Shown here piece after piece: positions 1-64,000 of a stretch of DNA of 64,000 nucleotides (the first letter of the stretch is position 1; each line of letters starts with the position of its first letter). A program made the position numbers and the translations under genes. Origin of the DNA: Candidatus Polarisedimenticolaceae bacterium (lineage in GTDB: Bacteria; Acidobacteriota; Polarisedimenticolia; Polarisedimenticolales; DASRJG01); assembly GCA_036275915.1 (NCBI GenBank), contig DASUCV010000022.1, positions 186,001 to 250,000 on the forward strand, in the 5' to 3' direction. The notes below the pieces were generated by a model. That model worked only from the letters and a program-made list of their open reading frames with translations. It did not search any database and was not told where the DNA came from.

Positions 1-1789
1 AGATGCGGCCGACGATCTCCGCCGGGATCCCGCAACCGGTGTCCGAGATCCTGAGGCGCCAGTGCGGACCCGGCTGCGTCCCCGGATACCTCTCGGCGCG
101 CTCCCCGTCGAGCATCGTCTCGTCGATCGCGAACGCCAGCTCGCCCCCGTCCGGCATCGCATCGCGCGCGTTGACCGCAAGGTTCAAGATGACCTGCTCG
201 ATCTGAGAAGGATCGCCGCTGACGATCGGGGAAACACCGCCCGGGACATGGCGGATCCGGATCCGCTTGTCGATCGTGCGGCTCAGGAGCTCCAAGACCT
301 CGCGGATCGTCGCGTCGAGATCGACGGCGACGGTCTGGTTCTTTCCCTTGCGCGCGAAGCCGAGGAGCTGGCGCGTGAGCGCGGCGCCGCGCTGCGCCGC
401 CTTCTCGATCACCTCCGCGGCCCGCGTCACCGACTCCCCGGACTCGACGCCCCGCTTCAGGAGCGCGGTGTAGCCGAGGATCGCGGTGAGCATGTTGTTG
501 AAGTCGTGGGCGACGCCGCCGGCGAGCGTGCCGATCGCCTCGAGCTTCTGCGACTGGCGGAGCTGCTCCTCGCTCAGCCGGAGGCGCTCCTCCGCGCACT
601 TCCGCTCGGAGAGGTCGCGGATGTAGCCGGTGTAGACCGGCGGGCCGACGATGGGAACGCGCGTGATCGCGACTTCGACGGGGAATTCGCCGCCGTCCTT
701 GCGGAGCGCCATCGTCTCGATCCGCCGCCCGATGACGTCCGCGGGGCCGTTGCCGATTCGGGCGATGAGCCTGTCGAGCGGCCTGTCGATTGCCTCGTCA
801 CGGCTCCAGCCGAACATCTCTTCGGCGGCCGGGTTGAACTCGGTGACGAGACCGTCGTGGCTCATCCCGATCACCGCGTCGAGCGCGGTGCGGACGACGG
901 CGTCCTTCCGGGCCTCGCTCTGCTTGAGCGCCTCCTCGGCCGCCTTGCGGTCGGTGAGGTCGATCGCGGCGCCGATCGTGCCCACGATCTGGCGGCCGGC
1001 GTCGTAGAGCGGCTCGACGTGGGAGTGGAACGTCCGTCCCTTCCAGTCCATCTCGTAGGTGGAGGGCTCGCCGCCGAGCGCGCGGAGGTGCGTCGCGATC
1101 GGAAGAGCGCGAGGATCGCCGGTACCGAAGTACTCTTGGAGCGTCTTGCCGACGACCTCGTTCGCCTTCAGCTCGAGGTGGCCGAGCCCCGCGCCGACCG
1201 ACGAGGTGAAGCGCAGGTCGCGGTCGGTCGACCAGAGGATGGCGGGCATCTGGCTGACGAGGACGCGGAGCCTCCCCTCGCTCTCGCGGATGAGCTGCTC
1301 CGAGCGGCGCAGCACGGTGAGGTCGGAGATGTCCTGCACCATGACCATCGTCTGGTCGACCTCGCCGCGCGGCGAGAGGACCGGCATCGACGTCGCGTAG
1401 AGCGTTCGATTTCCCTCGTCGCCGGGCTTCGCCATCTCGTGGTGCGCGACGGTGCGCGTGCGGAACGTCGACGCCGCGGGGCAATCGGCGCAGGTGGCCG
1501 CGGAGCCGCAGAGGACCTCATGACAGGCCTTCCCGACCATCGCCGCCGGCGTCACGCAGCCGGCGCGTCCCTCGGAGGCGACCGCGTTCGCCCACACGAC
1601 GCACAGCGATGGATCGAAGACGAGGAACCCCGCGTCGGTGTGGTTGACGACCGCCGACAGCTTCTGCCGCTCGCGCTCGAGGACGCGGATCTGCCCGTCG
1701 AGCATACGAACCCAACGTTCGTAGTGCTGGAGGCGCCGGAGCAGCTCTCCGTCGGACTTCGTGGTCTCGGGGGACGACGGCGAGGCCAT
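1..1789 (-). CDS. PAS-domain sensor histidine kinase, 3'-truncated by window edge
   Basis: An open frame of 596 codons runs off the window, so the C-terminal end of the ATPase domain is missing. Three PAS-type sensor segments (about residues 40-165, 175-290 and 300-410) precede a HisKA domain whose phospho-acceptor is His428 in the motif GGVAHDFNN, followed by the N-box region of a HATPase domain. The first PAS segment has a cysteine cluster (CHEVLC...CADC), often seen in kinases of this type; whether it binds metal or senses redox is unknown. No membrane segment is visible, so it is probably cytosolic. The ATG at 1789 lies 11 nt after the stop of the GAF gene upstream, suggesting co-transcription. 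The cognate regulator may lie beyond the window. Confidence 0.88.
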
Positions 1790-1800
1790 GGAGCGGGCGG

Positions 1801-2295
1801 CTAGACCTTGCCCCGGGCGTGGGCCATCTCGGCGCGCTCGTGCTGCGCGTAGACCTGCGCGAGCCAGTCGGCGACGCGCTCGACGCGCAGGACGGCGGCG
1901 TGATCGAACGCGTCGTGCTCGTGGCTATCGATGTCGATCTGTCCGAAGATCCGGTCGCCCTGCCGGATGAGGACGACGAGCTCCGACTTCGTCGACGTGG
2001 AGCACGCGAGATAGTTCGCGACCTTCGTGACGTCGGGGACGTTGATGTTGCGGCGCTCGGCGACCGCCGTGCCGCACACCCCTTGCCCCACCGCGATGAA
2101 CACGTGATCGGTCGGCGAGCCGATGAACGGGCCGAGGCGGAGCACCTCGTCGGGAAACAGCTCGTAGATCCCGGTCCAGTGGAACTTCGGATGCGACTCG
2201 TGCAAGCGCGACACAGCGCTCGTGAGCAAGCTCTCGAACGTCGCCCCGTTCCGGCGCTCGTCGTCGAGCGCTTTCAAGATCCCGTCCGCGCTCAT
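1801..2295 (-). CDS. GAF-domain protein related to free methionine-(R)-sulfoxide reductase
   Basis: A single-GAF protein of 164 residues. The segment GQGVCGTAVAERRNINVPDV followed by YLACSTSTKSE matches the fRMsr family (E. coli MsrC/YebR type), which reduces free methionine-R-sulfoxide. Two of the three family cysteines are present (in GVCG and LACS), but the position usually read IAC is LGPFIGSPTD here, so the resolving cysteine appears lost. It may work with another reductant or act only as a small-molecule sensor. The start ATG at 2295 has a GGAGGGG ribosome site. It sits just upstream of the PAS kinase gene. Confidence 0.8.
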   Translation of the reverse strand: MSADGILKALDDERRNGATFESLLTSAVSRLHESHPKFHWTGIYELFPDEVLRLGPFIGSPTDHVFIAVGQGVCGTAVAERRNINVPDVTKVANYLACSTSTKSELVVLIRQGDRIFGQIDIDSHEHDAFDHAAVLRVERVADWLAQVYAQHERAEMAHARGKV

Positions 2296-2370
2296 GGCAC
2301 TCCCCTCCACGAATTCCCCTGCCGGAAAAAACATAGGCCGCGGAGGGATGAAGGCAAATAAGGGGGCGGG

Positions 2371-2391
2371 AAATGGGGACAGTCCCCATTT
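2371..2391. repeat. Palindromic intergenic repeat with GGGGACAG core
   Basis: Two 10-base arms, AAATGGGGAC and GTCCCCATTT, flank a single central base. It lies in the 116-nt gap between the exporter permease and the GAF gene. No U-run follows, so it is not a classical terminator. The same GGGGACAG/CTGTCCCC core recurs in the larger hairpin at 6735-6788, suggesting a dispersed REP-like element. Confidence 0.7.
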
Positions 2392-2411
2392 TCTCACAGA
2401 GCTTTGCGCCC

Positions 2412-3620
2412 CTATGCTTCGCGGAGCGCGGCGGTCACGGGCAGCCGGGCCGCGCGGATCGCGGGGAACACGCCGCCCACGAACCCGAGGACGAGCGCGA
2501 AGACGATCCCCTGGACGACGAGCGACGGCGTGACGTCGAACGCGAACGTCACCTGGCTGAAGGTGTCGAAGTTGAGCGTCGAGGTACGGTAGCCGTCGAA
2601 GATCAGCCACGCGAGGGCGGCGCCCACCGCCGAGCCGACGAGCGCCAGCACGAGGCTCTCCGCCATGACCGAGACGACGACGGCGACACGGCCGAAGCCG
2701 AGCGCACGGAGCGTCGCGACCTCGCGGGTCCGCGCCGCGACCGCGGAGTACATCGTGTTGAGCGCGCCGAACACGGCACCGATCCCCATCAGGATCGCGA
2801 GGATGAACCCGAGCCCGCGGATGATCGCCTGGAGCGTGCGCCCCTGGTTCCCGAAGTACTCGCTCTCGCGCTGGACCATGACGTCGAGGCGCGGGTCCTT
2901 CGTCAGGCTGTCCTTGAAGGCGTCGAACGCCTCCGGGGACTCGAGGCGCGCGACGACCGTCTGGAACGAGTTCCCGCGCCGGTACGACGGCTGGAGGACG
3001 CGCGCGTCGGTCCAGATCTCCGACTCCCAGACCGCGCCTCCGGCGGTGAAGATCCCGGTGACGGTCCACACGTTCTCGCCCCACTTGACCTGCGAGCCGA
3101 CGTCCAGGCCGCGGAACTGCTTGCGCGCACCGTCGCCGACGAGGATCTCGTTCTTCCCCCACTCGAACGGCCGCCCCTCGATGATCTTGAGCTCGGGCCG
3201 TGCCGCGAACGCCGCCGGCTGGACGCCGCGCAGGGGCACGTTGGCGGGAGTCCCCGTCGTCTTCTTGGGACAGTCGACGACGACGAACAGCTCCGCGGAC
3301 GAGAGCGGCACCGCCGCCTCGCCGGCGCGGACGGAGCCTCGGGCGATGCCCTTCGCCTGCGCGATGATGTCGACGGAGTCGCCGACGAGCACGCTCATCA
3401 TCTCGCTGTCGCTGCCCGCTCTCATGACGAGCGCGTTCTGGGGCGAGCCGGCGGTCTGGAGCGTCTTGCGGAACCCCTCCCCGATCGAGAGGACGGCGAT
3501 CAGCACGGCGACGACGCCCGCGATCCCCACGACCGTCGCGAGGGAGGGCCCGCGGCGCTGCGGGATCGTGCGGAGCGCGGTGCCGGTCACGGCGAAGACC
3601 TGCGAGAGCCACTTGAGCAT
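2412..3620 (-). CDS. ABC exporter permease, FtsX/MacB type (second permease)
   Basis: A 402-residue permease with one N-terminal membrane helix after PQRRGPSLATVVGI, a large periplasmic MacB-like domain (about residues 50-270), and three C-terminal helices ending in the family signature AIRAARLPVTAALREA. It is the last gene of a MacAB-like operon and probably pairs with the permease upstream as a heterodimer. ATG 3620 is chosen because AGGAGG lies 8 nt before it; ATG 3626, which overlaps the previous stop as ATGA, has the same AGGAGG only 2 nt away. The substrate cannot be read from the sequence. Confidence 0.88.
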   Translation of the reverse strand: MLKWLSQVFAVTGTALRTIPQRRGPSLATVVGIAGVVAVLIAVLSIGEGFRKTLQTAGSPQNALVMRAGSDSEMMSVLVGDSVDIIAQAKGIARGSVRAGEAAVPLSSAELFVVVDCPKKTTGTPANVPLRGVQPAAFAARPELKIIEGRPFEWGKNEILVGDGARKQFRGLDVGSQVKWGENVWTVTGIFTAGGAVWESEIWTDARVLQPSYRRGNSFQTVVARLESPEAFDAFKDSLTKDPRLDVMVQRESEYFGNQGRTLQAIIRGLGFILAILMGIGAVFGALNTMYSAVAARTREVATLRALGFGRVAVVVSVMAESLVLALVGSAVGAALAWLIFDGYRTSTLNFDTFSQVTFAFDVTPSLVVQGIVFALVLGFVGGVFPAIRAARLPVTAALREA

Positions 3621-3622
3621 GT

Positions 3623-4783
3623 TCATGCCCTCCTGAGCGCGTCGACGATTCTGAGACGCATCGCCTGAACCGCGGGGAGGATTCCCGCGACGAGCCCGAG
3701 GAGCACGACGAACAGAATTCCGACGATCGCGTCGCGCGAGGGGAGATAGAAGATCGGGAGGAAGCCGTGGGTCGGGTCGCCCGCGGCGATCGCCGCGGCG
3801 CCGATCGCGAGGCCGAGCCCGCCGCCCACGATCGTGAGCACCAGCGCTTCGACGAGGACGAGCGCGAGGACCGCGCCGTTCGAGAAGCCCACGGTCTTCA
3901 AGACCGCCAGCTCGGCGGTTCGCTCGCGCACCGACTGGGCGATCGTGTTCCCCGTGACGAGGAGGAGGGTGAAGAAGACGGCCGCGAGAATCCACTGGAT
4001 GATCGCGCCGATGTTGCCGATCTGATCGGCGAACCCCTGGGCGAGCGCCTTCTCGGTGACGGTCTTCGTCTCCGCCGGCGAGTTCGCGAAGTTCGCGTCG
4101 ATCTTCTTGCCGATGTCCGCCGCCTGCTTCGGGTCCGCGATGCGGACGATGTACCAGCCGACGATCCCCTGGCCGTACTGACGCGCCTCGTCGAAGTAAT
4201 CGTAGTGGAACAGGAACTGCGTCTTGTCGACCGTCTTGTCGCCGGTGTAGATCCCCCGGACGTTGAACTCCCAGACCTTCGAGCCGTCCTTCTTGCGCCA
4301 GATCGTCCCCTGCACGGGAACGCGGTCGCCGACCTTCCAGCCGTAGCGCCGCGCGGTCGTCTCGCCGACGAGGACGCCTTCGCGATCGTCGGCCCACGCC
4401 TTCTTCTCGGCGACGGTCACCTTGAACTCGGGGTACATCGCGAGATAGCTCTCCGGCTCGACGGGCGCCTGAAACACGCCCTGGAAGCCGGTGTTCGGAT
4501 TCTGGTAAATCCCGCCGAACCAGGAGGCGTGCGTCACCGACACCACACCCGGCGTGCGGGCGATCTGGTCCTGGTAGCTCTTCGGGAGCGGCTGGATGAT
4601 CGACGTCTTGTGCGTCGTGAACAGCCGGTCGGCGCCCGCCACCTCCACGCCCGCCGAGAACGCGATCCGCACGGCGGCGAGGTACGCGAAGAGGATGAAC
4701 GCGACCACGATCGAGAGGAGCGTGAAGATCGTCCGCGCCTTGCGCCTCTTGAGGTTGCTCCAGAGGAGCGGCCAGAACTTCAT
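3623..4783 (-). CDS. ABC exporter permease, FtsX/MacB type (first permease)
   Basis: A 386-residue permease with the classical FtsX/MacB layout: N-terminal helix (RTIFTLLSIVVAFILFAYL), a periplasmic domain, then three helices, the first within IGAIIQWILAAVFFTLLLV. It ends in LPAVQAMRLRIVDALRRA, the same C-terminal motif as its neighbour. The start overlaps the stop of the ATPase gene by 4 nt (ATGA), implying translational coupling. With the adaptor protein it would form a tripartite pump for a lipid, peptide or small-molecule substrate. Confidence 0.9.
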   Translation of the reverse strand: MKFWPLLWSNLKRRKARTIFTLLSIVVAFILFAYLAAVRIAFSAGVEVAGADRLFTTHKTSIIQPLPKSYQDQIARTPGVVSVTHASWFGGIYQNPNTGFQGVFQAPVEPESYLAMYPEFKVTVAEKKAWADDREGVLVGETTARRYGWKVGDRVPVQGTIWRKKDGSKVWEFNVRGIYTGDKTVDKTQFLFHYDYFDEARQYGQGIVGWYIVRIADPKQAADIGKKIDANFANSPAETKTVTEKALAQGFADQIGNIGAIIQWILAAVFFTLLLVTGNTIAQSVRERTAELAVLKTVGFSNGAVLALVLVEALVLTIVGGGLGLAIGAAAIAAGDPTHGFLPIFYLPSRDAIVGILFVVLLGLVAGILPAVQAMRLRIVDALRRA

Positions 4784-5463
4784 GCGGCCGTCCCGACGAG
4801 AACGCCCTTCTCGAGGTGGAGCACGCGCGTGGCGCGCTCGGCGGCCCGCGGGTCGTGCGTGACCATGATCACCGTCTTGCCGTGCTCGCGGTTCAATGCC
4901 TGGAGGAGGTCCAGGATCTCGTCCCCCGCCTTGCGGTCGAGGTCGCCGGTCGGCTCGTCGCAGAGGAGGAGCGTCGGGTCGGTGACGATCGCGCGCGCGA
5001 TCCCGACGCGCTGCTCCTGGCCGCCGGAGAGCTGGCGCGGGTAGTGCTTCGTCCGGTCCGACAGGCCGACGAGCGAGAGCGCCGTCGCGACCTGCTGCTT
5101 GCGCCGCGCGCCCGAAAGCGACGTGAGGAGCAGGGGCAGCTCGACGTTCCGCTCGGCCGTGAGCGCGGGAAGCAGGTTGTACATCTGGAAGACGAAGCCG
5201 ACGTGACGCGCGCGCCACGCCGTGAGCTTGCCGTCGGAGAGACCCGAGATCGTGACGCCGTCGACGTCGACCGATCCCGACGTGGGCCGGTCGAGCCCGC
5301 CGATGAGATTCAGGAGCGTCGACTTCCCCGAGCCCGACGGCCCCATGAGCGCGAGGAACTCGCCCTTCGCGACGGCGACGCTCAGGCCCTGGAGCACGTC
5401 GATCTTCTCGCCGCCCCGGAAGAACGTCTTGTGGATGCCTCTCACGTCGACCAACGTGCTCAT
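4780..5463 (-). CDS. ABC transporter ATPase of LolD/MacB family
   Basis: A 227-residue ATPase with Walker A GPSGSGKST, Q-loop FQMYNLLP, signature LSGGQEQRVGIARA, Walker B LLLCDEPTGDLD and H-loop VTHD. Length and motifs fit the LolD/MacB subfamily, which drives extrusion or lipoprotein release through FtsX-like permeases. It overlaps the adaptor gene upstream and the permease gene downstream by 4 nt each. The MacA-like neighbour argues for export rather than lipoprotein sorting. Confidence 0.93.
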   Translation of the reverse strand: MSTLVDVRGIHKTFFRGGEKIDVLQGLSVAVAKGEFLALMGPSGSGKSTLLNLIGGLDRPTSGSVDVDGVTISGLSDGKLTAWRARHVGFVFQMYNLLPALTAERNVELPLLLTSLSGARRKQQVATALSLVGLSDRTKHYPRQLSGGQEQRVGIARAIVTDPTLLLCDEPTGDLDRKAGDEILDLLQALNREHGKTVIMVTHDPRAAERATRVLHLEKGVLVGTAA

Positions 5464-6713
5464 CGTGCCCTCGTTTCCTTCACGGCCATTCCTGCGGCCA
5501 GATCGTCCGGCCCCCCCGTGACGACGCGCTCCCCCGCGGTCAGCCCCGCCATGACCTCGGCGGGATCGTCACCACCCGGCCCCATCGTCACCGCGCGGTG
5601 CTCGAGCTTGTTGTCGACTCCGACGACGAAGACGAACTCGCTTCCCGTCGATCCGCGCACCGCGGCGCGCGGGACGCGCACGACGCGCTTCTCGGTCGCG
5701 CCCTCGGCAGCGCTGCCCAGGAAGGCGACCTTGATCCCCATGTCCGGAAGGATTCGCGGGTCGAGCTGGTCGAAGGCGATGCGCACCGTCACCGTCGCCT
5801 TCTGACGGTCGGCGGCGGGGATCGTCGTGATGACGTGCGCGGGGATCGCCCAGTCGCGGTAGGCGTCGAGCGTCGCCTCGACCTTCTGCCCCGGCTGCAC
5901 GCGCTGGATGTACGCCTCGTTGACGTCGACCTCGATCTCGAGCGACGTCATGTCGACGATCGTCGAGATCCCCGTGCGCGTGAACCCGCCCCCCGCCGAC
6001 ATCGGCGAGATGATCTCCCCCGGCTGCGCGTTCTTCGAGATCGCGACACCGGCGAACGGCGCGCGGATGACCGTGTCGGCCAAGTTCTGCCGCGCGATGT
6101 CGACGGCGCGCTCCTGGGCGTGCACCTGCTGGTCTTCCGTCGCGCGATGAGCCTCGAGGACAGCCACCTCCGCTGCGATCGCATCCCTGTCGGCGCTCGA
6201 GGTCACACCACCCTTGAAGAGCTCGTCGATGCGCCTCTTGCGAACGTACGCGTCGTTGATCTGCGCGTCGGTTTCCTTGACGCCGCGGCGGGCCGCCTCG
6301 AGCTGAGCCTCGGCGAGCTGGAGCGCGGGCGCGATCTGCGTGGCGTCGAGCCGCGCCAGGATCTGGTCCTTCTCGACCTTCATCCCCTCTTCGACCATCA
6401 CCTCGACGACCTTGCCGGTGATCTTCGACGAGACGGTCGCCTGCCGCCGCGCGGTGACGTAGCCCGACGCGTTGAGGACCGTGGTACCGCCGCCCTTCGC
6501 GGTCGAGGCGACCTCTTCGACGGGCACGGTCGTGACGAGCGCCGCGCGCGGACGCAGCGCCCACCACGCGCCCGCGGCGACGAGGATGAGGACGAGCGCG
6601 CCGATGACGACCCACGGCGCACCGCGGCGCTCACGCGGCCTCTCGTCGCGGTCGATCTTGAGGGCATCCAGCTTCCGCTGGAAATCGCCATCGGCCTGGT
6701 TCGTCGTGCTCAA
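5460..6713 (-). CDS. Periplasmic adaptor (membrane fusion protein) of tripartite efflux
   Basis: A 417-residue protein with one N-terminal membrane helix (PWVVIGALVLILVAAGAWWAL), a biotinyl-lipoyl-like domain (VVEVMVEEGMKVEKDQILARLD), a helical hairpin, and beta-barrel/membrane-proximal domains: the MacA/AcrA family plan. It would link the inner-membrane permeases to an outer-membrane channel, which is not in this window. The start is TTG. On the coding strand a perfect TATAAT ends exactly 7 nt before this TTG and there is no Shine-Dalgarno sequence, so the operon mRNA may be leaderless. Confidence 0.9.
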   Translation of the reverse strand: MSTTNQADGDFQRKLDALKIDRDERPRERRGAPWVVIGALVLILVAAGAWWALRPRAALVTTVPVEEVASTAKGGGTTVLNASGYVTARRQATVSSKITGKVVEVMVEEGMKVEKDQILARLDATQIAPALQLAEAQLEAARRGVKETDAQINDAYVRKRRIDELFKGGVTSSADRDAIAAEVAVLEAHRATEDQQVHAQERAVDIARQNLADTVIRAPFAGVAISKNAQPGEIISPMSAGGGFTRTGISTIVDMTSLEIEVDVNEAYIQRVQPGQKVEATLDAYRDWAIPAHVITTIPAADRQKATVTVRIAFDQLDPRILPDMGIKVAFLGSAAEGATEKRVVRVPRAAVRGSTGSEFVFVVGVDNKLEHRAVTMGPGGDDPAEVMAGLTAGERVVTGGPDDLAAGMAVKETRAR

Positions 6714-6720
6714 GCGGCCG

Positions 6721-6726
6721 ATTATA
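6721..6726 (-). promoter_or_regulatory. -10 box TATAAT placed for a leaderless transcript
   Basis: Reads TATAAT on the minus strand, followed by 7 nt and then the TTG start of the adaptor gene. With a normal start 6-8 nt after the -10 box, transcription would begin at the start codon. No convincing -35 hexamer was recognised. Confidence 0.5.
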
Positions 6727-6734
6727 GGGGATTC

Positions 6735-6788
6735 AGAGGGGACAGCTTCCGAAACTCGGCACTGAGAGTTTTGGAAGCTGTCCCCTCT
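6735..6788. repeat. Long imperfect hairpin with GGGGACAG core
   Basis: The arms AGAGGGGACAGCTTCC (6735-6750) and GGAAGCTGTCCCCTCT (6773-6788) are perfect 16-bp complements, and pairing continues inward with one mismatch towards a loop of about 6 nt. It sits immediately after the stop of the propeller gene (6789), where it could stop transcription or protect the mRNA end. It shares its core with the palindrome at 2371-2391. Confidence 0.75.
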
Positions 6789-8090
6789 TCATTTCAGGGC
6801 GTAGACGTTCCCATCCATGCTGCCGACGTAGATCGCGCCGTGGTCGACGACGGGCGACGACATGATCGCGCCCACCGAGGCGAAGCGGTAGATGTCGAGG
6901 TACATGTCCTCGAAGTCGTTGAAGAGCGGCGTGAACGCTTCCTGGCGGAGCGTGCCGTCGTCGTTGACGACCTTCATCGGGTCGACCTTCGAGGCGTCGG
7001 TCTGGAATTCCCACGCGGCGTCGCCGGTCTTCGCGTCGACGGCGAAGAGGCGGCCGGCGTGGTTGCCGAAGTAGACGAGGCCGCCCGAGATCGCGGCCGA
7101 CGAGAAGACGTACGCCTTCGCCTTGAAGTTGAACTTCAGGCGCCCGGTCTTCGCGTCGAGCGCCAGGAAGCGCGCGCTGTCGGACGTGCCGACGTAGACG
7201 ACGCCGTCCCGCACCGCCGGCGTGCCGATGACCCACGACTTGCTCGTCGGGTAGTCCCACTTCTTCTTGCCGGTCCCGGCGTCGAGCGCGTAGACGTGGG
7301 CGTCGCGGCAGCCGACGTAGACGGTGCCGTCGACGACGGCGGGCGACGACTGGAAGCCGACCTGGTTGTGGATCGCGGGGTCCTGGCCGGCGTCGAAGGT
7401 CCACTTGAGCTGGCCGTTCTCGGCGTCGAGCGCGTAGAGCGTGCTGTCCCAGCTCCCGACGTAGACGACGCCGTTCGCGACGGCGGGCGACGCGTGGACG
7501 ACGTCCCTCGTGGCGTACTTCCATTGGAGGATGCCGGTCGCCGCGTCGACGGCGTAGACGTTGCCGTCGCCGCTACCGAAGTAGACCTTGCCGTTCACGA
7601 CCGCCGGCGACGACGTGAAGATGTCCCACGCGTCGGGGATCGTCTGCGCGGTCGACGGATACCCGTGGAGGTTCTTCGCTTCGAATTTGCGCTCGTGCTC
7701 GGCGACGAAGACCCACTTGGGCTGGCCGGTGGCGACGTCGATCGCGGCGAGCGCGCCCGTTCCCGAGACGAAATAGAGCGTTCCAGAGGATACGGCGGGC
7801 GACGATGCGATCGGCATGCGCGACTTGAACTTCCATTTCTCCTTGCCGGTCTCCTGGTCGATCGCGTAGAGGTAGGTGTCGAGACTGGTGACGTAGACGA
7901 CGCCGCCGTCGACCGCCGCCGATCCCACGACGGGGCCGCCGGTCTTGAACTTCCACACGAGCGCCGGAGTGGATGCGGGGCCGCCGCCTTCGTAGACTCC
8001 GGCGCGCGTGACGCCGCCGTGGAACGTGGCTTGAGCGCCCGCGTGCGTGATCGCACTTGTGAGCACGAGTGCCGTCACGATTGTCTTCAT
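6789..8090 (-). CDS. PQQ-type beta-propeller protein, exported
   Basis: A 433-residue protein with a signal peptide (MKTIVTALVLTSAITHAGA) and a row of PQQ-type blades that repeat patterns such as VYVGSWDSTLYALDAENGQLKW and VVDGTVYVGCRDAHVYALDA. No catalytic residues of quinoprotein dehydrogenases are evident, so it is more like a BamB-type or structural propeller in the periplasm. It appears to be a single gene, followed by a strong hairpin. A weak sigma-54-like element (AGGCGGCGTCGTTGCA, 8146-8161 minus) lies about 45 nt upstream of the predicted leader. Confidence 0.85.
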   Translation of the reverse strand: MKTIVTALVLTSAITHAGAQATFHGGVTRAGVYEGGGPASTPALVWKFKTGGPVVGSAAVDGGVVYVTSLDTYLYAIDQETGKEKWKFKSRMPIASSPAVSSGTLYFVSGTGALAAIDVATGQPKWVFVAEHERKFEAKNLHGYPSTAQTIPDAWDIFTSSPAVVNGKVYFGSGDGNVYAVDAATGILQWKYATRDVVHASPAVANGVVYVGSWDSTLYALDAENGQLKWTFDAGQDPAIHNQVGFQSSPAVVDGTVYVGCRDAHVYALDAGTGKKKWDYPTSKSWVIGTPAVRDGVVYVGTSDSARFLALDAKTGRLKFNFKAKAYVFSSAAISGGLVYFGNHAGRLFAVDAKTGDAAWEFQTDASKVDPMKVVNDDGTLRQEAFTPLFNDFEDMYLDIYRFASVGAIMSSPVVDHGAIYVGSMDGNVYALK

Positions 8091-8145
8091 GCCGTTCGTT
8101 TACGGCAGTGCATCGTGACGGTTTCGCTATTCTTGAATTTCTTAC

Positions 8146-8161
8146 TGCAACGACGCCGCCT
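8146..8161 (-). promoter_or_regulatory. Possible sigma-54 promoter (weak) for the propeller gene
   Basis: AGGCGGCGTCGTTGCA on the minus strand has the required GG-N10-GC spacing and a good -12 half (TTGCA), but the -24 half is GGCGG instead of GGCAC. It faces away from the much better element at 8241-8256, giving a divergent arrangement. Confidence 0.35.
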
Positions 8162-8240
8162 CACCACCTGGGGTGTGTTTCGAAGCGTTTCGACGCGGTA
8201 GGAATTCCCCTCATGCGGGAAAACCGCACGCAATCGCCCG

Positions 8241-8256
8241 TGGCACTTCGCTTGCT
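8241..8256 (+). promoter_or_regulatory. Sigma-54 promoter upstream of the lipoprotein gene
   Basis: TGGCACTTCGCTTGCT matches the sigma-54 consensus TGGCAC-N5-TTGCW exactly, with GG and GC 10 nt apart. The predicted start near 8266 leaves a leader of about 95 nt to the ATG at 8360, which has its own AAGGAGG site. An enhancer-binding activator would be required; one NtrC-type activator is encoded at 33264. Confidence 0.7.
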
Positions 8257-8359
8257 GAATTCCGCCGCAGCGGGCACCGGGCCCTTGCACCCGTCTTCAT
8301 GCGTCTTCGTCGAAGAGCGCATGGGGCGCCGGCGCTCCCAACCAGCCAAGGAGGTAACG

Positions 8360-8953
8360 ATGAGATCGATGCAAGTCATGATGGCCGCCGCACTCGGCCT
8401 CGGGCTCGCGGCGTGCGCGCAGGCTCCGAAAGCCGACATCGACGCCGCGAAGCAGGCCCTGGACGGCGCCCAGCAGGCTCAAGCGAGCGACTACGCCTCC
8501 GAGGCGTGGACGGCGGCGAAGGATGCCGACGCGAAGCTGCAGACCGAGCTCGAGGTCCAGAGCAAGAAATGGACGCCGCTCCGGTCGTACGAGCAGACGA
8601 AGCAGCTCGCGCAGGTCGCGAAGAGCGAGGCGGACCGCGCCACGAAGGAAGCGACGGCCGGGAAAGAGAAGGCCAAGGGCGACGCCGGCGATCTGATCGC
8701 GCAGGCGAAGTCCGCGTACCAGAACGCGCAGACGGCGCTCACGACGGCGCCGCACGGGAAGGGCACCGAGGCGGATCTCGCGAGCCTCAAGTCCGACACC
8801 GCCGGCATCGACGGCCAGATCCAAGACGCCCAGCGGGCGTACGACGCGGGCGATTTCCTGGGCGCCAAGACGAAGGCCCAGGCCGCGGTCGATGCGGCGA
8901 ACAAGATCACGTCGGAGATCGAAGAGGCCAAGACCCGCCGCCGAGCCGCCTGA
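8360..8953 (+). CDS. Periplasmic lipoprotein with coiled-coil/TPR-like helices (DUF4398-like)
   Basis: A 197-residue predicted lipoprotein: signal ending in the lipobox LAAC, then an almost all-helical body rich in Ala, Lys, Glu and Gln (DIDAAKQALDGAQQAQASDYA, repeated AKSEADRATKEATAGKEKAK). The pattern resembles DUF4398-type lipoproteins, whose role is unknown. The start is set by AAGGAGG 6 nt before the ATG. It is preceded by a consensus sigma-54 promoter and followed, 65 nt later, by otsA, so it may be the first gene of the trehalose operon and respond to the same envelope or osmotic stress. Confidence 0.8.
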   Translation: MRSMQVMMAAALGLGLAACAQAPKADIDAAKQALDGAQQAQASDYASEAWTAAKDADAKLQTELEVQSKKWTPLRSYEQTKQLAQVAKSEADRATKEATAGKEKAKGDAGDLIAQAKSAYQNAQTALTTAPHGKGTEADLASLKSDTAGIDGQIQDAQRAYDAGDFLGAKTKAQAAVDAANKITSEIEEAKTRRRAA

Positions 8954-9018
8954 GGCCGGCGATCCGCACCGTCGACGATGAGAGAGCGGTCGCGCCGGAC
9001 ACCGGCGCGGAGGTGCTC

Positions 9019-10557
9019 ATGAAGAGTCCGGACCAGCTTCAAGCGGTTCCCGCGCGCTCTTCGATCCGTCCCGCAGGCGCCGCCGCGGCCACTCTCCTCG
9101 TCGTCTCGAACAGGCTCCCGTACGACATCGGCCGCGGCAGCGGCCCCAAGCATCGCAACGTCGGCGGCCTCGTCAACGCGCTCGAGCCCGCGTTCCTCTC
9201 GCGCGGGGGGACGTGGTTCGGCTGGGACGGCATCAGCCTTCCGAACGCGCGCGCGGTCGAGGACGCCCTCGCCTCGCCGCACGCCTTCCGGCTCCCTTCC
9301 GGCGTCGACCTGTGCGGCGTGCCGCTCAGCGAGCGCGACGTGGCCCGCTACTACAACGGCCTCTGCAACCGCTCGCTCTGGCCGATCCTCCACGACTTCA
9401 CCGGCAAGGGCGTCTTCGATCCCGACGATTGGGAGCGCTACGTCCGCGTCAACCGCCGCTTCGCGGACGTCGTGCTCGCACGCTCACGAGCGGGCGACCG
9501 GATCTGGGTCCACGACTTCCAGCTCTTCCTCGTCCCTCGCTTCCTCCGTGAGGGCGGGTTCCGCGGCCGGATCGACTTCTTCCTGCACACGCCGTTTCCC
9601 CCGTCGGAGATCTTCCGCACGATCCCGTGGCGCGAGGAGATCGTGCGCGGCCTCCTCGCCTGCGACACCGCGGCGTTCCACATCCCGCGCTATCGCGACA
9701 ACTTCGCCGGCGCCGCGGCGGCGCTCGTCTCGGCGACGGCCTCACCGGCGGGCGCGAACAGCCTCGATCTCACCCACGCGGAGGGCGCGACGCGGATCGC
9801 GGCGGAGCCGATCGGGATCGACGTTCCCGCGATCACGTCGCTCGCGGGCAGCCGTCCCGTTCAAGCGCGCGCGCGGCGGATCCGCGCGGCGTACGGGGAG
9901 CGCCCGATCGTCTTCGGCGCCGAGCGGCTCGACTACACGAAGGGGATCCTGGAGCGCCTCTACGGCGTCGAGCGGCTGCTGCGCCTTCGTCCCGAGACGA
10001 TCGGCTCGTTCGTGTTCGTGCAGGTCGTCGTGCCAAGCCGCCACGTCGTCGAGGAATACCGCCGCATGAAGCGCGACATCGACCGCGAGGTCGGCCGCAT
10101 CAACGGCGAGTTCGGAATCGACGGCTGGCAGCCGATCCACTACGGCTACCGCTCGCTCGACCGGGCGGAGCTCGTCGCCCACTACCTCGCGGCGTCGGTC
10201 GCGCTCGTGACACCGCTGCGCGACGGCATGAACCTGGTCGCTGCGGAGTTCGTCGCGTCGCGCATCGACGGCGGCGGCGTCCTCGTGCTCAGCGAGTTCG
10301 CGGGGATCTCGGAGGTCGTCGACGGCGCGGTCCTCGTGAACCCGAACGACGTCGACGCGCTCGCGACCGCCGTCTCGCAGGCGCTCGCGATGCCGGCCGA
10401 CGAGAGGCGCGAGAGGATGGATCGCCTGCGGCCGCGCATCCTGTCGAATTCGGCCCAGTCGTGGGCCGGCCGCTGTCTCGGCCTCGGCTCGCCGCGCGAG
10501 GCCGCCCGTCCCGCGGGGACGACCGCCGTCGGGGCGGATCCGTGGGCCACGGCGTGA
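9019..10557 (+). CDS. otsA: Trehalose-6-phosphate synthase
   Basis: A 512-residue GT20 glucosyltransferase that would make trehalose-6-phosphate from a nucleotide-activated glucose and glucose-6-phosphate in the cytosol. Visible family motifs are SNRLPYDIG with NVGGLVNAL, WVHDFQLFLVP, FFLHTPFPPSEIFR, ERLDYTKGI and PLRDGMNLVAAEFVA. The length is normal for OtsA apart from a short N-terminal extension of about 25 residues and a variable tail. GGAGGT precedes the ATG. The last codons overlap the GTG start of otsB. Confidence 0.95.
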   Translation: MKSPDQLQAVPARSSIRPAGAAAATLLVVSNRLPYDIGRGSGPKHRNVGGLVNALEPAFLSRGGTWFGWDGISLPNARAVEDALASPHAFRLPSGVDLCGVPLSERDVARYYNGLCNRSLWPILHDFTGKGVFDPDDWERYVRVNRRFADVVLARSRAGDRIWVHDFQLFLVPRFLREGGFRGRIDFFLHTPFPPSEIFRTIPWREEIVRGLLACDTAAFHIPRYRDNFAGAAAALVSATASPAGANSLDLTHAEGATRIAAEPIGIDVPAITSLAGSRPVQARARRIRAAYGERPIVFGAERLDYTKGILERLYGVERLLRLRPETIGSFVFVQVVVPSRHVVEEYRRMKRDIDREVGRINGEFGIDGWQPIHYGYRSLDRAELVAHYLAASVALVTPLRDGMNLVAAEFVASRIDGGGVLVLSEFAGISEVVDGAVLVNPNDVDALATAVSQALAMPADERRERMDRLRPRILSNSAQSWAGRCLGLGSPREAARPAGTTAVGADPWATA

Positions 10558-11330
10558 CCGCGCTCGCGGCGGAGGTCGCCCGCGCGGCCCGCCGGCCGCG
10601 TGCCGCGCGCTCGATGATCCTCGACATCGACGGCACGCTGGCGCCGATCGCGCGCACGCCGGAGGTGGCGCGCGTGCCGCGGCGGGTGCTGTCGTCGCTC
10701 GAGAGCCTCGTCCACGGCGGGTGGCGCATCGCCGTCGTCAGCGGACGGCCCGCGGCCCAGGCGCGCGCGATGGTGCCGGTGTCCGGGATCGCGATCTACG
10801 GATGTCACGGCGTCGAGCGCGAGGGCCGCAAGATCCCGCACGGGCTCCAGACGCTCGGCGTTCGTCTCGCGCGCATCGGTCGCGAGATCGCCGCCTTCGC
10901 ACGGCGATTCCCGGGGATCCGCGTCGAGCGGAAGCCGATCGGGGTCGCCTTTCACGACCGCGCCGCGACGTCGCGCGTCCGCGGCCGCTGGCGGCGCGCG
11001 CTCGACCGCCGGCTCGAGGGGTACGATCTCCACGGGCTCGAGATCGTTCCGGGCAAACGGGTCCTCGAGATCCGGCCCGCGGGGTTCGGCAAGGGAATCG
11101 TCGCGCGCGTCTGGCCGCCGGCGCGCCGTCTCCCGCGCGCCGATCGCTCCTTCGTCGTCATCGGCGACGACCGGAGCGACGAGGAGCTGCTCGAGGCGTT
11201 CGCCGGCCGCGGCGTCACGATCCGGGTGGGCGGTGCGCGGGTGCACACCGCCGCGCGATCGCGCCTCCCGTCGTCCTCGGCGGTCGGACGTTTCCTTTCC
11301 CTCCTCGCCCGGGCGGAGACCAGCCGATGA
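10554..11330 (+). CDS. otsB: Trehalose-6-phosphate phosphatase
   Basis: A 258-residue HAD-superfamily phosphatase that would dephosphorylate trehalose-6-phosphate. HAD motif I is LDIDGTLAPIA, motif II VVSGRP and motif IV GDDRSDEELLEAF. The GTG start at 10554 overlaps the otsA stop as GTGA; another GTG at 10542 is possible. The stop overlaps the next ATG as ATGA, so the four genes from otsA to the TreT-like gene are translationally coupled. Confidence 0.92.
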   Translation: MTALAAEVARAARRPRAARSMILDIDGTLAPIARTPEVARVPRRVLSSLESLVHGGWRIAVVSGRPAAQARAMVPVSGIAIYGCHGVEREGRKIPHGLQTLGVRLARIGREIAAFARRFPGIRVERKPIGVAFHDRAATSRVRGRWRRALDRRLEGYDLHGLEIVPGKRVLEIRPAGFGKGIVARVWPPARRLPRADRSFVVIGDDRSDEELLEAFAGRGVTIRVGGARVHTAARSRLPSSSAVGRFLSLLARAETSR

Positions 11331-11992
11331 GCATCGTCGAGACACGCGCGGCGAAGCCGTTCCTCTTTGCCGATTACGAAGGCCTCGTCGTCGCGACCGG
11401 ATGGGAGGCGAGGAACCTCCGCGAGCTGACCGAGATCGTCCGGCGCGCACCCCCCGACGTCATCCATCACCACGTCTTCCGCGCGGCGCTCGAGCATCGA
11501 TACGGGACGTGGGACCACCCGAACGATTTCGGCGCCTGGGCGGCGAACGCGCTCGGCGACCCGGTCCTCGCGGAGAAGCTCTCGAGCCTCGACCTCTTCC
11601 GCCGAGGCGACATCGAGGACACGCGCGCGGCGATCGTCGAGATCTTGGAGGAGCACCTCGACGAGGTGGCGACGGTGCCGTGGGCCCGCCCCGGCTTCGG
11701 CTTCCACTTCGCCTCCGGCATCTACTTCGCGCTCCCCGGAGAACGCGCGGCCTACACCCTCCCCGAGCTGAGGGACGCGATCACCGAGATCCCCTTGAGC
11801 TCGCTCTACTTCCACTTCCACGAAGCACGCCTTCGCGGGACCGACGACGCCGACGACTTCTCGCGCTGGATCGAGGACGAGCTGGGGCGCGTCGACGTCG
11901 CCGAGCGGCTTCGCCGGATCGACTTCTACCTGTTCAGCCTCGAGGAGCTGCGTCAACGGATCGTGACGATCCTCAATCCGGAGCTTCCATGA
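11327..11992 (+). CDS. DUF5752 family protein in trehalose operon
   Basis: A 221-residue soluble protein with no signal peptide or membrane helix. The pattern ELTEIVRRAPPDVIHHHVFRAALEH and repeated WxxxELG-type helices (FGAWAANALGD, FSRWIEDELGR) fit the DUF5752 family, which is often found beside glycosyltransferase or trehalose genes and has no established activity. The two His-rich motifs (IHHHVFR, YFHFHEARL) could bind metal; that is speculation. It overlaps otsB and the TreT-like gene by 4 nt each. Confidence 0.8.
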   Translation: MSIVETRAAKPFLFADYEGLVVATGWEARNLRELTEIVRRAPPDVIHHHVFRAALEHRYGTWDHPNDFGAWAANALGDPVLAEKLSSLDLFRRGDIEDTRAAIVEILEEHLDEVATVPWARPGFGFHFASGIYFALPGERAAYTLPELRDAITEIPLSSLYFHFHEARLRGTDDADDFSRWIEDELGRVDVAERLRRIDFYLFSLEELRQRIVTILNPELP

Positions 11993-13260
11993 GCCAGGGC
12001 GCGACGCTCGACGAGTACGCCGAGATCGTCGGCAAGGGACGCATCGACGTCATGCGGCGGCTCGCGACGCGCCTCAAGGGCCTGCGCCTCGTCATCGTCA
12101 ACTCGACGCGGGTCGGCGGCGGCGTCGCGGAGCTGCTCACGCGGCACGTGCCGCTCTTCGAGGAGCTCGGCCTGAAGCCGAGGTGGGAGGTCATCGTCGG
12201 CGGGCCGGAATTCTTCGTCGCGACGAAGCGGATGCACAACGCGTTGCAGGGCTTTCCGGGCGACCTGACCGCGGCCCAGCGCGAGGCCTACATCGCGGCG
12301 AACCAGCGCGAGGCGGCGCGTCTCGCGCTCGACGACGCCGACGTCGTCGCGATCCATGACCCGCAGCCCGCCGCCCTCATCTCGTTCGCGCCGAAGGTCT
12401 GCCCGTGGATCTGGCGTTGCCACATCGACGCGTCGCGGCCTTTCCGTCCGGTCTGGAAGTTCCTCCACGAGTGGGTCCGCCTCTACGACGCGAGCGTCTT
12501 CTCGCTCTCCTCGTTCACGCGCCCGCTCCGCCACCCGCAGTTCCTGATCCCGCCGTCGATCGATCCGCTTTCGGACAAGAACGCCGAGATGACGGACGAC
12601 GAGATCGACCGCCGGCTCGCGGCGCTCAAGATCGACCGCAGCGAGCCGCTCCTCGTGCAGGTCTCCCGCTTCGATCGCTTCAAGAACCCGGTCGGCGTCG
12701 TCCGCGCGTTCCGTCGCGTCAAGCGCCGCGACCCATGCCGTCTCGTGCTCGCGGGCGGCAGCGCCGACGACGATCCGGAAGGCGCCGAGGTGCTCCGCGA
12801 GGTCCTGGACGAGGTCGACGGCGATCCGGACATCGACGTCCTCGCCATTCCGCCGGACAGCCACCGCGACATCAACGCGCTGCAGCGCGCCGCGGCGATC
12901 GTCATCCAGAACTCGACGAAGGAGGGCTTCGGCCTCACCGTGACCGAAGCGATGTGGAAGGCGAAACCGGTCGTCGCGGGCGCGGCGGGAGGGATCACCC
13001 TCCAGGTCCACGACCATCGCACCGGCTTCCTCGTGCACTCGGAGGAGGGGCTCGCGTTCCGCCTCCGCTACCTCTTGAACCGCCGCCCGCTCGCTCAGGA
13101 GATGGGCCGCGAGGGGCGCGAGCTGGTCCGCTACAAGTTCCTGCTGACGCGGCAGCTCCGCGACTGGCTCACGCTGCTCCTCATCGTGACGGGGCGCGCC
13201 GGGGAGATGCAACTGGAAGACAAGTTCACAGTCGGCAGTTCACAGTTCACAGCACTATGA
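11989..13260 (+). CDS. treT: Trehalose-forming GT4 glycosyltransferase (TreT-like)
   Basis: A 423-residue GT-B enzyme of the TreT (trehalose glycosyltransferring synthase) group, which couples a nucleotide-sugar and glucose to trehalose in one step. Motifs include NSTRVGGGVAELL near the N-terminus, HDPQPA, QVSRFDRFKNPVGV, NSTKEGFGLTVTEAMWKAKPVV and a GT4 C-terminal helix. Trehalose phosphorylase-like activity is an alternative. The last 12-15 residues (after EMQLEDKFT) are encoded by short tandem repeats of AGTTCACAG and look like read-through into intergenic repeat DNA rather than conserved protein. Confidence 0.85.
   Translation: MSQGATLDEYAEIVGKGRIDVMRRLATRLKGLRLVIVNSTRVGGGVAELLTRHVPLFEELGLKPRWEVIVGGPEFFVATKRMHNALQGFPGDLTAAQREAYIAANQREAARLALDDADVVAIHDPQPAALISFAPKVCPWIWRCHIDASRPFRPVWKFLHEWVRLYDASVFSLSSFTRPLRHPQFLIPPSIDPLSDKNAEMTDDEIDRRLAALKIDRSEPLLVQVSRFDRFKNPVGVVRAFRRVKRRDPCRLVLAGGSADDDPEGAEVLREVLDEVDGDPDIDVLAIPPDSHRDINALQRAAAIVIQNSTKEGFGLTVTEAMWKAKPVVAGAAGGITLQVHDHRTGFLVHSEEGLAFRLRYLLNRRPLAQEMGREGRELVRYKFLLTRQLRDWLTLLLIVTGRAGEMQLEDKFTVGSSQFTAL
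13223..13252. repeat. AGTTCACAG tandem repeat inside the 3' end of the TreT-like gene
   Basis: Three copies of AGTTCACAG begin at 13223, 13237 and 13244, the last two overlapping. Base composition differs sharply from the surrounding GC-rich coding sequence, suggesting a simple-repeat insertion that shifted the stop codon. Confidence 0.7.
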
Positions 13261-13265
13261 CGAAA

Positions 13266-13299
13266 CCCTCCGGGCCCGCTTTCGCGCGCGCCCGGAGGG
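13266..13299 (+). terminator. Hairpin after the trehalose operon
   Basis: CCCTCCGGGC and GCCCGGAGGG form a 10-bp perfect stem with a 14-nt loop, starting 6 nt after the operon stop. The tail is CTTCGCTTCG rather than a U-run, so it is a terminator-like hairpin of moderate strength. It separates the plus operon from the convergent SYLF gene. Confidence 0.65.
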
Positions 13300-13365
13300 C
13301 TTCGCTTCGACGATGACGCGCGGCGGCTCGGGCGTTTGCCCCTTGGCCGCTCTGCATCATCGGTT

Positions 13366-14109
13366 TCAGCCCTGAGTCCTTTCCGCGTTCCGGTTGAGAT
13401 AATTCAGATACGCGCTGGCCTCGCCCTTCGGCTCGACCTTCTTGTCGAAGAGGATGTCGCGCGCCGTACGGCCTCTGTCGCCGTACATCGCCTTGTTCTT
13501 CTCCTCGTCGGGCTTGATCACGGTGCCGTCGAGCGCCGCACCGAGGAACGCGCCCTGCGAGCGCGACCAGGCGAGGATCTCCGCATGGAGCTCCGCGTCG
13601 GTCGCCGCCTTGGCGGTGCGGCCGACCGGGCCCGCGGTCGCTGTGGCTTCCGCGCCGATCGTGAACTTGTCGGCGAGGAGATGCCGCATCCCGCTCTCGT
13701 TCATGATGAGCATGACGAGATCGGTCTGCTGACCGCCGAACTGCCAGCCGACGCTGCCGCCGCCGATCTTGAAGAACGCGGGGGCGCCCATCTTGCCGCT
13801 GGAGTCGCGGCAGGTGATCACGCCGCTACCGCCCTGGCCGCCGATGATGAACGCGCCCTTGGTGACGTCGGGAAACACGCCGACGCACTGGGCCTTCTCG
13901 AGCGCATCCTTCGGAATCCCCTTGTCGGGAGCTTCGAGCGACGCGCGAAGCACCTGCTCGGCCTTCTGCAGCTTCTCGACGTCCTTCGTCGCTTCCTTAC
14001 CGCCTTGATTGACGGTCTTGTCGTTGTCGTGATCGGCGGCGAGCACGGGCGCCGCAACGAGCGCGGTCGCTACCGCCGCCGTGATCGTCATGCGAACGAG
14101 TGCTTTCAT
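13366..14109 (-). CDS. SYLF-domain (Ysc84-type) exported lipid-binding protein
   Basis: A 247-residue protein with a signal peptide (ALVRMTITAAVATALVAAPVLA) and a full SYLF domain: CVGVFPDVTKGAFIIGGQGGSGV, FFKIGGGSVGWQFGGQQTDLVMLIMN and the C-terminal WSRSQGAFLGAALDGTVI. SYLF proteins bind phosphoinositides or other lipids in eukaryotes; the bacterial members are exported and their role is open. GGAGG lies 7 nt before the ATG. A sigma-54 promoter of near-consensus sequence lies at 14168-14185, so it is probably expressed under NtrC-type control. Confidence 0.9.
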   Translation of the reverse strand: MKALVRMTITAAVATALVAAPVLAADHDNDKTVNQGGKEATKDVEKLQKAEQVLRASLEAPDKGIPKDALEKAQCVGVFPDVTKGAFIIGGQGGSGVITCRDSSGKMGAPAFFKIGGGSVGWQFGGQQTDLVMLIMNESGMRHLLADKFTIGAEATATAGPVGRTAKAATDAELHAEILAWSRSQGAFLGAALDGTVIKPDEEKNKAMYGDRGRTARDILFDKKVEPKGEASAYLNYLNRNAERTQG

Positions 14110-14167
14110 TCTCGATCCTCCATACGCAGGACGGCGACACAATGCACGCTGCCCGCACGCTCACCTG

Positions 14168-14185
14168 CCGCAAGGTGGATGCCAA
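14168..14185 (-). promoter_or_regulatory. Sigma-54 promoter of the SYLF gene
   Basis: Minus-strand TTGGCATCCACCTTGCGG has GG-N10-GC spacing and matches TTGGCAY-N5-TTGC. The start of transcription would fall near 14157, giving a leader of about 48 nt that contains GGAGG. Confidence 0.65.
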
Positions 14186-14320
14186 TGCGAGATCGCGCGC
14201 TGTTCCGTGCATGAGACGAAAAGTGGCGGCTCATTCTTTCGCGCTCGCGGCAAACGTACGCGGCACGGAACCAGACGACGACGATGACGCGGAATTCTCA
14301 GGCTGTGCATGTAGCGCATC

Positions 14321-14336
14321 GTCGGCGCGCGCCGAC
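14321..14336. promoter_or_regulatory. 16-bp perfect palindrome, candidate enhancer site
   Basis: GTCGGCGCGCGCCGAC is a perfect palindrome. Its centre lies about 145 nt from each of the two flanking sigma-54 elements, the usual distance of an upstream activator site. Function is inferred from position only. Confidence 0.45.
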
Positions 14337-14475
14337 AATGTGAGAGAAGAGAGCCGGATCACGCCGGTGCGTTTACGTGCCTGGGGGTGATCCCTGACGA
14401 CGATTTGCCTCGTGCCATCCGCGTGTTTCCTGCGGGATTGCTCATCGGTAGGCGATCTCGTGCCTTTTCACGATG

Positions 14476-14490
14476 GGCACGGTGGTTGCT
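14476..14490 (+). promoter_or_regulatory. Sigma-54 promoter of the small secreted protein gene
   Basis: GGCACGGTGGTTGCT matches GGCACG-N4-TTGCW exactly, with GG-N10-GC spacing; only the base before GG (G instead of T) deviates. The predicted start near 14501 leaves a leader of about 68 nt. Confidence 0.65.
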
Positions 14491-14568
14491 CCTCATCAAG
14501 AGCGAGCGCGACGGTAGACGCGGCCAGTCCCTCAATCCAGGTCGGGTCGTACGCGCGAGGAGAGCATC

Positions 14569-14970
14569 ATGAAGTTGGGAGTTCCAATGATTGCAGCCGC
14601 GCTGGTGGTGGGATCGGTCGCCCTGGCGCAGCCCACTCCGACCCCGAATCCGGATCCGAACCAAGACTATTCCGGCCTCACCATGACGAAGGGCCAGGTC
14701 GTCTCGTCGGATTCCCGCTCGAATACGCTCGTCGTCAAGGTCGACAGCAAGACCGCGATGGGGAGCACAGGCTCGACCGGTAGCAACATGGGCACGATCC
14801 CGAGCGCCGAGGACATGTCGTTCGTCGTCGGCCCCGACACCAAGATCCTCAAGGGCAGCAAGAAGTCCTCGCTGTCCGAGGTGGCCAGCGGCGACCACGT
14901 GACGGTGAACTACCGCACGGTCGGCGGGAAGAACATGGCCGTCTCGATCGGCATCGAGCCCGCCGCCTAG
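14569..14970 (+). CDS. Small exported protein of unknown function
   Basis: A 133-residue protein with a signal peptide (MIAAALVVGSVALAQ), a Pro/Asn/Asp-rich linker (PTPTPNPDPNQD) and one beta-rich domain: VVSSDSRSNTLVVKVDS, DMSFVVGPDTKIL, EVASGDHVTVNYRTVGGKNMAVSI. That pattern resembles DUF5666/OB-fold-like periplasmic domains, but I do not recognise a named family with confidence. It is a single gene with its own sigma-54 promoter and a strong terminator, which argues that it is a genuine regulated envelope protein. Confidence 0.78.
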   Translation: MKLGVPMIAAALVVGSVALAQPTPTPNPDPNQDYSGLTMTKGQVVSSDSRSNTLVVKVDSKTAMGSTGSTGSNMGTIPSAEDMSFVVGPDTKILKGSKKSSLSEVASGDHVTVNYRTVGGKNMAVSIGIEPAA

Positions 14971-15000
14971 AGCCGGCTCGACCTTCGACCATTCTCGAAG

Positions 15001-15043
15001 CCGTGGATGGCGCCCCGCCAGGCGACCGTCCACGGTTTCTTTT
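15001..15043 (+). terminator. Rho-independent terminator after the small exported protein
   Basis: CCGTGGA (15001-15007) pairs with TCCACGG (15029-15035), extended by two G-C pairs after a T-G wobble, and is followed by TTTCTTTT. It lies 30 nt after the stop codon and also near the end of the convergent gene. Confidence 0.75.
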
Positions 15044-15044
15044 G

Positions 15045-15884
15045 CTAGCGCTCGAAGAGCGCGTTCAGCTCGTCGAACGGAGCCGCGTCCCCGAACGAAG
15101 CGAACGAACCGTCCTCCGCGATCGACCGTGCCGCGCGCATGAACGCGCCCCACGCGACGCGCGCCAGCGCCCCTCCCACCGAGATCCGCCGCACGCCGAG
15201 GTCGCGGAGCTGCGCCACCGTGAGCGTGCGATTCATCGTCGAGACGAGCACGTTGACCGGCTTCGGTGCGACCTCCTTGACCATGCGCGCGATCGCCGCC
15301 GGCTCGATCACGCCGGGTGCGAAGAGGCAATCGGCGCCGGCCTCCGCGAATGCCGCGAGGCGCGACAACGCGACCCTCTCCGGCTCGGCGGCCCCGACCA
15401 AGAACGACTCGCACCGCGCCGTGAGCACGACCGGAACCCCCGACGCATCGATCGCGGCGCGCGCGGCCTTCACGCGCTCGATCGCGATGGGCTCGTCGTA
15501 GAGCGGCCGATCCCGCAGCCCCGTCGCGTCCTCGATCGAGAGGCCGGCCGCGCCGGTGAGCACGCAGAGGCCCACGTTCGTCGCGACCTGCTCGGGATCG
15601 TCGGCATACGCCGATTGGAAGTCGCCGTTGACCGGAAGCTTCGTCGCCCCCGCGATCTCCGCGATGTGATCGAGCATGACGTCGCGCGGCAAGACGCTCG
15701 GATCGTCGGGGAGCCCTCGCGAGAACGCGAACCCCGCCGAGGTAGTCGCAAGCGCCTCGAAGCCGAGATTCTCGAGGAAGATCGCGCTCCCTGCGTCCCA
15801 GGGATTCGGAATGACGAAACAGCCGTCTTCATGCAGACGGCGAAAGCGTGCGACGGCAGTGGATTGACGACTCGAGGCATCCAT
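15045..15884 (-). CDS. Isocitrate lyase/PEP phosphonomutase superfamily enzyme
   Basis: A 279-residue TIM-barrel protein. N-terminal PNPWDAGSAIFLENLGFEALATTSAGFA, the metal-site region VNGDFQSAYADDPEQV, IEDATG, ARCESFLVG and LVSTMNRTLTVAQLRDLGVRRISVGGAL place it in the ICL/PEPM superfamily near 2-methylisocitrate lyase and carboxyvinyl-carboxyphosphonate phosphorylmutase. The usual lyase signature KKCGH is absent, so it is not a true isocitrate lyase; the substrate is unknown. The mRNA is probably leaderless: TAGGAT ends exactly 7 nt before the ATG and there is no ribosome site. Confidence 0.85.
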   Translation of the reverse strand: MDASSRQSTAVARFRRLHEDGCFVIPNPWDAGSAIFLENLGFEALATTSAGFAFSRGLPDDPSVLPRDVMLDHIAEIAGATKLPVNGDFQSAYADDPEQVATNVGLCVLTGAAGLSIEDATGLRDRPLYDEPIAIERVKAARAAIDASGVPVVLTARCESFLVGAAEPERVALSRLAAFAEAGADCLFAPGVIEPAAIARMVKEVAPKPVNVLVSTMNRTLTVAQLRDLGVRRISVGGALARVAWGAFMRAARSIAEDGSFASFGDAAPFDELNALFER

Positions 15885-15891
15885 TCGGCGG

Positions 15892-15897
15892 ATCCTA
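15892..15897 (-). promoter_or_regulatory. -10 box TAGGAT placed for a leaderless transcript
   Basis: TAGGAT on the minus strand is followed by CCGCCGA and then the ATG of the ICL/PEPM-type gene. The 7-nt spacing is the same as at 6721 and 18610. Confidence 0.5.
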
Positions 15898-15935
15898 CAC
15901 TGTGTTAGGGTGCCCTCAGGTACTGGGGGAGCCAC

Positions 15936-17624
15936 TTGAACGACCGATCGTCGCGGCTGGTCCTGAGGGACCGGCTTCTCACCGAGCTCGTCGAGCCGTC
16001 GGCGGCGAGCGCGCCGAGCGCATCGCTCCTCGCGGCCACGGATGACGAAGCTGAGCTGATCCTCGCCGGAGGCGAGAGATGCTGGCTGCTGACAGCCCCG
16101 CTCGATCCCGACGCCCTGCGACAACGTGCGAGCGAGATCATCGGAGCGCATCGCCGGGCACCACTTCTGCTCATCGTCGCCGGAGGAGGGTCAGGGTTCG
16201 CGAAGGCGCTCAAGTCCGCTATCCCATTCTTCCAGTTGAGCGGCCGAATCATCGCCTATCAGTTCGACGACGATGGTCGGCTTCGAAAGGTCTCCGGTCG
16301 AAAGTCGCAGGCGCTTCTGATGGCAGCGCGCAGCCTCCGCGACCGGCTCGCCTCGCTGCACGGCGAGCGCGTGCTCAACCGCGAGCAACTCGACGGGTGG
16401 ATTCGTGCCGCGCAGGCGGACGCCGAGCAGGAGTCGCGGTTCGTCGCGTCTCTCCGATCTCGCTTTCCGGTGGTTACCGCCGCCATCGGCCTGATCTGCG
16501 TCGCCTTCTATGGCCTGACCCTCTATTGGGGAGGCGGTCACTTCCCATCCGCGCTGTGGCATCTCGGCGCCATCGACCACGAGAGGATCATCCAGGGCGA
16601 GTGGTGGCGCCTCCTGTCGGCGGCCTTCCTCCACGGAAGCTTCATGCATCTCTTCGTGAACATGCTGGCCCTCGCGAGTTTCGGCGTGTTCCTCGAACGA
16701 CTTCTCGGCCCTCACCGCTTTCTCGTCCTCTATACGGTGTCGGGAATTGTCGGCTCTCTCGCGAGCGCGCTCATGCGACGCGGCGGGATCGCGGTCGGGG
16801 CCTCCGGGGCGATCTGGGGTCTCATGGCGGCCGGTGCTGGCCTCGCATGGAAGCCGCGAGGATTGCTGCCGCCCATGACGCTCGACGTATTCAAGCGCCA
16901 AGCCATCACTCCCGTCGCCGTCAACTTCCTGTACTCGTTTCAAAAAGGAATCGACTTCATCGCCCACTTCGGCGGCGGCGCAGCCGGGTTCGCGCTCATG
17001 GCCACGGGTGTCCTCACCCGCGGTCTGCGCCCCGAGTTCGCTCAGGATCGAGCTGGCGAGCCAATCGTGCCGGCGCCCGCGCAGACCTGGCGTGTGATGT
17101 CGGCCGCTTGCGCGGTCGCTTGCCTCGGCTCCCTCGCCGTCTCCATCGCGATGCTACGGCCATGGGAGCTCGACCACCCGAAGCGCACGCGTCACGTTCT
17201 TGAGCCATCGGAGGTCTCGATCGAGCTCCCGTCGTCGATGGATGCGGGGCCGCCCCAGGCGTCGGGCACATGGACGATCTTCCACTGTGGATCGATGCCG
17301 CGCGCGCCTTTGACCGTCGAGATCAGACTCCATGACATCTCGGGCCCTCCCGACGTTCAAGAAGCCTTCAAGGTGTTCCAGGACAAGATGCGCAAGCCGC
17401 CAATGGAGAGTGCGACGATCGTCGGCGCGCCGCGCATCGAAGAGATCGCCGGCCGGAAGTTCGCTGCGGCGGACTATCAAATCGCGGGGCGCTCGGTCGT
17501 GCGCACTCTGGCAACCGTCGCCGGACATCACGTCGTCATCCTCCATTTCGAGGGTCTCGAGGGCGGTGAATTCTGGGATCGAACGACCCACGAAATCGCG
17601 ACGAGCGTGCGGTCGCCCGACTAG
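15936..17624 (+). CDS. Rhomboid-family intramembrane serine protease with extra soluble domains
   Basis: A 562-residue protein, about twice the length of a minimal rhomboid. A soluble N-terminal domain (residues 1-175) precedes a six-helix rhomboid core with FLHGSFMHLFVNM, the catalytic serine S290 in GASGAIWG and the catalytic histidine H344 in IDFIAHFGGG. One more helix and a C-terminal soluble domain (about residues 405-562) of unknown fold follow. It would cut transmembrane substrates in the inner membrane. TTG start, chosen because GGGGGAG precedes it by 5-6 nt. Its stop codon shares CTAG with the convergent ParB-like gene. Confidence 0.9.
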   Translation: MNDRSSRLVLRDRLLTELVEPSAASAPSASLLAATDDEAELILAGGERCWLLTAPLDPDALRQRASEIIGAHRRAPLLLIVAGGGSGFAKALKSAIPFFQLSGRIIAYQFDDDGRLRKVSGRKSQALLMAARSLRDRLASLHGERVLNREQLDGWIRAAQADAEQESRFVASLRSRFPVVTAAIGLICVAFYGLTLYWGGGHFPSALWHLGAIDHERIIQGEWWRLLSAAFLHGSFMHLFVNMLALASFGVFLERLLGPHRFLVLYTVSGIVGSLASALMRRGGIAVGASGAIWGLMAAGAGLAWKPRGLLPPMTLDVFKRQAITPVAVNFLYSFQKGIDFIAHFGGGAAGFALMATGVLTRGLRPEFAQDRAGEPIVPAPAQTWRVMSAACAVACLGSLAVSIAMLRPWELDHPKRTRHVLEPSEVSIELPSSMDAGPPQASGTWTIFHCGSMPRAPLTVEIRLHDISGPPDVQEAFKVFQDKMRKPPMESATIVGAPRIEEIAGRKFAAADYQIAGRSVVRTLATVAGHHVVILHFEGLEGGEFWDRTTHEIATSVRSPD

Positions 17625-18565
17625 TCCTCCGGCGGCCCCGACGCCGCCGCGACCTGGTCGGCCTTGATCTTCGCCGCGTCGAACTTCTTCGCCGACGCGA
17701 GCATCTTCGCGACCGTCTCGTCGAACTTCGGGTCGCCGCCCTTCTGGAAGCGCAGCGGGTTGATGCGGGCGATGACGAACGCTTTCAAGTACGGGCTGAC
17801 GAAGCCGCGCTCCTTGAGCTCGGCGACGGCGGCGACGACGGCCTCGTCGAGCTCCAGGAGAGCGGCCGCGCGCTCGTCGCGTACGGCGAGGGCGGCGGGC
17901 AGCTTCGATGCGAGGAATGTCTCGACGCGCTTGAGCATCGGCGCGTAGGCGCCGCCGGAGAAGCGGCCCTTCTTCTCGTAGGTTGCGCCCAGGGTGAGGA
18001 GCGACGGCTCCTCGAACTCGAGCGCGAACTCCTTCTCGGCGCGCGGGTCGAGATCGGCGAGCGAGCGCGCCATCCGGATGACCTCGAGCGACTTCTCGCG
18101 CACGTTGTGCGCCTTCTCGGTGTTGAGCGCGAGGATCCGGTAAGCGGTCTCGGCCTCGGGAAGGAGAAGCGCGACGACCGCCTTCGCGCCGATCGTGCGC
18201 AGCGCGGCGAGGCGGTGGTTGCCGTTCGGCGTCCAGTAGCCGACTTCGGGACTCTTCACCGCGATGATCGGATCGAGGAAGCGGTCGATCTGGTCGATGA
18301 CGTTCGCGAGGCGTGCGGCGTGCGTCTCCGAGAGGTCACGCTGGAACGGCGTGGGCTGGACGGCATCGATCGGGAGCGCGGCGAGGATCTGCCACCGACC
18401 GCCGACCGGGTCCTTGTACGTGGCGAGCACCTCGCCGCCGTCCTCGTCGACCTGGCGGCGCAGGGCGTCGACGGCGGCGGGGACGTTCCCGGAGGTCAGC
18501 GTCGCGGGCGTGAGCCCGCGCGAGCGCGCCTCCGCTTTGGTGCGCTTCTTCTTCCTCGTCGCCAT
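17621..18565 (-). CDS. ParB/Srx-like nuclease-domain protein
   Basis: A 314-residue soluble protein. The central region LPIDAVQPTPFQRDLSETHAARL followed by FLDPIIAV and WTPNGNHRLAALRTIGA matches the ParB N-terminal (sulfiredoxin-like) fold, with GNHRL in place of GERR. The N-terminus is strongly basic (MATRKKKRTKAEARSRG) and could contact DNA. There is no typical ParB helix-turn-helix or ParA partner nearby, so it is unlikely to segregate chromosomes. The downstream half is helical and of unknown role. It is convergent to the rhomboid gene with a 4-nt stop-stop overlap. Confidence 0.8.
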   Translation of the reverse strand: MATRKKKRTKAEARSRGLTPATLTSGNVPAAVDALRRQVDEDGGEVLATYKDPVGGRWQILAALPIDAVQPTPFQRDLSETHAARLANVIDQIDRFLDPIIAVKSPEVGYWTPNGNHRLAALRTIGAKAVVALLLPEAETAYRILALNTEKAHNVREKSLEVIRMARSLADLDPRAEKEFALEFEEPSLLTLGATYEKKGRFSGGAYAPMLKRVETFLASKLPAALAVRDERAAALLELDEAVVAAVAELKERGFVSPYLKAFVIARINPLRFQKGGDPKFDETVAKMLASAKKFDAAKIKADQVAAASGPPED

Positions 18566-18609
18566 TCCCCCTTAGTACTCCCGGGAAGGCGCGCGCGTCA
18601 ACGCCGCCG

Positions 18610-18615
18610 TAGGAT
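18610..18615 (+). promoter_or_regulatory. -10 box TAGGAT placed for a leaderless transcript
   Basis: TAGGAT is followed by GGAAGGG (7 nt) and the ATG at 18623, the third example of this spacing in the window. The GGAAGGG could also act as a weak ribosome site for the in-frame ATG at 18629. Confidence 0.4.
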
Positions 18616-18622
18616 GGAAGGG

Positions 18623-18910
18623 ATGGCGATGGAGACGATCCGTGAGGCGCTCGACCGGTTGGCCCGCTCGGGCTACGTCGATGAGTTCAGCGCCGACGGG
18701 GACGGCCTGCGCAGCCGTTCCACCGGGACGATCACACCGCCGGAGTCGTTCCGTGTGGACGAGATCGTGCGCTTCGAAGGCGAGAGCGATCCTTCGGACG
18801 AGTCGGTGATCTTCGCGCTCCGCGGCGACGGCACGCGCGGCACCTACACGGTCGCCTACGGCACCCTCATGGACGGCGCCGACGCCGAGATGGTGCGCCG
18901 TCTTCGCTGA
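18623..18910 (+). CDS. Small conserved-looking cytosolic protein, function unknown
   Basis: A 95-residue acidic protein with two parts: a helix (TIREALDRLARSGYVDEF) and a beta-rich segment (SFRVDEIVRFEGESDPSDESVIFALR, GTYTVAYGT). No signal, membrane helix or cysteine. I recognise no named function. The start is uncertain: ATG 18623 fits a leaderless transcript, ATG 18629 has GGAAGG at good distance, and ATG 18614 is also in frame. Confidence 0.72.
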   Translation: MAMETIREALDRLARSGYVDEFSADGDGLRSRSTGTITPPESFRVDEIVRFEGESDPSDESVIFALRGDGTRGTYTVAYGTLMDGADAEMVRRLR

Positions 18911-19039
18911 CGATCGGTTCGATCGTACGCCCCGGCTTCGTTCGCCGCCGTGTCCGATATTCCGGAGGATCGTGTCATCCGTTCCGCGCGACGGCGCTGC
19001 GGCTCGTCGCGAAACCCTTTGTTTTTCGGCGTGAGCCGC

Positions 19040-19056
19040 TTGGCGCGCCTCTTGCT
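19040..19056 (+). promoter_or_regulatory. Sigma-54-like promoter of the phosphopantetheinyl transferase gene
   Basis: TTGGCGCGCCTCTTGCT has GG-N10-GC spacing and a consensus -12 half; the -24 half is TGGCGCG instead of TGGCACG. Start near 19067, about 26 nt before the ATG at 19093. Confidence 0.5.
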
Positions 19057-19092
19057 GAACGTCGCCGTGGGGCAGAGCGAGAGGAGGACGAG

Positions 19093-19764
19093 ATGAGTAC
19101 GAGCGGCTTCGATTCCCCTTGGCGCGACGTCGTCGTCCGGTTCGTCCGGAGCGCGTGCTACGAGGATCCGGCGCTCGCGCTGCGTGCGGCTTCGTTGCTG
19201 AGCGCCGAGGAGCGTCAGCTCCTGACACGTCTCGAGCCCGACGCCTCGCGCCTCGACTACCTCGCCGCGCACGCACTCGTCCGCTCCATGATCGCCGAGA
19301 TGACCGGCTGCCCCGGCGAGCAACTCCAGATCCGCACGAGCAAGGACGGGCGCTCCGAGGCGCTCCTGCCCGGCGCCCCGCGCGGCATCGGCTTTTCGCT
19401 GTCTCACGCCGACGGGATCGCGCTCTGCGCAGTCGCGTCGGGTTGCTCGGTCGGCGCCGACGTCGAGAGCGAGCGCAACGTCGGGCTCGACCCACGCGGC
19501 TTCGCGCAGGTGTTCTGCACGCGCGTCGAGCTGGACGAGATCTCGGCGCTCCCGGCCGTCCTACGGACCGAGCGCCTCCTCGAGATCTGGACGTTCAAGG
19601 AGGCGATGGCGCGGGCGACGCGGCCGCGATTCGGTGTCGTCGGCTCCGAGCCGCACATCGCGACCGTGCGGCTGCTTCCCCACCACCTGGCGACGATCGC
19701 CGTCGTCGGCGCGCCTCCCGGCCACCTCGTCGCGGTGAAGTTCGAGGAATACCGGCCGGGCTAG
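19093..19764 (+). CDS. 4'-phosphopantetheinyl transferase, Sfp type
   Basis: A 223-residue enzyme that would move phosphopantetheine from CoA to a carrier-protein serine. It has the Sfp-family motifs FSLSHADG, GADVES (D123 and E125, magnesium ligands) and WTFKEAMAR (K169, E170). Length fits the two-lobed Sfp class that serves polyketide, peptide or fatty-acid carriers; no carrier protein or synthase is nearby. The stop shares CTAG with the convergent kinase gene. Confidence 0.9.
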   Translation: MSTSGFDSPWRDVVVRFVRSACYEDPALALRAASLLSAEERQLLTRLEPDASRLDYLAAHALVRSMIAEMTGCPGEQLQIRTSKDGRSEALLPGAPRGIGFSLSHADGIALCAVASGCSVGADVESERNVGLDPRGFAQVFCTRVELDEISALPAVLRTERLLEIWTFKEAMARATRPRFGVVGSEPHIATVRLLPHHLATIAVVGAPPGHLVAVKFEEYRPG

Positions 19765-21533
19765 CGTTCGCCGTGTCCGCCGGCCGGATGAGGACCGCGC
19801 GGAACGATGCAGAGCACGCGTGTCCCGACGCCGCGCTCGGCGATGACCTCGATGCGTCCGCCGATCAGGTCGGCGCGGTAGCGCATGATGCGCACGCCGC
19901 TCCCCCGTGTGTCGGCCTTCGACCAGTCGCCGTGGCCGTTGTCGCCGACCTCGAGCTCGATCCGCCGCCGACCGCGGAGCGCGATCTCGATCCCGGTCGC
20001 CTCGCCGTGCGTCACCGCGTTGCGGACCGCCTCTTGCGCGATGCGATACAGCTGGGCACCGACGAAGCCGTCGTCGATCGCGACGAGATCGGGCTCGTCG
20101 GAGACGAAGCGGCACTTGATCGAGTGCATCGTCTCGGTCGTCTCGGCGAGGTCGAGGAGCGCGTTCATGAGCCCGTTCCCGTCGAACTCGACCGGCAGCA
20201 TCCCGCGGATGACGTTCCGGAGCTCGATCTTCGCCCCCTCGATCCCGCGGTGCAGGGCGTTGATCGTCGGCACGGACGAGCGCTTGGAGCCGGCCTCGGG
20301 ATCGGAGATCAGCTCGCGCGTCATCATGGCGAGCCCCGCGAGCGATTGGCCGACCGAGTCGTGCAGCTCCTGGCCGATGCTCCGGCGCTCGCGATCGGTC
20401 TGGTCGGCGACCTGCTTCTCGAGCGTCTGCCGCTCGATGACGTGCCCGATGTGGATGCCGACGTTCTTGAGCGACGGGAGGAAGGTGCTCCCCGGGATCG
20501 CGAGATTCGACGAGGCGAACATCTCGAGGACGACGATCGGCTTCCCCTCGACGATGACGGGCAAGGTCGCGACCGAGTGGATCCCGAACTTCTCGAACGA
20601 ACCGCGGACGAACCTTTGGCCGTGGACGTCCTCCATCCACTGCGGCTCGCCGAGCGCCAGCGTCCGGCGGATGATGCCGTCCCCCGGGCCCAGGACCGTC
20701 CGCATCGTGATGTCGATGAAGGCGCTGAAGTCGCGCCCCGGCGCAACGTACCAGACGTCCAGCGGGAGGACGGTGTGCGTCGCCTCGTCGATCCGCCACG
20801 CGTGGCCGAGATCGAACTGCGCGTGGACGCAGACGAGCTGGATCGCCATCCGGATCGCCTCGTCCAGGCTCGAGGCCCGGTTGGCCGCGCCCGCGACGTC
20901 CTGGAGGACCTTGAGCGTCGCGGTGCGCTCGGCGATCCGCCGCTCGAGCGACTCGTTGCGCTCCTTCAAGGCCCGCTCCGCGTTCCGGAGCGCGTGGACG
21001 TCGGTGAAGGTGATGACGATCCCGTTGATGCTGTCCGCGCGCGTGCGGTAAGGGAGGAGCCGCCGCAGGTACCAGCGTCCCTCGCGCGTCTGGATCTCGC
21101 GCGAGACCGGGACGAGATCGCGGAGGACCGCTTCCGCCTCGGCGAGGAGGTCGGGATCGGTGAACCGCTGCGCGAAGTCGGAGAGCGGCCGGCCCACGTC
21201 CGACGGGATGAGGGAGAGGAGCGGTGTCATCGCCGGGGAGAACCACTTGATGCAGAAGTTGCGGTCGAGGAAGATCGCGGCGAGATCGGTGCTCTGTAGA
21301 AGGTTGTCGAGGTCGTCGTTCCGCTGCTCGAGCTCCCCGAGCTTCGTCTGGAGCTGGTGGTTGACGGTGAGCAGCTCCTCGTTGAGCGATTGCAGTTCTT
21401 CCTTCGACGACGAGGAGAACGCGCGCGCGCCTTTGTGGTTCTTGGCGCCCGATTTCTTGTGGTGCTCGACCTCGGGGCCGCCGCTTCCCTCGCGCCGGGT
21501 CCGGGAGCGTTTGGATGCATCACGCGGAGCCAA
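19761..21533 (-). CDS. PAS-GAF sensor histidine kinase, NarL-partner (HisKA_3) type
   Basis: A 590-residue cytosolic kinase. A basic leader is followed by the coiled segment EELQSLNEELLTVNHQLQ, typical of the linker in CheB-CheR-PAS fusion proteins, although no CheB or CheR domain is present. Then come PAS (about 85-195), GAF (about 220-370), HisKA_3 with H391 in RRSIGQELHDSVGQ, and HATPase with VRNAVTHGEA and DNGHGDWS. The TTG start has GGAGG 7 nt upstream. A LuxR-type regulator of the matching class lies nearby at 22838 on the other strand and is the likely partner. Confidence 0.88.
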   Translation of the reverse strand: MAPRDASKRSRTRREGSGGPEVEHHKKSGAKNHKGARAFSSSSKEELQSLNEELLTVNHQLQTKLGELEQRNDDLDNLLQSTDLAAIFLDRNFCIKWFSPAMTPLLSLIPSDVGRPLSDFAQRFTDPDLLAEAEAVLRDLVPVSREIQTREGRWYLRRLLPYRTRADSINGIVITFTDVHALRNAERALKERNESLERRIAERTATLKVLQDVAGAANRASSLDEAIRMAIQLVCVHAQFDLGHAWRIDEATHTVLPLDVWYVAPGRDFSAFIDITMRTVLGPGDGIIRRTLALGEPQWMEDVHGQRFVRGSFEKFGIHSVATLPVIVEGKPIVVLEMFASSNLAIPGSTFLPSLKNVGIHIGHVIERQTLEKQVADQTDRERRSIGQELHDSVGQSLAGLAMMTRELISDPEAGSKRSSVPTINALHRGIEGAKIELRNVIRGMLPVEFDGNGLMNALLDLAETTETMHSIKCRFVSDEPDLVAIDDGFVGAQLYRIAQEAVRNAVTHGEATGIEIALRGRRRIELEVGDNGHGDWSKADTRGSGVRIMRYRADLIGGRIEVIAERGVGTRVLCIVPRGPHPAGGHGER

Positions 21534-21710
21534 CGAGACCTCCGGATGTCATCGTTCCGGCCAGCAGCCCGAGTCTAGCAGAACTTCGAGGGGGTCCCGG
21601 CCGGCGCCGTCCTCACGCGTTCGAAGGGAAAGGGCTTTGGAGGGCGCGACACCGTGAGCTCGGGTTGAGGGGTAGCCGCGACGAACCGCGGCATCGCGCC
21701 CACCAATGGT

Positions 21711-22664
21711 TCATGCCGACACCCTCGTGGTGGAGCCGAGGGAGCGGCGCAAGAAATCCGGCGTGGCGGGCTCCGTCTGAGCCCGGAGGAACCGGGACAG
21801 CTTTCCCGGCGATCCGAGGTCGGTGAAGCCGCAGGAGGGAATCTCCGCGACCGCGAGCGACGTCGGCGCCTTGTAGAGCACCTGCCGGTTGAAATCGCGA
21901 GTCGGAATGGTTTCGTAGAGCGACCGCAGCGCGCTCCGGCTCCGCTCTCCGTCGATCGACCAGGTCACGCAGTCGGCGACCAGGTCGGGAACGGTGGCGG
22001 TGAAGAGCGCGATGAGCGCCGAGCGCTTCGCGACCGCGATGCCGGTGCTCGCGAGCGCGCCGGGTACGAGCCAAGGGCACCCCGGCACCCGTGTGTGTGC
22101 CGCGGCACCGAGGACGACCACGAGCTCGGGACGCCGCTCGGCCACGGCCGCCGCGGCGCCCATCGCCTCGGCGAGCATCCCCTCCCCCTCCACGTGGTGA
22201 TCGCAGGGCAAGAGGACGACGGTCGCGTCCGGCTCCAGGTGCCCGAGATGCATGAGCGCGAGGAGGATTCCCGGCGCGGTGCCGCGATCGGCGGGCTCGA
22301 GGATGACGTTCGCCGTCGGAACGGCGCGGAGAGCGCACTCGGACCAACGCAGGTGCTCGGTGCGCACGATCGCGAGCGTTCGATCCGGAGGCGAGATCCT
22401 GGCGGCGCGGGCGACGGCCCAATCGAGCATCCCGCCGCTGCCGTCGAGCGACCAGAACTGCTTGGGGATGTTCTTGCCCGAGAGGCGAATCGAGAAATCG
22501 CCGAAACCGCGACCCTCGCCAGACGCGAGGAGAAGCGTCCAAGGATGGTCCGAGCGCTTGGTCCGCTCGAGGCTCGGGAGGGCGGCCCAACGACGGCGCG
22601 GGACCGGGCGCGGCAGGTGCCGGCGCACCGGAGAAACGCGGTCCGACCGTTCCGTTTGCCACAT
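21711..22664 (-). CDS. Mannose-1-phosphate guanylyltransferase-like nucleotidyltransferase
   Basis: A 317-residue nucleotidyltransferase-fold protein. PWTLLLASGEGRGF stands where sugar-nucleotidyltransferases have LAGGxGxR, and IPKQFW and ILEPADRGTAPGILLAL match the KQF and EPxxRNTAPAI motifs of GDP-mannose pyrophosphorylases. The glycine-rich signature is altered (ASGEGRG) and the C-terminal phosphomannose-isomerase domain is absent. It may make a nucleotide-sugar for surface polysaccharide. The ATG at 22664 follows GAGGAGA at slightly long spacing. Confidence 0.78.
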   Translation of the reverse strand: MWQTERSDRVSPVRRHLPRPVPRRRWAALPSLERTKRSDHPWTLLLASGEGRGFGDFSIRLSGKNIPKQFWSLDGSGGMLDWAVARAARISPPDRTLAIVRTEHLRWSECALRAVPTANVILEPADRGTAPGILLALMHLGHLEPDATVVLLPCDHHVEGEGMLAEAMGAAAAVAERRPELVVVLGAAAHTRVPGCPWLVPGALASTGIAVAKRSALIALFTATVPDLVADCVTWSIDGERSRSALRSLYETIPTRDFNRQVLYKAPTSLAVAEIPSCGFTDLGSPGKLSRFLRAQTEPATPDFLRRSLGSTTRVSA

Positions 22665-22837
22665 GCGGCTGCCGTCTCCTCTTTCAACCCGAAGCCGGCA
22701 CAAGGTTAACGGGAGCGCAGGCGAATACAATCGGAGGAGGGACGATCCGCCCCCGGGAGACGGGCCGATCGAACCTTAGGGAAATGCCCTATGTCCGCTG
22801 CGGCCGGCGCGGTGTAACTTCAGACCGGGAGCACGTG

Positions 22838-23596
22838 ATGAGAGAACAAGCCACGAAGCCCTCGGGTCCCTCCGCGAGCAAATCGACGCGCATCCTCGTC
22901 GTCGAAGATCATCCCCTCGTCAGGAGAGGCATCATCGAAATGCTCGCGCACGAGGCCGACCTCTCCGTGTGCGGCGAGGCCACGACCGGCGCCGAGGCGG
23001 TCGCTCTCTTCAAGTCCGAGCACCCCGATCTGGTCATCGCGGATCTCACGCTTCGCGAAGGGAACGGGATCGAGCTGATTCGCGACATCCGCGGCCTCGG
23101 AAGCCGCGTGCCGATCCTGGTCCTCTCGATGCGCGAGGAAACGATGTTCGCGGAGCGGGTCATCCGCGCGGGCGCGCAAGGCTACGTCGCGAAGAGCGCG
23201 CCTTCCGAGCGGCTCATCAGCGCGATTCGCCAGGTGCTGCGCGGCGAGCTGGCGCTCTCGCCGCACGTGACCGAGCGGCTCGTCCGCCGTGCGGCGGGCC
23301 TCCACGCCGTGACGTCACCGACGCCCGTTCCGACCGTTCTCTCCGACCGCGAGCTCGAGATCTTCGAGATGTTCGGCCGCGGCTTCACCGCCTCCGAGAT
23401 CGCGCGGCGCCTCCACATCAGCGCCAAGACGGTCCAGGCCCACCGCGAGAACATCAAGGCGAAGCTCGAGCTGGCGACGTCGACCGCGCTCACGCGCTAC
23501 GCGACCCTCTGGGCCGACGGCGACCGCGCGGCGATCGAGCGCAGTACCGCGCCCGCGCCTCCGCCGGGCGCACACCGGCGCGTCACCGACCGATAG
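22838..23596 (+). CDS. NarL/LuxR-family response regulator
   Basis: A 252-residue two-domain regulator. The receiver has the acidic pair E23-D24, phospho-acceptor D69 and the conserved lysine in GYVAKSAPS; the C-terminal LuxR helix-turn-helix reads LSDRELEIFEMFGRGFTASEIARRLHISAKTVQAH in part. It is a DNA-binding transcription factor and a good candidate partner of the HisKA_3 kinase at 19761-21533. The last 25 residues are Ala/Pro-rich. Its 3' end overlaps the convergent seven-heme cytochrome gene by 14 nt. Confidence 0.9.
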   Translation: MREQATKPSGPSASKSTRILVVEDHPLVRRGIIEMLAHEADLSVCGEATTGAEAVALFKSEHPDLVIADLTLREGNGIELIRDIRGLGSRVPILVLSMREETMFAERVIRAGAQGYVAKSAPSERLISAIRQVLRGELALSPHVTERLVRRAAGLHAVTSPTPVPTVLSDRELEIFEMFGRGFTASEIARRLHISAKTVQAHRENIKAKLELATSTALTRYATLWADGDRAAIERSTAPAPPPGAHRRVTDR

Positions 23597-25520
23597 TCTT
23601 GTCCGCGACGTCGCTCAGACGCAGCCCCGGCGCCTTCGACAGCTCGCGCGCGCGACGCTGCGCGACCTCCGCGTCGGCGCCGCGTCCGGCCCTCCCGAGC
23701 AGCATCGCGTAGGCGTTCCAGGTGCGCGCGCCCTCGGGATCGAGGCGCACCGCGTTCTCCGCTTCGGCGATCGCCTCGGGGTGATGCTCGAGCGCGGAGA
23801 GCATGTTGGCCGCGTTCGCGTGGAGAGCGGGATTCCACGGCTCGAGCACGATCGCCTTCTGGAAGAGCGCGAGCGCTCCGGCGAAGTCGTTCGACATCGT
23901 CTTGATGCGAGCGAGCTCGGCGAGCGGCCCGGCCGCGGTGGGGTTGTCGCGCGCGAGGGTCGTGAAGACCGGCTCGGCTTCGGGGACGCGATTCGCGCGC
24001 AGGAGCGACTGCCCGTAGGCGAACGCGATGTCGAAGTCGGCGGGGTTCTTCGCGTACGCCGCCGCGAACTGCTGCGCGGCTTCGCCGTGCTTCCCCTGAT
24101 CTTGCAGGGCGAGTCCGAGGAAGTACGGTCCGTCCGCCTGCGCGAAGCCGAGGCTCATCGCCTCCCTGAGCTTGGCTTCCGCCTGCGGGTACATGGCCGG
24201 ACGCACCTCCCGCGGCGCCATCTTCGCCCGGAGCGAGATCGCGCGGCCGGCGTAGAACGCGCTCTCGGGCGCCGGAAGATCGACGGGCAGCTCGGGGAAA
24301 AGCTCGAGGTCGAACCGCGTGCGCGCCTGCTCGGGCTGGTCGATCCGCGCACGGATGAAATGGTCGGTGTAGAGAACGTGGCGCTGATCGTCGGGCTCGC
24401 CCTTCCTCATGTGGCACGAGACGCAGTCGTCCTTCGGCTTCGTCTTCTGCCGTGCCGCGGCGGGCGCCTTGCACGCCGAGGCGTCGTGGCAACCGAGGCA
24501 CTTCGCGTTGAAGAAATCCGCCGGACGGTCGTCGCGGAAGATCGTCTTATGAGGGTTGTGGCAGGTCAGGCATTCCATCTTGCCGCCGCTCTCGGTGAAG
24601 CAGCGCGAGAGGAACATCCGGTCGGCCTGCCCCGACAGGCCGAAGTCGTGGACGGTCTTCTCGACGTAGCGGTACGGGATGATCGCGGTCGTGATCGGGG
24701 TGCCCGGCCGCCAATCCTCGAGCGCGGCCTGATAACGCGAGACGCGCTCGGACGCCTTCGCGTCCCCGAGGTGGCAACGGAAGCAGACCTGCATCCGGAG
24801 TGACGGCGTCAGGCGCCGTGGGTCGACGATCGTCGGGTCGGGCTGGCCCGTGGGGGTCGCGCCCTGATCCCACTTCGCGACGTGCGCGCTCCCGGGGCCG
24901 TGACACCGCTCGCAGCTGATCCCGTGCGGGATCGGGTCCTCGAACTGGTTGTGCGTGCCGGCGACGAGCTTCATCGGATCGTTGTGGCAGGAGACGCACT
25001 GCGGACCGGTGTCGCGCGCGAAGTAGAAGTTGTTGTACTCGTATCCGGGGCAGAGGTCCCACACCGGATCCGTCGTGTGCCAGCACACGGGGGCCTGGAA
25101 GAGCTTGCCGTCCTGGACGAGGAGGTACTGGCGGCTGTGGTTCGCGGAGCCGACCGCCCAGACGAGCTCGCGCTCGTCGATCGCCGTCTGACCGCCCTTG
25201 CCGTCCGCGATCGATTGCTTGACCCAGAACTTCCCGTCGCGGCGCGTCATCGTGTAGTGGAGGCCGGTCGACGGGACCGTGAACGAGTTGTGCTTCGTCC
25301 AGTCCTCGATGACGGGGGCGCCCGCCATCGGGTACCACGAGCGACCCATCCCGGTCTTCGCGAAGGTCGACCAGATCTCGGCGTGGCACGACCGGCAGGC
25401 CTCGCCGCCGACGTACTTCGCCTCGGCGACGGCGGTCTTCGCCGGCGGCGGGGCCGGGGCCTCGCTCTTCCCGCACGCGCCCAGAGCCAGGAGGAGGGCG
25501 ATCGCGACCGCGCGTCTCAT
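23583..25520 (-). CDS. Seven-heme c-type cytochrome lipoprotein with TPR domain
   Basis: A 645-residue exported protein with a lipobox (LGAC), then seven CXXCH motifs (CRSCH, CVSCH, CERCH, CFRCH, CLTCH, CLGCH, CVSCH) within about residues 40-375, and a TPR superhelix (about 440-635). The same layout occurs in widespread cytochrome c554-like TPR proteins of anaerobes; the TPR part probably docks partner proteins. It is the distal gene of the four-gene operon starting at 28995, 15 nt after the NapC/NrfH-like gene. It would act in the periplasm, anchored to a membrane by its lipid. Confidence 0.92.
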   Translation of the reverse strand: MRRAVAIALLLALGACGKSEAPAPPPAKTAVAEAKYVGGEACRSCHAEIWSTFAKTGMGRSWYPMAGAPVIEDWTKHNSFTVPSTGLHYTMTRRDGKFWVKQSIADGKGGQTAIDERELVWAVGSANHSRQYLLVQDGKLFQAPVCWHTTDPVWDLCPGYEYNNFYFARDTGPQCVSCHNDPMKLVAGTHNQFEDPIPHGISCERCHGPGSAHVAKWDQGATPTGQPDPTIVDPRRLTPSLRMQVCFRCHLGDAKASERVSRYQAALEDWRPGTPITTAIIPYRYVEKTVHDFGLSGQADRMFLSRCFTESGGKMECLTCHNPHKTIFRDDRPADFFNAKCLGCHDASACKAPAAARQKTKPKDDCVSCHMRKGEPDDQRHVLYTDHFIRARIDQPEQARTRFDLELFPELPVDLPAPESAFYAGRAISLRAKMAPREVRPAMYPQAEAKLREAMSLGFAQADGPYFLGLALQDQGKHGEAAQQFAAAYAKNPADFDIAFAYGQSLLRANRVPEAEPVFTTLARDNPTAAGPLAELARIKTMSNDFAGALALFQKAIVLEPWNPALHANAANMLSALEHHPEAIAEAENAVRLDPEGARTWNAYAMLLGRAGRGADAEVAQRRARELSKAPGLRLSDVADKTIGR

Positions 25521-25535
25521 CGCCGCAACGTCCGC

Positions 25536-26945
25536 TCAGGGCTGGAGGGTCTTCAAGACCTCGGGGTTCGGCTCGTCCTGCGCCAGGACGGTGTGGCAGA
25601 GATCGCAGTCTTGGGGAATCGCGCGGCCGCCCGGGTCGGCGTGCTCGCCGTCATGGCATCGGAAGCAGCCCGGCGAGTCCGTGTGGCCGAGGTGGCTCGG
25701 GTACGTCCCCCACTTGATGTTCATCGAGGGCCAGACGTTCGTCGCGTAGATGTTTCCCAGCTCGTGCGCCGCAGCGTCGACCTTGGCGCGATCGACCGAG
25801 GGCTGCTCCTTCCCGTAGAACGCCTCGAGGGTGCCGGCGATCTTCTGGCGCGCCTCGTCCTGGGAGGCGTACTCGGCCTTGATGGCCTTCAGCCCTTCCC
25901 GCCGCAGGAACGGGACCGACTTGTCGAGCGCGCCCTCCGCCAAGGCCCGATCGATCTCGGCCTCCGGCATCCGGTAGATGTGGCTCGGGCGGTTGTGGCA
26001 GTCGAGGCAATCCATCGTCCGCCACTCTCCGCCCTTGTCCTCCTTCGGCGCATAGGTCGTGACCGTGCCGTCCGAACGCGTCAACTCGATCGTGCCGATC
26101 GTCTCGCGCTTCTCGTCGGACCGGTAGCGGATCCGGACGCCGGGGTCGACGTGCCAGTGGATGCCGCGTGACGTGCGACCCTGAAGCCCGCCCACCTTGA
26201 GGAGGACGACCGTCTTCGTCTCGGTGTTCGGCTCGTCCTCGGCGTAGTGCGTGATGACCCGGAGACGGTCGCCGACGAACTTCGTGGGCCAATGGCACTG
26301 CTCGCACGTGTCGCGCGCCGGGCGCAGGTTGTGGACCGGCGTCGGGATCGGCTTCGGGTAGAGCTTGAGGTTCACCGAGATGAGCTGCCACGATCCCGAG
26401 AGCTTCGACTTGACGAACCAGCCGGCGCCCGGGCCGATGTGGCAGCTCACGCAGGCGACGCGCGAATGAGGGGACCGCTGATAGGTCGTGTACTCGGGGG
26501 CCATGACCGAATGGCACGAGGCGCCGCAGAACTTCGTCGTGTCCATGACCTCGACGGCCTTGTAGGTGGCGACCGCGAGGATGACGAGGTTGAGCATCGT
26601 CGCGCCCGAGAACATGACGACCATCGCGCGCGTGCGATCGACGTTGAGGTCGACGATCGGGAGGCGCGGCGGCGCCTGGCCGTGCGCGGCGGCATTGCGC
26701 GTCCGCCGGCGCTGGATGGCGAGCCCCACCGGGATCAGGACGAGGCCGAGGACGAAGAGCGCCGGAACGACGACGAAGTTGACGATGCCGAGATACGGTC
26801 CGCCCTCGAAGCCGAGCGATTCGATCGTGAACAGCGACAGGAAGAGGAGGGCGGAGGCGGTCGTCAGCGCCGCCCCGGCCAGACTGATGCCGTTCCGGGT
26901 GATTGCGTGGAAAAATGTCGTGAACGGGTTGTGCCGTTCCGTCAT
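25536..26945 (-). CDS. NapC/NrfH-like membrane-anchored six-heme cytochrome with a CX3CH site
   Basis: A 469-residue protein with three N-terminal membrane helices, the third leading directly into the heme domain. The heme motifs are CGASCH (a CX3CH site), CVSCH, CEQCH, CLDCH, CFRCH and CDLCH. The stretch CGASCHSVMAPEY...SPHSRVACVSCH aligns with the quinol-oxidising NapC/NrfH start (CxxCHxMxP...SxHxxxxC). It would take electrons from quinol or from the cytochrome b encoded just upstream, whose gene overlaps by 4 nt, and pass them to periplasmic cytochromes such as the seven-heme lipoprotein. Confidence 0.9.
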   Translation of the reverse strand: MTERHNPFTTFFHAITRNGISLAGAALTTASALLFLSLFTIESLGFEGGPYLGIVNFVVVPALFVLGLVLIPVGLAIQRRRTRNAAAHGQAPPRLPIVDLNVDRTRAMVVMFSGATMLNLVILAVATYKAVEVMDTTKFCGASCHSVMAPEYTTYQRSPHSRVACVSCHIGPGAGWFVKSKLSGSWQLISVNLKLYPKPIPTPVHNLRPARDTCEQCHWPTKFVGDRLRVITHYAEDEPNTETKTVVLLKVGGLQGRTSRGIHWHVDPGVRIRYRSDEKRETIGTIELTRSDGTVTTYAPKEDKGGEWRTMDCLDCHNRPSHIYRMPEAEIDRALAEGALDKSVPFLRREGLKAIKAEYASQDEARQKIAGTLEAFYGKEQPSVDRAKVDAAAHELGNIYATNVWPSMNIKWGTYPSHLGHTDSPGCFRCHDGEHADPGGRAIPQDCDLCHTVLAQDEPNPEVLKTLQP

Positions 26946-27763
26946 GGATGATGGACCACGGCGTGGATGATAAGGCAGAACAGCATCAATCCGAACAGGA
27001 CCGCGATCGTGCCGACGATCCGTCCGCGACGGACGACCCGCGCCTTCGGGGGCGGGACGGTCAGGGCGTCGAGCCCCCCCTCGCGGACCAGGCGCTCGTA
27101 CTCGTCGGGACGCTCCTTCCGGAACTCGTCCTCGTCCACGGTGCCGGTGAAAATCACCGTGTCCATGGGGAATTTGTCGGGCCTCAAGTGGCCGTTGAAG
27201 AAATGGATCGTGAAGATGAACGCCACGGCGAGGAGCGCTTCCTCGCCGTGAATCAGAAGGGCGACGTTGTAGACCCACCCCGGGAGGACATGCGCGAAGA
27301 ACGCCGGGAACCAGAGGAGCAGCCCCGACCCCCCGATGATGAACATCCCCCAGAACACCGCCCAGTAGTCGAACTTTTCCCAGTAGGTGAAATGATCGAA
27401 GCGGGGACGCGGGCCACGGCCGACGAACCAGCGGACGTGCTGCGACAGCTCGCGGAGATCGCGCGGCTGCGGGACCATCGACGATGGCCCCCACAGCACC
27501 CCGAGATCGCGGTCGATGAAGAGCCGGCGGACGATCCGTCCCACATGGACCGCGAAGACGAGGATCAGCACGACCGCGAAGAACCGGTGGAGGCGGCCCG
27601 CCACCGGAAGACCCCCGAGCAGCCGCGCGAGCCGAGCCGCCCAAGGCGCGTCGTGGAAGAGGAGCGGGCTCCCGGTGAAGGCGAGCCCGAGGAAGCTCAC
27701 CATCATCGCGAGGTGCGTCGCGCGCTGAGCCTTATCGAACCGCCGGATGTGGCGGCCGGTCAT
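26942..27763 (-). CDS. Diheme cytochrome b, FdhI/hydrogenase-gamma type (copy 1)
   Basis: A 273-residue inner-membrane protein with about five helices. Heme-ligand histidines appear in RATHLAMMVSF, RLHRFFAVVLILVFAVHVGR and IHGEEALLAVAFIFTIHFFNGHLRPDKFPMD. The final motif is shared with the second cytochrome b at 53518-54237. It would oxidise menaquinol and hand electrons to the 11-heme cytochrome, whose gene stop it overlaps (ATGA). There is no formate dehydrogenase or hydrogenase catalytic subunit nearby, so it is best read as part of a bc-type quinol:cytochrome c module like Geobacter Cbc complexes. Confidence 0.9.
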   Translation of the reverse strand: MTGRHIRRFDKAQRATHLAMMVSFLGLAFTGSPLLFHDAPWAARLARLLGGLPVAGRLHRFFAVVLILVFAVHVGRIVRRLFIDRDLGVLWGPSSMVPQPRDLRELSQHVRWFVGRGPRPRFDHFTYWEKFDYWAVFWGMFIIGGSGLLLWFPAFFAHVLPGWVYNVALLIHGEEALLAVAFIFTIHFFNGHLRPDKFPMDTVIFTGTVDEDEFRKERPDEYERLVREGGLDALTVPPPKARVVRRGRIVGTIAVLFGLMLFCLIIHAVVHHP

Positions 27764-28995
27764 CGTGCGTCCTTCCGCTTCGGCGGCTTCAGCGGCTTCG
27801 GCGGCTTCGGCGGCGGGTCCCCGCGGAGCAACCGCTGGAACCAGAGGCTCGTGTGGAGCCCGAAGAACACGAAGACGCCGCCGAGCAGAAGCTGCATGAA
27901 ACGGGCGGTCCAGTAGAGAGGCGGATTGCGATCGGCGTCGCGCTTGTCCGCGTGGGGGTCATAGCGCGCGAAGCTCGCGCCGGCGCCCGCGTGGCATTTC
28001 CGGCACGTCTCGACGCGGTGCTCGCCCGAGATCGTCGAGCGCGGATCGGTCTTCGGGAAGATCGCGTGCGCGCCGTGGCAGTCGGCGCAGCTCGCGACGC
28101 GCGCGAATCCGAGGCTCGTCACCTGGCCGTGGAAGGTGTCGCGGTAGGTCTTGAGCGACTGCGCGTGGCACGAGCCGCACTCGGCGAGGACGTCGAGCTT
28201 CCAGCGGTCGGCGTCGGTGCGCTCGATGTGGTGCGCGGTGTGGCAGTCGGAGCAGACGGGAACGTTCGGGTTGCCGGCCGCGAGCTTCGTCCCGTGGACC
28301 CCGGACGCGTACTGCGCCCGGATGCCTTCGTGACACTTCCCGCAGGTCGCGGGTACGTTGGCGCGAAAAACGCCGCTTCCCGGATCCGACTTTCGCCGGA
28401 TCTCGTGGTTGCCGTGACAGTCGGTGCACTTCGCGGAGACGACGAGGCCGCTCTTCTCGAGCGCCTTCCCGTGGATGCTGTCGTGGTAGGTCGTCACGAC
28501 GTCGCCGATCCGGATCTTCCCCGCGGCGATGACCTTGGGATCGCCGTGGCACTTGCCGCACGTCGCGGGAAGGTGGAGCCCGTACGTGGGAGACGCCGGG
28601 TCGGTGGACGGGCGAATGTCGTGTTTTCCGTGGCAATCGATGCACGTCGCCGCCACCGAGTTCCCGTTCCGCCGAGCCTCGGCGTGGACGCTCTTTCCGT
28701 ACGCCGAGACCGGATCCGCGTGGCAGACGGCGCAATCGACTTTCGCGAGCTTCTCCGGATGCGGAAGGTCCGCATGGGCGAGATCGGCGTGACAGTCGAT
28801 GCAGGAGAGGGGTCCGTGGACGGAATCGGCGAACGGTTTCGCCGAGACGGTCACCGATCGGCCGTCGCCGGCGGTGATCCCAGCGTCGTCGTGGCACGCG
28901 AGGCAATCGTCGTTCGCCGGCGCCGCGAGGGCGAGCGTTGCGGCGGCGACCGAGGCCGTCAGGACTGCCGCGAATCTCCACAGAGGCACGCTCAT
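27760..28995 (-). CDS. Eleven-heme c-type cytochrome with C-terminal membrane anchor (copy 1)
   Basis: A 411-residue exported cytochrome with a signal peptide (RFAAVLTASVAAATLALAA), eleven CXXCH motifs spread evenly through residues 30-350, one C-terminal helix (QLLLGGVFVFFGLHTSLWF) and a Pro/Lys-rich tail encoded by a 9-nt repeat (GGCGGCTTC at 27776-27815). It is the first gene of the operon and is paralogous in layout to the nine-heme cytochrome at 54234. It probably sits on the periplasmic face of the inner membrane beside cytochrome b. No clear ribosome site precedes the ATG. Confidence 0.88.
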   Translation of the reverse strand: MSVPLWRFAAVLTASVAAATLALAAPANDDCLACHDDAGITAGDGRSVTVSAKPFADSVHGPLSCIDCHADLAHADLPHPEKLAKVDCAVCHADPVSAYGKSVHAEARRNGNSVAATCIDCHGKHDIRPSTDPASPTYGLHLPATCGKCHGDPKVIAAGKIRIGDVVTTYHDSIHGKALEKSGLVVSAKCTDCHGNHEIRRKSDPGSGVFRANVPATCGKCHEGIRAQYASGVHGTKLAAGNPNVPVCSDCHTAHHIERTDADRWKLDVLAECGSCHAQSLKTYRDTFHGQVTSLGFARVASCADCHGAHAIFPKTDPRSTISGEHRVETCRKCHAGAGASFARYDPHADKRDADRNPPLYWTARFMQLLLGGVFVFFGLHTSLWFQRLLRGDPPPKPPKPLKPPKRKDAR

Positions 28996-29071
28996 GCGGT
29001 GGAGGAATTTCGCACGCCACCTCGTCCGGCTCAAGACCGCGAGGGTCCGGTTTGTCCGTTGAATCGGCCCG

Positions 29072-29077
29072 TACACT
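29072..29077 (+). promoter_or_regulatory. Candidate -10 box TACACT for the tetraheme/NrfD operon
   Basis: TACACT lies 24 nt upstream of the ATG at 29102, with TTGTCC about 14-15 nt before it as a poor -35 candidate. The 106-nt gap between the two divergent cytochrome operons must hold both promoters. Confidence 0.35.
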
Positions 29078-29101
29078 CGCCCCGTCTCCAGAGGACATGC
29101 G

Positions 29102-29560
29102 ATGAGACATCTCCTCGAGGACCGGGAGCATTTGATCCGGCTCGCCGCCCTGTTCTTGGGGGCGTTCCTCGTTTTCCTTCTCGCGCGCGCGGCGCTCGTC
29201 CCGAAGGGCTTCGGGGACCTCGGGCATTACCGCTCGGGAGCGCTGGCCGACGTCGCGTCACGCCCCGTCGCGTTCGCCGGACGCGGGGCGTGCACCGACT
29301 GTCACGACGATAGCGCCGCGAAGCTCCACGACGGGAAGCACGCCGGCGTGGGCTGCGAAGCGTGTCACGGCGCGCAGGCCGCGCACGCGGCGGATCCGAC
29401 GTCGGCTTCCGCGTCCATGCCCGACACCCGCGAGCTCTGCCCGGTCTGCCACGCGCGGAACGCCGCGAAGCCGAAGACCTTCCCCCAGGTCGACATCAAG
29501 GCGCACGCGGACGGCAACGCGTGCAAGGACTGCCACGATCCGCACCATCCGGACGCGTAG
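29102..29560 (+). CDS. Membrane-anchored tetraheme c-type cytochrome (CbcS-like)
   Basis: A 152-residue protein with an N-terminal helix (LIRLAALFLGAFLVFLLARAALV) and four CXXCH motifs (CTDCH, CEACH, CPVCH, CKDCH). Followed by a four-cluster ferredoxin and an NrfD-like subunit, it fits the three-part layout described for Geobacter Cbc4 (membrane-anchored tetraheme, Fe-S, NrfD-like). It would be the periplasmic electron exit of this complex. Confidence 0.88.
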   Translation: MRHLLEDREHLIRLAALFLGAFLVFLLARAALVPKGFGDLGHYRSGALADVASRPVAFAGRGACTDCHDDSAAKLHDGKHAGVGCEACHGAQAAHAADPTSASASMPDTRELCPVCHARNAAKPKTFPQVDIKAHADGNACKDCHDPHHPDA

Positions 29561-29568
29561 GAGGCGTC

Positions 29569-30339
29569 ATGGAGTCGACTCGCCGCGAGTTCGCGAAGCT
29601 CCTCGTCCTCACCGGCGCCGCCGCCGCGGCCTACGAGTACGTGATGGCGGACGCTCCCGAGAAGGCACCGAACTACGACGCGACGCGCCACTGGTGGGCA
29701 ATGCTCATCGACGTCGGGAAATGCATCGGCTGCGGGAACTGCGTGCGCGCCTGCAAGGCCGAGAACGACGTGCCCAGGGAGCCCTACTACTTCCGGACGT
29801 GGGTCGAGCGGTACTACGTCCCCGAGCGGGACCCCGCGAATCCGACGGCGGAGGACTTCCCCATCGTCGACTCGCCGAACGGGGGCTACGACGGCTTCCC
29901 CGAGCGGTACAGGATCGAGGCCGGCGCCAAGGCGTTCTTCGTCCCGAAGATGTGCAATCACTGCGCGCACTCGCCCTGCGTCCAGGTCTGTCCCGTCGGC
30001 GCCACGTTCGAGAGCCCGGACGGTGTCGTGCTCGTGGACAAGACCTACTGCCTGGGCTGCCGCTACTGCGTGCAGGCCTGCCCGTACGGATGCCGCTTCA
30101 TCGATCCACGGACGAACACCGTGGACAAGTGCTCGCTCTGCTACCACCGCATCACGAAGGGACTGACGACCGCCTGCTGCGAGGCGTGCCCCACGGGTGC
30201 GCGACAGCTCGGCGACCTCAAGAATCCGAGCGACCCGTTCCACACGGTGCTGCGGACCCACCCCGTGCAGGTGCTCAAGCCCCAGCTCGCGACCGGCGCC
30301 AAGGTCTACTACGCCGAGCTCGACGGCTCGGTCCGGTAA
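29569..30339 (+). CDS. Four [4Fe-4S] ferredoxin subunit, NrfC/DmsB family (CbcT-like)
   Basis: A 256-residue iron-sulfur protein with a twin-arginine-like leader (TRREFAKLLVLTGAAAAA), so it is probably exported folded. Sixteen cysteines in four groups (CIGCGNCVRAC, CNHCAHSPCVQVC, CLGCRYCVQAC, CSLC...CCEAC) are the full NrfC/HybA set. It would pass electrons between the NrfD-like membrane subunit and the tetraheme cytochrome. AGGAGG lies just before the ATG and the gap to the previous gene is 8 nt. No molybdopterin subunit is encoded alongside. Confidence 0.92.
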   Translation: MESTRREFAKLLVLTGAAAAAYEYVMADAPEKAPNYDATRHWWAMLIDVGKCIGCGNCVRACKAENDVPREPYYFRTWVERYYVPERDPANPTAEDFPIVDSPNGGYDGFPERYRIEAGAKAFFVPKMCNHCAHSPCVQVCPVGATFESPDGVVLVDKTYCLGCRYCVQACPYGCRFIDPRTNTVDKCSLCYHRITKGLTTACCEACPTGARQLGDLKNPSDPFHTVLRTHPVQVLKPQLATGAKVYYAELDGSVR

Positions 30340-30348
30340 GAGGAGGCG

Positions 30349-31512
30349 ATGGGCGTCGACGGGTTCATGTATCCCAACGAGATCGAGCTGCAGTGGAGCA
30401 TCCTCATCGTCCTCTACCCCTTCATCACGGGCCTCGTCGCGGGCGCCTTCATCCTCGCGTCGCTCGAGAGGGTCTTCAACGTCGAGGCGGTGAAACCCAC
30501 CTACCGGTTGGCGCTCCTCGTCGCGCTCGCGTTCATGATCGTCGCCCCGCTCCCGCTCCAGATGCACCTGGGGCATCCCGAGCGTTCGTTCGAGATGTAT
30601 CTGACCCCGCACACGACCTCGGCGATGGCGATGTTCGGCTTCGTCTACCTCTGGTATCTCCTCGCGGTCCTCGTCATCGAGATCTGGCTCGACTACCGGA
30701 CTGACATCGTCCGTTTCGCGCAGACGGTCCCCGGATGGCGGGGTCGCGTCTACAAGCTCATGTCGCTCGGCTCCTACAACGTCTCGCCGGCGGCGCTCGC
30801 GATCGACGACAAGGTCGGCCGGTTCGTGACGATCGTCGGGATCCCGTCGGCGTTCCTCCTTCACGGCTACGTCGGCTTCATCTTCGGCTCGATCAAGGCG
30901 AACCCCTGGTGGTCGACGCCGCTCATGCCGATCGTCTTCCTCTTCTCGGCGGTCGTCTCGGGGATCGCGGCGGTGCTCCTCCTCTACATGGCGGTGTGCG
31001 TCCTCAAACGCATCGCGATCGACATGCGGTGCGTCGACACGATGGCGCGCTACCTCATGTACGCCTTCCTCATCGACTTCTCGCTGGAGATGCTCGACCT
31101 GATCCACCGCGTATACGAGTCGGACGAGTCGTTCAAGAGCCTCGACTTCATGGTCAAGTCGCGGCTGTTCCTGTCACAGGTCGTCCTTCAGATCTTCCTC
31201 GGTACGCTGCTGCCGATCGCGATCCTCGCCCTGGTCCAGCTCATCCGGATGAGCGACCGCGCGCGGAAATCGCTCTACGTCGTCGCCGGGATCGCGACGC
31301 TGGCGGGGATCTTCGCCATGCGATGGAACGTCGTGATCGGCGGACAGCTCTTCTCGAAGAGCTTCCTCGGCTACACCACGTACAAGATGGGCTTCGCGAC
31401 CCGCGAGGGACTCTTGCCGGCCCTCGCGATCATGGTCCTCCCGCTCGTCATCTTGACGGTCCTGGTGAAGCTCCTCCCGCCGATGGAGGCGCCCGAGGAG
31501 ACGTCCGGGTAG
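30349..31512 (+). CDS. NrfD/PsrC-like membrane quinol-oxidising subunit (CbcU-like)
   Basis: A 387-residue protein with about nine membrane helices, starting IELQWSILIVLYPFITGLVAGAFILASL and including PLPLQMHLGHPERSFEMYL, the LGxPER/HLGHPER region of NrfD/PsrC proteins that lines the quinone site. It closes the three-gene operon; the previous stop is 9 nt upstream and AGAGGAGG precedes the ATG. Together the three subunits would oxidise menaquinol without a catalytic molybdoenzyme. The stop is 1 nt from the end of the convergent response-regulator gene. Confidence 0.92.
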   Translation: MGVDGFMYPNEIELQWSILIVLYPFITGLVAGAFILASLERVFNVEAVKPTYRLALLVALAFMIVAPLPLQMHLGHPERSFEMYLTPHTTSAMAMFGFVYLWYLLAVLVIEIWLDYRTDIVRFAQTVPGWRGRVYKLMSLGSYNVSPAALAIDDKVGRFVTIVGIPSAFLLHGYVGFIFGSIKANPWWSTPLMPIVFLFSAVVSGIAAVLLLYMAVCVLKRIAIDMRCVDTMARYLMYAFLIDFSLEMLDLIHRVYESDESFKSLDFMVKSRLFLSQVVLQIFLGTLLPIAILALVQLIRMSDRARKSLYVVAGIATLAGIFAMRWNVVIGGQLFSKSFLGYTTYKMGFATREGLLPALAIMVLPLVILTVLVKLLPPMEAPEETSG

Positions 31513-31513
31513 G

Positions 31514-31879
31514 TCACGCTCGCGTGTAGCGGTGGACCGTCGCCATGAGGTCGGCGAGCGCGAACGGCTTCAGGAGAAGGTCCTCCGCCCCCTCTCCGAT
31601 CGCTTGCTCCGCGGTCAAATCCGTCTGCGATCCGGTGACGAGGACCACCTTCGTCGAAGGATCGGCGCGCTTGACCGCCCGGAGAACGTCGAAGCCGTCG
31701 GAGTCGGGGAGCCCGATGTCGGCGAGGACGAGGTCGTAGTGGCCCCGACCGAGCCGGTCGTAGGCCTCCGCGGCGCAGGCGGCGGTGTCCAGCCGGTACC
31801 CGTCGCGCTCCAAGACCAGGACGAGGTTCATCCGCACCAGCCGGTCGTCCTCGACGAGCAGGATTCGCGGGTGGTCCAT
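31514..31879 (-). CDS. Single-domain response regulator (CheY-like)
   Basis: A 121-residue receiver domain with E10-D11-D12, phospho-acceptor D54 (VLADIGLPD), the T/S in VLVTGSQ and K in LLLKPFAL. It has no output domain. It is divergent from the kinase/NtrC pair and could be an extra phosphate acceptor in that system. ATG 31879 gives the canonical start of a receiver; an in-frame ATG at 31909 would add ten residues. No ribosome site precedes either. Confidence 0.85.
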   Translation of the reverse strand: MDHPRILLVEDDRLVRMNLVLVLERDGYRLDTAACAAEAYDRLGRGHYDLVLADIGLPDSDGFDVLRAVKRADPSTKVVLVTGSQTDLTAEQAIGEGAEDLLLKPFALADLMATVHRYTRA

Positions 31880-31977
31880 GGGAATGAGAGAAGGCAAGAC
31901 CCGCGCCATCGCGATGTGCGCCGCCGACCACACTTGTGCCGCCGGGTTCTGCGGGTTCTCACGCACTCCTGCGGGAT

Positions 31978-33267
31978 ATGGCGCTACGATTTCCGGTGGT
32001 GGCGCTCCTCCGGCCGGTCAAGTTCTGGCACTTCCTCGTCGTTCCGCCCGTGGCGATGGCGGCGGTCCTCGGCGTGTTCCGCCTGATCGATCGCGCCGTG
32101 CTCCCTGCCGGGGCCGTGCCGGGCGAGGCGTACCACACGGCTCGCACGGTCCTGATCAGCGTCTCCATGGCCTCCGTCATCGCGGTCCTCGTGATCCGGT
32201 ACCGGACCGGCTACGAGGAGGCGCTCGAGGAAACCCGCGACTTTCTCACCCGCATCATCGAGTCGACCGCCGACGGGATCGTCGTGCGGGACGCCGACGG
32301 GAGGGTCAGGTCGTGGAACCCGGCTGCGGAGGCGATGTTCGGTTGGACCGAGGCGGAGATGGAGGGACAGACCCTCGAGCGTCTCGTCGTTCAGGCGGGC
32401 GAGGCGACTCGGATCGACGCGGACCTCCGCGAGGGCCGCACCCTCCGAAACCTCGAGGCGAACGGCGTCCGGAAAGACGGCTCACCGGTCACCTTCGCGC
32501 TGACCGTCGCGCCGCTCCGAGACGCCGCGGGGGCGTTCACGGGAACGACCGGGATTGTCCGCGACATCACGGCGCTCAAGCAGATGGAGCGCCACTACCT
32601 CGAGCGGGAGCGGCTCGCCGCGGTCGGCGAGCTGGCGGCGATGGTCGCGCACGAGGTCCGGAATCCGCTCGCGGGGATCCGAGGGGGGTGCGAGATCCTC
32701 CTCGAAGGCTACCCCGAGGGCGACACGCGCCACGACATCGGCGTCGAGATCATCCACCAGGTCGACCGACTGTCGCGGACGGTCCACGACCTCCTGACGT
32801 TCGCACGGCCGCGCGCCCTCGACAGGGTGCCGATCGATCTCCACGCCCTCATCGACCGGATCCTCCAGAATCTCCGGGACGATCCGGCGAACGCCGGGAT
32901 CGAGGTCGTGCGAGACTTCGCCGAGGAGCCCCTGGTGATGCAGATTGACGGGCGGCAGATCGAGCAGGTCGTGCTCAACCTCGTCTTGAACTCGATCCAG
33001 GCGATGAAGTACCGCGGCCGGGTCACGATCACCACGGCGGCCACGGGCGACGAGCTCCTCCTCTCGGTCGCCGACACCGGCCCCGGGATCCGGCCCGACA
33101 AGCTCGAGCAGATCTTCCAGCCATTCTTCACGACGCGATCCAAGGGCACCGGCCTCGGGCTCGCGATCGTCAAGAAGATCGTCGAGGCGCACGGAGGGCG
33201 GATCGACGCCGCTTCGCCGGGCGGGTCCGGCGCGGTGTTCACCGTGACATTGCCGCGCGAGGCATGA
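31978..33267 (+). CDS. Membrane-bound PAS histidine kinase, NtrB-like
   Basis: A 429-residue kinase with two N-terminal membrane helices (FWHFLVVPPVAMAAVLGVFRLI, VLISVSMASVIAVLVIRY), a PAS domain (about 85-200), HisKA with H225 in VAHEVRNPLAG, and a complete HATPase (N-box NLVLNSIQAM, G-boxes DTGPGIR and GTGLGLAI). The small periplasmic loop suggests that signal comes through the membrane or the PAS domain. It overlaps the NtrC-type gene by 4 nt (ATGA), so the two form a two-component system set between the cytochrome operons. Confidence 0.92.
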   Translation: MALRFPVVALLRPVKFWHFLVVPPVAMAAVLGVFRLIDRAVLPAGAVPGEAYHTARTVLISVSMASVIAVLVIRYRTGYEEALEETRDFLTRIIESTADGIVVRDADGRVRSWNPAAEAMFGWTEAEMEGQTLERLVVQAGEATRIDADLREGRTLRNLEANGVRKDGSPVTFALTVAPLRDAAGAFTGTTGIVRDITALKQMERHYLERERLAAVGELAAMVAHEVRNPLAGIRGGCEILLEGYPEGDTRHDIGVEIIHQVDRLSRTVHDLLTFARPRALDRVPIDLHALIDRILQNLRDDPANAGIEVVRDFAEEPLVMQIDGRQIEQVVLNLVLNSIQAMKYRGRVTITTAATGDELLLSVADTGPGIRPDKLEQIFQPFFTTRSKGTGLGLAIVKKIVEAHGGRIDAASPGGSGAVFTVTLPREA

Positions 33268-34667
33268 TGACGACTGACATCCGCGAGAAGATCCTGATCC
33301 TGGAGGACGAGAAGCTCCTCCGCATGACCCTGCGCAAGCGCCTCGAGGACGCTGGCTACCAGGTCTTCGAGGCGGAGACCGGCCGCGCGGCGCTCGAGCT
33401 GATCGGGGACGATGAGGGGCAGGCCGACCTCCTGCTCCTCGATTTCAGGCTGCCGGACATGACCGGGATCGACGTGCTGAGGCGCGTGCGCGAGCTGCAC
33501 CTCGACACCTCCGCGATCCTGCTGACGGCGTTCTCGTCGATCGGGAGCGCGGTCGAGGCGATGAAGCTCGGCGCCCACGACTACTTGAACAAGCCGGTCG
33601 ACTACGAGGAGCTGCTCGCGACGATCGCCAAGGCGCTCGAGACGACGCGTCTCAAGCGCGAGGTCCGCCGGCACCGCACCGATCTCGTGCGCCAGTACGG
33701 CATCACCAACATCGTCGGCCGCTCGAGGGCCACCGAGCAGATCCTGGCGATGGTCCGCAAGGTCGCCGATTCCGCGGCCTCGACCGTCCTGATCCGCGGG
33801 GAGTCGGGGACCGGGAAGGACGTCGTCGCGAAGGCGATCCACTACGCGTCGAGCCGTGCCGCGAAACCGTTCATGAACATCACCTGCACGGCGCTCACCG
33901 AGACGCTCCTCGAGTCCGAGATGTTCGGGCACGAGCGCGGCGCCTTCACCGATGCGAAGACGCTGAAGAAGGGCCTGCTCGAGGTGGCGAACGGCGGCAC
34001 CGTCTTTCTCGACGAGATCGGCGACATGGGCGCGCAGCTCCAGTCGAAGGTCCTCCGCTTTCTCGAGGAGAAGACGTTCAAGCGGGTCGGCGGCTCCGCC
34101 GACATCCGGGTCGACGTACGCGTCATCGCCGCGACGAACCGCGACCTCGAGAAGATGGCGCGGACGGGGACGTTTCGCGAGGATCTCTTCTATCGTCTCA
34201 ACGTCGTCCCGATCGATCTCCCGCCCCTGCGCGAGAGGAAGGACGACATCCCCGACCTCGTCACGCACTTCCTGGAGACCTTCAACCGCGAGTTCAAGAA
34301 GCAGACGAAGCGCGTGACCCCCGAGGCGATGGCGTGCCTCGTCCGGCACGATTGGCCCGGAAACGTGAGGGAGCTCCGGAACGTCATCGAGCGGGTGATG
34401 ATCCTCGAGAGCCGCGAGGAGCTCGACGTCACGGACCTCCCGGAGGAGATCCTCCAGTCCCCGGCGGAATCGACCGGCCCGCCGCCGGCGAGCGCGGCGC
34501 AGGTCATCCGTCTCCCCGAGGAGGGGGTCTCCCTCCAGGACGTCCAGTTCGAGCTCGTGCGCCAGGCGCTCGAGCGCACCGGCGGCAATCAGTCGAAGGC
34601 GGCGCGCCTACTCCGGATCAGTCGCGACGCCCTGCGCTACCGGATGAAGACTTTCGGACTGGGTTAG
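33264..34667 (+). CDS. NtrC-family sigma-54 activator
   Basis: A 467-residue enhancer-binding regulator: receiver with D60, AAA+ domain with Walker A GESGTGKD, sigma-54 contact loop GAFTDA (the usual sequence is GAFTGA), Walker B GGTVFLDEIGD and R-finger region FREDLFYRLNV, and a Fis-type helix-turn-helix at the end (GGNQSKAARLLRISRDALRYRMK). The D in GAFTDA is an uncommon but known variant. It could act on the sigma-54 promoters found at 8241, 14168, 14476, 19040 and 47897, though direct evidence is lacking. Genes for giant cytochromes start 55 nt downstream. Confidence 0.94.
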   Translation: MMTTDIREKILILEDEKLLRMTLRKRLEDAGYQVFEAETGRAALELIGDDEGQADLLLLDFRLPDMTGIDVLRRVRELHLDTSAILLTAFSSIGSAVEAMKLGAHDYLNKPVDYEELLATIAKALETTRLKREVRRHRTDLVRQYGITNIVGRSRATEQILAMVRKVADSAASTVLIRGESGTGKDVVAKAIHYASSRAAKPFMNITCTALTETLLESEMFGHERGAFTDAKTLKKGLLEVANGGTVFLDEIGDMGAQLQSKVLRFLEEKTFKRVGGSADIRVDVRVIAATNRDLEKMARTGTFREDLFYRLNVVPIDLPPLRERKDDIPDLVTHFLETFNREFKKQTKRVTPEAMACLVRHDWPGNVRELRNVIERVMILESREELDVTDLPEEILQSPAESTGPPPASAAQVIRLPEEGVSLQDVQFELVRQALERTGGNQSKAARLLRISRDALRYRMKTFGLG

Positions 34668-34692
34668 GACGATTTCGACCCTTTTCCTTTGT

Positions 34693-34698
34693 TATAGT
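34693..34698 (+). promoter_or_regulatory. Candidate -10 box TATAGT for the 26-heme cytochrome operon
   Basis: TATAGT sits in a T-rich pocket (CTTTTCCTTTGTTATAGTCC) unlike the GC-rich surroundings, 24 nt upstream of the GTG start, leaving room for GGGAGG. No good -35 hexamer is seen. Confidence 0.45.
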
Positions 34699-34722
34699 CC
34701 CGCGTCCGGCGGGAGGATCCTC

Positions 34723-36672
34723 GTGCGCACCATCCGCGGCCGCGCGGCGTTCGTCGCGATGGCGGTCATGTTCGTGCTGCCTCCCGCCTTCGCCGCCGCC
34801 CCGCGAAAATTCGAAGCCAAGGCCTGCCTCGATTGCCACTCCGCCTTCGCCGAGACGCTGAAGCCGCTCTCCGTCTTCCACCCGGGGGTCAAGGACGCCC
34901 AGTGCGAGACCTGCCATCTGAGGCACGGGCTCGTCGGCAAGCTTCTCCTCAAGAAGGACGGGAGCGCGCTCTGCGTGTCCTGTCACTCGAAGGAGTCGAT
35001 CGGCCTCGACAAGCCGCACATCCATTCGGCGCTCAAGGGCGGTGAGAAGTGCACGACCTGTCACGAACCTCACGGCTCGAAGGCCCCGGCGCTGCTCCGC
35101 GCCGAAGGAGCGGAGACCTGCTACACGTGTCACGACCGCAAGCCGTTCGAGCGGAAGGACGTCCACGCCGTCCTGAAGACCACGGGATGCAAGGCCTGCC
35201 ACGACGCCCACAGCTCCGCCGAGCCCGCACTCCTGACGCGGCCCAAGAAGGACCTGTGCATCTCGTGCCACAAGCCCGAAGACGCGAGCTTCAAGAAGGC
35301 CCACGCCGACTACCCGGTCGCCTCCGCCGACTGCATGGTGTGCCACGATCCGCATTCCTCCGATCAGCCCAAGCTCATGAAGGGCTCCGCGCACGCGCCG
35401 GTCGTCTCCGGATCGTGCGACTCCTGCCATGCGGCGGCGGATGCTCCGAAGCCGTTCGAGGTGGTCAAGAAAGGCGCCGAGCTGTGCACGCAATGCCATG
35501 ACCTCGACGACCTGAAGGGGGGGGGAACGCACCTTCACGCACCGTTCGAGGCCGGCGACTGCGCCTCGTGCCACGATCCGCACGCCTCGCAGCAGGAGAA
35601 GCTGCTCGCGCGCCCGGGCGCCGAGCTCTGCGGCGCCTGCCACGCCGACGAGACGAAGAAATTCCCGTTCCCACACGCCGCCGTCGACGGTGGCTGCATC
35701 ACTTGCCATCGGCCCCACGCCGCGAGGCAAGAGAAGCTGCTCGACAAGCCCGTCGCCGACACGTGTATCGCCTGTCACGAAGACATCGGGACGGCGCGCC
35801 GGGCGAAGGTCCAACACGCGCCGGTCGCCGCGGGCGACTGCACGGCGTGCCACAACCCGCACGGTGCCGAAATCCCCAAGCTCCTGAAGGACCGTGCCGA
35901 CCGGTTGTGCTACGGCTGTCACGGCGATGCCGAGGTCGCTTTCGCGAAGAGCTCCGTCCATCAGCCGGTCCTCGCCGGCGAGTGCGCCTCCTGCCACCTC
36001 GTCCACGGCGGCCCCGAGCCGAAGCTCGTCAAGAAGACCGGTGCGGACCTGTGCGCGACGTGCCACGCCGCGCTCATGAAGGAAGACAAGAGCGAGACGA
36101 CCCATCCTCCGTTCGCCTCGGGCGATTGCGCGACCTGTCACGACCCGCACGCCTCGAGCCAACCGGGCATGGTCGTGGACGCGCAGGAGACGCTCTGTCT
36201 CGCGTGCCACTCGGAGCTCGACCCGTCGGCCAGGGGGGTCAAGAGCCGGCACGCGGCGTTCACCCAGGGCAAGTGCACGTCGTGTCACAGTCCGCACAAG
36301 GCCAAGCTCCCGAAGCTGCTCCTCGCGCAAGAGCCCGATCTCTGTCTGAGCTGTCACGGCCCGATCGGCGAGGCGCTCAAGGCCGGAAACACCCACCCAC
36401 CGGCGGAGAGCCAGTGCACGACGTGCCACCAGCCTCACTTCGCGTCCGAGCCGCGACTGCTCGTCGATCGCCAGCAATCGCTCTGCGCCGGGTGTCACGA
36501 CGTGAAGGAGGCCGCGTTCACGAAGGCCCACCTCGGCATCGACCCGTCGGTCATGAATTGCGTCCGCTGCCACGATCCTCACGGCTCGAAGGACCCGAAG
36601 CTGTTCAAGCCCGAGGTCCACGCGCCGTTCGCCGCGCGCTCGTGCGAGGAATGCCATGTCGTCAAGCGCTAG
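34723..36672 (+). CDS. Giant 26-heme c-type cytochrome of the paired-CXXCH family
   Basis: A 649-residue exported protein with a signal peptide (FVAMAVMFVLPPAFAAA) and 26 CXXCH motifs, one per 25 residues. The body repeats a unit: CxxCH-DPHxS-xxPKLL-xxxxxxLCxxCH, the paired CXXCH motif, with extra His residues (HAPV, HPPF) placed to act as distal ligands. It has no membrane anchor and would span the periplasm or lie outside the cell as a heme wire. GTG start with GGGAGG 6 nt upstream. The next gene begins inside its last codons (17-nt overlap), so the two are coupled. Confidence 0.94.
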   Translation: MRTIRGRAAFVAMAVMFVLPPAFAAAPRKFEAKACLDCHSAFAETLKPLSVFHPGVKDAQCETCHLRHGLVGKLLLKKDGSALCVSCHSKESIGLDKPHIHSALKGGEKCTTCHEPHGSKAPALLRAEGAETCYTCHDRKPFERKDVHAVLKTTGCKACHDAHSSAEPALLTRPKKDLCISCHKPEDASFKKAHADYPVASADCMVCHDPHSSDQPKLMKGSAHAPVVSGSCDSCHAAADAPKPFEVVKKGAELCTQCHDLDDLKGGGTHLHAPFEAGDCASCHDPHASQQEKLLARPGAELCGACHADETKKFPFPHAAVDGGCITCHRPHAARQEKLLDKPVADTCIACHEDIGTARRAKVQHAPVAAGDCTACHNPHGAEIPKLLKDRADRLCYGCHGDAEVAFAKSSVHQPVLAGECASCHLVHGGPEPKLVKKTGADLCATCHAALMKEDKSETTHPPFASGDCATCHDPHASSQPGMVVDAQETLCLACHSELDPSARGVKSRHAAFTQGKCTSCHSPHKAKLPKLLLAQEPDLCLSCHGPIGEALKAGNTHPPAESQCTTCHQPHFASEPRLLVDRQQSLCAGCHDVKEAAFTKAHLGIDPSVMNCVRCHDPHGSKDPKLFKPEVHAPFAARSCEECHVVKR

Positions 36673-37927
36673 GCTCGCGGTCGCGCTCGCGATGATGCTC
36701 CCGGCCGCGGCGCTCGCGGCCGACGACCCGACGGCGAAGTTCCACCTCAAGCCCGGGGCGGCGGGAACGATCTGCCTCGGCTGCCACGCCGATTTCCAGG
36801 ACGTTCTCAAGAGGCCCCACGTCCACACACCCGTGAAGGCCGGCAATTGCGCCGGATGTCACGACCCGCACGCCTCGACGCACGGCAAGCTCCTCGAGGA
36901 CGACCCCTCGAAGATCTGCGCCTCCTGCCACGGGTCGATGATCCCCGAAGGGGCGAAGAGCACGCACGCCGCCGTGGTGGAAGGCAAGTGCGTCTCCTGC
37001 CACGACCCGCACGGATCGCCGAACAAGGCGAACCTCGTCCGCGCGGGGAACGAGCTGTGCCTCGGGTGCCATGCGGACATCAAGGCCGGCCTCGACGCGG
37101 CGACACACAAGCACGGGCCGGTCACAGAGAGCTGCCTCAACTGCCACGACCCGCACGCGTCGAAGACCGCGCCGTCGCTCCTCGCGAAGGCACCGCCGGC
37201 GCTCTGCACCGGGTGCCACAACCCCTCGCAGCCCGGGTTCGGCAAGGCGCACATGGGGTATCCGGTGGCGGCGTCGAACTGCCTGTCGTGCCACGATCCT
37301 CACGGCTCGCCGAACAAGGGGATCCTCTGGGCGAGCGTCCACGCGCCGGTGGCGAACAAGCAGTGCGTCCAATGTCACGGCGCTCCTCCGGCCGCGGGTC
37401 CCGTCGTCGCCAAACGGCAAGCGCCGGAGCTTTGCCGCGGGTGCCACAACGCTCTCTTCGTCGAGATCGAGGGGAAGAAGCGCGTCCACGCACCGGTCCT
37501 CGAGCCGAAGTCGTGCGCGAACTGCCACACGCCGCATGCCTCCAAGGCCGACAAGCTCCTGCTCGCCCCGCAGAAGGCGCTGTGCGGAACTTGCCACGCT
37601 GATTCCGTGGCGCGGCAGGCCAAGTCGCTCGTCAAGCATCCCCCCGTCGACGAAGGCCAGTGCTCGACCTGCCATGCACCGCACGCCGCCGACGAGACGT
37701 TCCTCTTCGAGCAGGCGAACGTCATGGACCTCTGCGGCGCCTGCCACGACTGGAAGAACCACTCGGCCCATCCGATCGGGGAGAAGGCGATCGACAAGCG
37801 CAACCCGAACCTGACGGTGAGCTGCCTGAGTTGTCACCGCTCGCACGGCACCGCGTTCAAGTCGTTCCTCCATGCCGACCCGAAGAACGAGCTCTGCACC
37901 CAGTGCCACATCGAGCTCGCGAGGTGA
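36656..37927 (+). CDS. Sixteen-heme c-type cytochrome of the paired-CXXCH family
   Basis: A 423-residue exported cytochrome with a signal peptide (RLAVALAMMLPAAALAA) and 16 CXXCH motifs in the same paired repeat as its 26-heme neighbour (CHDPHASxxxxLL..LCxxCH). The two probably arose by repeat duplication and may contact each other. GAGGA lies 5-6 nt before the ATG, inside the previous gene. Localisation is periplasmic or extracellular; no lipobox is seen. Confidence 0.94.
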   Translation: MSSSARLAVALAMMLPAAALAADDPTAKFHLKPGAAGTICLGCHADFQDVLKRPHVHTPVKAGNCAGCHDPHASTHGKLLEDDPSKICASCHGSMIPEGAKSTHAAVVEGKCVSCHDPHGSPNKANLVRAGNELCLGCHADIKAGLDAATHKHGPVTESCLNCHDPHASKTAPSLLAKAPPALCTGCHNPSQPGFGKAHMGYPVAASNCLSCHDPHGSPNKGILWASVHAPVANKQCVQCHGAPPAAGPVVAKRQAPELCRGCHNALFVEIEGKKRVHAPVLEPKSCANCHTPHASKADKLLLAPQKALCGTCHADSVARQAKSLVKHPPVDEGQCSTCHAPHAADETFLFEQANVMDLCGACHDWKNHSAHPIGEKAIDKRNPNLTVSCLSCHRSHGTAFKSFLHADPKNELCTQCHIELAR

Positions 37928-37932
37928 GCGCG

Positions 37933-38796
37933 ATGAGGAAAGCCGCTTGGGTAGCGTTGCTCGCCTTCGGCAATTTACGGGCGGCCGAAGTCCTGAAGCT
38001 GCGTCCGACCGGGGTCCTCTACGCCGATGCTGCGGGGGTCGCGCTGAGCAAGCCCCAGGGGGTCGGGTGCGGCGTCGGCGCGTTCGTCGTCGCGGACAGC
38101 GGAAACGGCCGCGTGATCGAGTTCGAGATTTCGGGCGCCCTCGTGCGGACGACCACCGCGTTCGCCGTCAAGGAGATCGCCTACCCGATCCGCGCGGACC
38201 GCGGAAAGGACGGCACGCTGTTCGTCCTCGACGGGAAGTCGAGGCGGATCGGAAAGATCAAGGCCGACGGATCGTTCGGTGGCTGGATCGAGCTGGAAGG
38301 GGCGGTGATCGGTTTCGCCCTAGCGCCATCCGGGAACGTCTACGCCCTCGATCTCGCGGGCCACCGCGTCGTCGTCCTCGACCCGGCCGGTGCGGGGGCG
38401 CGCACGATCGCGCTTCCCGCCGACGCGCGTTTCCCGGTCGACGTCGCTCTCGGCTCCCACGAGACAGCGTACGTCGTCGACGCGGTGACGAAGCGCGTTT
38501 ACGGCGCTCGAGCCGAGGACAAGGAGTTCGCGCCGCTCGGGAAGTCGCTCGTCGAAGATCTCGACTTCCCCGGGGCCCTCGCGACCGACGGCGGCGGCCG
38601 CCTATTCGTCGCCGATCAGGACGGCGGCGGCATCGTCATCGTCGGCGCAGACGGGTCGTTCCGGGGCAGGCAGTCCGCCTTCGGGTGGAAGGACGGCTAC
38701 CTACGCTGGCCCTCCGGACTCTGCGTAAGCGGCAAGACGGTCGTCGTCGCGGACCGCGAGAATCAGCGCGTCGAGGTCTTTACCGTCGGAGAGTGA
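37933..38796 (+). CDS. NHL-repeat beta-propeller, exported, in cytochrome operon
   Basis: A 287-residue protein with a short signal peptide (AAWVALLAFGNLRAA) and six NHL-like blades (GAFVVADSGNGRVIEFE, GTLFVLDGKSRRIGKI, RLFVADQDGGGIVIV, KTVVVADRENQRVEVF). NHL propellers usually serve in protein binding. Placed 5 nt after the 16-heme gene, it may scaffold the giant cytochromes. Its 3' end overlaps the convergent parvulin gene by 34 nt. Confidence 0.88.
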   Translation: MRKAAWVALLAFGNLRAAEVLKLRPTGVLYADAAGVALSKPQGVGCGVGAFVVADSGNGRVIEFEISGALVRTTTAFAVKEIAYPIRADRGKDGTLFVLDGKSRRIGKIKADGSFGGWIELEGAVIGFALAPSGNVYALDLAGHRVVVLDPAGAGARTIALPADARFPVDVALGSHETAYVVDAVTKRVYGARAEDKEFAPLGKSLVEDLDFPGALATDGGGRLFVADQDGGGIVIVGADGSFRGRQSAFGWKDGYLRWPSGLCVSGKTVVVADRENQRVEVFTVGE

Positions 38797-40397
38797 ACCA
38801 GCGCCTTCAGCTCCGGCTCCGTCACGAGCATCTTCACCTGGGACGCGGCGCGTAGCTTCGCGACATAGGCTTCGAACGCCGCCTGTCGCTTCTCGCCGGA
38901 GAGCTTTCCTCGGATGCCACCTGCGACGTCGGCGAGGGGTTGGGTGTTGCCCGTGAAGAGATCGCGCACGAGCACGACCGTAGGCGGCCCCGTCGGCGGC
39001 GCGACCAGCCGGTATTCCCCCGCGTGCGCTCCGGCGAGCGACTCCTTGAGCGCCGGAGGCAACTCGTCACGGATGACCGGCGTGACGGGGATGCGAGCGT
39101 CCGCGGGCACGGCGGAGGGGTCGAGCCTCCCGTTCGCGTTCCCCTTCATCCACGCGACGTCGGCGCCCGCGCGGAGCTTCGCGAGCGCGGCCTCCGCCGC
39201 GGGGCGAGAATCGAACGCGACGGCGTCGAGCCGGATCATCTCCGGCTCCGTGAACTCCTTCTTGTGCGAGGTGTAATAGGCCTGGACCTCGGCATCGGTG
39301 ACGCTCACATCGGTCGCCAAGACCTTCCCGACGAACGCGCCGAAGAGCAGCTCGCGCCGCTTCTCCTCGAGCAGGGCGAGATAGGCAGGCTTCTTGTCGA
39401 GCCCGAGCCGCTTGGCCTCCTTGATGACGACGCGCTTGGCGATCAGGTCGTCGAGGATCTCCGACTTACGACGGTTGAGCTTCCCACGACCGCCGGCGTT
39501 CTCGGTGCCGTGGAACAGCCGTTTGCGGAGCGCGCCCGCGATCTCGCCGATCGTGATCGGCACCTCGCCCTGGATCGTCGCGACGGTGCGCTGGTCCTTG
39601 AGGAGAGCCTCGAAACCGGGCTCCTTCGCATCGAAATCGACCTGCAGCATCTTCCGATCGACCTTCGCGTATTTCGCGCGCAGCTCGTCGACGTAGGCGG
39701 AAATCGTCGCGGTCTGTGCTCGCTTCGCCACCTCGGCCTCGGCCTGCTCATGGAGCCCCGGGTCGTTCACTTGGCGCCGCTCGACGAGCCGCGTCACGGC
39801 GAACTGCTCACCCATCGCGTACGGCGCCGAGACCTGCCCCGGCTGGAGCTTGGCGAGGACGTCGATCACCTCCGGCTTCAGCTCGGACATCTTGATGAAC
39901 CCCTCGCCCTCGTCGATCTGCCCTTGGCCCTTGGCGGCGGCTTCTTTGATCGCGGCCTCGAAGTCCTTCGCCGCGACGAGCTGCTTCGCGTCCCCCTCTT
40001 TGGCCACGAGGATCGACCGCATCCGCACTTCGGTCGCCATCGCGCGCTCCATCGCCGCCACCGCCTTCGGGTCGGGCTTGATGGCGGCGATCCGCGTGGC
40101 GAACAGGCCGTCGCGCAACGTGTCCCGTTCGAAGACGCCGAGCTGATCCTTGACCTCGAGGGCGTCGTCGAGACCCATGCGGTCCGCCTCCTGCACGACG
40201 AGGGTCACCTTGATTCGCCGGTCGAGACCACGCCAGGGATCGGGATCGGACGCGCCGTCGAGATCGGACGCCAGTTGATGGAGCGTGATCGCGTCACCGT
40301 TGACGGTTGCGAGCTTGCGGTCCACGGGGGCGGTCGCCGAGGCTGCGGGGAGCGCGAGCACGAGGCCGACGAGCGCGGACGGGACGGAGCGGTTCAT
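38763..40397 (-). CDS. Periplasmic peptidyl-prolyl isomerase/chaperone with two parvulin-like domains
   Basis: A 544-residue exported SurA/PpiD-like protein. After a signal peptide and a SurA-type helical region (KLATVNGDAITLHQLASDLDGA) there is a degenerate parvulin domain (MRSILVAKEGDAKQL...LQPGQVSAPYAMGEQFAVTRLVERR, about 125-210), a second helical region, and another parvulin-like domain (about 350-480). It is the last gene of the barrel operon, where a dedicated chaperone for the outer-membrane barrel or exported cytochromes makes sense. Its start overlaps the previous stop by 4 nt. Confidence 0.88.
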   Translation of the reverse strand: MNRSVPSALVGLVLALPAASATAPVDRKLATVNGDAITLHQLASDLDGASDPDPWRGLDRRIKVTLVVQEADRMGLDDALEVKDQLGVFERDTLRDGLFATRIAAIKPDPKAVAAMERAMATEVRMRSILVAKEGDAKQLVAAKDFEAAIKEAAAKGQGQIDEGEGFIKMSELKPEVIDVLAKLQPGQVSAPYAMGEQFAVTRLVERRQVNDPGLHEQAEAEVAKRAQTATISAYVDELRAKYAKVDRKMLQVDFDAKEPGFEALLKDQRTVATIQGEVPITIGEIAGALRKRLFHGTENAGGRGKLNRRKSEILDDLIAKRVVIKEAKRLGLDKKPAYLALLEEKRRELLFGAFVGKVLATDVSVTDAEVQAYYTSHKKEFTEPEMIRLDAVAFDSRPAAEAALAKLRAGADVAWMKGNANGRLDPSAVPADARIPVTPVIRDELPPALKESLAGAHAGEYRLVAPPTGPPTVVLVRDLFTGNTQPLADVAGGIRGKLSGEKRQAAFEAYVAKLRAASQVKMLVTEPELKALVHSPTVKTSTR

Positions 40398-41479
40398 GGG
40401 TGAGCTTTCTCCAGTTGGACGAGGACGCCGCGGACGAGGTCGGAGGTCAGGAGGACGCCGGAGCGGACCCAGCGCGTGTCGAACCAGCGAAGGCCGTCGT
40501 CGCCTGCCGCGTAGCTGAACGACGACCAGACGACCCGGCGTGTACGTGCGTCGATCGCACGCGCCGAGAAACCGGAGGATGGGCTGCCCGGCGAGAGGCC
40601 GAGCGGGTCGTACTGCGTGATGCGGCCGGACACGACGATGTCGACGTCGAGGAGGGCGCGCACCGTATCGACCTGGGCGAGGGAGACTCCGTCCTCCTGG
40701 ATGACGCGGGTATCGAGGAGCGCCTGGCGAACCACCCCGGGCTCGACGATCTCGTACGCGGGGTCCTCGGAAAGGTGGCGTACGAACTGGAGGGCGAGCA
40801 GATCGCCGAGCCCGCGGTCGGGACCGTCCGTGAAGAACGGGAGCACCGCGACCCGCCGCCGCGCGGGGACGTCGCGCGGAGCCGTCGCCGCCAGCGAGCG
40901 CGGGAGGAACCGCTTCTCGACCTTCCTCGACGAGGACGGCCGGCCGCGCGCGATCGAGACGGCCAATTCCTCCGCCGCCATCGCGAGCAGGTCGTCGGCG
41001 TTCTTGCCGAGTCCGAGCCCGAAGGCACCCGGCTTCTCGAGCGCATGATGCGCCGTGCCGTCGGCCCACAAGATCGGCGCCTCCGGCGTGGCCCCGACGA
41101 GACGCGCGGTGAGCGCGACGCGCGGCATCTCGCCTTCGTGCCAGTCGTCCACCGCGGTCACGAGGATCGCCCCCGCGCCCGCCTCCGTGCCGAGCGCCGC
41201 GGCGATCGGCCCCGACACGCCGGACACCGATCGCTCCCGACGCGCCCGGAGGACCGCCTGGACCCGCTCGGCAGGCACGAGCGCGAAACCGCGCGCGACG
41301 AGCGCGGCCGCGAGGGCGTCCGTGATGCGGTCGACCGGCACCCCGGCGTTCAACGTGTCCGACGCGGGGAGGAGCGCGATCGGCACATGGCCCTCCGCGG
41401 CGTGGACTTCGGCCGCGAGGAGGAAGAGGAGTCCGGCGAGTAGGCCGGTCCTACTTGAAGAGCTTGTCCAGCAGGTCAC
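40394..41479 (-). CDS. Exported protein with two CsgG/TolB-N-like domains
   Basis: About 361 residues. Two repeats share the pattern of CsgG/TolB N-terminal folds: VPIALLPASDTLN...DRITDALAAALVARGFALVPAERVQAVL, and RRVAVLPFFTDGPDRGLGDLLALQFVRHL...YEIVEPGVVRQAL...DVDIVVSGRITQYD. The hydrophobic stretch LLAGLLFLLAAEVHAA is a signal peptide. The start is uncertain: GTG 41479, inside the preceding gene, is the only nearby start that keeps the signal peptide; it lacks a clear ribosome site. Role unknown; operon context suggests outer-membrane assembly or transport. Confidence 0.75.
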   Translation of the reverse strand: MTCWTSSSSRTGLLAGLLFLLAAEVHAAEGHVPIALLPASDTLNAGVPVDRITDALAAALVARGFALVPAERVQAVLRARRERSVSGVSGPIAAALGTEAGAGAILVTAVDDWHEGEMPRVALTARLVGATPEAPILWADGTAHHALEKPGAFGLGLGKNADDLLAMAAEELAVSIARGRPSSSRKVEKRFLPRSLAATAPRDVPARRRVAVLPFFTDGPDRGLGDLLALQFVRHLSEDPAYEIVEPGVVRQALLDTRVIQEDGVSLAQVDTVRALLDVDIVVSGRITQYDPLGLSPGSPSSGFSARAIDARTRRVVWSSFSYAAGDDGLRWFDTRWVRSGVLLTSDLVRGVLVQLEKAHP

Positions 41480-42032
41480 GGACCGCCTCGGTGGTGATCT
41501 CGTCCATCGGCTCACCGCCGCCGCCGAACAACCGGTCGGCCGCGGAGACGCCGCCTCTCGTCGAGGCCGCGCTCCAGACGACGCGGCCGGTCTGCGTCTC
41601 CATCATCTCGACGCTGATCGAGACGACGTTCGCCGACGCCGTTCCCGATCTCACCTCACCGTACTCCCGGACGACCCCGGTGATCACGGCGTCGACCTGG
41701 AGCAGCTTCCCCAGATTCGTACAGTCCTCGGCGGTCGGCGTCTGCGGCTTGGTGAGCCCCGCTCGGTCGATCCCGCGCGCGACTTCACCCGGAGGGAGGA
41801 CGTAGATCGAGCCCCCCGCTTGGAGCATCGTGCTGAAAACGTCGCGGACGCGCTCCCCGGCCGCAGGCGTCTGGGCCAGATTCGTGAAGGGGAGCACGCC
41901 GACCTTCTGGACGAGGCTGAAGTCCATCTTCGGGTCGTGAAAGGTGACCTCGGCCTTCCGGTGGGACGAGCAAGCGGAGACCCCGAACACGATCAAGACC
42001 GCCGTCGCGCGTGCCGTCCAGCTCGTTCTCAT
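41451..42032 (-). CDS. CsgG/TolB-N-like outer-membrane lipoprotein
   Basis: A 193-residue lipoprotein (lipobox VSAC) with one CsgG/GNA1162-like domain: VQKVGVLPFTNLAQ, FSTMLQAGGSIYVLPPGEVARGI, LQVDAVITGVVREYG, VEMMETQTGRVVWSA. Such proteins assist secretion or assembly at the outer membrane. It is 9 nt downstream of the barrel gene. With the next gene there are three copies of this domain in tandem order. Confidence 0.82.
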   Translation of the reverse strand: MRTSWTARATAVLIVFGVSACSSHRKAEVTFHDPKMDFSLVQKVGVLPFTNLAQTPAAGERVRDVFSTMLQAGGSIYVLPPGEVARGIDRAGLTKPQTPTAEDCTNLGKLLQVDAVITGVVREYGEVRSGTASANVVSISVEMMETQTGRVVWSAASTRGGVSAADRLFGGGGEPMDEITTEAVRDLLDKLFK

Positions 42033-42041
42033 CTCTTCCCC

Positions 42042-44207
42042 CTAGAATCCGAAATGCAAGGTTGCGGCCAGGATCGACTGGTGGGTCCGGCCTACGGTCG
42101 AGTCGGTCGTCAGGTCCTGGTACGAGGCTTCGACATAGGTTGCGCCGTTGACGTTCCAGCGGAGGTTCGGCGTGAAGGTGCGATCGACCTCGTCGCTGAA
42201 CGTATCTCGATTTTCGCTGTAATTCAGACTCAAGCGGAACGTTCCTCCCGGAAACGGCGACCAGCTCGCGGCGAAGGCGTCGATGGTCCGGTCCGCTTCG
42301 AGGGTGCGCTGCTCGAAGCGACGCGAGGCGAACAGGTAGATCGAAGGCACCGGGTCGTAGGCTACCGCGACTTCCTCGTAGCGAACGACCTGGGGACGGT
42401 CGGGCACGCCGGCGGCGTGGATCGTCGAGTCCCGATCGTCGAAGTTCAAGTTGACCGTCAGGGTCGGATGCGGCACGAACATCCAGCCGACGTGATACTG
42501 GGTCGTATCGGTCGAAGGTCCGTTGGTCACCTGGTTGTGGGACTGCCCCAGGCTCACGTTGAGATCGACCCCGTGGTAGATCGCGGCGTCCGAGTTCAGG
42601 AAGACCCCGATGCTGTCGGTCGCGAGGCCGCTCCGGTCTTCGTTCGTCCCGCTCAGGGTGAGGCTGTTCCGGAGCGTGTCCAGGGGATTGGCGTACACGG
42701 ACGCCGTGTAAACGTACGCGGACCGTCGGCCGCCCTGGTCTTCCCCGTCCTCGCGGGTCACGCGCGAGAAGAGCGACCAGACGTCCGTGAACTGCCTCTG
42801 GAACGAGAGCCCGTTCGAGAAGGTCCAGATCGTTGGGCTTCCGGTGGTCGTCGCGGCGTAGAGCCCCGTCTCGTAATAAAATCCCACGTCCTTGAGTAGA
42901 CGCAGACGCGAATTCGCCTGGAGCAGATTCCGTGTGCGGGTCGTCGTGCTGCTCGCCGATCCGGAGGGTTGCGCGAGGAAGAGCTCGAGCTCGGTGACCA
43001 GGATGGTTGGGTACGACGAAGCCGAGGGGACCGACGGGATCAGCGGCCGGACGACGACCTTCAGGTAGCGCGTGTTGACCGCCGGGAAGCGCAGCTCGAA
43101 CCGGGTGTCGAACGGCCCGAACGGTGCCGTGGCGACCGTCGCCCGAGGCAGCCAGTTCGTCCCGTCGTCGCTCGTCCAGATCCCCCACGAGAAGCGGGAG
43201 GAGATCTCGGGCGGCAGGTCGCGGTCGACCCAGACGCGCGCCACGTTGATGCCGACCGGAAGGCCGAGGTCGGCGCCGAAATTGCGCGGCCGCGAGTCCC
43301 CGGCCGGCGGCGGCAGTCCGAGGTTGATGCCCGTTCCGACCAGCGTGTTCCCGTCGATGAGGGCCGGGAGGGGTGCGAGGGTTCCGTCGGCCGGCGTGTC
43401 GTCGATGACGAAGCCGCCCGTGACCGGGAAGATCGGAATCAGAAGCTCGCCGGTACCGGCCGAGTCGACGGTCACCTTCCGCCAAGCTCCGTTCCAGTTC
43501 GCGCTCACGTCCCAGCGGTCGTCGAAGAAGAGGTCGCCGAAACGCGCTTCGCCCGAATGCGTCATCGTCGTGAACTCGGTGGAGCGGATCCGATCGTCGT
43601 CGCGCTCGAGCAGCCCGCGATAGTAGAGGCGGGTCGAAGGCACGGGAGTGTAGTCGGAGGTGAGCCGAAATATGTCCTGGGTGACGTCCACCAAGGTCTT
43701 CGTCGCGTCGCGATCCTCGGTGCGCGAAAGCTCCGCGCGCAGCGACGGAAGTTCCGCGGGATACCAGCCGGCGACCCCGAGGAAGGTGTCACGCGTGAGT
43801 TGAAAGGTCGCCAGCCCCTCGGCGCGCAGCGTGTCCTCGTTCCGGTACCACGACAGCTCGCCGATCACGTATTGCGAGCGGAGCGCGAAACGCGCGAACG
43901 GCCGGAGCCGGGTCGTGGCGACGTCGCGCGAGAATCCCGAGTCGGCGAGGGTGCCGTCGGTGCGCTCGTAGAATCCGCCGATCTGCATGAGGAGGTTGGG
44001 GAACAGACGGCGTGTCCACGTGGCGTTCGCCCGCCGCGTGAACGCCGTGCCGTTCTCCTCCACGGACAACGCCGCGGGTGGCTGAAAGGTGAACGCCGAG
44101 TCGGAATAGGAAAGCTCGACGTACCCGGTGAGATCGCCGGCGAAGGACGGCCTCAGAAAGGCTCCCGCGGCGACGAGGACGACGGCAACCGTCCGCCTCC
44201 GGGTCAT
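42042..44207 (-). CDS. Outer-membrane beta-barrel with internal discoidin-like domain, candidate electron-conduit porin
   Basis: A 721-residue exported protein (signal LVAAGAFLRPSFA) made of alternating beta strands rich in Tyr/Arg/Asp and ending in HFGF, the C-terminal Phe recognised by the BAM machinery. Residues about 295-408 break the pattern and resemble an F5/8 type C (discoidin) fold: VARVWVDRDLP, FSWGIWTSDDGTNW, RYLKVVVRPL, ILVTELELF. The size and setting recall MtrB/OmbB-type porins of porin-cytochrome conduits, but it shares no short diagnostic motif that I can name. Overlaps the YVTN lipoprotein gene by 4 nt. Confidence 0.82.
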   Translation of the reverse strand: MTRRRTVAVVLVAAGAFLRPSFAGDLTGYVELSYSDSAFTFQPPAALSVEENGTAFTRRANATWTRRLFPNLLMQIGGFYERTDGTLADSGFSRDVATTRLRPFARFALRSQYVIGELSWYRNEDTLRAEGLATFQLTRDTFLGVAGWYPAELPSLRAELSRTEDRDATKTLVDVTQDIFRLTSDYTPVPSTRLYYRGLLERDDDRIRSTEFTTMTHSGEARFGDLFFDDRWDVSANWNGAWRKVTVDSAGTGELLIPIFPVTGGFVIDDTPADGTLAPLPALIDGNTLVGTGINLGLPPPAGDSRPRNFGADLGLPVGINVARVWVDRDLPPEISSRFSWGIWTSDDGTNWLPRATVATAPFGPFDTRFELRFPAVNTRYLKVVVRPLIPSVPSASSYPTILVTELELFLAQPSGSASSTTTRTRNLLQANSRLRLLKDVGFYYETGLYAATTTGSPTIWTFSNGLSFQRQFTDVWSLFSRVTREDGEDQGGRRSAYVYTASVYANPLDTLRNSLTLSGTNEDRSGLATDSIGVFLNSDAAIYHGVDLNVSLGQSHNQVTNGPSTDTTQYHVGWMFVPHPTLTVNLNFDDRDSTIHAAGVPDRPQVVRYEEVAVAYDPVPSIYLFASRRFEQRTLEADRTIDAFAASWSPFPGGTFRLSLNYSENRDTFSDEVDRTFTPNLRWNVNGATYVEASYQDLTTDSTVGRTHQSILAATLHFGF

Positions 44208-45571
44208 TGCGCATCCACGAACCGCAAAGCGACCGGATCGGGACCAACCGCCGCACGCGTCTGGAGCCGCCGCCCGGAGTTGCCGAAGAGGTCGGCTTCC
44301 CGGGGTCCGGCGACCAGAACGCCGAGGGCGTTTCCTTCGTTCTCGAGGGCGAGGTAGACGGCGTCGCCGGAGAGGGTGATCTCGTCGACCGGGAGGAACG
44401 AGCCGGGATCGAAGACCTCGACCTTTCGCTGGCCGGCACGCGCGAGAAGCACGCGTCCCGTCTTCGGCTCGACCTCGAGCGCTCGGGCGCCGTTGCCGAC
44501 GTACACCCGCCGAAGGACCGAGAGCGACGGCGCATCGACGACCAGGAGATACGGCGAGTCGCCGTGCGCGACGTAGAGGAATTCGCTCGAGCGTCCGCCG
44601 AGCCGCGCCTGGACGGGCCCCGCGTCGGTTGCGATCGTCCCCGCCACGGTGCGCGCGTTCACGTCGACGACGGTGACCGCCGTGCCGCGCTCGGCGACGA
44701 CGTAGGCTTTGCGGCCGTCCGGCGCGATCACGACGCTCACCGGGCGCGCGCCGACGGCGACACGCTCGGTCTCGACCGCCGCGATCGTGTCGACGAAACT
44801 CACGGTGTCGGAGCCGGCATTGGCGACGAGGAGCGTGCGACCGTCAGGGGTCACGGCGACGTCGGCAGGGGCGTCGCCACCCCGGAGGATGACGCGCTCG
44901 CGCACGCGCTCCTCGAGGAGGTCGACCACCGCGACACCGTCGTCCCCCCTGAGGGCGACGTAGGCACGGAGGTGCGCAACGTCGATCGCGATGCCTCCGG
45001 GTCCGCGCCCCACGGGGAGGACTTGGGCGACGCGGCCGGAACGCTTGTCGAACAGCTCGAGCGCATCCCAGGAGGCCACGCTGACGAGCCCGAGAAGGCC
45101 GCTCGCGATCGCTGGAGGTTTGGCGAGCACCAGAGGCGGCGCGGGAGCGCCGGGCGTCGCCGCGGGCGGCGCGCCGGCGAGGAGGACGGTTCCCATGTCC
45201 GCGATCGCGAGGAACGGGAACGGAACGTCGACCGCCGTCTCGGGACCGGTGTGCAGCTCGAGGCCGGCATACGGGCCGGGCGGGATCCAGCCCGTGAGCC
45301 ATGCGTGCTCCGCGTCGGGCCGGGATCCGGCCGGGATCGAGGCGACCTCGAGCGGTGCCAGGCCACCGTCTTCGCGGCGAGCGAACACGGCGTCCGCCGG
45401 CGGCGCGCCGCCGCGCGCGAACACGAACAAGCTCGCAGCGCCCGGCGCCCTCGCGGGATGGGCGTCTCCCGTCCCGCGATGCGCGCCCGCGCATCCCGCG
45501 AGCGCACACGCGAACGCCGCCGCGCCGACCGCAGAGCGTAACCGCACCCGCTTTCTCCCGCCGCGCATCAT
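44204..45571 (-). CDS. YVTN-type beta-propeller lipoprotein
   Basis: A 455-residue lipoprotein (lipobox ALAGC) with seven or so YVTN/YNCE blades after residue 145 (AYVALRGDDGVAVVDL, LLVANAGSDTVSFVDT, AYVVAERGTAVTVVDV, FLYVAHGDSPYLLVVD). It is the first gene of the barrel operon and follows the terminator at 45587-45620. It probably binds protein partners at the outer membrane. ATG 45571 and ATG 45568 are both possible; neither has a ribosome site. Confidence 0.85.
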   Translation of the reverse strand: MMRGGRKRVRLRSAVGAAAFACALAGCAGAHRGTGDAHPARAPGAASLFVFARGGAPPADAVFARREDGGLAPLEVASIPAGSRPDAEHAWLTGWIPPGPYAGLELHTGPETAVDVPFPFLAIADMGTVLLAGAPPAATPGAPAPPLVLAKPPAIASGLLGLVSVASWDALELFDKRSGRVAQVLPVGRGPGGIAIDVAHLRAYVALRGDDGVAVVDLLEERVRERVILRGGDAPADVAVTPDGRTLLVANAGSDTVSFVDTIAAVETERVAVGARPVSVVIAPDGRKAYVVAERGTAVTVVDVNARTVAGTIATDAGPVQARLGGRSSEFLYVAHGDSPYLLVVDAPSLSVLRRVYVGNGARALEVEPKTGRVLLARAGQRKVEVFDPGSFLPVDEITLSGDAVYLALENEGNALGVLVAGPREADLFGNSGRRLQTRAAVGPDPVALRFVDAQ

Positions 45572-45586
45572 AGGGGATCGACAAAA

Positions 45587-45620
45587 GCAAAAAGGGGGCC
45601 GATCGAGATCGGCCCCCCTT
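45587..45620 (-). terminator. Strong rho-independent terminator after the OmcS-like gene
   Basis: On the minus strand GATCGGCCCCC ends an 11-bp perfect stem (loop of 2-4 nt) and is followed by TTTTTGCTTTT. It lies 30 nt after the stop of the hexaheme gene and 16 nt before the lipoprotein start, cleanly separating the NHL-OmcS unit from the barrel operon. Confidence 0.9.
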
Positions 45621-45650
45621 CGGGTCACGACGCCCTCGGGCGTCAGCGGC

Positions 45651-46922
45651 CTAGTCTTGAGCGTGGCACTTGTTGCAGAGCACGCGCTGATACGTGGCGA
45701 ACTGCGTCACGGGCCGATCGTAGTAGGCAGCCTGCATCTCGGCGCCCAAGCGGCCGCGCGAGAACTGCGGAACCGTCGGGGTCGTATCGGTGCCCGGATA
45801 CTGGCCGTTGTAGACCATGAACTCGCCTTCCATGTTCCATCGGAGCATCTCGGGGAAACCCGACGCGTGCGCGCGGTGGCAGGAGAGGCAGGTGACCTGG
45901 TCGCTTCCCAACGGACCGCCGACCGCCGTGTTGTCGTTCTTCGCAAGGGTCGCCAGGAGTGCATAGCTCGTGACGGTCGACCCCTCCGCGAACGGAACGA
46001 GCGAGTTGAACGAGCTCGCGCTCGTGCCGGTGAGATTACCGCTCATCACGTAGGCGTTGTAGGTGTCGGCGACGCCGGAGAGGGCCACGTCCGTCGGGTG
46101 AACGTAGTTGCCGCTCGAGTGCATGTCGCCGTGGCAGGTCGCGCACCAGGTGCCCCAGTTCTCGTGGCCCGACTGGGTGATGCCGGCGGTCGACCCGTAC
46201 GCGGTGCGGACCATGTTCGTCGCTTCGGACTGGTTGTAGGTTGCGGGGGTGACGGCCGGCGGGTTGCCCTGGAAGGTCACGCCATCGGTCGTGTAGCCGT
46301 TACCGTTCAGGAGGCGGTAGACGCCCACTGCCTGGCCGGCGGCCGGGGTGACGCTGTTGTTGTAGGAGCCCGATCCGATGATGGCGGCGCCGGTCGGCGA
46401 GATCGTGCCGTCGCTCAGGCGGCGGTACTTGCCGTGCGGGTTATGGCAGCTCGCGCACCCGAGTTGAGCGGAGGGGTACGTTCCGCCCGGCGAGGTCGGG
46501 TTATCGGTGTCGACGGTGTAGCCGAAACCGGTACCCGACGCGACGATGTTGTGTCCGTGGGTCTGCCCGGCCTCGGTCGTTGTCGTCCCGCGAACCGTGA
46601 ACGTGTACGTCTTCTTGAGCCAACCGAAGTCACCGCCGGGCGTGCGCTGACGCGGCGCAGTCCCCGACGGCATGTCGGCATCCGCGGTGCTGATGTGGTA
46701 GCTGCTCGGCGTCGTGAGCCCCGACTGCTGGTGGCAGCTCAGGCAGGTCGAGCTCGTGTCGGGCCCGATGAGCAGGTGGGTGCCCGCGGGATCCGGAGAG
46801 TGCATGCTGTGGCACCCTCCGCACTCGGCCACGCCGCCGGAGTGGAACGCATAGACGTTGCCGAAGGCAACGAGCGCCACCGCCGCGGTGAGGGCCACTA
46901 GACCGAATCGGACGGATCTCAT
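45651..46922 (-). CDS. omcS: OmcS-like hexaheme cytochrome, predicted nanowire subunit
   Basis: A 423-residue exported cytochrome with six CXXCH motifs (CGGCH, CLSCH, CASCH, CATCH, CLSCH, CNKCH). After the signal peptide the mature chain starts FHSGGVAECGGCHSMH, nearly identical to Geobacter OmcS, and keeps the histidine at mature position 16 that in OmcS filaments ligates a heme of the next subunit. Further matches are SSYHISTADADMPSGTAP, GGDFGWLKKTYTF, CHNPHGKYRRLSDG, CLSCHRAHASGFPEM and the C-terminus YQRVLCNKCHAQD. The start ATG 46922 has AAGGAGG 5 nt upstream. It follows an NHL gene by 14 nt and ends in a strong terminator. Confidence 0.95.
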   Translation of the reverse strand: MRSVRFGLVALTAAVALVAFGNVYAFHSGGVAECGGCHSMHSPDPAGTHLLIGPDTSSTCLSCHQQSGLTTPSSYHISTADADMPSGTAPRQRTPGGDFGWLKKTYTFTVRGTTTTEAGQTHGHNIVASGTGFGYTVDTDNPTSPGGTYPSAQLGCASCHNPHGKYRRLSDGTISPTGAAIIGSGSYNNSVTPAAGQAVGVYRLLNGNGYTTDGVTFQGNPPAVTPATYNQSEATNMVRTAYGSTAGITQSGHENWGTWCATCHGDMHSSGNYVHPTDVALSGVADTYNAYVMSGNLTGTSASSFNSLVPFAEGSTVTSYALLATLAKNDNTAVGGPLGSDQVTCLSCHRAHASGFPEMLRWNMEGEFMVYNGQYPGTDTTPTVPQFSRGRLGAEMQAAYYDRPVTQFATYQRVLCNKCHAQD

Positions 46923-46936
46923 CGCTTCCTCCTTGA

Positions 46937-47884
46937 TCATGACGCGGCGGCGGTCGCGAAGACCGCGACGCCGCCGTTCCCTAGCTGGGAGACGTACACC
47001 TTGCCGGACGCGCCGACGGCGAGATCGCCGGGGCGGACGAGACGCTTCGCGGCCGCTCCGCTCTGCCCGAACTCGCGGACGAACCGAAACGACTCGTCGA
47101 AGACCATGACGACGTTGCGCAGGCGGTCGGCGACGAAGATGTTCCCGCGATCGTCCGCTGCCAGCCCGGAGACGATCCCGAAGCCGCCGGCGCTCGAACC
47201 GACGCGGCCGAACGTCGCGACCGTGCCATCCGCCGCGACCTGGTAGACCTTGAATTGCGTCGGCACCGCGAAGAGCACCGAGCCGGACGCTTCGAACGCG
47301 AATCCGCCGAGCCCGAAGCTGCCGCGATCGCCGGAGGGAATTCCGGCGACCGCGGCCAGATCCAGCGTGCGGATCCAGGCTCCATCGGGGCTGAAGGAGG
47401 CGGCGAGCATCTGATCGGTGCTGACGAGCCAGATCGCTCCGGCCCGGAGCGACATGCGGTTGGGGTGGAACCCGGCCAGCTCCGCCGGAACGGCGAGCGT
47501 GAGCGGATCTTGCATCCGGCCGCGGTAGTCGGCGCGAACGATCGACCAAGGAGCGCCGTCGACGCCCTGGCGGTGAACGAGGAGCAATAGATCGCCGCGG
47601 GCGTCGACCGCCAGGCTCGTGAGCTGCCAGGCGGAGGGATCGACGACGAACCGGTAGACCTGCATCCCGGATGCGTTGAAGATCCGGACCTCGTTCGCGA
47701 AGATCGTGTACGTCTCGTCGTGGGCCGCGTCGGCGACCACGAGGGCGTCGGAGCACGGCACCGGGCCGGTGAAGTCCGACAGTTCGTAGAGTCTTCCGGC
47801 TTCCACGGGTCCCGCAGCCCGCCCGACCGAGCACACCGCCCCGAGGAGGATGGCGGCGGCGGCGTGCATTGGGCGGCATCTCAT
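46937..47884 (-). CDS. NHL-repeat beta-propeller, exported, upstream of the OmcS-like gene
   Basis: About 315 residues with a signal peptide (HAAAAILLGAVCSVGRAAG) and NHL blades (YTIFANEVRIFNASG, SGSVLFAVPTQFKVYQV, NIFVADRLRNVVMVFD, KVYVSQLGNGGVAVFA). It may be an assembly or anchoring factor for the cytochrome encoded next. The start is either ATG 47884 or ATG 47869; both would lie very close to the transcription start predicted from the sigma-54 element at 47897-47912. Confidence 0.85.
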   Translation of the reverse strand: MRCRPMHAAAAILLGAVCSVGRAAGPVEAGRLYELSDFTGPVPCSDALVVADAAHDETYTIFANEVRIFNASGMQVYRFVVDPSAWQLTSLAVDARGDLLLLVHRQGVDGAPWSIVRADYRGRMQDPLTLAVPAELAGFHPNRMSLRAGAIWLVSTDQMLAASFSPDGAWIRTLDLAAVAGIPSGDRGSFGLGGFAFEASGSVLFAVPTQFKVYQVAADGTVATFGRVGSSAGGFGIVSGLAADDRGNIFVADRLRNVVMVFDESFRFVREFGQSGAAAKRLVRPGDLAVGASGKVYVSQLGNGGVAVFATAAAS

Positions 47885-47896
47885 GCCCTTCTTCAC

Positions 47897-47912
47897 AGCA
47901 ACCGCGATGCCA
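47897..47912 (-). promoter_or_regulatory. Sigma-54 promoter of the NHL-OmcS-like operon
   Basis: TGGCATCGCGGTTGCT on the minus strand matches TGGCAY-N5-TTGCT with GG-N10-GC spacing. The predicted start near 47886 leaves only 2 nt before ATG 47884 or 17 nt before ATG 47869, so either the mRNA is leaderless or the site is not the true promoter. Confidence 0.5.
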
Positions 47913-48079
47913 CGAAAACACATCGCGACGGAGACGGATTCGAGTGTTTCGGGCCCCCGTCGCGGAGACCCTGCGTGATATGCCCCACCGCGCTGCGCGA
48001 TACCCCGCATGAATCGAATTCCGGCCCGGATTTGTCCGGAATCGGCGCGGGGCGCGTGCGCTAGCATCCGGCCGCCGCC

Positions 48080-50857
48080 ATGACGCCTCTCCTCTACCTC
48101 CTCGTGTTCTTCTCGGGCGCGGCCGCGTTGATCTACGAGGTCGCCTGGGTGCGATCGCTGAGTCTGGTGTTCGGCGGCTCGCACCTCGCCGTGACGGTCG
48201 TGCTGTCCGTGTACATGGGAGGCATCGCGCTCGGAGGATGGCTCCTCGGCCGCCGTGCCGAGAGCGCCACGCGTCCGCTTCGGCTCTTCGGCCTCCTCGA
48301 GCTGGGCATCGGGATCTCCGCCGTCGCGGTGCTCGGCCTGCTCATGGCCTATCCGTTTCTCTACGAGCCGCTCGCGCGCCTCGCCGAGACCGATCGCGCG
48401 TGGCTGACGTTCCTTCGCACGCTGTTCTCCTCGGCAGCGCTCCTGGTTCCGACGACGCTCATGGGCGGGACGCTGCCGGCGCTCGAGCGTGCCGCGCCGG
48501 GTCGGCTCGCCGCGATCTACGGGATCAACACGCTCGGCGCGGTCGCGGGCGCCCTCGGCTCCGGCTTTCTCCTCCTTCCGGTCCTCGGGGTCCGGGCGAC
48601 GATCTTCGCCGCGGTCGCCACGAACGCCGCCGTCGGCCTCGCCGCGATCGCGCTCGCCGCGCGGTTCAGGACCGGGGTTGCGGCTCCGTCACATGCTCTT
48701 GCGGAACTCGAGCTGACTCCCGTCGTCGTCGGGATCGGTGTCAGCGGCTTCTGCGCGCTCGGGTACGAGGTTCTGTGGACGCGGATGCTCACGCTCGTCC
48801 TGGGGACGTCGGTCTACGCCTTCACGATCATGCTCGCGGCGTTCCTGTTCGGCATCGGCCTCGGCAGCCATGCCGAAGCGTGGTTCAAGGCGAGGCCGCT
48901 GAGGGCGTTCGGGATCGTTCAGCTCGTGATCGGAGTGTCGGCGCTCGGCGTCACCTTCCTCATGCGCGACCTGCCGTCGCACGCCGTCCGCCTGCAGGGC
49001 GCCTTCTCGGGGACCGTCTCGACGGAATTCGCCGCGCGCCAGGCGGCGAGCTTCGCGATCGCGTTCGCCACCATGTCGGTCCCCGCGTTCTTCATGGGCG
49101 TCGCGTTCCCGCTTGCGGCGGAGAATGCGCCGGTGAGGCGCGTGCTCACCGTGAACACGGTCGGCGCGATCCTCGGAGCCGCGGCGAGCGGATTCGTCTT
49201 GATCCCGGCGTTCGGCATCGAGCGCGCGCTCCAGATGCTCGTGACCGTCAACCTGGGCGTCGGCGCCGTGGTGCTGACCCACGCCTGGCGCGGCAGGCCG
49301 GCGGCGCGCGCGGCGACCCTCGCGACGGCGGCGGTCGTGGCCGCGCTCGCCATCGTCCCTGGCTGGGGCCGAGCGTGGAACGAAAAGTACTTCGCGATCT
49401 TTCGCAATACGCAGCGCAACGCCTTCGACTCGGCCGAGCGGATCGAAGACGCCCTCGAGAACACCGACGTCCTCTACTACGCTGAGGGCGCGAACGAGAT
49501 CATCAGCGTCATCCAGCCACGCGGCGGCTGGCAATCGTTCATCGTCAACGGCCGGCCGGAAGCGACGACATCGCCGATGGACATGCAGTGCCAGCGCACG
49601 CTCGGACATCTTCCGATGCTCCTCCACCCGCACCCGCGGCGCGTGTTCGTCCTCGGCACCGGCACCGGAATGACCCTCGGCGCGACGTCGGTCCACCCGG
49701 GAGTCGAATCGATCGTGCTCGCCGAGATCGAGCCGAAGGCCCTCGTGGCCGCACGCACGTTCGCTGCCTGGAACCACCGCGTTCTCGACGATCCGAGGCT
49801 CCGCATCGTCTTGAACGACGGCCGCAATTACCTCGCGACGACCGCCGAGACCTTCGATGTCGTCACCGCCGACCCGATCCATCCCTGGTCCGGCGGTGCG
49901 GCGTACCTCTACACCGCGGAGTATTTCCGCACCGTGGCGCGGCACCTGAACCCGGGCGGCATTGCGTGCCAGTGGCTGCCGATCTACGAGCTGACGCCGG
50001 CCGACCTCGCGATGGTCGTGCGCACGTTCACCGAGAGCTTCCCTCACACGATGATCTGGCTCACCCACTACGATGCGGAGATCGTCGGGGCGAACGCGCC
50101 GATCGTCCTCGACGAGGAAGCCCTGGCCCGGCGCCTCGCCGTTCCGGCGGTGGCCCAGGATCTCGCTGCAGTCGAGATGGGCACGGTCGACGACTTCCTG
50201 AGCTTCTTCCTCGCCGGCGACCGCGGCGCGCGCGCGTTCGCCGCCGCGGGGCGCGTCAACACCGACGACAACCTCGCACTCGAGTTCTCGGCCCCGCGCT
50301 CGATGGGCGTGGCGGAGATCATGGGAGACAACGTGCGGGCGCTCGCCGCGATCCGCGAGCCCGTTCCCGTCCCCGGTGCCACACGGCTCGACGAAGCGGC
50401 GAAACTCTACGATCCCGCGCACGCCCTCTTCCTCTGGGGCGAGTCGGACGGCGCCCCGTTCCAGGAGCTTCAAGCCAAGCTGGCGACGTCGTTCCCGGAG
50501 TACGCGCCGTTCCGCTTCCTCGAGAGGGAGGAGCGGGCGCGTCTCGCCGCGATTCCGCGGGCGATCGACGAGGCGACGTTCCGCGTGCGCACGCCCGTGG
50601 GCGCCACGCGGACGCTGACGGTGTCGGCGGTGACGATGCGGATCGGAGAGCGGCGTGCGGTCGCCATGTTCGTCGACAACGAGACGCACACGATCTTCGG
50701 CCAGCGTTACTTCGACGGCTCCGCGGAGACGCTCGACCGCGACGTCGCCGGCTTCGCCGGCACGACGCTCGGCGACTTCCGCGCTTCGTACGCGCGCCTC
50801 GGCGACGTACCGGCCGAGGCGGCGGTGGTCGACGCGTTCAAGTCCCGCCTCCGGTAA
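48080..50857 (+). CDS. Membrane-fused spermidine synthase-like protein
   Basis: A 925-residue protein. Residues 1-440 form about 12-14 membrane helices in two similar halves (SGAAALIYEVAWVRSLSLVFG and SGFCALGYEVLWTRMLTLVLG start each half). Residues about 460-720 are a polyamine aminopropyltransferase-like Rossmann domain (VFVLGTGTGMTLGATSVHP, NDGRNYLATTAETFDVVTADPIHPW, YTAEYFRTVARHLNPGG). A C-terminal region of about 200 residues follows. Such fusions are common in this kind of bacterium; the real substrate is unknown. TAGCAT lies 12 nt before the ATG and there is no ribosome site. Confidence 0.9.
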   Translation: MTPLLYLLVFFSGAAALIYEVAWVRSLSLVFGGSHLAVTVVLSVYMGGIALGGWLLGRRAESATRPLRLFGLLELGIGISAVAVLGLLMAYPFLYEPLARLAETDRAWLTFLRTLFSSAALLVPTTLMGGTLPALERAAPGRLAAIYGINTLGAVAGALGSGFLLLPVLGVRATIFAAVATNAAVGLAAIALAARFRTGVAAPSHALAELELTPVVVGIGVSGFCALGYEVLWTRMLTLVLGTSVYAFTIMLAAFLFGIGLGSHAEAWFKARPLRAFGIVQLVIGVSALGVTFLMRDLPSHAVRLQGAFSGTVSTEFAARQAASFAIAFATMSVPAFFMGVAFPLAAENAPVRRVLTVNTVGAILGAAASGFVLIPAFGIERALQMLVTVNLGVGAVVLTHAWRGRPAARAATLATAAVVAALAIVPGWGRAWNEKYFAIFRNTQRNAFDSAERIEDALENTDVLYYAEGANEIISVIQPRGGWQSFIVNGRPEATTSPMDMQCQRTLGHLPMLLHPHPRRVFVLGTGTGMTLGATSVHPGVESIVLAEIEPKALVAARTFAAWNHRVLDDPRLRIVLNDGRNYLATTAETFDVVTADPIHPWSGGAAYLYTAEYFRTVARHLNPGGIACQWLPIYELTPADLAMVVRTFTESFPHTMIWLTHYDAEIVGANAPIVLDEEALARRLAVPAVAQDLAAVEMGTVDDFLSFFLAGDRGARAFAAAGRVNTDDNLALEFSAPRSMGVAEIMGDNVRALAAIREPVPVPGATRLDEAAKLYDPAHALFLWGESDGAPFQELQAKLATSFPEYAPFRFLEREERARLAAIPRAIDEATFRVRTPVGATRTLTVSAVTMRIGERRAVAMFVDNETHTIFGQRYFDGSAETLDRDVAGFAGTTLGDFRASYARLGDVPAEAAVVDAFKSRLR

Positions 50858-50978
50858 CCGTTCCCGGCGACTAGGGAATCGCTCCCGGCCTACCGGGGCG
50901 GACGCCCGATGGGGATGCGACCGTTGCGATCGTAACCTCCTCTTGCGAGAAAGAACGAACGGACGCGAGGAGGTTCCG

Positions 50979-51272
50979 ATGAGCACGAAGAGAGCGGGCG
51001 ATGCGGTGAAGGCGGGCTTCTACTTCAATTTCCGGACCTGGGAGATCCACCTCCACAAGACGAGCGGCGACGCGTTGCCGGGCAGCCCGGACGAGCGCTA
51101 TACACGGATCCCCGCGGTGGCCCTGCTGCTCCTGGGCCCGGTCATGGGCTTCTTCTTCGTGATCTTCCTTCCGTTGATCGGCTTCGCGCTCGTGGCTCGC
51201 GAGATCGGTCGCCGTGCGCTGGCCCTCTTGGGACGGAAGGCCGAGGTCAAGCCCAAGCCGGTGAGCCGTTAG
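50979..51272 (+). CDS. Small inner-membrane protein
   Basis: A 97-residue protein with a short soluble N-terminus and one or two hydrophobic segments (VALLLLGPVMGFFFVIFLPLIGFALV) followed by a basic tail (RRALALLGRKAEVKPKPVSR). GAGGAGG precedes the ATG at good distance, which supports translation. I recognise no family. Its stop shares TTAG with the convergent regulator gene. Confidence 0.75.
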   Translation: MSTKRAGDAVKAGFYFNFRTWEIHLHKTSGDALPGSPDERYTRIPAVALLLLGPVMGFFFVIFLPLIGFALVAREIGRRALALLGRKAEVKPKPVSR

Positions 51273-51916
51273 ACCCGGATCACGCCGCGCTTGAGCGCGA
51301 AGCGGATGAGCTCGGTCCGGTTGTGGACGTCGAGCTTCTCCATGAGGTGCTCGCGGTGGGCCATCGCGGTCTTGACGCTGATGTCGAGCGTCTCCGCGAT
51401 GTCCTTGTTGGACCGTCCCTCCGCGACGAGCTTCAGGACCTGCTTCTCGCGATCGGTCAGCGCGTCGTAGGGATCGCCTTCGGCCCGATCCGTTCCGTGC
51501 GCGTCGCCCCAGGCCTCGCGCGCGATCTCGGGGTCGAGCACGAGCCCCCCGCGATGAGCCGCGCGGATCGCGGCGGTCAGCTCGGACGCCGCCGCCCTCT
51601 TGAGCACGTAGCCGGCGACGCCTGCCTTCAGGAAGCGGGCCACGTACTCGCGATCGTCGTACTGCGTCAGGACGAGCACCTTGACCGCCGGCTTTTCCTT
51701 GCGGATGGCGAGCGTCGCCTCCAGGCCTCCGAGGCCCGGCATCGCGACGTCCATGAGCACGACGTCGGGATCGAGGCGGCGGACCTCGCGGATCGCTTCT
51801 TCCCCGTCCTCGGCCTCGCCGACGACCTCGATGTCGTCGGTCACCCGCAGCAGCGCCTTGACCCCCTCGCGCATGAGGCCGTGATCGTCGGCGACGACGA
51901 CGCGGATCTTGGGCAT
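51269..51916 (-). CDS. NarL/FixJ-family response regulator of the Kor-cytochrome operon
   Basis: A 215-residue regulator: receiver with D10-D11, phospho-acceptor D56 (VLMDVAMPG) and K in GYVLKRAAAS, then a LuxR-type helix-turn-helix (LTDREKQVLKLVAEGRSNKDIAETLDISVKTAMAH in part). It is the last gene of the six-gene operon and its start is 1 nt from the kinase stop, so the pair is a two-component system made together with the enzymes it may control. Confidence 0.93.
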   Translation of the reverse strand: MPKIRVVVADDHGLMREGVKALLRVTDDIEVVGEAEDGEEAIREVRRLDPDVVLMDVAMPGLGGLEATLAIRKEKPAVKVLVLTQYDDREYVARFLKAGVAGYVLKRAAASELTAAIRAAHRGGLVLDPEIAREAWGDAHGTDRAEGDPYDALTDREKQVLKLVAEGRSNKDIAETLDISVKTAMAHREHLMEKLDVHNRTELIRFALKRGVIRV

Positions 51917-51917
51917 C

Positions 51918-53534
51918 TCAGGCCGCCTCGGGGATCGGGACGCGGAGGGTCACGCGGGTCCCTCCACCCGGCGATGACGCGACGTGCGCCGTCCCGCCGA
52001 TCAGCTCCATCCGCTCGTGCATGCCGAGGATTCCCAGTCCGCGCCCCGAGGCCGACGGCTCGCCCACCGATTGCGTGTCGAATCCCTCGCCGTCGTCCTC
52101 GACGTCGACCTCCAGCACGTGGTCCGAGGAAGCGATCTCGAGGAGCACCTTGTCGGCCTGGGCGTGCCGGGCGACGTTGCTCATCGCCTCCTGGACGGCT
52201 CGGAACACGGCGATCTCGACCTCGGGCGGCAGATGCTCGGGCACGTCGTCGAATTCGCAGCGGACCTGGATTCCCTGCGCCGCGAGGTGGCGCTGTGCCA
52301 TCCACCGGATCGCGGCGACGAGCCCGAGGTCGTCCAAGATCGACGGCCTGAGGTCGTAGATGATCCGGTGCAGCTCGTCGAGCGAGCGATCCGCCATCGC
52401 GGCGGCGTCTGGCTGAGCCTTCGGGTCGAGCCTCATCTTGAGCGCGGTGATCGTCTGGCAGGTCTCGTCGTGGAGCTCGCGCGCGAGGCGCTTGCGCTCG
52501 TCCTCTTGCGCCGAGATGACCTTCCGCAGGAGCTTGCGACGGGTCTCGTCTCTGGCGAGCGCGACGCGCATCGCCTCGAACGAGCGGCCGAGCCGACCGA
52601 TCTCGTCACGACTCAGCGTCGGGACCGGATGGAGGAGATCGCCGGCCTCGATGCGCGCGGCGGCGTTCTCCAGCTGGGCGAGCGGCCGCTTGACGCTGCG
52701 GGCGATCCCCCACGCGAAGACGACCGCGAACGCCGCGAGCGCCGGCGTGAGGATCGCCAGGCGACGCTCGAGCGCGTGGACCGGCGCGAAGACCTCGGAC
52801 TCCGGCTGCGAGAGCACGACCCGCCACGGAAGAATGGTCAACGGCCGCTCGACGACGAGCTCACCCGCGCGGCCCGGCGTCCCCGCCATGACGCCGCCGT
52901 CGGCATCCAAGAGCGCCAGGTGCGCCGAGCCGGAGAGCGCGACGCGCGGCGTCAGCGCCGTCCATGCCGCCGCTTGCGTGTCGATGAGGCCGACCGCCGC
53001 CGCGGTCGTCCGCCCGCTCGTGCCGCGCAGGGGCACGACGGCGACGTGGCGCGGGTGCTCGTCCCCGCCCGCGGAGCAGACCACAGGCATTCCGGTCCGG
53101 ATCGCCTCGCGCACTTGGGCACAGCGGGCGGCGGCCTCGCTCGCGGCGGGATCGGCGATCCCGCTCTCGGAGAGGATCTCTCCGCCGGCATCGATCACGA
53201 GGGCGCCGGAGAGGAGCCGCGAGCGGAGTCCCGCTTCGCGCAGCGCGTCCCGTTGCGCCGCCCGGAGGCGGCCCGATCCGTCGGGGCCGGCCGGGACGGC
53301 GGCGAGCGCTTCCAACATCTCGCGCACGCCGCGCTCGACCTTTTGCGTCGCGCTCGCCACCAACGCCTCGCGCTCGCGGAGCAGCGCGTCCCGCATCGCG
53401 GCGAGGCTGGCGAAGCTCGCCGACCCGAGGAGGACGACGGGGGCCAATGCCGCGACGAGGACGAGGATCGCCACCCGGGTCTGGATCCCCCGGTCGACCG
53501 CGGGCTCGTGCGGAGCTTCAGGCGTCCTTTCCAT
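51918..53534 (-). CDS. Membrane sensor histidine kinase with periplasmic sensor and HAMP
   Basis: A 538-residue kinase. Helix 1 (VAILVLVAALAPVVLLGSASF) and helix 2 (ILTPALAAFAVVFAWGIA) enclose a periplasmic dCache-like sensor of about 220 residues with two cysteines; HAMP, HisKA_3 (H355 in RKRLARELHDETCQT) and HATPase (VEDDGEGFDTQ, GRGLGILGMHER) follow. NarL-type partner. It overlaps the cytochrome b gene by 17 nt. A periplasmic sensor beside respiratory genes fits sensing of an electron donor or acceptor. Confidence 0.92.
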   Translation of the reverse strand: MERTPEAPHEPAVDRGIQTRVAILVLVAALAPVVLLGSASFASLAAMRDALLREREALVASATQKVERGVREMLEALAAVPAGPDGSGRLRAAQRDALREAGLRSRLLSGALVIDAGGEILSESGIADPAASEAAARCAQVREAIRTGMPVVCSAGGDEHPRHVAVVPLRGTSGRTTAAAVGLIDTQAAAWTALTPRVALSGSAHLALLDADGGVMAGTPGRAGELVVERPLTILPWRVVLSQPESEVFAPVHALERRLAILTPALAAFAVVFAWGIARSVKRPLAQLENAAARIEAGDLLHPVPTLSRDEIGRLGRSFEAMRVALARDETRRKLLRKVISAQEDERKRLARELHDETCQTITALKMRLDPKAQPDAAAMADRSLDELHRIIYDLRPSILDDLGLVAAIRWMAQRHLAAQGIQVRCEFDDVPEHLPPEVEIAVFRAVQEAMSNVARHAQADKVLLEIASSDHVLEVDVEDDGEGFDTQSVGEPSASGRGLGILGMHERMELIGGTAHVASSPGGGTRVTLRVPIPEAA

Positions 53535-54237
53535 CGTGGACGAGCTCCGGCTCGTGCTCGGTGTGCGGCCGCTCTCCGGCCAAGCGCGCGAGCTCGAGCG
53601 GATGCTCGTGCTCCATGCGGTGACGGCTGATCTTCCCGTTGAAGATGGTGAGGTCGAACGGGAAGACGTCGGGGTTCAGGTGCGCGTTGTAGATGTGCCA
53701 GGTGATGACGACGAGGAAGGCCATGAGCCCCTCGTTGCTGTGCGCGACCTTCGCGACCGGGATGACGACCCCCGGCAGGAACGAGGTGACCTGGAGGGGC
53801 ATGTACAGGACGAGCCCCGTTCCGACCATGAGGAGCCCGCCCATGACGAGCCCCCAGTATTCGAACTTCTGGCGGTAGTCGAACCGGTCGAACCGTGCCT
53901 CGGCGTCGGAGAGGCCGAGGTAGTACCGGAGCGTCTTGATCGCGTCGGCGAAGTCCTTACGCCCGGGGACCATGCTCGGCCGGGACTTGCCGCTCAGCAC
54001 GAGCGCGATCGCGGTGCCGAGGTGCACCGCGGTCAGCACCGCGAAGAGGATCCCCGCCAATCGGTGCACGAAGCGGGCGATCTCGACGCCTCCCATGAGC
54101 CGGATCGTCGTCTGCGCCCACGCCGCACCCGCGAACTTCTGCGGGAATCCGGTGACCGCGAGCACGAGGAACAGGATCATCACCGAGAGGTGCTCGAGGC
54201 GCTGACGCAGCGAGAAACGGAGGAATGTCTCCTTCAT
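53518..54237 (-). CDS. Diheme cytochrome b, FdhI/hydrogenase-gamma type (copy 2)
   Basis: A 239-residue inner-membrane protein with about four or five helices and histidines in RLEHLSVMILF, RFVHRLAGILFAVLTAVHLG and AHSNEGLMAFLVVITWHIYNAHLNPDVFPFDLTIF. That last motif matches NGHLRPDKFPMDTVIF of the other copy at 26942. It would oxidise quinol and feed the nine-heme cytochrome, whose gene it overlaps by 4 nt. Confidence 0.92.
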   Translation of the reverse strand: MKETFLRFSLRQRLEHLSVMILFLVLAVTGFPQKFAGAAWAQTTIRLMGGVEIARFVHRLAGILFAVLTAVHLGTAIALVLSGKSRPSMVPGRKDFADAIKTLRYYLGLSDAEARFDRFDYRQKFEYWGLVMGGLLMVGTGLVLYMPLQVTSFLPGVVIPVAKVAHSNEGLMAFLVVITWHIYNAHLNPDVFPFDLTIFNGKISRHRMEHEHPLELARLAGERPHTEHEPELVHDGKDA

Positions 54238-55292
54238 CGGTTCACCACGACGCGCCAGAGGTGGAGGAGCACCTGGAGAACCAATCCTCCGATGATGAAC
54301 GGGATGAAGACTCCGTAGAAGATCTTCACGCCGTAGACGAGCGGGGTCTTCGCAAAGCTCGGCTCGTAATGCGAGAGCCACGCGTCGGGAAACGACTCCG
54401 AGGCGTCGGGATGGCACTTGCGGCACGTCTTCACGAGGTTCGCGCGCAGCACCGGAGACCGGGCGTCACCGGTCTTCGTGATGTCGTGGACGCCGTGACA
54501 GTCGATGCAGAGCGCGGTGACGGGTGCGCGCCTCTCGGCCGAGCTTCCGCGCGCGCGGCTGAGCGTCGACGTCACGCCGTGGAAATCGGAGAGGTACGTG
54601 TCGACGACGGCGGTCGACAGGCCGTACTTGGCCATCATCGTCTTGTCGGTGTGGCAGTGCGCGCACAGCTCCGGCGTCTTGACGATCCACGATTCCACGC
54701 GCGGATCCGAGATGTCGTGCGCGCGGTGGCAGTCGGTGCACACCGGGACGTCGGGATTGCCATCCGCCATCGCCTTGCCGTGGACGCTCTTCAGGTAGGT
54801 GTCGGCGACGTCGGGGTGGCAGCCGGAGCAGGTGTCGGAAATCCGGGACCGCGGCTTCGCGGCTGGGAAGACGTCGTGCGCCCCGTGGCAATCGACGCAC
54901 CCCGGGGCCGCATCGTTCCCCATCGCGAACTGCTTGTAATGCACGCCGCCTTGCGAGAGCGCGTACTTGTCGAAGTGGCAGGCCTTGCAGGCGTCGCGAA
55001 ACCCGGCGTGGAACTCCGCCGTGGATTTCACGTTTCGCTCCGGATGCGGGATCTCGTCCATCCCCGCGTGGCAGTCCGTGCAGCGCAGGTCGCGCGCGTG
55101 GATCGAGGAGGCGAAGGCGGCGCGATCGACGAAGAGCGGCAACTTCTCTCCTCCCGGCAGCTCGACGCGCGCGTCCTTGTCGCCGTGGCAGCTCATGCAC
55201 AGATCGACCTCCTGCTCGATCGGCGTGACCGCAGGAGCCGGAGCCGACGCGGCCGCCGCCGCGAGCAGGAGGACGGGGAGGAGCGGAGCCAT
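54234..55292 (-). CDS. Nine-heme c-type cytochrome with C-terminal membrane anchor (copy 2)
   Basis: A 352-residue exported cytochrome with a signal peptide (LPVLLLAAAAASAPA), nine CXXCH motifs between residues about 30 and 305, and a C-terminal helix (IFYGVFIPFIIGGLVLQVLLHLW). It shows the same architecture and the same CRKCH-helix end as the 11-heme protein at 27760. It lies directly downstream of korB, separated by 2 nt from that stop. Confidence 0.92.
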   Translation of the reverse strand: MAPLLPVLLLAAAAASAPAPAVTPIEQEVDLCMSCHGDKDARVELPGGEKLPLFVDRAAFASSIHARDLRCTDCHAGMDEIPHPERNVKSTAEFHAGFRDACKACHFDKYALSQGGVHYKQFAMGNDAAPGCVDCHGAHDVFPAAKPRSRISDTCSGCHPDVADTYLKSVHGKAMADGNPDVPVCTDCHRAHDISDPRVESWIVKTPELCAHCHTDKTMMAKYGLSTAVVDTYLSDFHGVTSTLSRARGSSAERRAPVTALCIDCHGVHDITKTGDARSPVLRANLVKTCRKCHPDASESFPDAWLSHYEPSFAKTPLVYGVKIFYGVFIPFIIGGLVLQVLLHLWRVVVNR

Positions 55293-55294
55293 GG

Positions 55295-56713
55295 TCAGCG
55301 CTCCGCGACCGCGCGCGCCCCCCAGCGGAATGCTTCCTCGTTGAGCGGAATCATGGCGCATTTCGCTTTGAGCGCGTGCCGGATCGCGGTGAGGAACGTC
55401 TCGCCCGGGAAGATGGTCGTCGCCGCTTGGAGCGCTCCCAGGGCGACGACGTTCTTGACGAGCGCGCGGCCGAGGTCCAAAGCGATGCCCGTCATCGGAA
55501 CGCCGACGAGCCGCACCCCTTCCGGGAGCTCTGGGGGCTCGGCGATGACGGAGCTGTCGTAGAGGGCGATCCCGCCGGGAGCGACCTCCGGACCGAACTT
55601 CGCCAGGCTCGGCGCGTTGAAGGCGACGAGGACGTGCGGGTGCGGCGACGCCGGATTCAGCACGTCCTCCCGCGCCACGTGGACGTCCGCGTAAGACGTC
55701 CCGCCGCGGGACTCGGGACCGTAGCTCGGGATGTGGGTCGCGTCGAAGCCTTCGTTGATCGCTGCGCGCGCGAGCAGGAGGGCTGCGGTCTGGGCGCCGT
55801 CGCCCCCCGCCCCCGCCAGCTTGAGCGCGACGTCGGACGGGTCGAGGTGCACCGGGAAGCCGGTGCAGAACCGAGCCGGACGCTCGTCGCTCGCCTCGAC
55901 CGCCGCGAAGAGGCGGGCGATGTCGTGGCTCGGCCGAACGGGCACCGGATGCGACGGGGTCGCGACGTCCTTCTTGACCCCGAGCGGGAAGACCTCGGTC
56001 ATCCGTTCGCGCACCCACGCCTCGGACTCGACCGCGGTCATCCCGAGATGCGTCGGGCACTCGGCGAGGACCTCGACGAACGAGAAGCCGCGGTTCTCGA
56101 CCTGCAGCGTGAGCGCTTTCTTGATCGCCTTCTTCGCGCGCGTGCGCTGCTTGTTGTCGTACAGCGCGACCCGCTCGACGTAGATCGGACCGTCGAGGCC
56201 CGCCATCATCTCGGCGACCTTGAGCGGCTGCCCCATCCCGAGGGGGCGCCCCGAAGGCGTCGTCGACGTCGACTGGCCCACGAGGGTCGTCGGCGCGAGC
56301 TGACCGCCGGTCATGCCGTAGATGGCGTTGTTGATGAAGATGACCGAGATGGGGATCCCCGTCTGCGCCGTGCTGACGATCTCGGCGAGTCCGATCGACG
56401 CGAGATCGCCGTCGCCCTGGTAGCTCACCACGATCGCCTCGGGATTGGCGACCTTGTGCCCGATCGCGACCGCCGGCGCGCGTCCATGAGCGGCTTGCGT
56501 GTTGCCGACGTCGAAGTAGTAGTAGAGGAAGACGCTGCACCCGACCGGGGAGACCGCGACGGTCCGGTCCTGGATCCCGAGCTCGTCGATCGCCTCCGCG
56601 AGGTACTTGTGCGCGAGTCCGTGGCCGCAGCCGGGGCAGTAGTGCGTCGATTGGCCCTTCAAGCCCTCGCCGTGCGCGTGCCGCGTAAAGCGCTCGTAGA
56701 AGATCGTGCTCAT
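55295..56713 (-). CDS. korB: 2-oxoacid:ferredoxin oxidoreductase, fused beta-gamma subunits
   Basis: A 472-residue fusion. Residues 1-290 are the thiamine-diphosphate subunit (CPGCGH at 26-31, YQGDGDLASIG...NNAIYGMTGGQ). Residues about 310-472 are the gamma subunit (LAGAGGDGAQTAALLLARAAINEG, HIPSYGPESRGGTS). With the fused alpha-ferredoxin partner it oxidises a 2-oxoacid to its acyl-CoA and reduces ferredoxin. 2-oxoglutarate or branched-chain oxoacids are the likeliest substrates; sequence alone does not decide. Confidence 0.93.
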   Translation of the reverse strand: MSTIFYERFTRHAHGEGLKGQSTHYCPGCGHGLAHKYLAEAIDELGIQDRTVAVSPVGCSVFLYYYFDVGNTQAAHGRAPAVAIGHKVANPEAIVVSYQGDGDLASIGLAEIVSTAQTGIPISVIFINNAIYGMTGGQLAPTTLVGQSTSTTPSGRPLGMGQPLKVAEMMAGLDGPIYVERVALYDNKQRTRAKKAIKKALTLQVENRGFSFVEVLAECPTHLGMTAVESEAWVRERMTEVFPLGVKKDVATPSHPVPVRPSHDIARLFAAVEASDERPARFCTGFPVHLDPSDVALKLAGAGGDGAQTAALLLARAAINEGFDATHIPSYGPESRGGTSYADVHVAREDVLNPASPHPHVLVAFNAPSLAKFGPEVAPGGIALYDSSVIAEPPELPEGVRLVGVPMTGIALDLGRALVKNVVALGALQAATTIFPGETFLTAIRHALKAKCAMIPLNEEAFRWGARAVAER

Positions 56714-58113
56714 CGGGCCGCTCCTTCCAGGGCCAGCACGCGATCGACGATCTCGCGCTGCTGCGGGAGCACGCCGCCCATGCGGCGCACGCTCGAGATC
56801 TCCGCTGCCGTCGACACTCCGGTCTTGCTCAAGGCGAGGCGCAGCTCGTCCTCGAGCTGGCCGGCGCTCGCCTCGACGACGACGAGGCGCCGGATCCGCT
56901 CGGCCACCGGGCTGAGCGCGTCGATCGGAAACGGCCACAGCGTGATCGGCCGAAACAGCCCCGCGCGAAGGCCGCGCGCCCGGAGATCGCGCACGGCGCC
57001 CTTCGCCATCTGCGCGGGCGTGTTGCAGGCGACGAGGACGACCTCCGCGTCGTCGCACAGAAACAGGTCGGCGCGCTGCTCGCGCGCCGTCATGAGGGCG
57101 TACTTCTCGTTGAGCCGCGCGTTGTGCGCCTCGAGATCCGACTCGGCGAGGAAGATCGAGCAGTTCAAGTTGCCCCGGTGGCCCGCGTCGCCCCAGACGG
57201 CCCACGACGGCAGTCCCGGCGTTAGCACCTCGGCCGGCAGCGAGACCTTCCCGGTCATCTGTCCCAGGTACCCGTCGCCCAGGATGACGACCGGATTCCG
57301 GTAGCGGAACGAGAGGTGGAACGCGAGCATCGTGACGTCGAGCATCTCCTGCGGGGTCGAAGGAGCGAGGACGATGGCGAACGTGTTCCCGTGCCCGAGC
57401 CCCCGGCACGCGAGCTTGATGTCCGATTGCTCCGGGGCGATGTTGCCGAGCCCCGGGCCTCCGCGCATGACGTTCACGAAGACGCCGGGTAGCTCGGCGC
57501 CGATCATGTAGGAGATCCCCTCGAGCATGAGCGAGAACCCCGGGGACGACGTGAACGTCATGCAGCGGAGCCCGGCGCCGGAGCAGCCGTACATCATGTT
57601 CACGGTGGCGGTCTCGCTGACCGCCTGCAGGAAGACGCCGTCGAGCTTCGGCAGGATCTTCGCCATCAGCTCGGCGCCCTCCGTTGACGGCGTGATCGGA
57701 TAGCCGAAGAAGTGACGGCAGCCGGCGAGCAGCGCGCCGATCGCGGATGCGTACGTGCCCTTGACGACCAGCGGCTCGGCAGCCGGAAACGCCATCCCGA
57801 GATCGGGGACGTCGGGTGCGGCCGCCGGCGCCGCGGTCCGTGGCCCGAACAGTCGTGCGGGATCCTGCACCTCGTGGTCGGTGGTCCCCGCGGGAGTCGC
57901 GGCGAGACCGTACGGCTCGGGGCAGGCGGACAGGCAGAGTCCGCAGCCGTTGCACGCTTCGAGGCTCAGGACGACCGGCGCCAATCCGGTCTCGGGATGG
58001 ATCTTGGTCCCGAGCGTGATGCAGTGCTTCGGACACGCGTCCAAGCACCGGCCGCATCCCTTGCAGAACTGTGGAAGGAGGAACGGCTTCGGTCGCTCGC
58101 GGAGCTCGGTCAT
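56710..58113 (-). CDS. korA: 2-oxoacid:ferredoxin oxidoreductase, fused ferredoxin-alpha subunits
   Basis: A 467-residue fusion. Residues 1-75 hold two [4Fe-4S] sites (C17/C20/C23/C27 and C54/C57/C60/C64); the rest is the alpha subunit (GTYASAIGALLAGCRHFFGYPITPSTEGAELM, GGPGLGNIAPEQSDIKLA). It is closest in pattern to VorB/KorA. First gene of the operon that continues with korB, the nine-heme cytochrome, cytochrome b and a two-component system; AAGGAG precedes the ATG and the stop overlaps korB by 4 nt. Confidence 0.93.
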   Translation of the reverse strand: MTELRERPKPFLLPQFCKGCGRCLDACPKHCITLGTKIHPETGLAPVVLSLEACNGCGLCLSACPEPYGLAATPAGTTDHEVQDPARLFGPRTAAPAAAPDVPDLGMAFPAAEPLVVKGTYASAIGALLAGCRHFFGYPITPSTEGAELMAKILPKLDGVFLQAVSETATVNMMYGCSGAGLRCMTFTSSPGFSLMLEGISYMIGAELPGVFVNVMRGGPGLGNIAPEQSDIKLACRGLGHGNTFAIVLAPSTPQEMLDVTMLAFHLSFRYRNPVVILGDGYLGQMTGKVSLPAEVLTPGLPSWAVWGDAGHRGNLNCSIFLAESDLEAHNARLNEKYALMTAREQRADLFLCDDAEVVLVACNTPAQMAKGAVRDLRARGLRAGLFRPITLWPFPIDALSPVAERIRRLVVVEASAGQLEDELRLALSKTGVSTAAEISSVRRMGGVLPQQREIVDRVLALEGAAR

Positions 58114-58242
58114 GCGGCGACTCCTTTCTCCCTGCTGGTCGATCAAGCTAGCGCGATCGGTGACGGCGTTCCGATCCGAAGAGAACGCTTTTGTCCGGAA
58201 TGAAGCGAGCGTGTGAGGGCGCCGCGCCTGCACAATGCCGTC

Positions 58243-58404
58243 ATGACGAATCGGGTCGATCTCACGCTCTGCTGTCCCGAGGCGCAGTGCGACGGCGTCC
58301 CCTGCCCCACGCTCGGACGATCGTGCGAGACCTGCGAGCGCGCGCTCGCCGCGGCGGTACGGGACGAGCATCTCCCCTCGATCAGGCCGCCCGGCCGCGA
58401 CTGA
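58243..58404 (+). CDS. Possible small cysteine-rich protein
   Basis: A 53-residue ORF with six cysteines (LTLCCPEAQCDGVPCP, CETC), a spacing that could bind zinc or iron. No ribosome site is obvious and there is no known family, but the clustered cysteines are unlike random translation of this GC-rich DNA. Treat as tentative. Confidence 0.4.
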   Translation: MTNRVDLTLCCPEAQCDGVPCPTLGRSCETCERALAAAVRDEHLPSIRPPGRD

Positions 58405-58413
58405 ATCGCCCTT

Positions 58414-58442
58414 TTGACGGCGCGCCCGCCGCGCCCCACATT
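58414..58442 (+). promoter_or_regulatory. Promoter of the exported protein gene, leaderless spacing
   Basis: TTGACG (58414-58419), a 17-nt spacer and CACATT (58437-58442) form a fair vegetative promoter that ends 6 nt before the ATG at 58449. There is no ribosome site. Confidence 0.5.
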
Positions 58443-58448
58443 GCCCCC

Positions 58449-59153
58449 ATGCGTCGCTCCGCGTTCGTCCTCGTACTCGGGTTCGCCGCGGCATCCTCCG
58501 CGCGCGCGGCGGGGCGCGTGCTCGACGGCGCGGAGATGCCGATCAACACCGCGCGCACGTGGTGCATCGCCCCGACGGGCGAGCTGCCGAACTGGACGTC
58601 TCCCGCTCACCCCGAGTGCGAGATGGCGTGGAAGGTCCTGGCCGAGCGCGACGGCCGCGTCCTCTACAGCGCACGCTACGCGTGGCCGAGCCCGTCACCC
58701 GCGAAGGCGCCGTTGCGCGTCCTGTCCGAGGTTCTCTTCGAAGGGCGCCGTGGCACCGGGGTCGTGCGCCGGCTCTACGCCGTTCAGGACGACGAAGCGC
58801 ACGTCCGTCCGGCGCCGTTGCACATCTTCATCGTGGCCGGTCAGCCGGTGATCGAATCGCTCGTCTGCGTCCCCGAGACCGGCGAGTGCGGGCGCGAGCT
58901 GGCCGCGTGGGCGGCAGGCCACATGGTTCCCGTCCGCGACCTCACCGTCGCCGATATCCGCGCGAAGCTGCCGCCGCGGTTCGATCTCCGGATGAACCCG
59001 GCGATCGATCTGCTCGCGCTCAGAGGAAAGGGTTCCGCGTGGGCGGCAGGCGATCGCGATTGCTGCCCGTCCGCCTCGATCGAGTTCACCCTGCGCCTCG
59101 TCGGTGGCGAGCTGCGGGCCGGCGACCTCCGCTTCACGCGCCGCTCCGGCTGA
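58449..59153 (+). CDS. Exported protein of unknown function
   Basis: A 234-residue protein with a signal peptide (SAFVLVLGFAAASSARA) and a mixed alpha/beta body with six cysteines (TWCIAP, HPECEM, CVPETGECGRE, GDRDCCPSAS) that could form disulfides. No motif points to an activity. It stands alone between the small Cys-rich ORF and the SPFH operon. Confidence 0.78.
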   Translation: MRRSAFVLVLGFAAASSARAAGRVLDGAEMPINTARTWCIAPTGELPNWTSPAHPECEMAWKVLAERDGRVLYSARYAWPSPSPAKAPLRVLSEVLFEGRRGTGVVRRLYAVQDDEAHVRPAPLHIFIVAGQPVIESLVCVPETGECGRELAAWAAGHMVPVRDLTVADIRAKLPPRFDLRMNPAIDLLALRGKGSAWAAGDRDCCPSASIEFTLRLVGGELRAGDLRFTRRSG

Positions 59154-59229
59154 GTCGCTCCGGCGTTTCTTCTACTCTCGCGCGATAGCGGCCTCCAGGG
59201 ATTCGCCTCGACGCCGACCGGGATGGCTC

Positions 59230-59258
59230 TTGACATGGCATCAGAGTGATATCATATT
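59230..59258 (+). promoter_or_regulatory. Promoter with palindromic operator before the SPFH operon
   Basis: TTGACA (59230-59235) and CATATT (59253-59258) are 17 nt apart. The AT-rich block between and over the -10 box contains the palindrome TGATATCA (59247-59254) and the inverted pair GATA-N9-TATC (59248-59264), far richer in A/T than its surroundings. This looks like an operator, most simply for the ribbon-helix-helix protein encoded in the same operon. Confidence 0.65.
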
Positions 59259-59289
59259 AGTATCGACATCGATCAAGGAGGTCGAAGCC

Positions 59290-60159
59290 ATGATGCGCGA
59301 GGTCAAGCGGGACTCTCTTCCGGGAATTCCGATGCTGCTGCTGATTCTGGTGGGTTTCGTCGCCGCCGTCGCCTGGCTGGTGTCCGCGGCGCGGAGAGCG
59401 GCGGTCGCCGAGATCCTCGCGGCGGTCGGCGCGATGATCCTGCTCCTGGTGATGCTCGGCGGCGCCTTCACCGTGGGCCCGAATCAGGGGCGCGTCCTCC
59501 AGCTCTTCGGCGCCTACCGGGGCACCGCGCGGGAGCCCGGCCTGCGCTGGGCCAATCCGTTCTACACGAAGCGGCGCCTCTCGCTCAGAATCCGCAATTT
59601 CGAGACCGGCAAGCTCAAGGTCAACGACAAGCGCGGCAATCCGATCGAGATCGCGGCCGTGGTCGTCTGGCGGGTCGTCGACACCGCCGAGGCCGCGTTC
59701 CAGGTCGATAACTACGAGAACTACGTCCACGTGCAGAGCGAGGCCGCCCTCCGCAACCTCGCGACCGGCTATCCCTACGACGCGCACAAGGACGACGACA
59801 TCGCGCTGTCGAGCCATACCGCCGAGGTCTCGACGCAGCTCAGGACCGAGATCCAGGACCGCCTCGATAAGGCGGGGGTCGAGGTCTTGGAGACGCGCGT
59901 GAGCCACCTCGCCTACGCACCGGAGATCGCGGCCGCGATGCTGCGCCGGCAGCAGGCCGCCGCGGTCGTGGCGGCGCGCCGCACGATCGTCGACGGTGCC
60001 GTCGGCATGGTCGAGACGGCGCTCGAGATGCTGGCGCAGAAGAAGGTCATCGACCTCGACGAGGAGCGGAAGGCCGCGATGGTGAGCAACCTGCTCGTCG
60101 TCCTGTGCAGCGAGCAGAACACGCAGCCCGTCGTCAACACCGGATCGCTCTACCACTGA
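59290..60159 (+). CDS. SPFH/band-7 (prohibitin/slipin-like) membrane protein
   Basis: A 289-residue protein with two N-terminal hydrophobic segments ([36 protein letters not shown]) and a complete SPFH domain ([93 protein letters not shown]). SPFH proteins form membrane scaffolds. AAGGAGG precedes the ATG. The next gene starts 10 nt downstream. Confidence 0.92.
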
Positions 60160-60169
60160 GGACGGGCGG

Positions 60170-60361
60170 ATGGCCGAGCGCAAATCGTTCCTGCTACGTA
60201 TGGATCCCGATCTGTACGACGCGCTGGCGCGATGGGCGGAAGACGAGCTGCGCAGCCTGAACGGTCAGATCGAGTTTCTCCTCCGCCAGAAGCTGGCGGA
60301 GAGCGGCCGTCCCGTGCGGCGTAAGCGGCGGGACGACGGCACGGAAGGACGTACGCGATGA
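60170..60361 (+). CDS. Arc-type ribbon-helix-helix DNA-binding protein
   Basis: A 63-residue protein whose strand SFLLRMDPDLYDALARWAED and following helix (SLNGQIEFLLRQKLAE) fit the Arc/MetJ ribbon-helix-helix fold, plus a basic tail. It binds DNA as a dimer or tetramer and probably represses its own operon at the TGATATCA site. Stop overlaps the next ATG by 4 nt. Confidence 0.85.
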   Translation: MAERKSFLLRMDPDLYDALARWAEDELRSLNGQIEFLLRQKLAESGRPVRRKRRDDGTEGRTR

Positions 60362-60606
60362 CGACCCCGATTCCCGAATGCCCCGCGTGCCGCGAGCGCA
60401 TGGAGCCCGGCTTCCTCGTCGACTTCGCCCACAACAGCCGCCCCGGTCGTGCGAAGTGGGTCGAGGGGCCGCCGGAGAAGTCTTTCTTCGAAGGCGTGCG
60501 GATCAAGAACCGCCGCCAGCTCGACACCGTGACGTTCCGTTGCCCGCGCTGCGGATGGCTGATCTCGTTCGCCCCGGAGGTCGCGCGCGAGCCTTCCGCC
60601 GACTAA
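60358..60606 (+). CDS. Small zinc-ribbon protein
   Basis: An 82-residue protein with two CXXC pairs (ECPACRERM and FRCPRCGWL) separated by a beta-rich insert, a zinc-ribbon seen in small proteins of the PF20097 type. Role unknown. It is the last gene of the SPFH operon and its stop shares CTAA with the convergent metalloprotease gene. Confidence 0.8.
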   Translation: MTTPIPECPACRERMEPGFLVDFAHNSRPGRAKWVEGPPEKSFFEGVRIKNRRQLDTVTFRCPRCGWLISFAPEVAREPSAD

Positions 60607-62552
60607 GGGCAGGACGAGGGCTCGCGCGGCGCGCACGCGGCGGTCGATGAGGGTCGCGGGGCACCCGACGACAGATTCCCGAGGATGCCTTCCTGCCCCG
60701 ACGCCGTCGGTGCGACGAGGTAGTACGCCGACACGGCCCCGGGAACGATCGTCTCGGTGAGGTCCGTCCCACCGGCGCACGTCACCGGGGCGTGGTCCCA
60801 CGTGCCCGAACGAAGCGCCGCGAGCGTCCCCTGGTACACGGCATAGTTCGTGGCACCCGACGAGCAGGATGCGCCCCACGTCAGGACCAGCGCACCTCCG
60901 CTGCCGCGATCGATCCGCAGGGCCGGACCGTTGCTTCCGTCGGGAACACATCCGGCGACCGGTTGCGGCGCCGCAATCGTGAAGACCCCGTCCGACGCAT
61001 CCTGGCTGCACGCCTCGGGGTACGGAGCCGGAGTCGGCGACACCCGGTTGTGACGGATGACGCGCACGAGATTCTGCGTCCCCGGTGCTACGCCGATCGT
61101 CCACGCGAACGAGCCGTCGTTCGGCTCGCCGGTCGCGATCGGCGTCCATGTCGTGCCGCCGTCCTGCGACAGCTCGATGTCGACCGTTCCGGGGTCGGGA
61201 CCCACCTCGGCGGTCGCCGTCCATGTCACGGCGTGAACGGTGTTCGCGCTCCAGGATTCGCCGCCGTTCGGCGAGGTGAGCGTCAGCGTGTGCGGGTAGT
61301 CGCAGTGAGCGGCGTCGCGATCGTCGTCCCCCAGCCTCGGGCCGCGCCCGTTGCCGTAGGCGGTCGCACGCATGATCGCGTCGGCGACGGTCGAGTGACC
61401 GAAGCCGAGGCCGTGGCCCAGCTCGTGTGCGGCGACCTCCGCGAGATTGTCCGCGTTCCCGAGGAAGCACTGGAAGTTGTTGTTGAAGACGACGTACTGG
61501 CGCAGCGTCGGATAGAAGGTGACGCCGTTGACGGTCTTGGTTCCCGTGCCCGACCGCCAGTAACCGCCCATGGCGAGCGTGCCGGTGCACCCGGAAGGAT
61601 CGGTGATCTCGTTGTACGGGTCGCCGAAGAGGATGATGTTGACCGGCGGCATCACCGTCGTCGGGCTCTGCGCGTTGCTCGCGGTGAACGCGTAGCTCTC
61701 GTTCCCCGACTGCAGGACGATGCGGGCTTCGGGCACGTTCGTCCACGCCGCCATCCCGCGCCGGATCGCTCCGACCGCCGCGACATCGTCGTTCAACGGG
61801 TTGCCGCCCGGCTGGATGTTGATGCTCACCGGAGTCGCGCTGTCCGACTCCATCCAGCGCACCGGGTAGTTCGTCGACATCGTGGTGAAATCGGCGGACG
61901 GTCCGCTCGCGACCGGCGCTTTTCCGCCGATGACGGTGCTCGACGCCTCGCGGACATCGTCCCAGACGAGCCGGTCGAGCTCCGGTGGAACCGCCGACCA
62001 GTCCCTCGCGGACCGGCCGGGAACGGCGGCGACGAGCGATTCGATCTCGGAGGCCGGGAACTCCTCGGTCTCGGCCGGTGCGCGCCCGAAGATCAATCCT
62101 TGACCGGAGAGGTCGCGGCGCGCCGCGCGGCCGCCCCACGCGGTCTCGACGAGCGTGAACTTGCCGAAGAAGAGCCCTGCGACGCGCAGCGCGCGATCGC
62201 GCGCGGGCTCGAGGAAGAGGAGGACGTTCTCCCCCGCCTCGAAGACCGGTACGGCATCGATCGCGTTCACGAGGTCGCCGACGTGGCCACCGGGCTCGCG
62301 GACGACGATGCGCGTGAGCGTCGCGGGTCCTCTGTGGACGAAGGAGACGTCGATCGTCACGTACGTCGCCAGGGCCCCCATGGCGGGGTCGAGCCCCGAC
62401 GCGGTGCGGACGACCTGTCCTTCCACGACCAGGGTCGCCGCTGCGGCGAGCCGGTCGAGCGGCAAATACACCGAGCTCGCCGCGCGTGCAGCGCGCAAGC
62501 ACGGGAGCGTCATCGCGATGACCAAAACGGCCCGCCGGACGGTCGCGTTCAT
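60603..62552 (-). CDS. Secreted matrixin-like zinc metalloprotease
   Basis: A 649-residue secreted protein. After a signal peptide and a 200-residue N-terminal region comes a metzincin domain with HELGHGLGFGH (H376, E377, H380, H386) and a likely Met-turn (DAIMRATAYGNG). Then follow an immunoglobulin-like domain (LTLTSPNGGESWSANTVHAVTW) and a C-terminal domain (about 545-649) that resembles the end of the neighbouring PPC protein. It probably degrades proteins outside the cell or processes surface proteins. Confidence 0.9.
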   Translation of the reverse strand: MNATVRRAVLVIAMTLPCLRAARAASSVYLPLDRLAAAATLVVEGQVVRTASGLDPAMGALATYVTIDVSFVHRGPATLTRIVVREPGGHVGDLVNAIDAVPVFEAGENVLLFLEPARDRALRVAGLFFGKFTLVETAWGGRAARRDLSGQGLIFGRAPAETEEFPASEIESLVAAVPGRSARDWSAVPPELDRLVWDDVREASSTVIGGKAPVASGPSADFTTMSTNYPVRWMESDSATPVSINIQPGGNPLNDDVAAVGAIRRGMAAWTNVPEARIVLQSGNESYAFTASNAQSPTTVMPPVNIILFGDPYNEITDPSGCTGTLAMGGYWRSGTGTKTVNGVTFYPTLRQYVVFNNNFQCFLGNADNLAEVAAHELGHGLGFGHSTVADAIMRATAYGNGRGPRLGDDDRDAAHCDYPHTLTLTSPNGGESWSANTVHAVTWTATAEVGPDPGTVDIELSQDGGTTWTPIATGEPNDGSFAWTIGVAPGTQNLVRVIRHNRVSPTPAPYPEACSQDASDGVFTIAAPQPVAGCVPDGSNGPALRIDRGSGGALVLTWGASCSSGATNYAVYQGTLAALRSGTWDHAPVTCAGGTDLTETIVPGAVSAYYLVAPTASGQEGILGNLSSGAPRPSSTAACAPREPSSCP

Positions 62553-62636
62553 GGATCTCCCGCCGAACGACCGTCGTCGCTCGGGCGGAGATCGGGAAGA
62601 GCAGGGGACGTGCCAGGGGGCCGGTCAGGGGCGAAG

Positions 62637-64000
62637 CTAGGGGCAGGATCCGACGGTGCGCGGCGCTCCGTTCACGCCGGTGCCCACGTTGCCGCCGCAG
62701 ACATTTTCCGATCGAACGAGGTAATAGAAGCCGGCGGCAGGGCTCGCCGGATCCGAAGCGCTCGTCGCGGAGATCCCGGTCGCGAGGCATGAAGGCGTCG
62801 CGAAGCCGCCTGGGGCGGTGGCGCGCACGAGATCGTAGAGGACGGTTGTCCCGCCGGGTATCGCGGGGGCCGTCCACTGCATCGACGCCTTATTTCCCGC
62901 GGTGGGAAAAATGAGCGCGGTCGCCTCGCCCGGGATCGCCCAGGCCGCCGCGTTGTTCGGCGCGCAGTCGGACGTGTCTGGGACGCCGTCCCCGTCGCTG
63001 TCGGCGGCACCGACGGTCGTCGACTCGGTCGAGGTGTCGTTCGCCGCGTTCGTGTCGATGACCGCGGTCTGGACCCGCGCCGTATTGACCATCGTCGCGT
63101 TCGCGTTGGGCGCCGTGACGACGAGCGCGACGGTCGCGGTGCCGCTCGCCGCGAGCGTCCCGAGGTGACAGAACACGGGGCCGGTACCGTTGCAGGTGCC
63201 GTGCGACGGGGTCGCCGAGACGAAGCTGCTGCCGGCAGGAAGATCGTCGCGCAGCTCGATGACGGAAGCCGGCGCCGCGCCGAGGTCGTGCACCGTGATC
63301 GTGTACGTGACGCTCGCTCCGAGCGCGGCGGGATCCGGCGAATCGGACTGCGTCACCGACACGTCGGTCGCGGGGCTGATCTTGCAGTTGCGGGCGACCG
63401 ACAGGAGGTAGTCCGCGGGGGTCGTCCCGCTCGAGTACGTCACGCGGGCGTAGTACGTGCCGCTCGTCCGGATGCGATACGTGAGCGCCTCTCCCGGCGA
63501 GTTCGGCGTCGTCGCGGTGAGCGTCCCGGCCCCGGACGTCGTGGACGACGTCGCTCCGCTGTCGTTCACCGTGACGAGCGCGGCGCCGCCCGAGTCGAGG
63601 AGCGCCAGGATCGCGTTGAACGGGGTATTGTCGCGTGCCGGATCCGCGTCGAGGCCGATCGACACGAGATCGCCGGCGGTCGCCGTGAACTTGAAGATGT
63701 CGACGTCGCTCGTGCTGCTGAGCGAGCCGCTCCAGTAGAGGTTCGTTCCCGCGGTCGCCGCCGCGGTCGTGCCGTTCGGCTCGACCTCCGGCGTCGCGCT
63801 CGAGGACGGCGGCTGGATCGCGGCGTAGAGACGGTAAGGCTCCGAGGTCATGATCGCGCTGTGGAGACTGAGCCGGAGGTAGCCGGGCACGCCGGTGAGC
63901 GGTGTCCCCGCCACGTTGGGTGAGAGCGCGCCGAACGGCGTGTCGTCGTTCGCGTCGTCGAACTCGAGGGTATCGGTCGCCGTCGTCACCCGCATGTCGA
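62637..64000 (-). CDS. Secreted PPC/DUF11 multi-domain protein, 5'-truncated by window edge
   Basis: At least 454 codons remain open to the window edge, so the N-terminus is missing. It has a PPC (pre-peptidase C-terminal) domain (EVEPNGTTAAATAGTNLYWSGSLSSTSDVDIFKF in part), a DUF11/conserved-repeat domain (SDSPDPAALGASVTYTITVHDLGAAPASVIELRDDLPAGSSFV in part), a DSDGDGVPDTSDCAPNN calcium-loop segment and a C-terminal domain ending AGFYYLVRSENVCGGNVGTG, similar to the end of the metalloprotease. This is a surface or secreted protein; the missing part may carry a protease domain. Confidence 0.85.
   Translation of the reverse strand, partial: DMRVTTATDTLEFDDANDDTPFGALSPNVAGTPLTGVPGYLRLSLHSAIMTSEPYRLYAAIQPPSSSATPEVEPNGTTAAATAGTNLYWSGSLSSTSDVDIFKFTATAGDLVSIGLDADPARDNTPFNAILALLDSGGAALVTVNDSGATSSTTSGAGTLTATTPNSPGEALTYRIRTSGTYYARVTYSSGTTPADYLLSVARNCKISPATDVSVTQSDSPDPAALGASVTYTITVHDLGAAPASVIELRDDLPAGSSFVSATPSHGTCNGTGPVFCHLGTLAASGTATVALVVTAPNANATMVNTARVQTAVIDTNAANDTSTESTTVGAADSDGDGVPDTSDCAPNNAAAWAIPGEATALIFPTAGNKASMQWTAPAIPGGTTVLYDLVRATAPGGFATPSCLATGISATSASDPASPAAGFYYLVRSENVCGGNVGTGVNGAPRTVGSCP

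Follow-up and report, generated by a model that had tools for sequence, protein, structure and literature searches.

A probable OmcS-type cytochrome filament subunit with an osc gene cluster in a genome of the Acidobacteriota

Genes at the locus

The window, by which we mean the whole stretch of 64,000 nucleotides that was analysed, contains a gene for an OmcS-type hexaheme cytochrome c, flanked by genes that resemble the osc cluster of Geobacter. The features of the locus are listed here with the evidence for each.

46937..47884, minus strand: NHL-repeat protein, directly upstream of the omcS-like gene (PF01436 at the cut-off; synteny; start codon chosen by eye)
45651..46922, minus strand: OmcS-type hexaheme cytochrome c, predicted filament subunit (phmmer; 12/12 axial histidines; AlphaFold2 model)
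45590..45621, minus strand: intrinsic terminator with a 14-pair stem and T-rich tail, directly 3' of the omcS-like gene (fold and scan)
44204..45571, minus strand: OscD-type beta-propeller lipoprotein (YncE/YVTN propeller matches; synteny)
42042..44207, minus strand: OscE-type predicted outer-membrane barrel (synteny; 22-39% identical homologues in >25 loci)
41451..42032, minus strand: OscF-type PelC/GNA1162-like lipoprotein (PF05643; phmmer to PelC)
40394..41515, minus strand: OscG-type protein with two PelC/CsgG-like domains (AlphaFold2, Foldseek, profile and Pfam; start codon uncertain)
38763..40397, minus strand: OscH-type prolyl isomerase chaperone (PF13145, E 3.7e-23; syntenic homologues at 26-36%)
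37924..38796, plus strand: second NHL-repeat protein, encoded at the end of the osc block (PF01436, E 8.4e-17; follows the 16-heme gene in other loci)
36656..37927, plus strand: OscJ-type 16-heme cytochrome (16 CXXCH; up to 55% identity to syntenic homologues)
34723..36672, plus strand: OscI-type 26-heme cytochrome (26 CXXCH; mostly 44-51% identity to syntenic homologues)

The letters D to J were given to these genes by position and family. On the minus strand the order is NHL, OmcS-like, D, E, F, G and H, and on the plus strand 26-heme (I), 16-heme (J) and second NHL gene, this second half meeting the OscH gene tail to tail. The start of the OscH gene overlaps the stop of the OscG gene (ATGA), and all reading frames of the cluster are intact.

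The original prediction had placed the cytochrome gene at 45651-46922. These limits are right, but the strand had to be corrected: an in-frame stop interrupts the plus-strand reading, and the gene reads 46922..45651 on the minus strand, giving a product of 423 amino acids. An AAGGAGG ribosome-binding site lies immediately 5' of the ATG. Residues 1-25 (MRSVRFGLVALTAAVALVAFGNVYA) form a Sec-type signal peptide and the mature protein begins at F26, so that cleavage falls before FHSGG as in OmcS.

The cytochrome resembles OmcS in sequence and predicted fold

In a phmmer search against all PDB chains, OmcS (6ef8) was the sole real match (E 7.8e-108), with residues 26-423 of the query aligned to residues 1-407 of the chain, i.e. 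over the full length. Identity in the family alignment amounts to 56% (211 of 379 aligned residues), and the six CXXCH motifs stand in the same register. The mature start FHSGGVAECGGCHSMH equals that of OmcS, FHSGGVAECEGCHTMH, at 14/16 positions and the C-terminal end YQRVLCNKCHAQD equals YQRALCNKCHAKD at 11/13, which bears out the near-identity of both ends that had been predicted. As far as sequence comparison goes, this likeness to OmcS is far beyond chance.

An AlphaFold2 model of the heme-free monomer, built on 50 sequences, reached a mean pLDDT of 88.5 and a pTM of 0.87. Compared with the PDB, its sole match below E 0.001 was again 6ef8 (E 7.7e-41, TM 0.84/0.87, rmsd 2.9), and the protein as modelled has the OmcS fold. 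The mature N-terminus (residues 26-41) is among the most conserved 16-mers, and the 10-residue blocks over residues 21-40 have pLDDT values of 49-70 in the monomer model. Such poor order in a conserved segment would be expected if it were ordered by the next subunit.

Together with the ligands described below, these results uphold the assignment of the protein as an OmcS-type cytochrome. It shares with OmcS of Geobacter sulfurreducens (GSU2504; 6ef8, 6nef) its length, its fold, the six CXXCH motifs and the full set of 12 axial histidines, His16 among them; it differs in a loop after the first heme that is about 12 residues shorter, and the 56% identical protein, known here from sequence and model, falls in a sister clade. 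The genome encodes one OmcS-like protein and no second copy, in contrast to Geobacter with OmcS, OmcT, OscC and OmcJ.

His16 is conserved, and is the only ligand ever lost

His16 was reportedly identified by Wang et al. in 2019 as the inter-subunit ligand of heme 5 in OmcS filaments. Of the 12 histidine ligands in OmcS, 11 are provided by the own chain and one, on heme 505, by the neighbouring molecule (PMC6584659). Exactly six histidines outside the CXXCH motifs are conserved throughout, or nearly throughout, 55 aligned sequences (OmcS His2, 16, 110, 147, 257 and 335), and these were taken as the distal ligands from their conservation, not from coordinates. All six are present in the window protein, giving 12/12 axial histidines in total. 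The retention of His16, as claimed from the sequence at the outset, was thus verified, the residue being precursor His41 in the alignment, and the heme-ligand alignment proposed as a check recovered the complete family-conserved set.

Additional copies, taken from Geobacteraceae genomes and from further relatives, brought the alignment to 83 sequences. All 12 axial histidines are kept in 62 of these, and the other 21 lack His16 alone, while their remaining 11 ligands are kept without exception; His16 is therefore the sole axial ligand ever lost in this set. On a tree computed without the columns around His16, the loss took at least two changes, all inside the Geobacteraceae paralogues, whereas His16 is kept in 33/33 members of the clade of the window protein. 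That the fold can dispense with His16 alone fits an inter-subunit role of this residue, and its exclusive and repeated loss makes its presence in the window protein informative rather than automatic.

The paralogues without His16 occur in L036, L043, L047, L110 (p3), L111-L117, L119, L120, L122, L123 and L125-L130, and they may be caps or anchors of filaments, or relatives that do not polymerise. Conversely, the OmcT/OscC-like copy L110_p1 of a Geobacteraceae genome keeps His16 and the full ligand set. Since OmcT/OscC-like paralogues retain it too, His16 is, as judged from the alignment, necessary evidence for an OmcS-type filament and not specific to OmcS.

The genomic context is that of the Geobacter osc cluster

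An eight-gene block, GSU2500-GSU2493, adjoins the OmcS-like gene GSU2501 in G. sulfurreducens and has been linked to OmcS maturation and secretion (PMC12977616). The operon was named osc, and passages of PMC13194489 that cite Shen et al. 2025 propose a function in folding for OscH, in secretion for OscEFG and in morphology for OscD. The gene oscI corresponds to GSU2495 (PMC13194489), the product of which has about 70 kDa and 26 hemes (PMC12977616). OmcT and OscC (GSU2501), both hexaheme relatives of OmcS, belong to the same operon in Geobacter.

For comparison we searched 48 genomes of the family, G. sulfurreducens not being among them, in which the best OmcS was 72% identical to that of G. 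sulfurreducens; the genome encoding it (L110, Geobacteraceae) served as stand-in. Its genes lie on one strand in the order NHL, OmcS, second OmcS-like, D, E, F, G, H, I, J, NHL and third OmcS-like. The NHL gene directly upstream of OmcS in this close Geobacteraceae genome is matched in the window, and the window cluster is homologous to a Geobacteraceae cluster gene by gene (propeller, barrel, two lipoprotein-like proteins, prolyl isomerase, 26-heme, 16-heme and NHL protein). In Geomonas and Geomobilimonas, too, the upstream NHL gene and the downstream barrel operon keep this order. The original prediction had held that the context, with an NHL gene upstream and a barrel operon downstream, differs from that in Geobacter. 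This has to be reversed: it is Geobacter's own osc cluster, which strengthens the interpretation as a filament system. The differences from osc of Geobacter are that the 26-heme, 16-heme and NHL half lies on the opposite strand and that a strong terminator separates the subunit gene from the machinery genes.

The order NHL, OmcS-like, D, E, F and G is shared by 21 named loci; the MAGs and isolates that contain them bear the labels Nitrospirota, Acidobacteriota, Rokuibacteriota, Desulfobulbaceae, Geobacteraceae and others. In most loci, Geobacteraceae included, an NHL homologue immediately precedes the OmcS-like gene. In two Acidobacteriota MAGs (L002, L009) the OmcS-like gene precedes the NHL gene and the rest of the osc order is kept.

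A terminator separates subunit and machinery genes

Folding of positions 45580-45650 (71 nt) gave a minimum free energy of -39.6 (z -4.0), with 0/200 shuffles as good. A hairpin followed by a T tail lies no more than 200 nt from the stop in 22/49 loci compared to 10/245 shuffles, which were mononucleotide shuffles and hence a lenient control; the loci with such a terminator are mostly in the clade of the window protein. Termination at this point would let subunit mRNA exceed machinery mRNA, and thereby allow more subunit than machinery, as a polymer requires. The terminator is consistent with polymerisation and no proof of it.

We weighed, and set aside, a sigma-54 promoter upstream of the operon: the one site found (47898-47912, minus strand, 1 mismatch) lies just 5' of the NHL gene, at a spacing to the start codon that looks too short. 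A histidine kinase and a sigma-54 response regulator are encoded at 31936-34667 (plus strand), just before the 26-heme gene. Regulation of the cluster involving the sigma-54-like site and this pair is possible.

OscF and OscG resemble the export lipoprotein PelC

The lipoprotein PelC forms dodecamers and acts together with the PelB barrel. The OscF-type protein matched the PelC chain of PelBC (9h80) with a phmmer E of 1.8e-8. The AlphaFold2 model of the OscG-type protein (pLDDT 84.9) consists of two repeats of one alpha/beta unit, and Foldseek against the PDB returned PelC proteins as best matches (5t0z, E 1.1e-7), then GNA1162, FlgT, LpoB and CsgG. An OscG profile matched PelC with E 7.6e-5, and CsgG Pfam matches were found in 9/27 OscG members. 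Both proteins thus resemble PelC of the PelBC exopolysaccharide exporter (9h80, 5t0z). As PelC works as a ring with the PelB barrel, a ring-plus-barrel channel is a reasonable expectation for the cytochrome, and the likeness suggests, by analogy, a PelBC-like export channel. The two systems differ in their client, which is a heme protein for osc and a polysaccharide for PelBC, and osc encodes a pair of PelC-like proteins, in one of which the domain is duplicated.

Host genome and distribution of the family

The genome containing the window comprises 4.53 Mb and is 98% complete with 1.6% contamination. Because the assembly contains no SSU rRNA (16S) gene, we used RpoB for its placement. The protein is 80% identical, over its full length, to RpoB of the uncultured Acidobacteria MAG L024; the next best long match was 67%, to the Acidobacteria MAG L019, and most others were at about 55-66% on long stretches. 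In addition, a genome of the same order as that of the window (G002) encodes an OmcS-like protein identical to that of L024. Taken together, these matches assign the window to the Acidobacteriota, and the earlier suggestion that the host belongs to another phylum than Geobacter is confirmed.

OmcS-like genes are sparse among the relatives of this genome: 15 of the 120 genomes searched had any match, and about six a strong one. The family tree divides into two halves (support 100/100, midpoint root), one with OmcS and all sampled Geobacter paralogues, the other with the window protein and sequences of Acidobacteriota, Rokuibacteriota, Schekmanbacteria and some Nitrospirota. Lying outside the half of OmcS and its paralogues, the window gene is best read as co-orthologous to the Geobacter set (OmcS, OmcT-like and OscC-like) rather than to OmcS specifically, and its product is no closer to OmcT or OscC than to OmcS. 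It is 72% identical to a Nitrospirota protein versus about 55% to one from an Acidobacteriota genome of its own order. While these identities hint at gene transfer between phyla, they do not establish it. Trees that group the window protein with the same-order sequences (p-AU 0.28) or with all Acidobacteriota (p-AU 0.08) were not rejected, and horizontal transfer of the omcS-like gene is not claimed here.

Discussion

By sequence or model, the locus encodes a protein with six c-type hemes, the OmcS fold and all six conserved distal histidines, His16 among them, next to nine companion genes that are homologous to the Geobacter cluster. We consider it likely that the gene encodes the subunit of an OmcS-type, His16-linked cytochrome filament in the Acidobacteriota, equipped with its own osc assembly cluster; judging from these genes, this bacterium probably makes OmcS-like wires. 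Sec would carry the apo-protein across the inner membrane; it would be loaded with heme and fold with the aid of the prolyl isomerase OscH. It would leave the cell through a channel of the OscE barrel and the PelC-like lipoproteins OscF and OscG, and outside His16 of one subunit would ligate heme 5 of its neighbour. The hemes, stacked end to end, would then form a wire for respiratory electrons, which the 26-heme and 16-heme cytochromes may supply. As the sole OmcS-like protein of the genome, the cytochrome would be the natural client of the osc machinery.

Against a filament stands that only OmcS of G. sulfurreducens is proven to polymerise and that the OmcT/OscC-like copy of L110 shares its ligand set; polymerisation of OmcT and OscC is unproven, unlike that of OmcS (PMC12977616). 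Moreover, the window protein branches in a deep clade (100/100) apart from that of OmcS. It could instead correspond to OscC (GSU2501) and act, in concert with the osc machinery, as a hexaheme relay in the periplasm or embedded in the outer membrane, forming no long extracellular filaments. The hexaheme cytochrome of Geobacter that always accompanies the eight-gene block is of the GSU2501 type and not OmcS (PMC12977616), and OscC is listed as periplasmic (PMC13194489). The window gene lies directly before the osc block, like the OmcS-like gene next to oscD in L110, and its product does not group with OmcS specifically in the tree. However, it is the only OmcS-like gene in a genome that has kept the secretion genes, its mature N-terminus is closer to that of OmcS (FHSGGVAEC) than to that of the OscC/OmcT-like copy L110_p1 (FHDGGAGEC), and OscC itself might form a wire. 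On balance, a relay of this kind appears unlikely.

Even less probable, in our view, is a monomeric or short-oligomer cytochrome at the outer surface that would serve to reduce metals or for exchange with partner cells, its His16 being bound to its own heme or to another protein. No filament has been observed, and the physiological role of OmcS filaments, in Fe(III) oxide reduction as in extracellular electron transfer in vivo, is disputed (PMC11077965). Yet no ligand but His16 is lost independently of all the others, which would be expected of a residue that serves something besides the fold of its own subunit, and the companion machinery is retained. The patchy occurrence of OmcS-like genes in the phylum could also raise the suspicion of an inactive gene or cluster, or of a contaminating contig misbinned into an Acidobacteriota genome, with any match in 15/120 genomes and about six strong ones. 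We regard this as barely credible: the frames are intact throughout, the barrel, OscG, 26-heme, 16-heme and second NHL proteins are each most similar to those of the same-order genome L024, completeness is high at low contamination (98% and 1.6%), and a topology in which the window gene groups with its own order was not rejected (p-AU 0.28).

The filament interpretation may, quite tentatively and at a level that we would call doubtful, be extended to His16 as a polymerisation switch. Proteins that keep it would then be wires in many phyla, this Acidobacteriota included, exported through a PelBC-like ring and barrel, and the His16-less paralogues would end or anchor the OmcS filament, their heme 5 being open to the His16 of a neighbour and none being available to donate. 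Independently of this, loss of His16 offers a simple sequence test for setting aside paralogues unable to donate the inter-subunit ligand, and in part answers the problem of annotation raised in PMC12977616.

That OmcS has homologues across diverse bacteria was reported before (PMC10954620, PMC12954529), and the osc cluster is known as well. Three points are new in this work: His16 alone among the axial ligands is ever lost in the 83 sequences, OscF and OscG of the export genes resemble PelC, and the subunit gene is followed by a strong terminator. A complete OmcS subunit with assembly cluster is now placed in the Acidobacteriota, and the cluster as well as the cytochrome is common to MAGs that bear the labels Nitrospirota, Rokuibacteriota, Schekmanbacteria, Deltaproteobacteria and others. 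A single OmcS-like gene is seen at many such loci, which avoids the paralogue problem of Geobacter and makes them clean cases for the ancestral osc client.

Further genes surround the cluster. The window is rich in genes for respiratory electron transfer, with a TPR-heptaheme protein, a cytochrome b561 with an 11-heme NapC-like protein and an Fe-S and NrfD pair at 23583-31512, and, at 53518-55300, another cytochrome b561 next to a multiheme protein. Adjoining the cluster at 48080-50857 (plus strand) is the gene for a large spermidine-synthase-like protein (PF01564), the start region of which looks membrane-spanning. Its homologues occur in the osc neighbourhood of several phyla at 45-60% identity (L002, L003, L007, L016, L020, L026, L050 and L056) and in three further cases at 27-28%; in L007 the gene lies between F and G.
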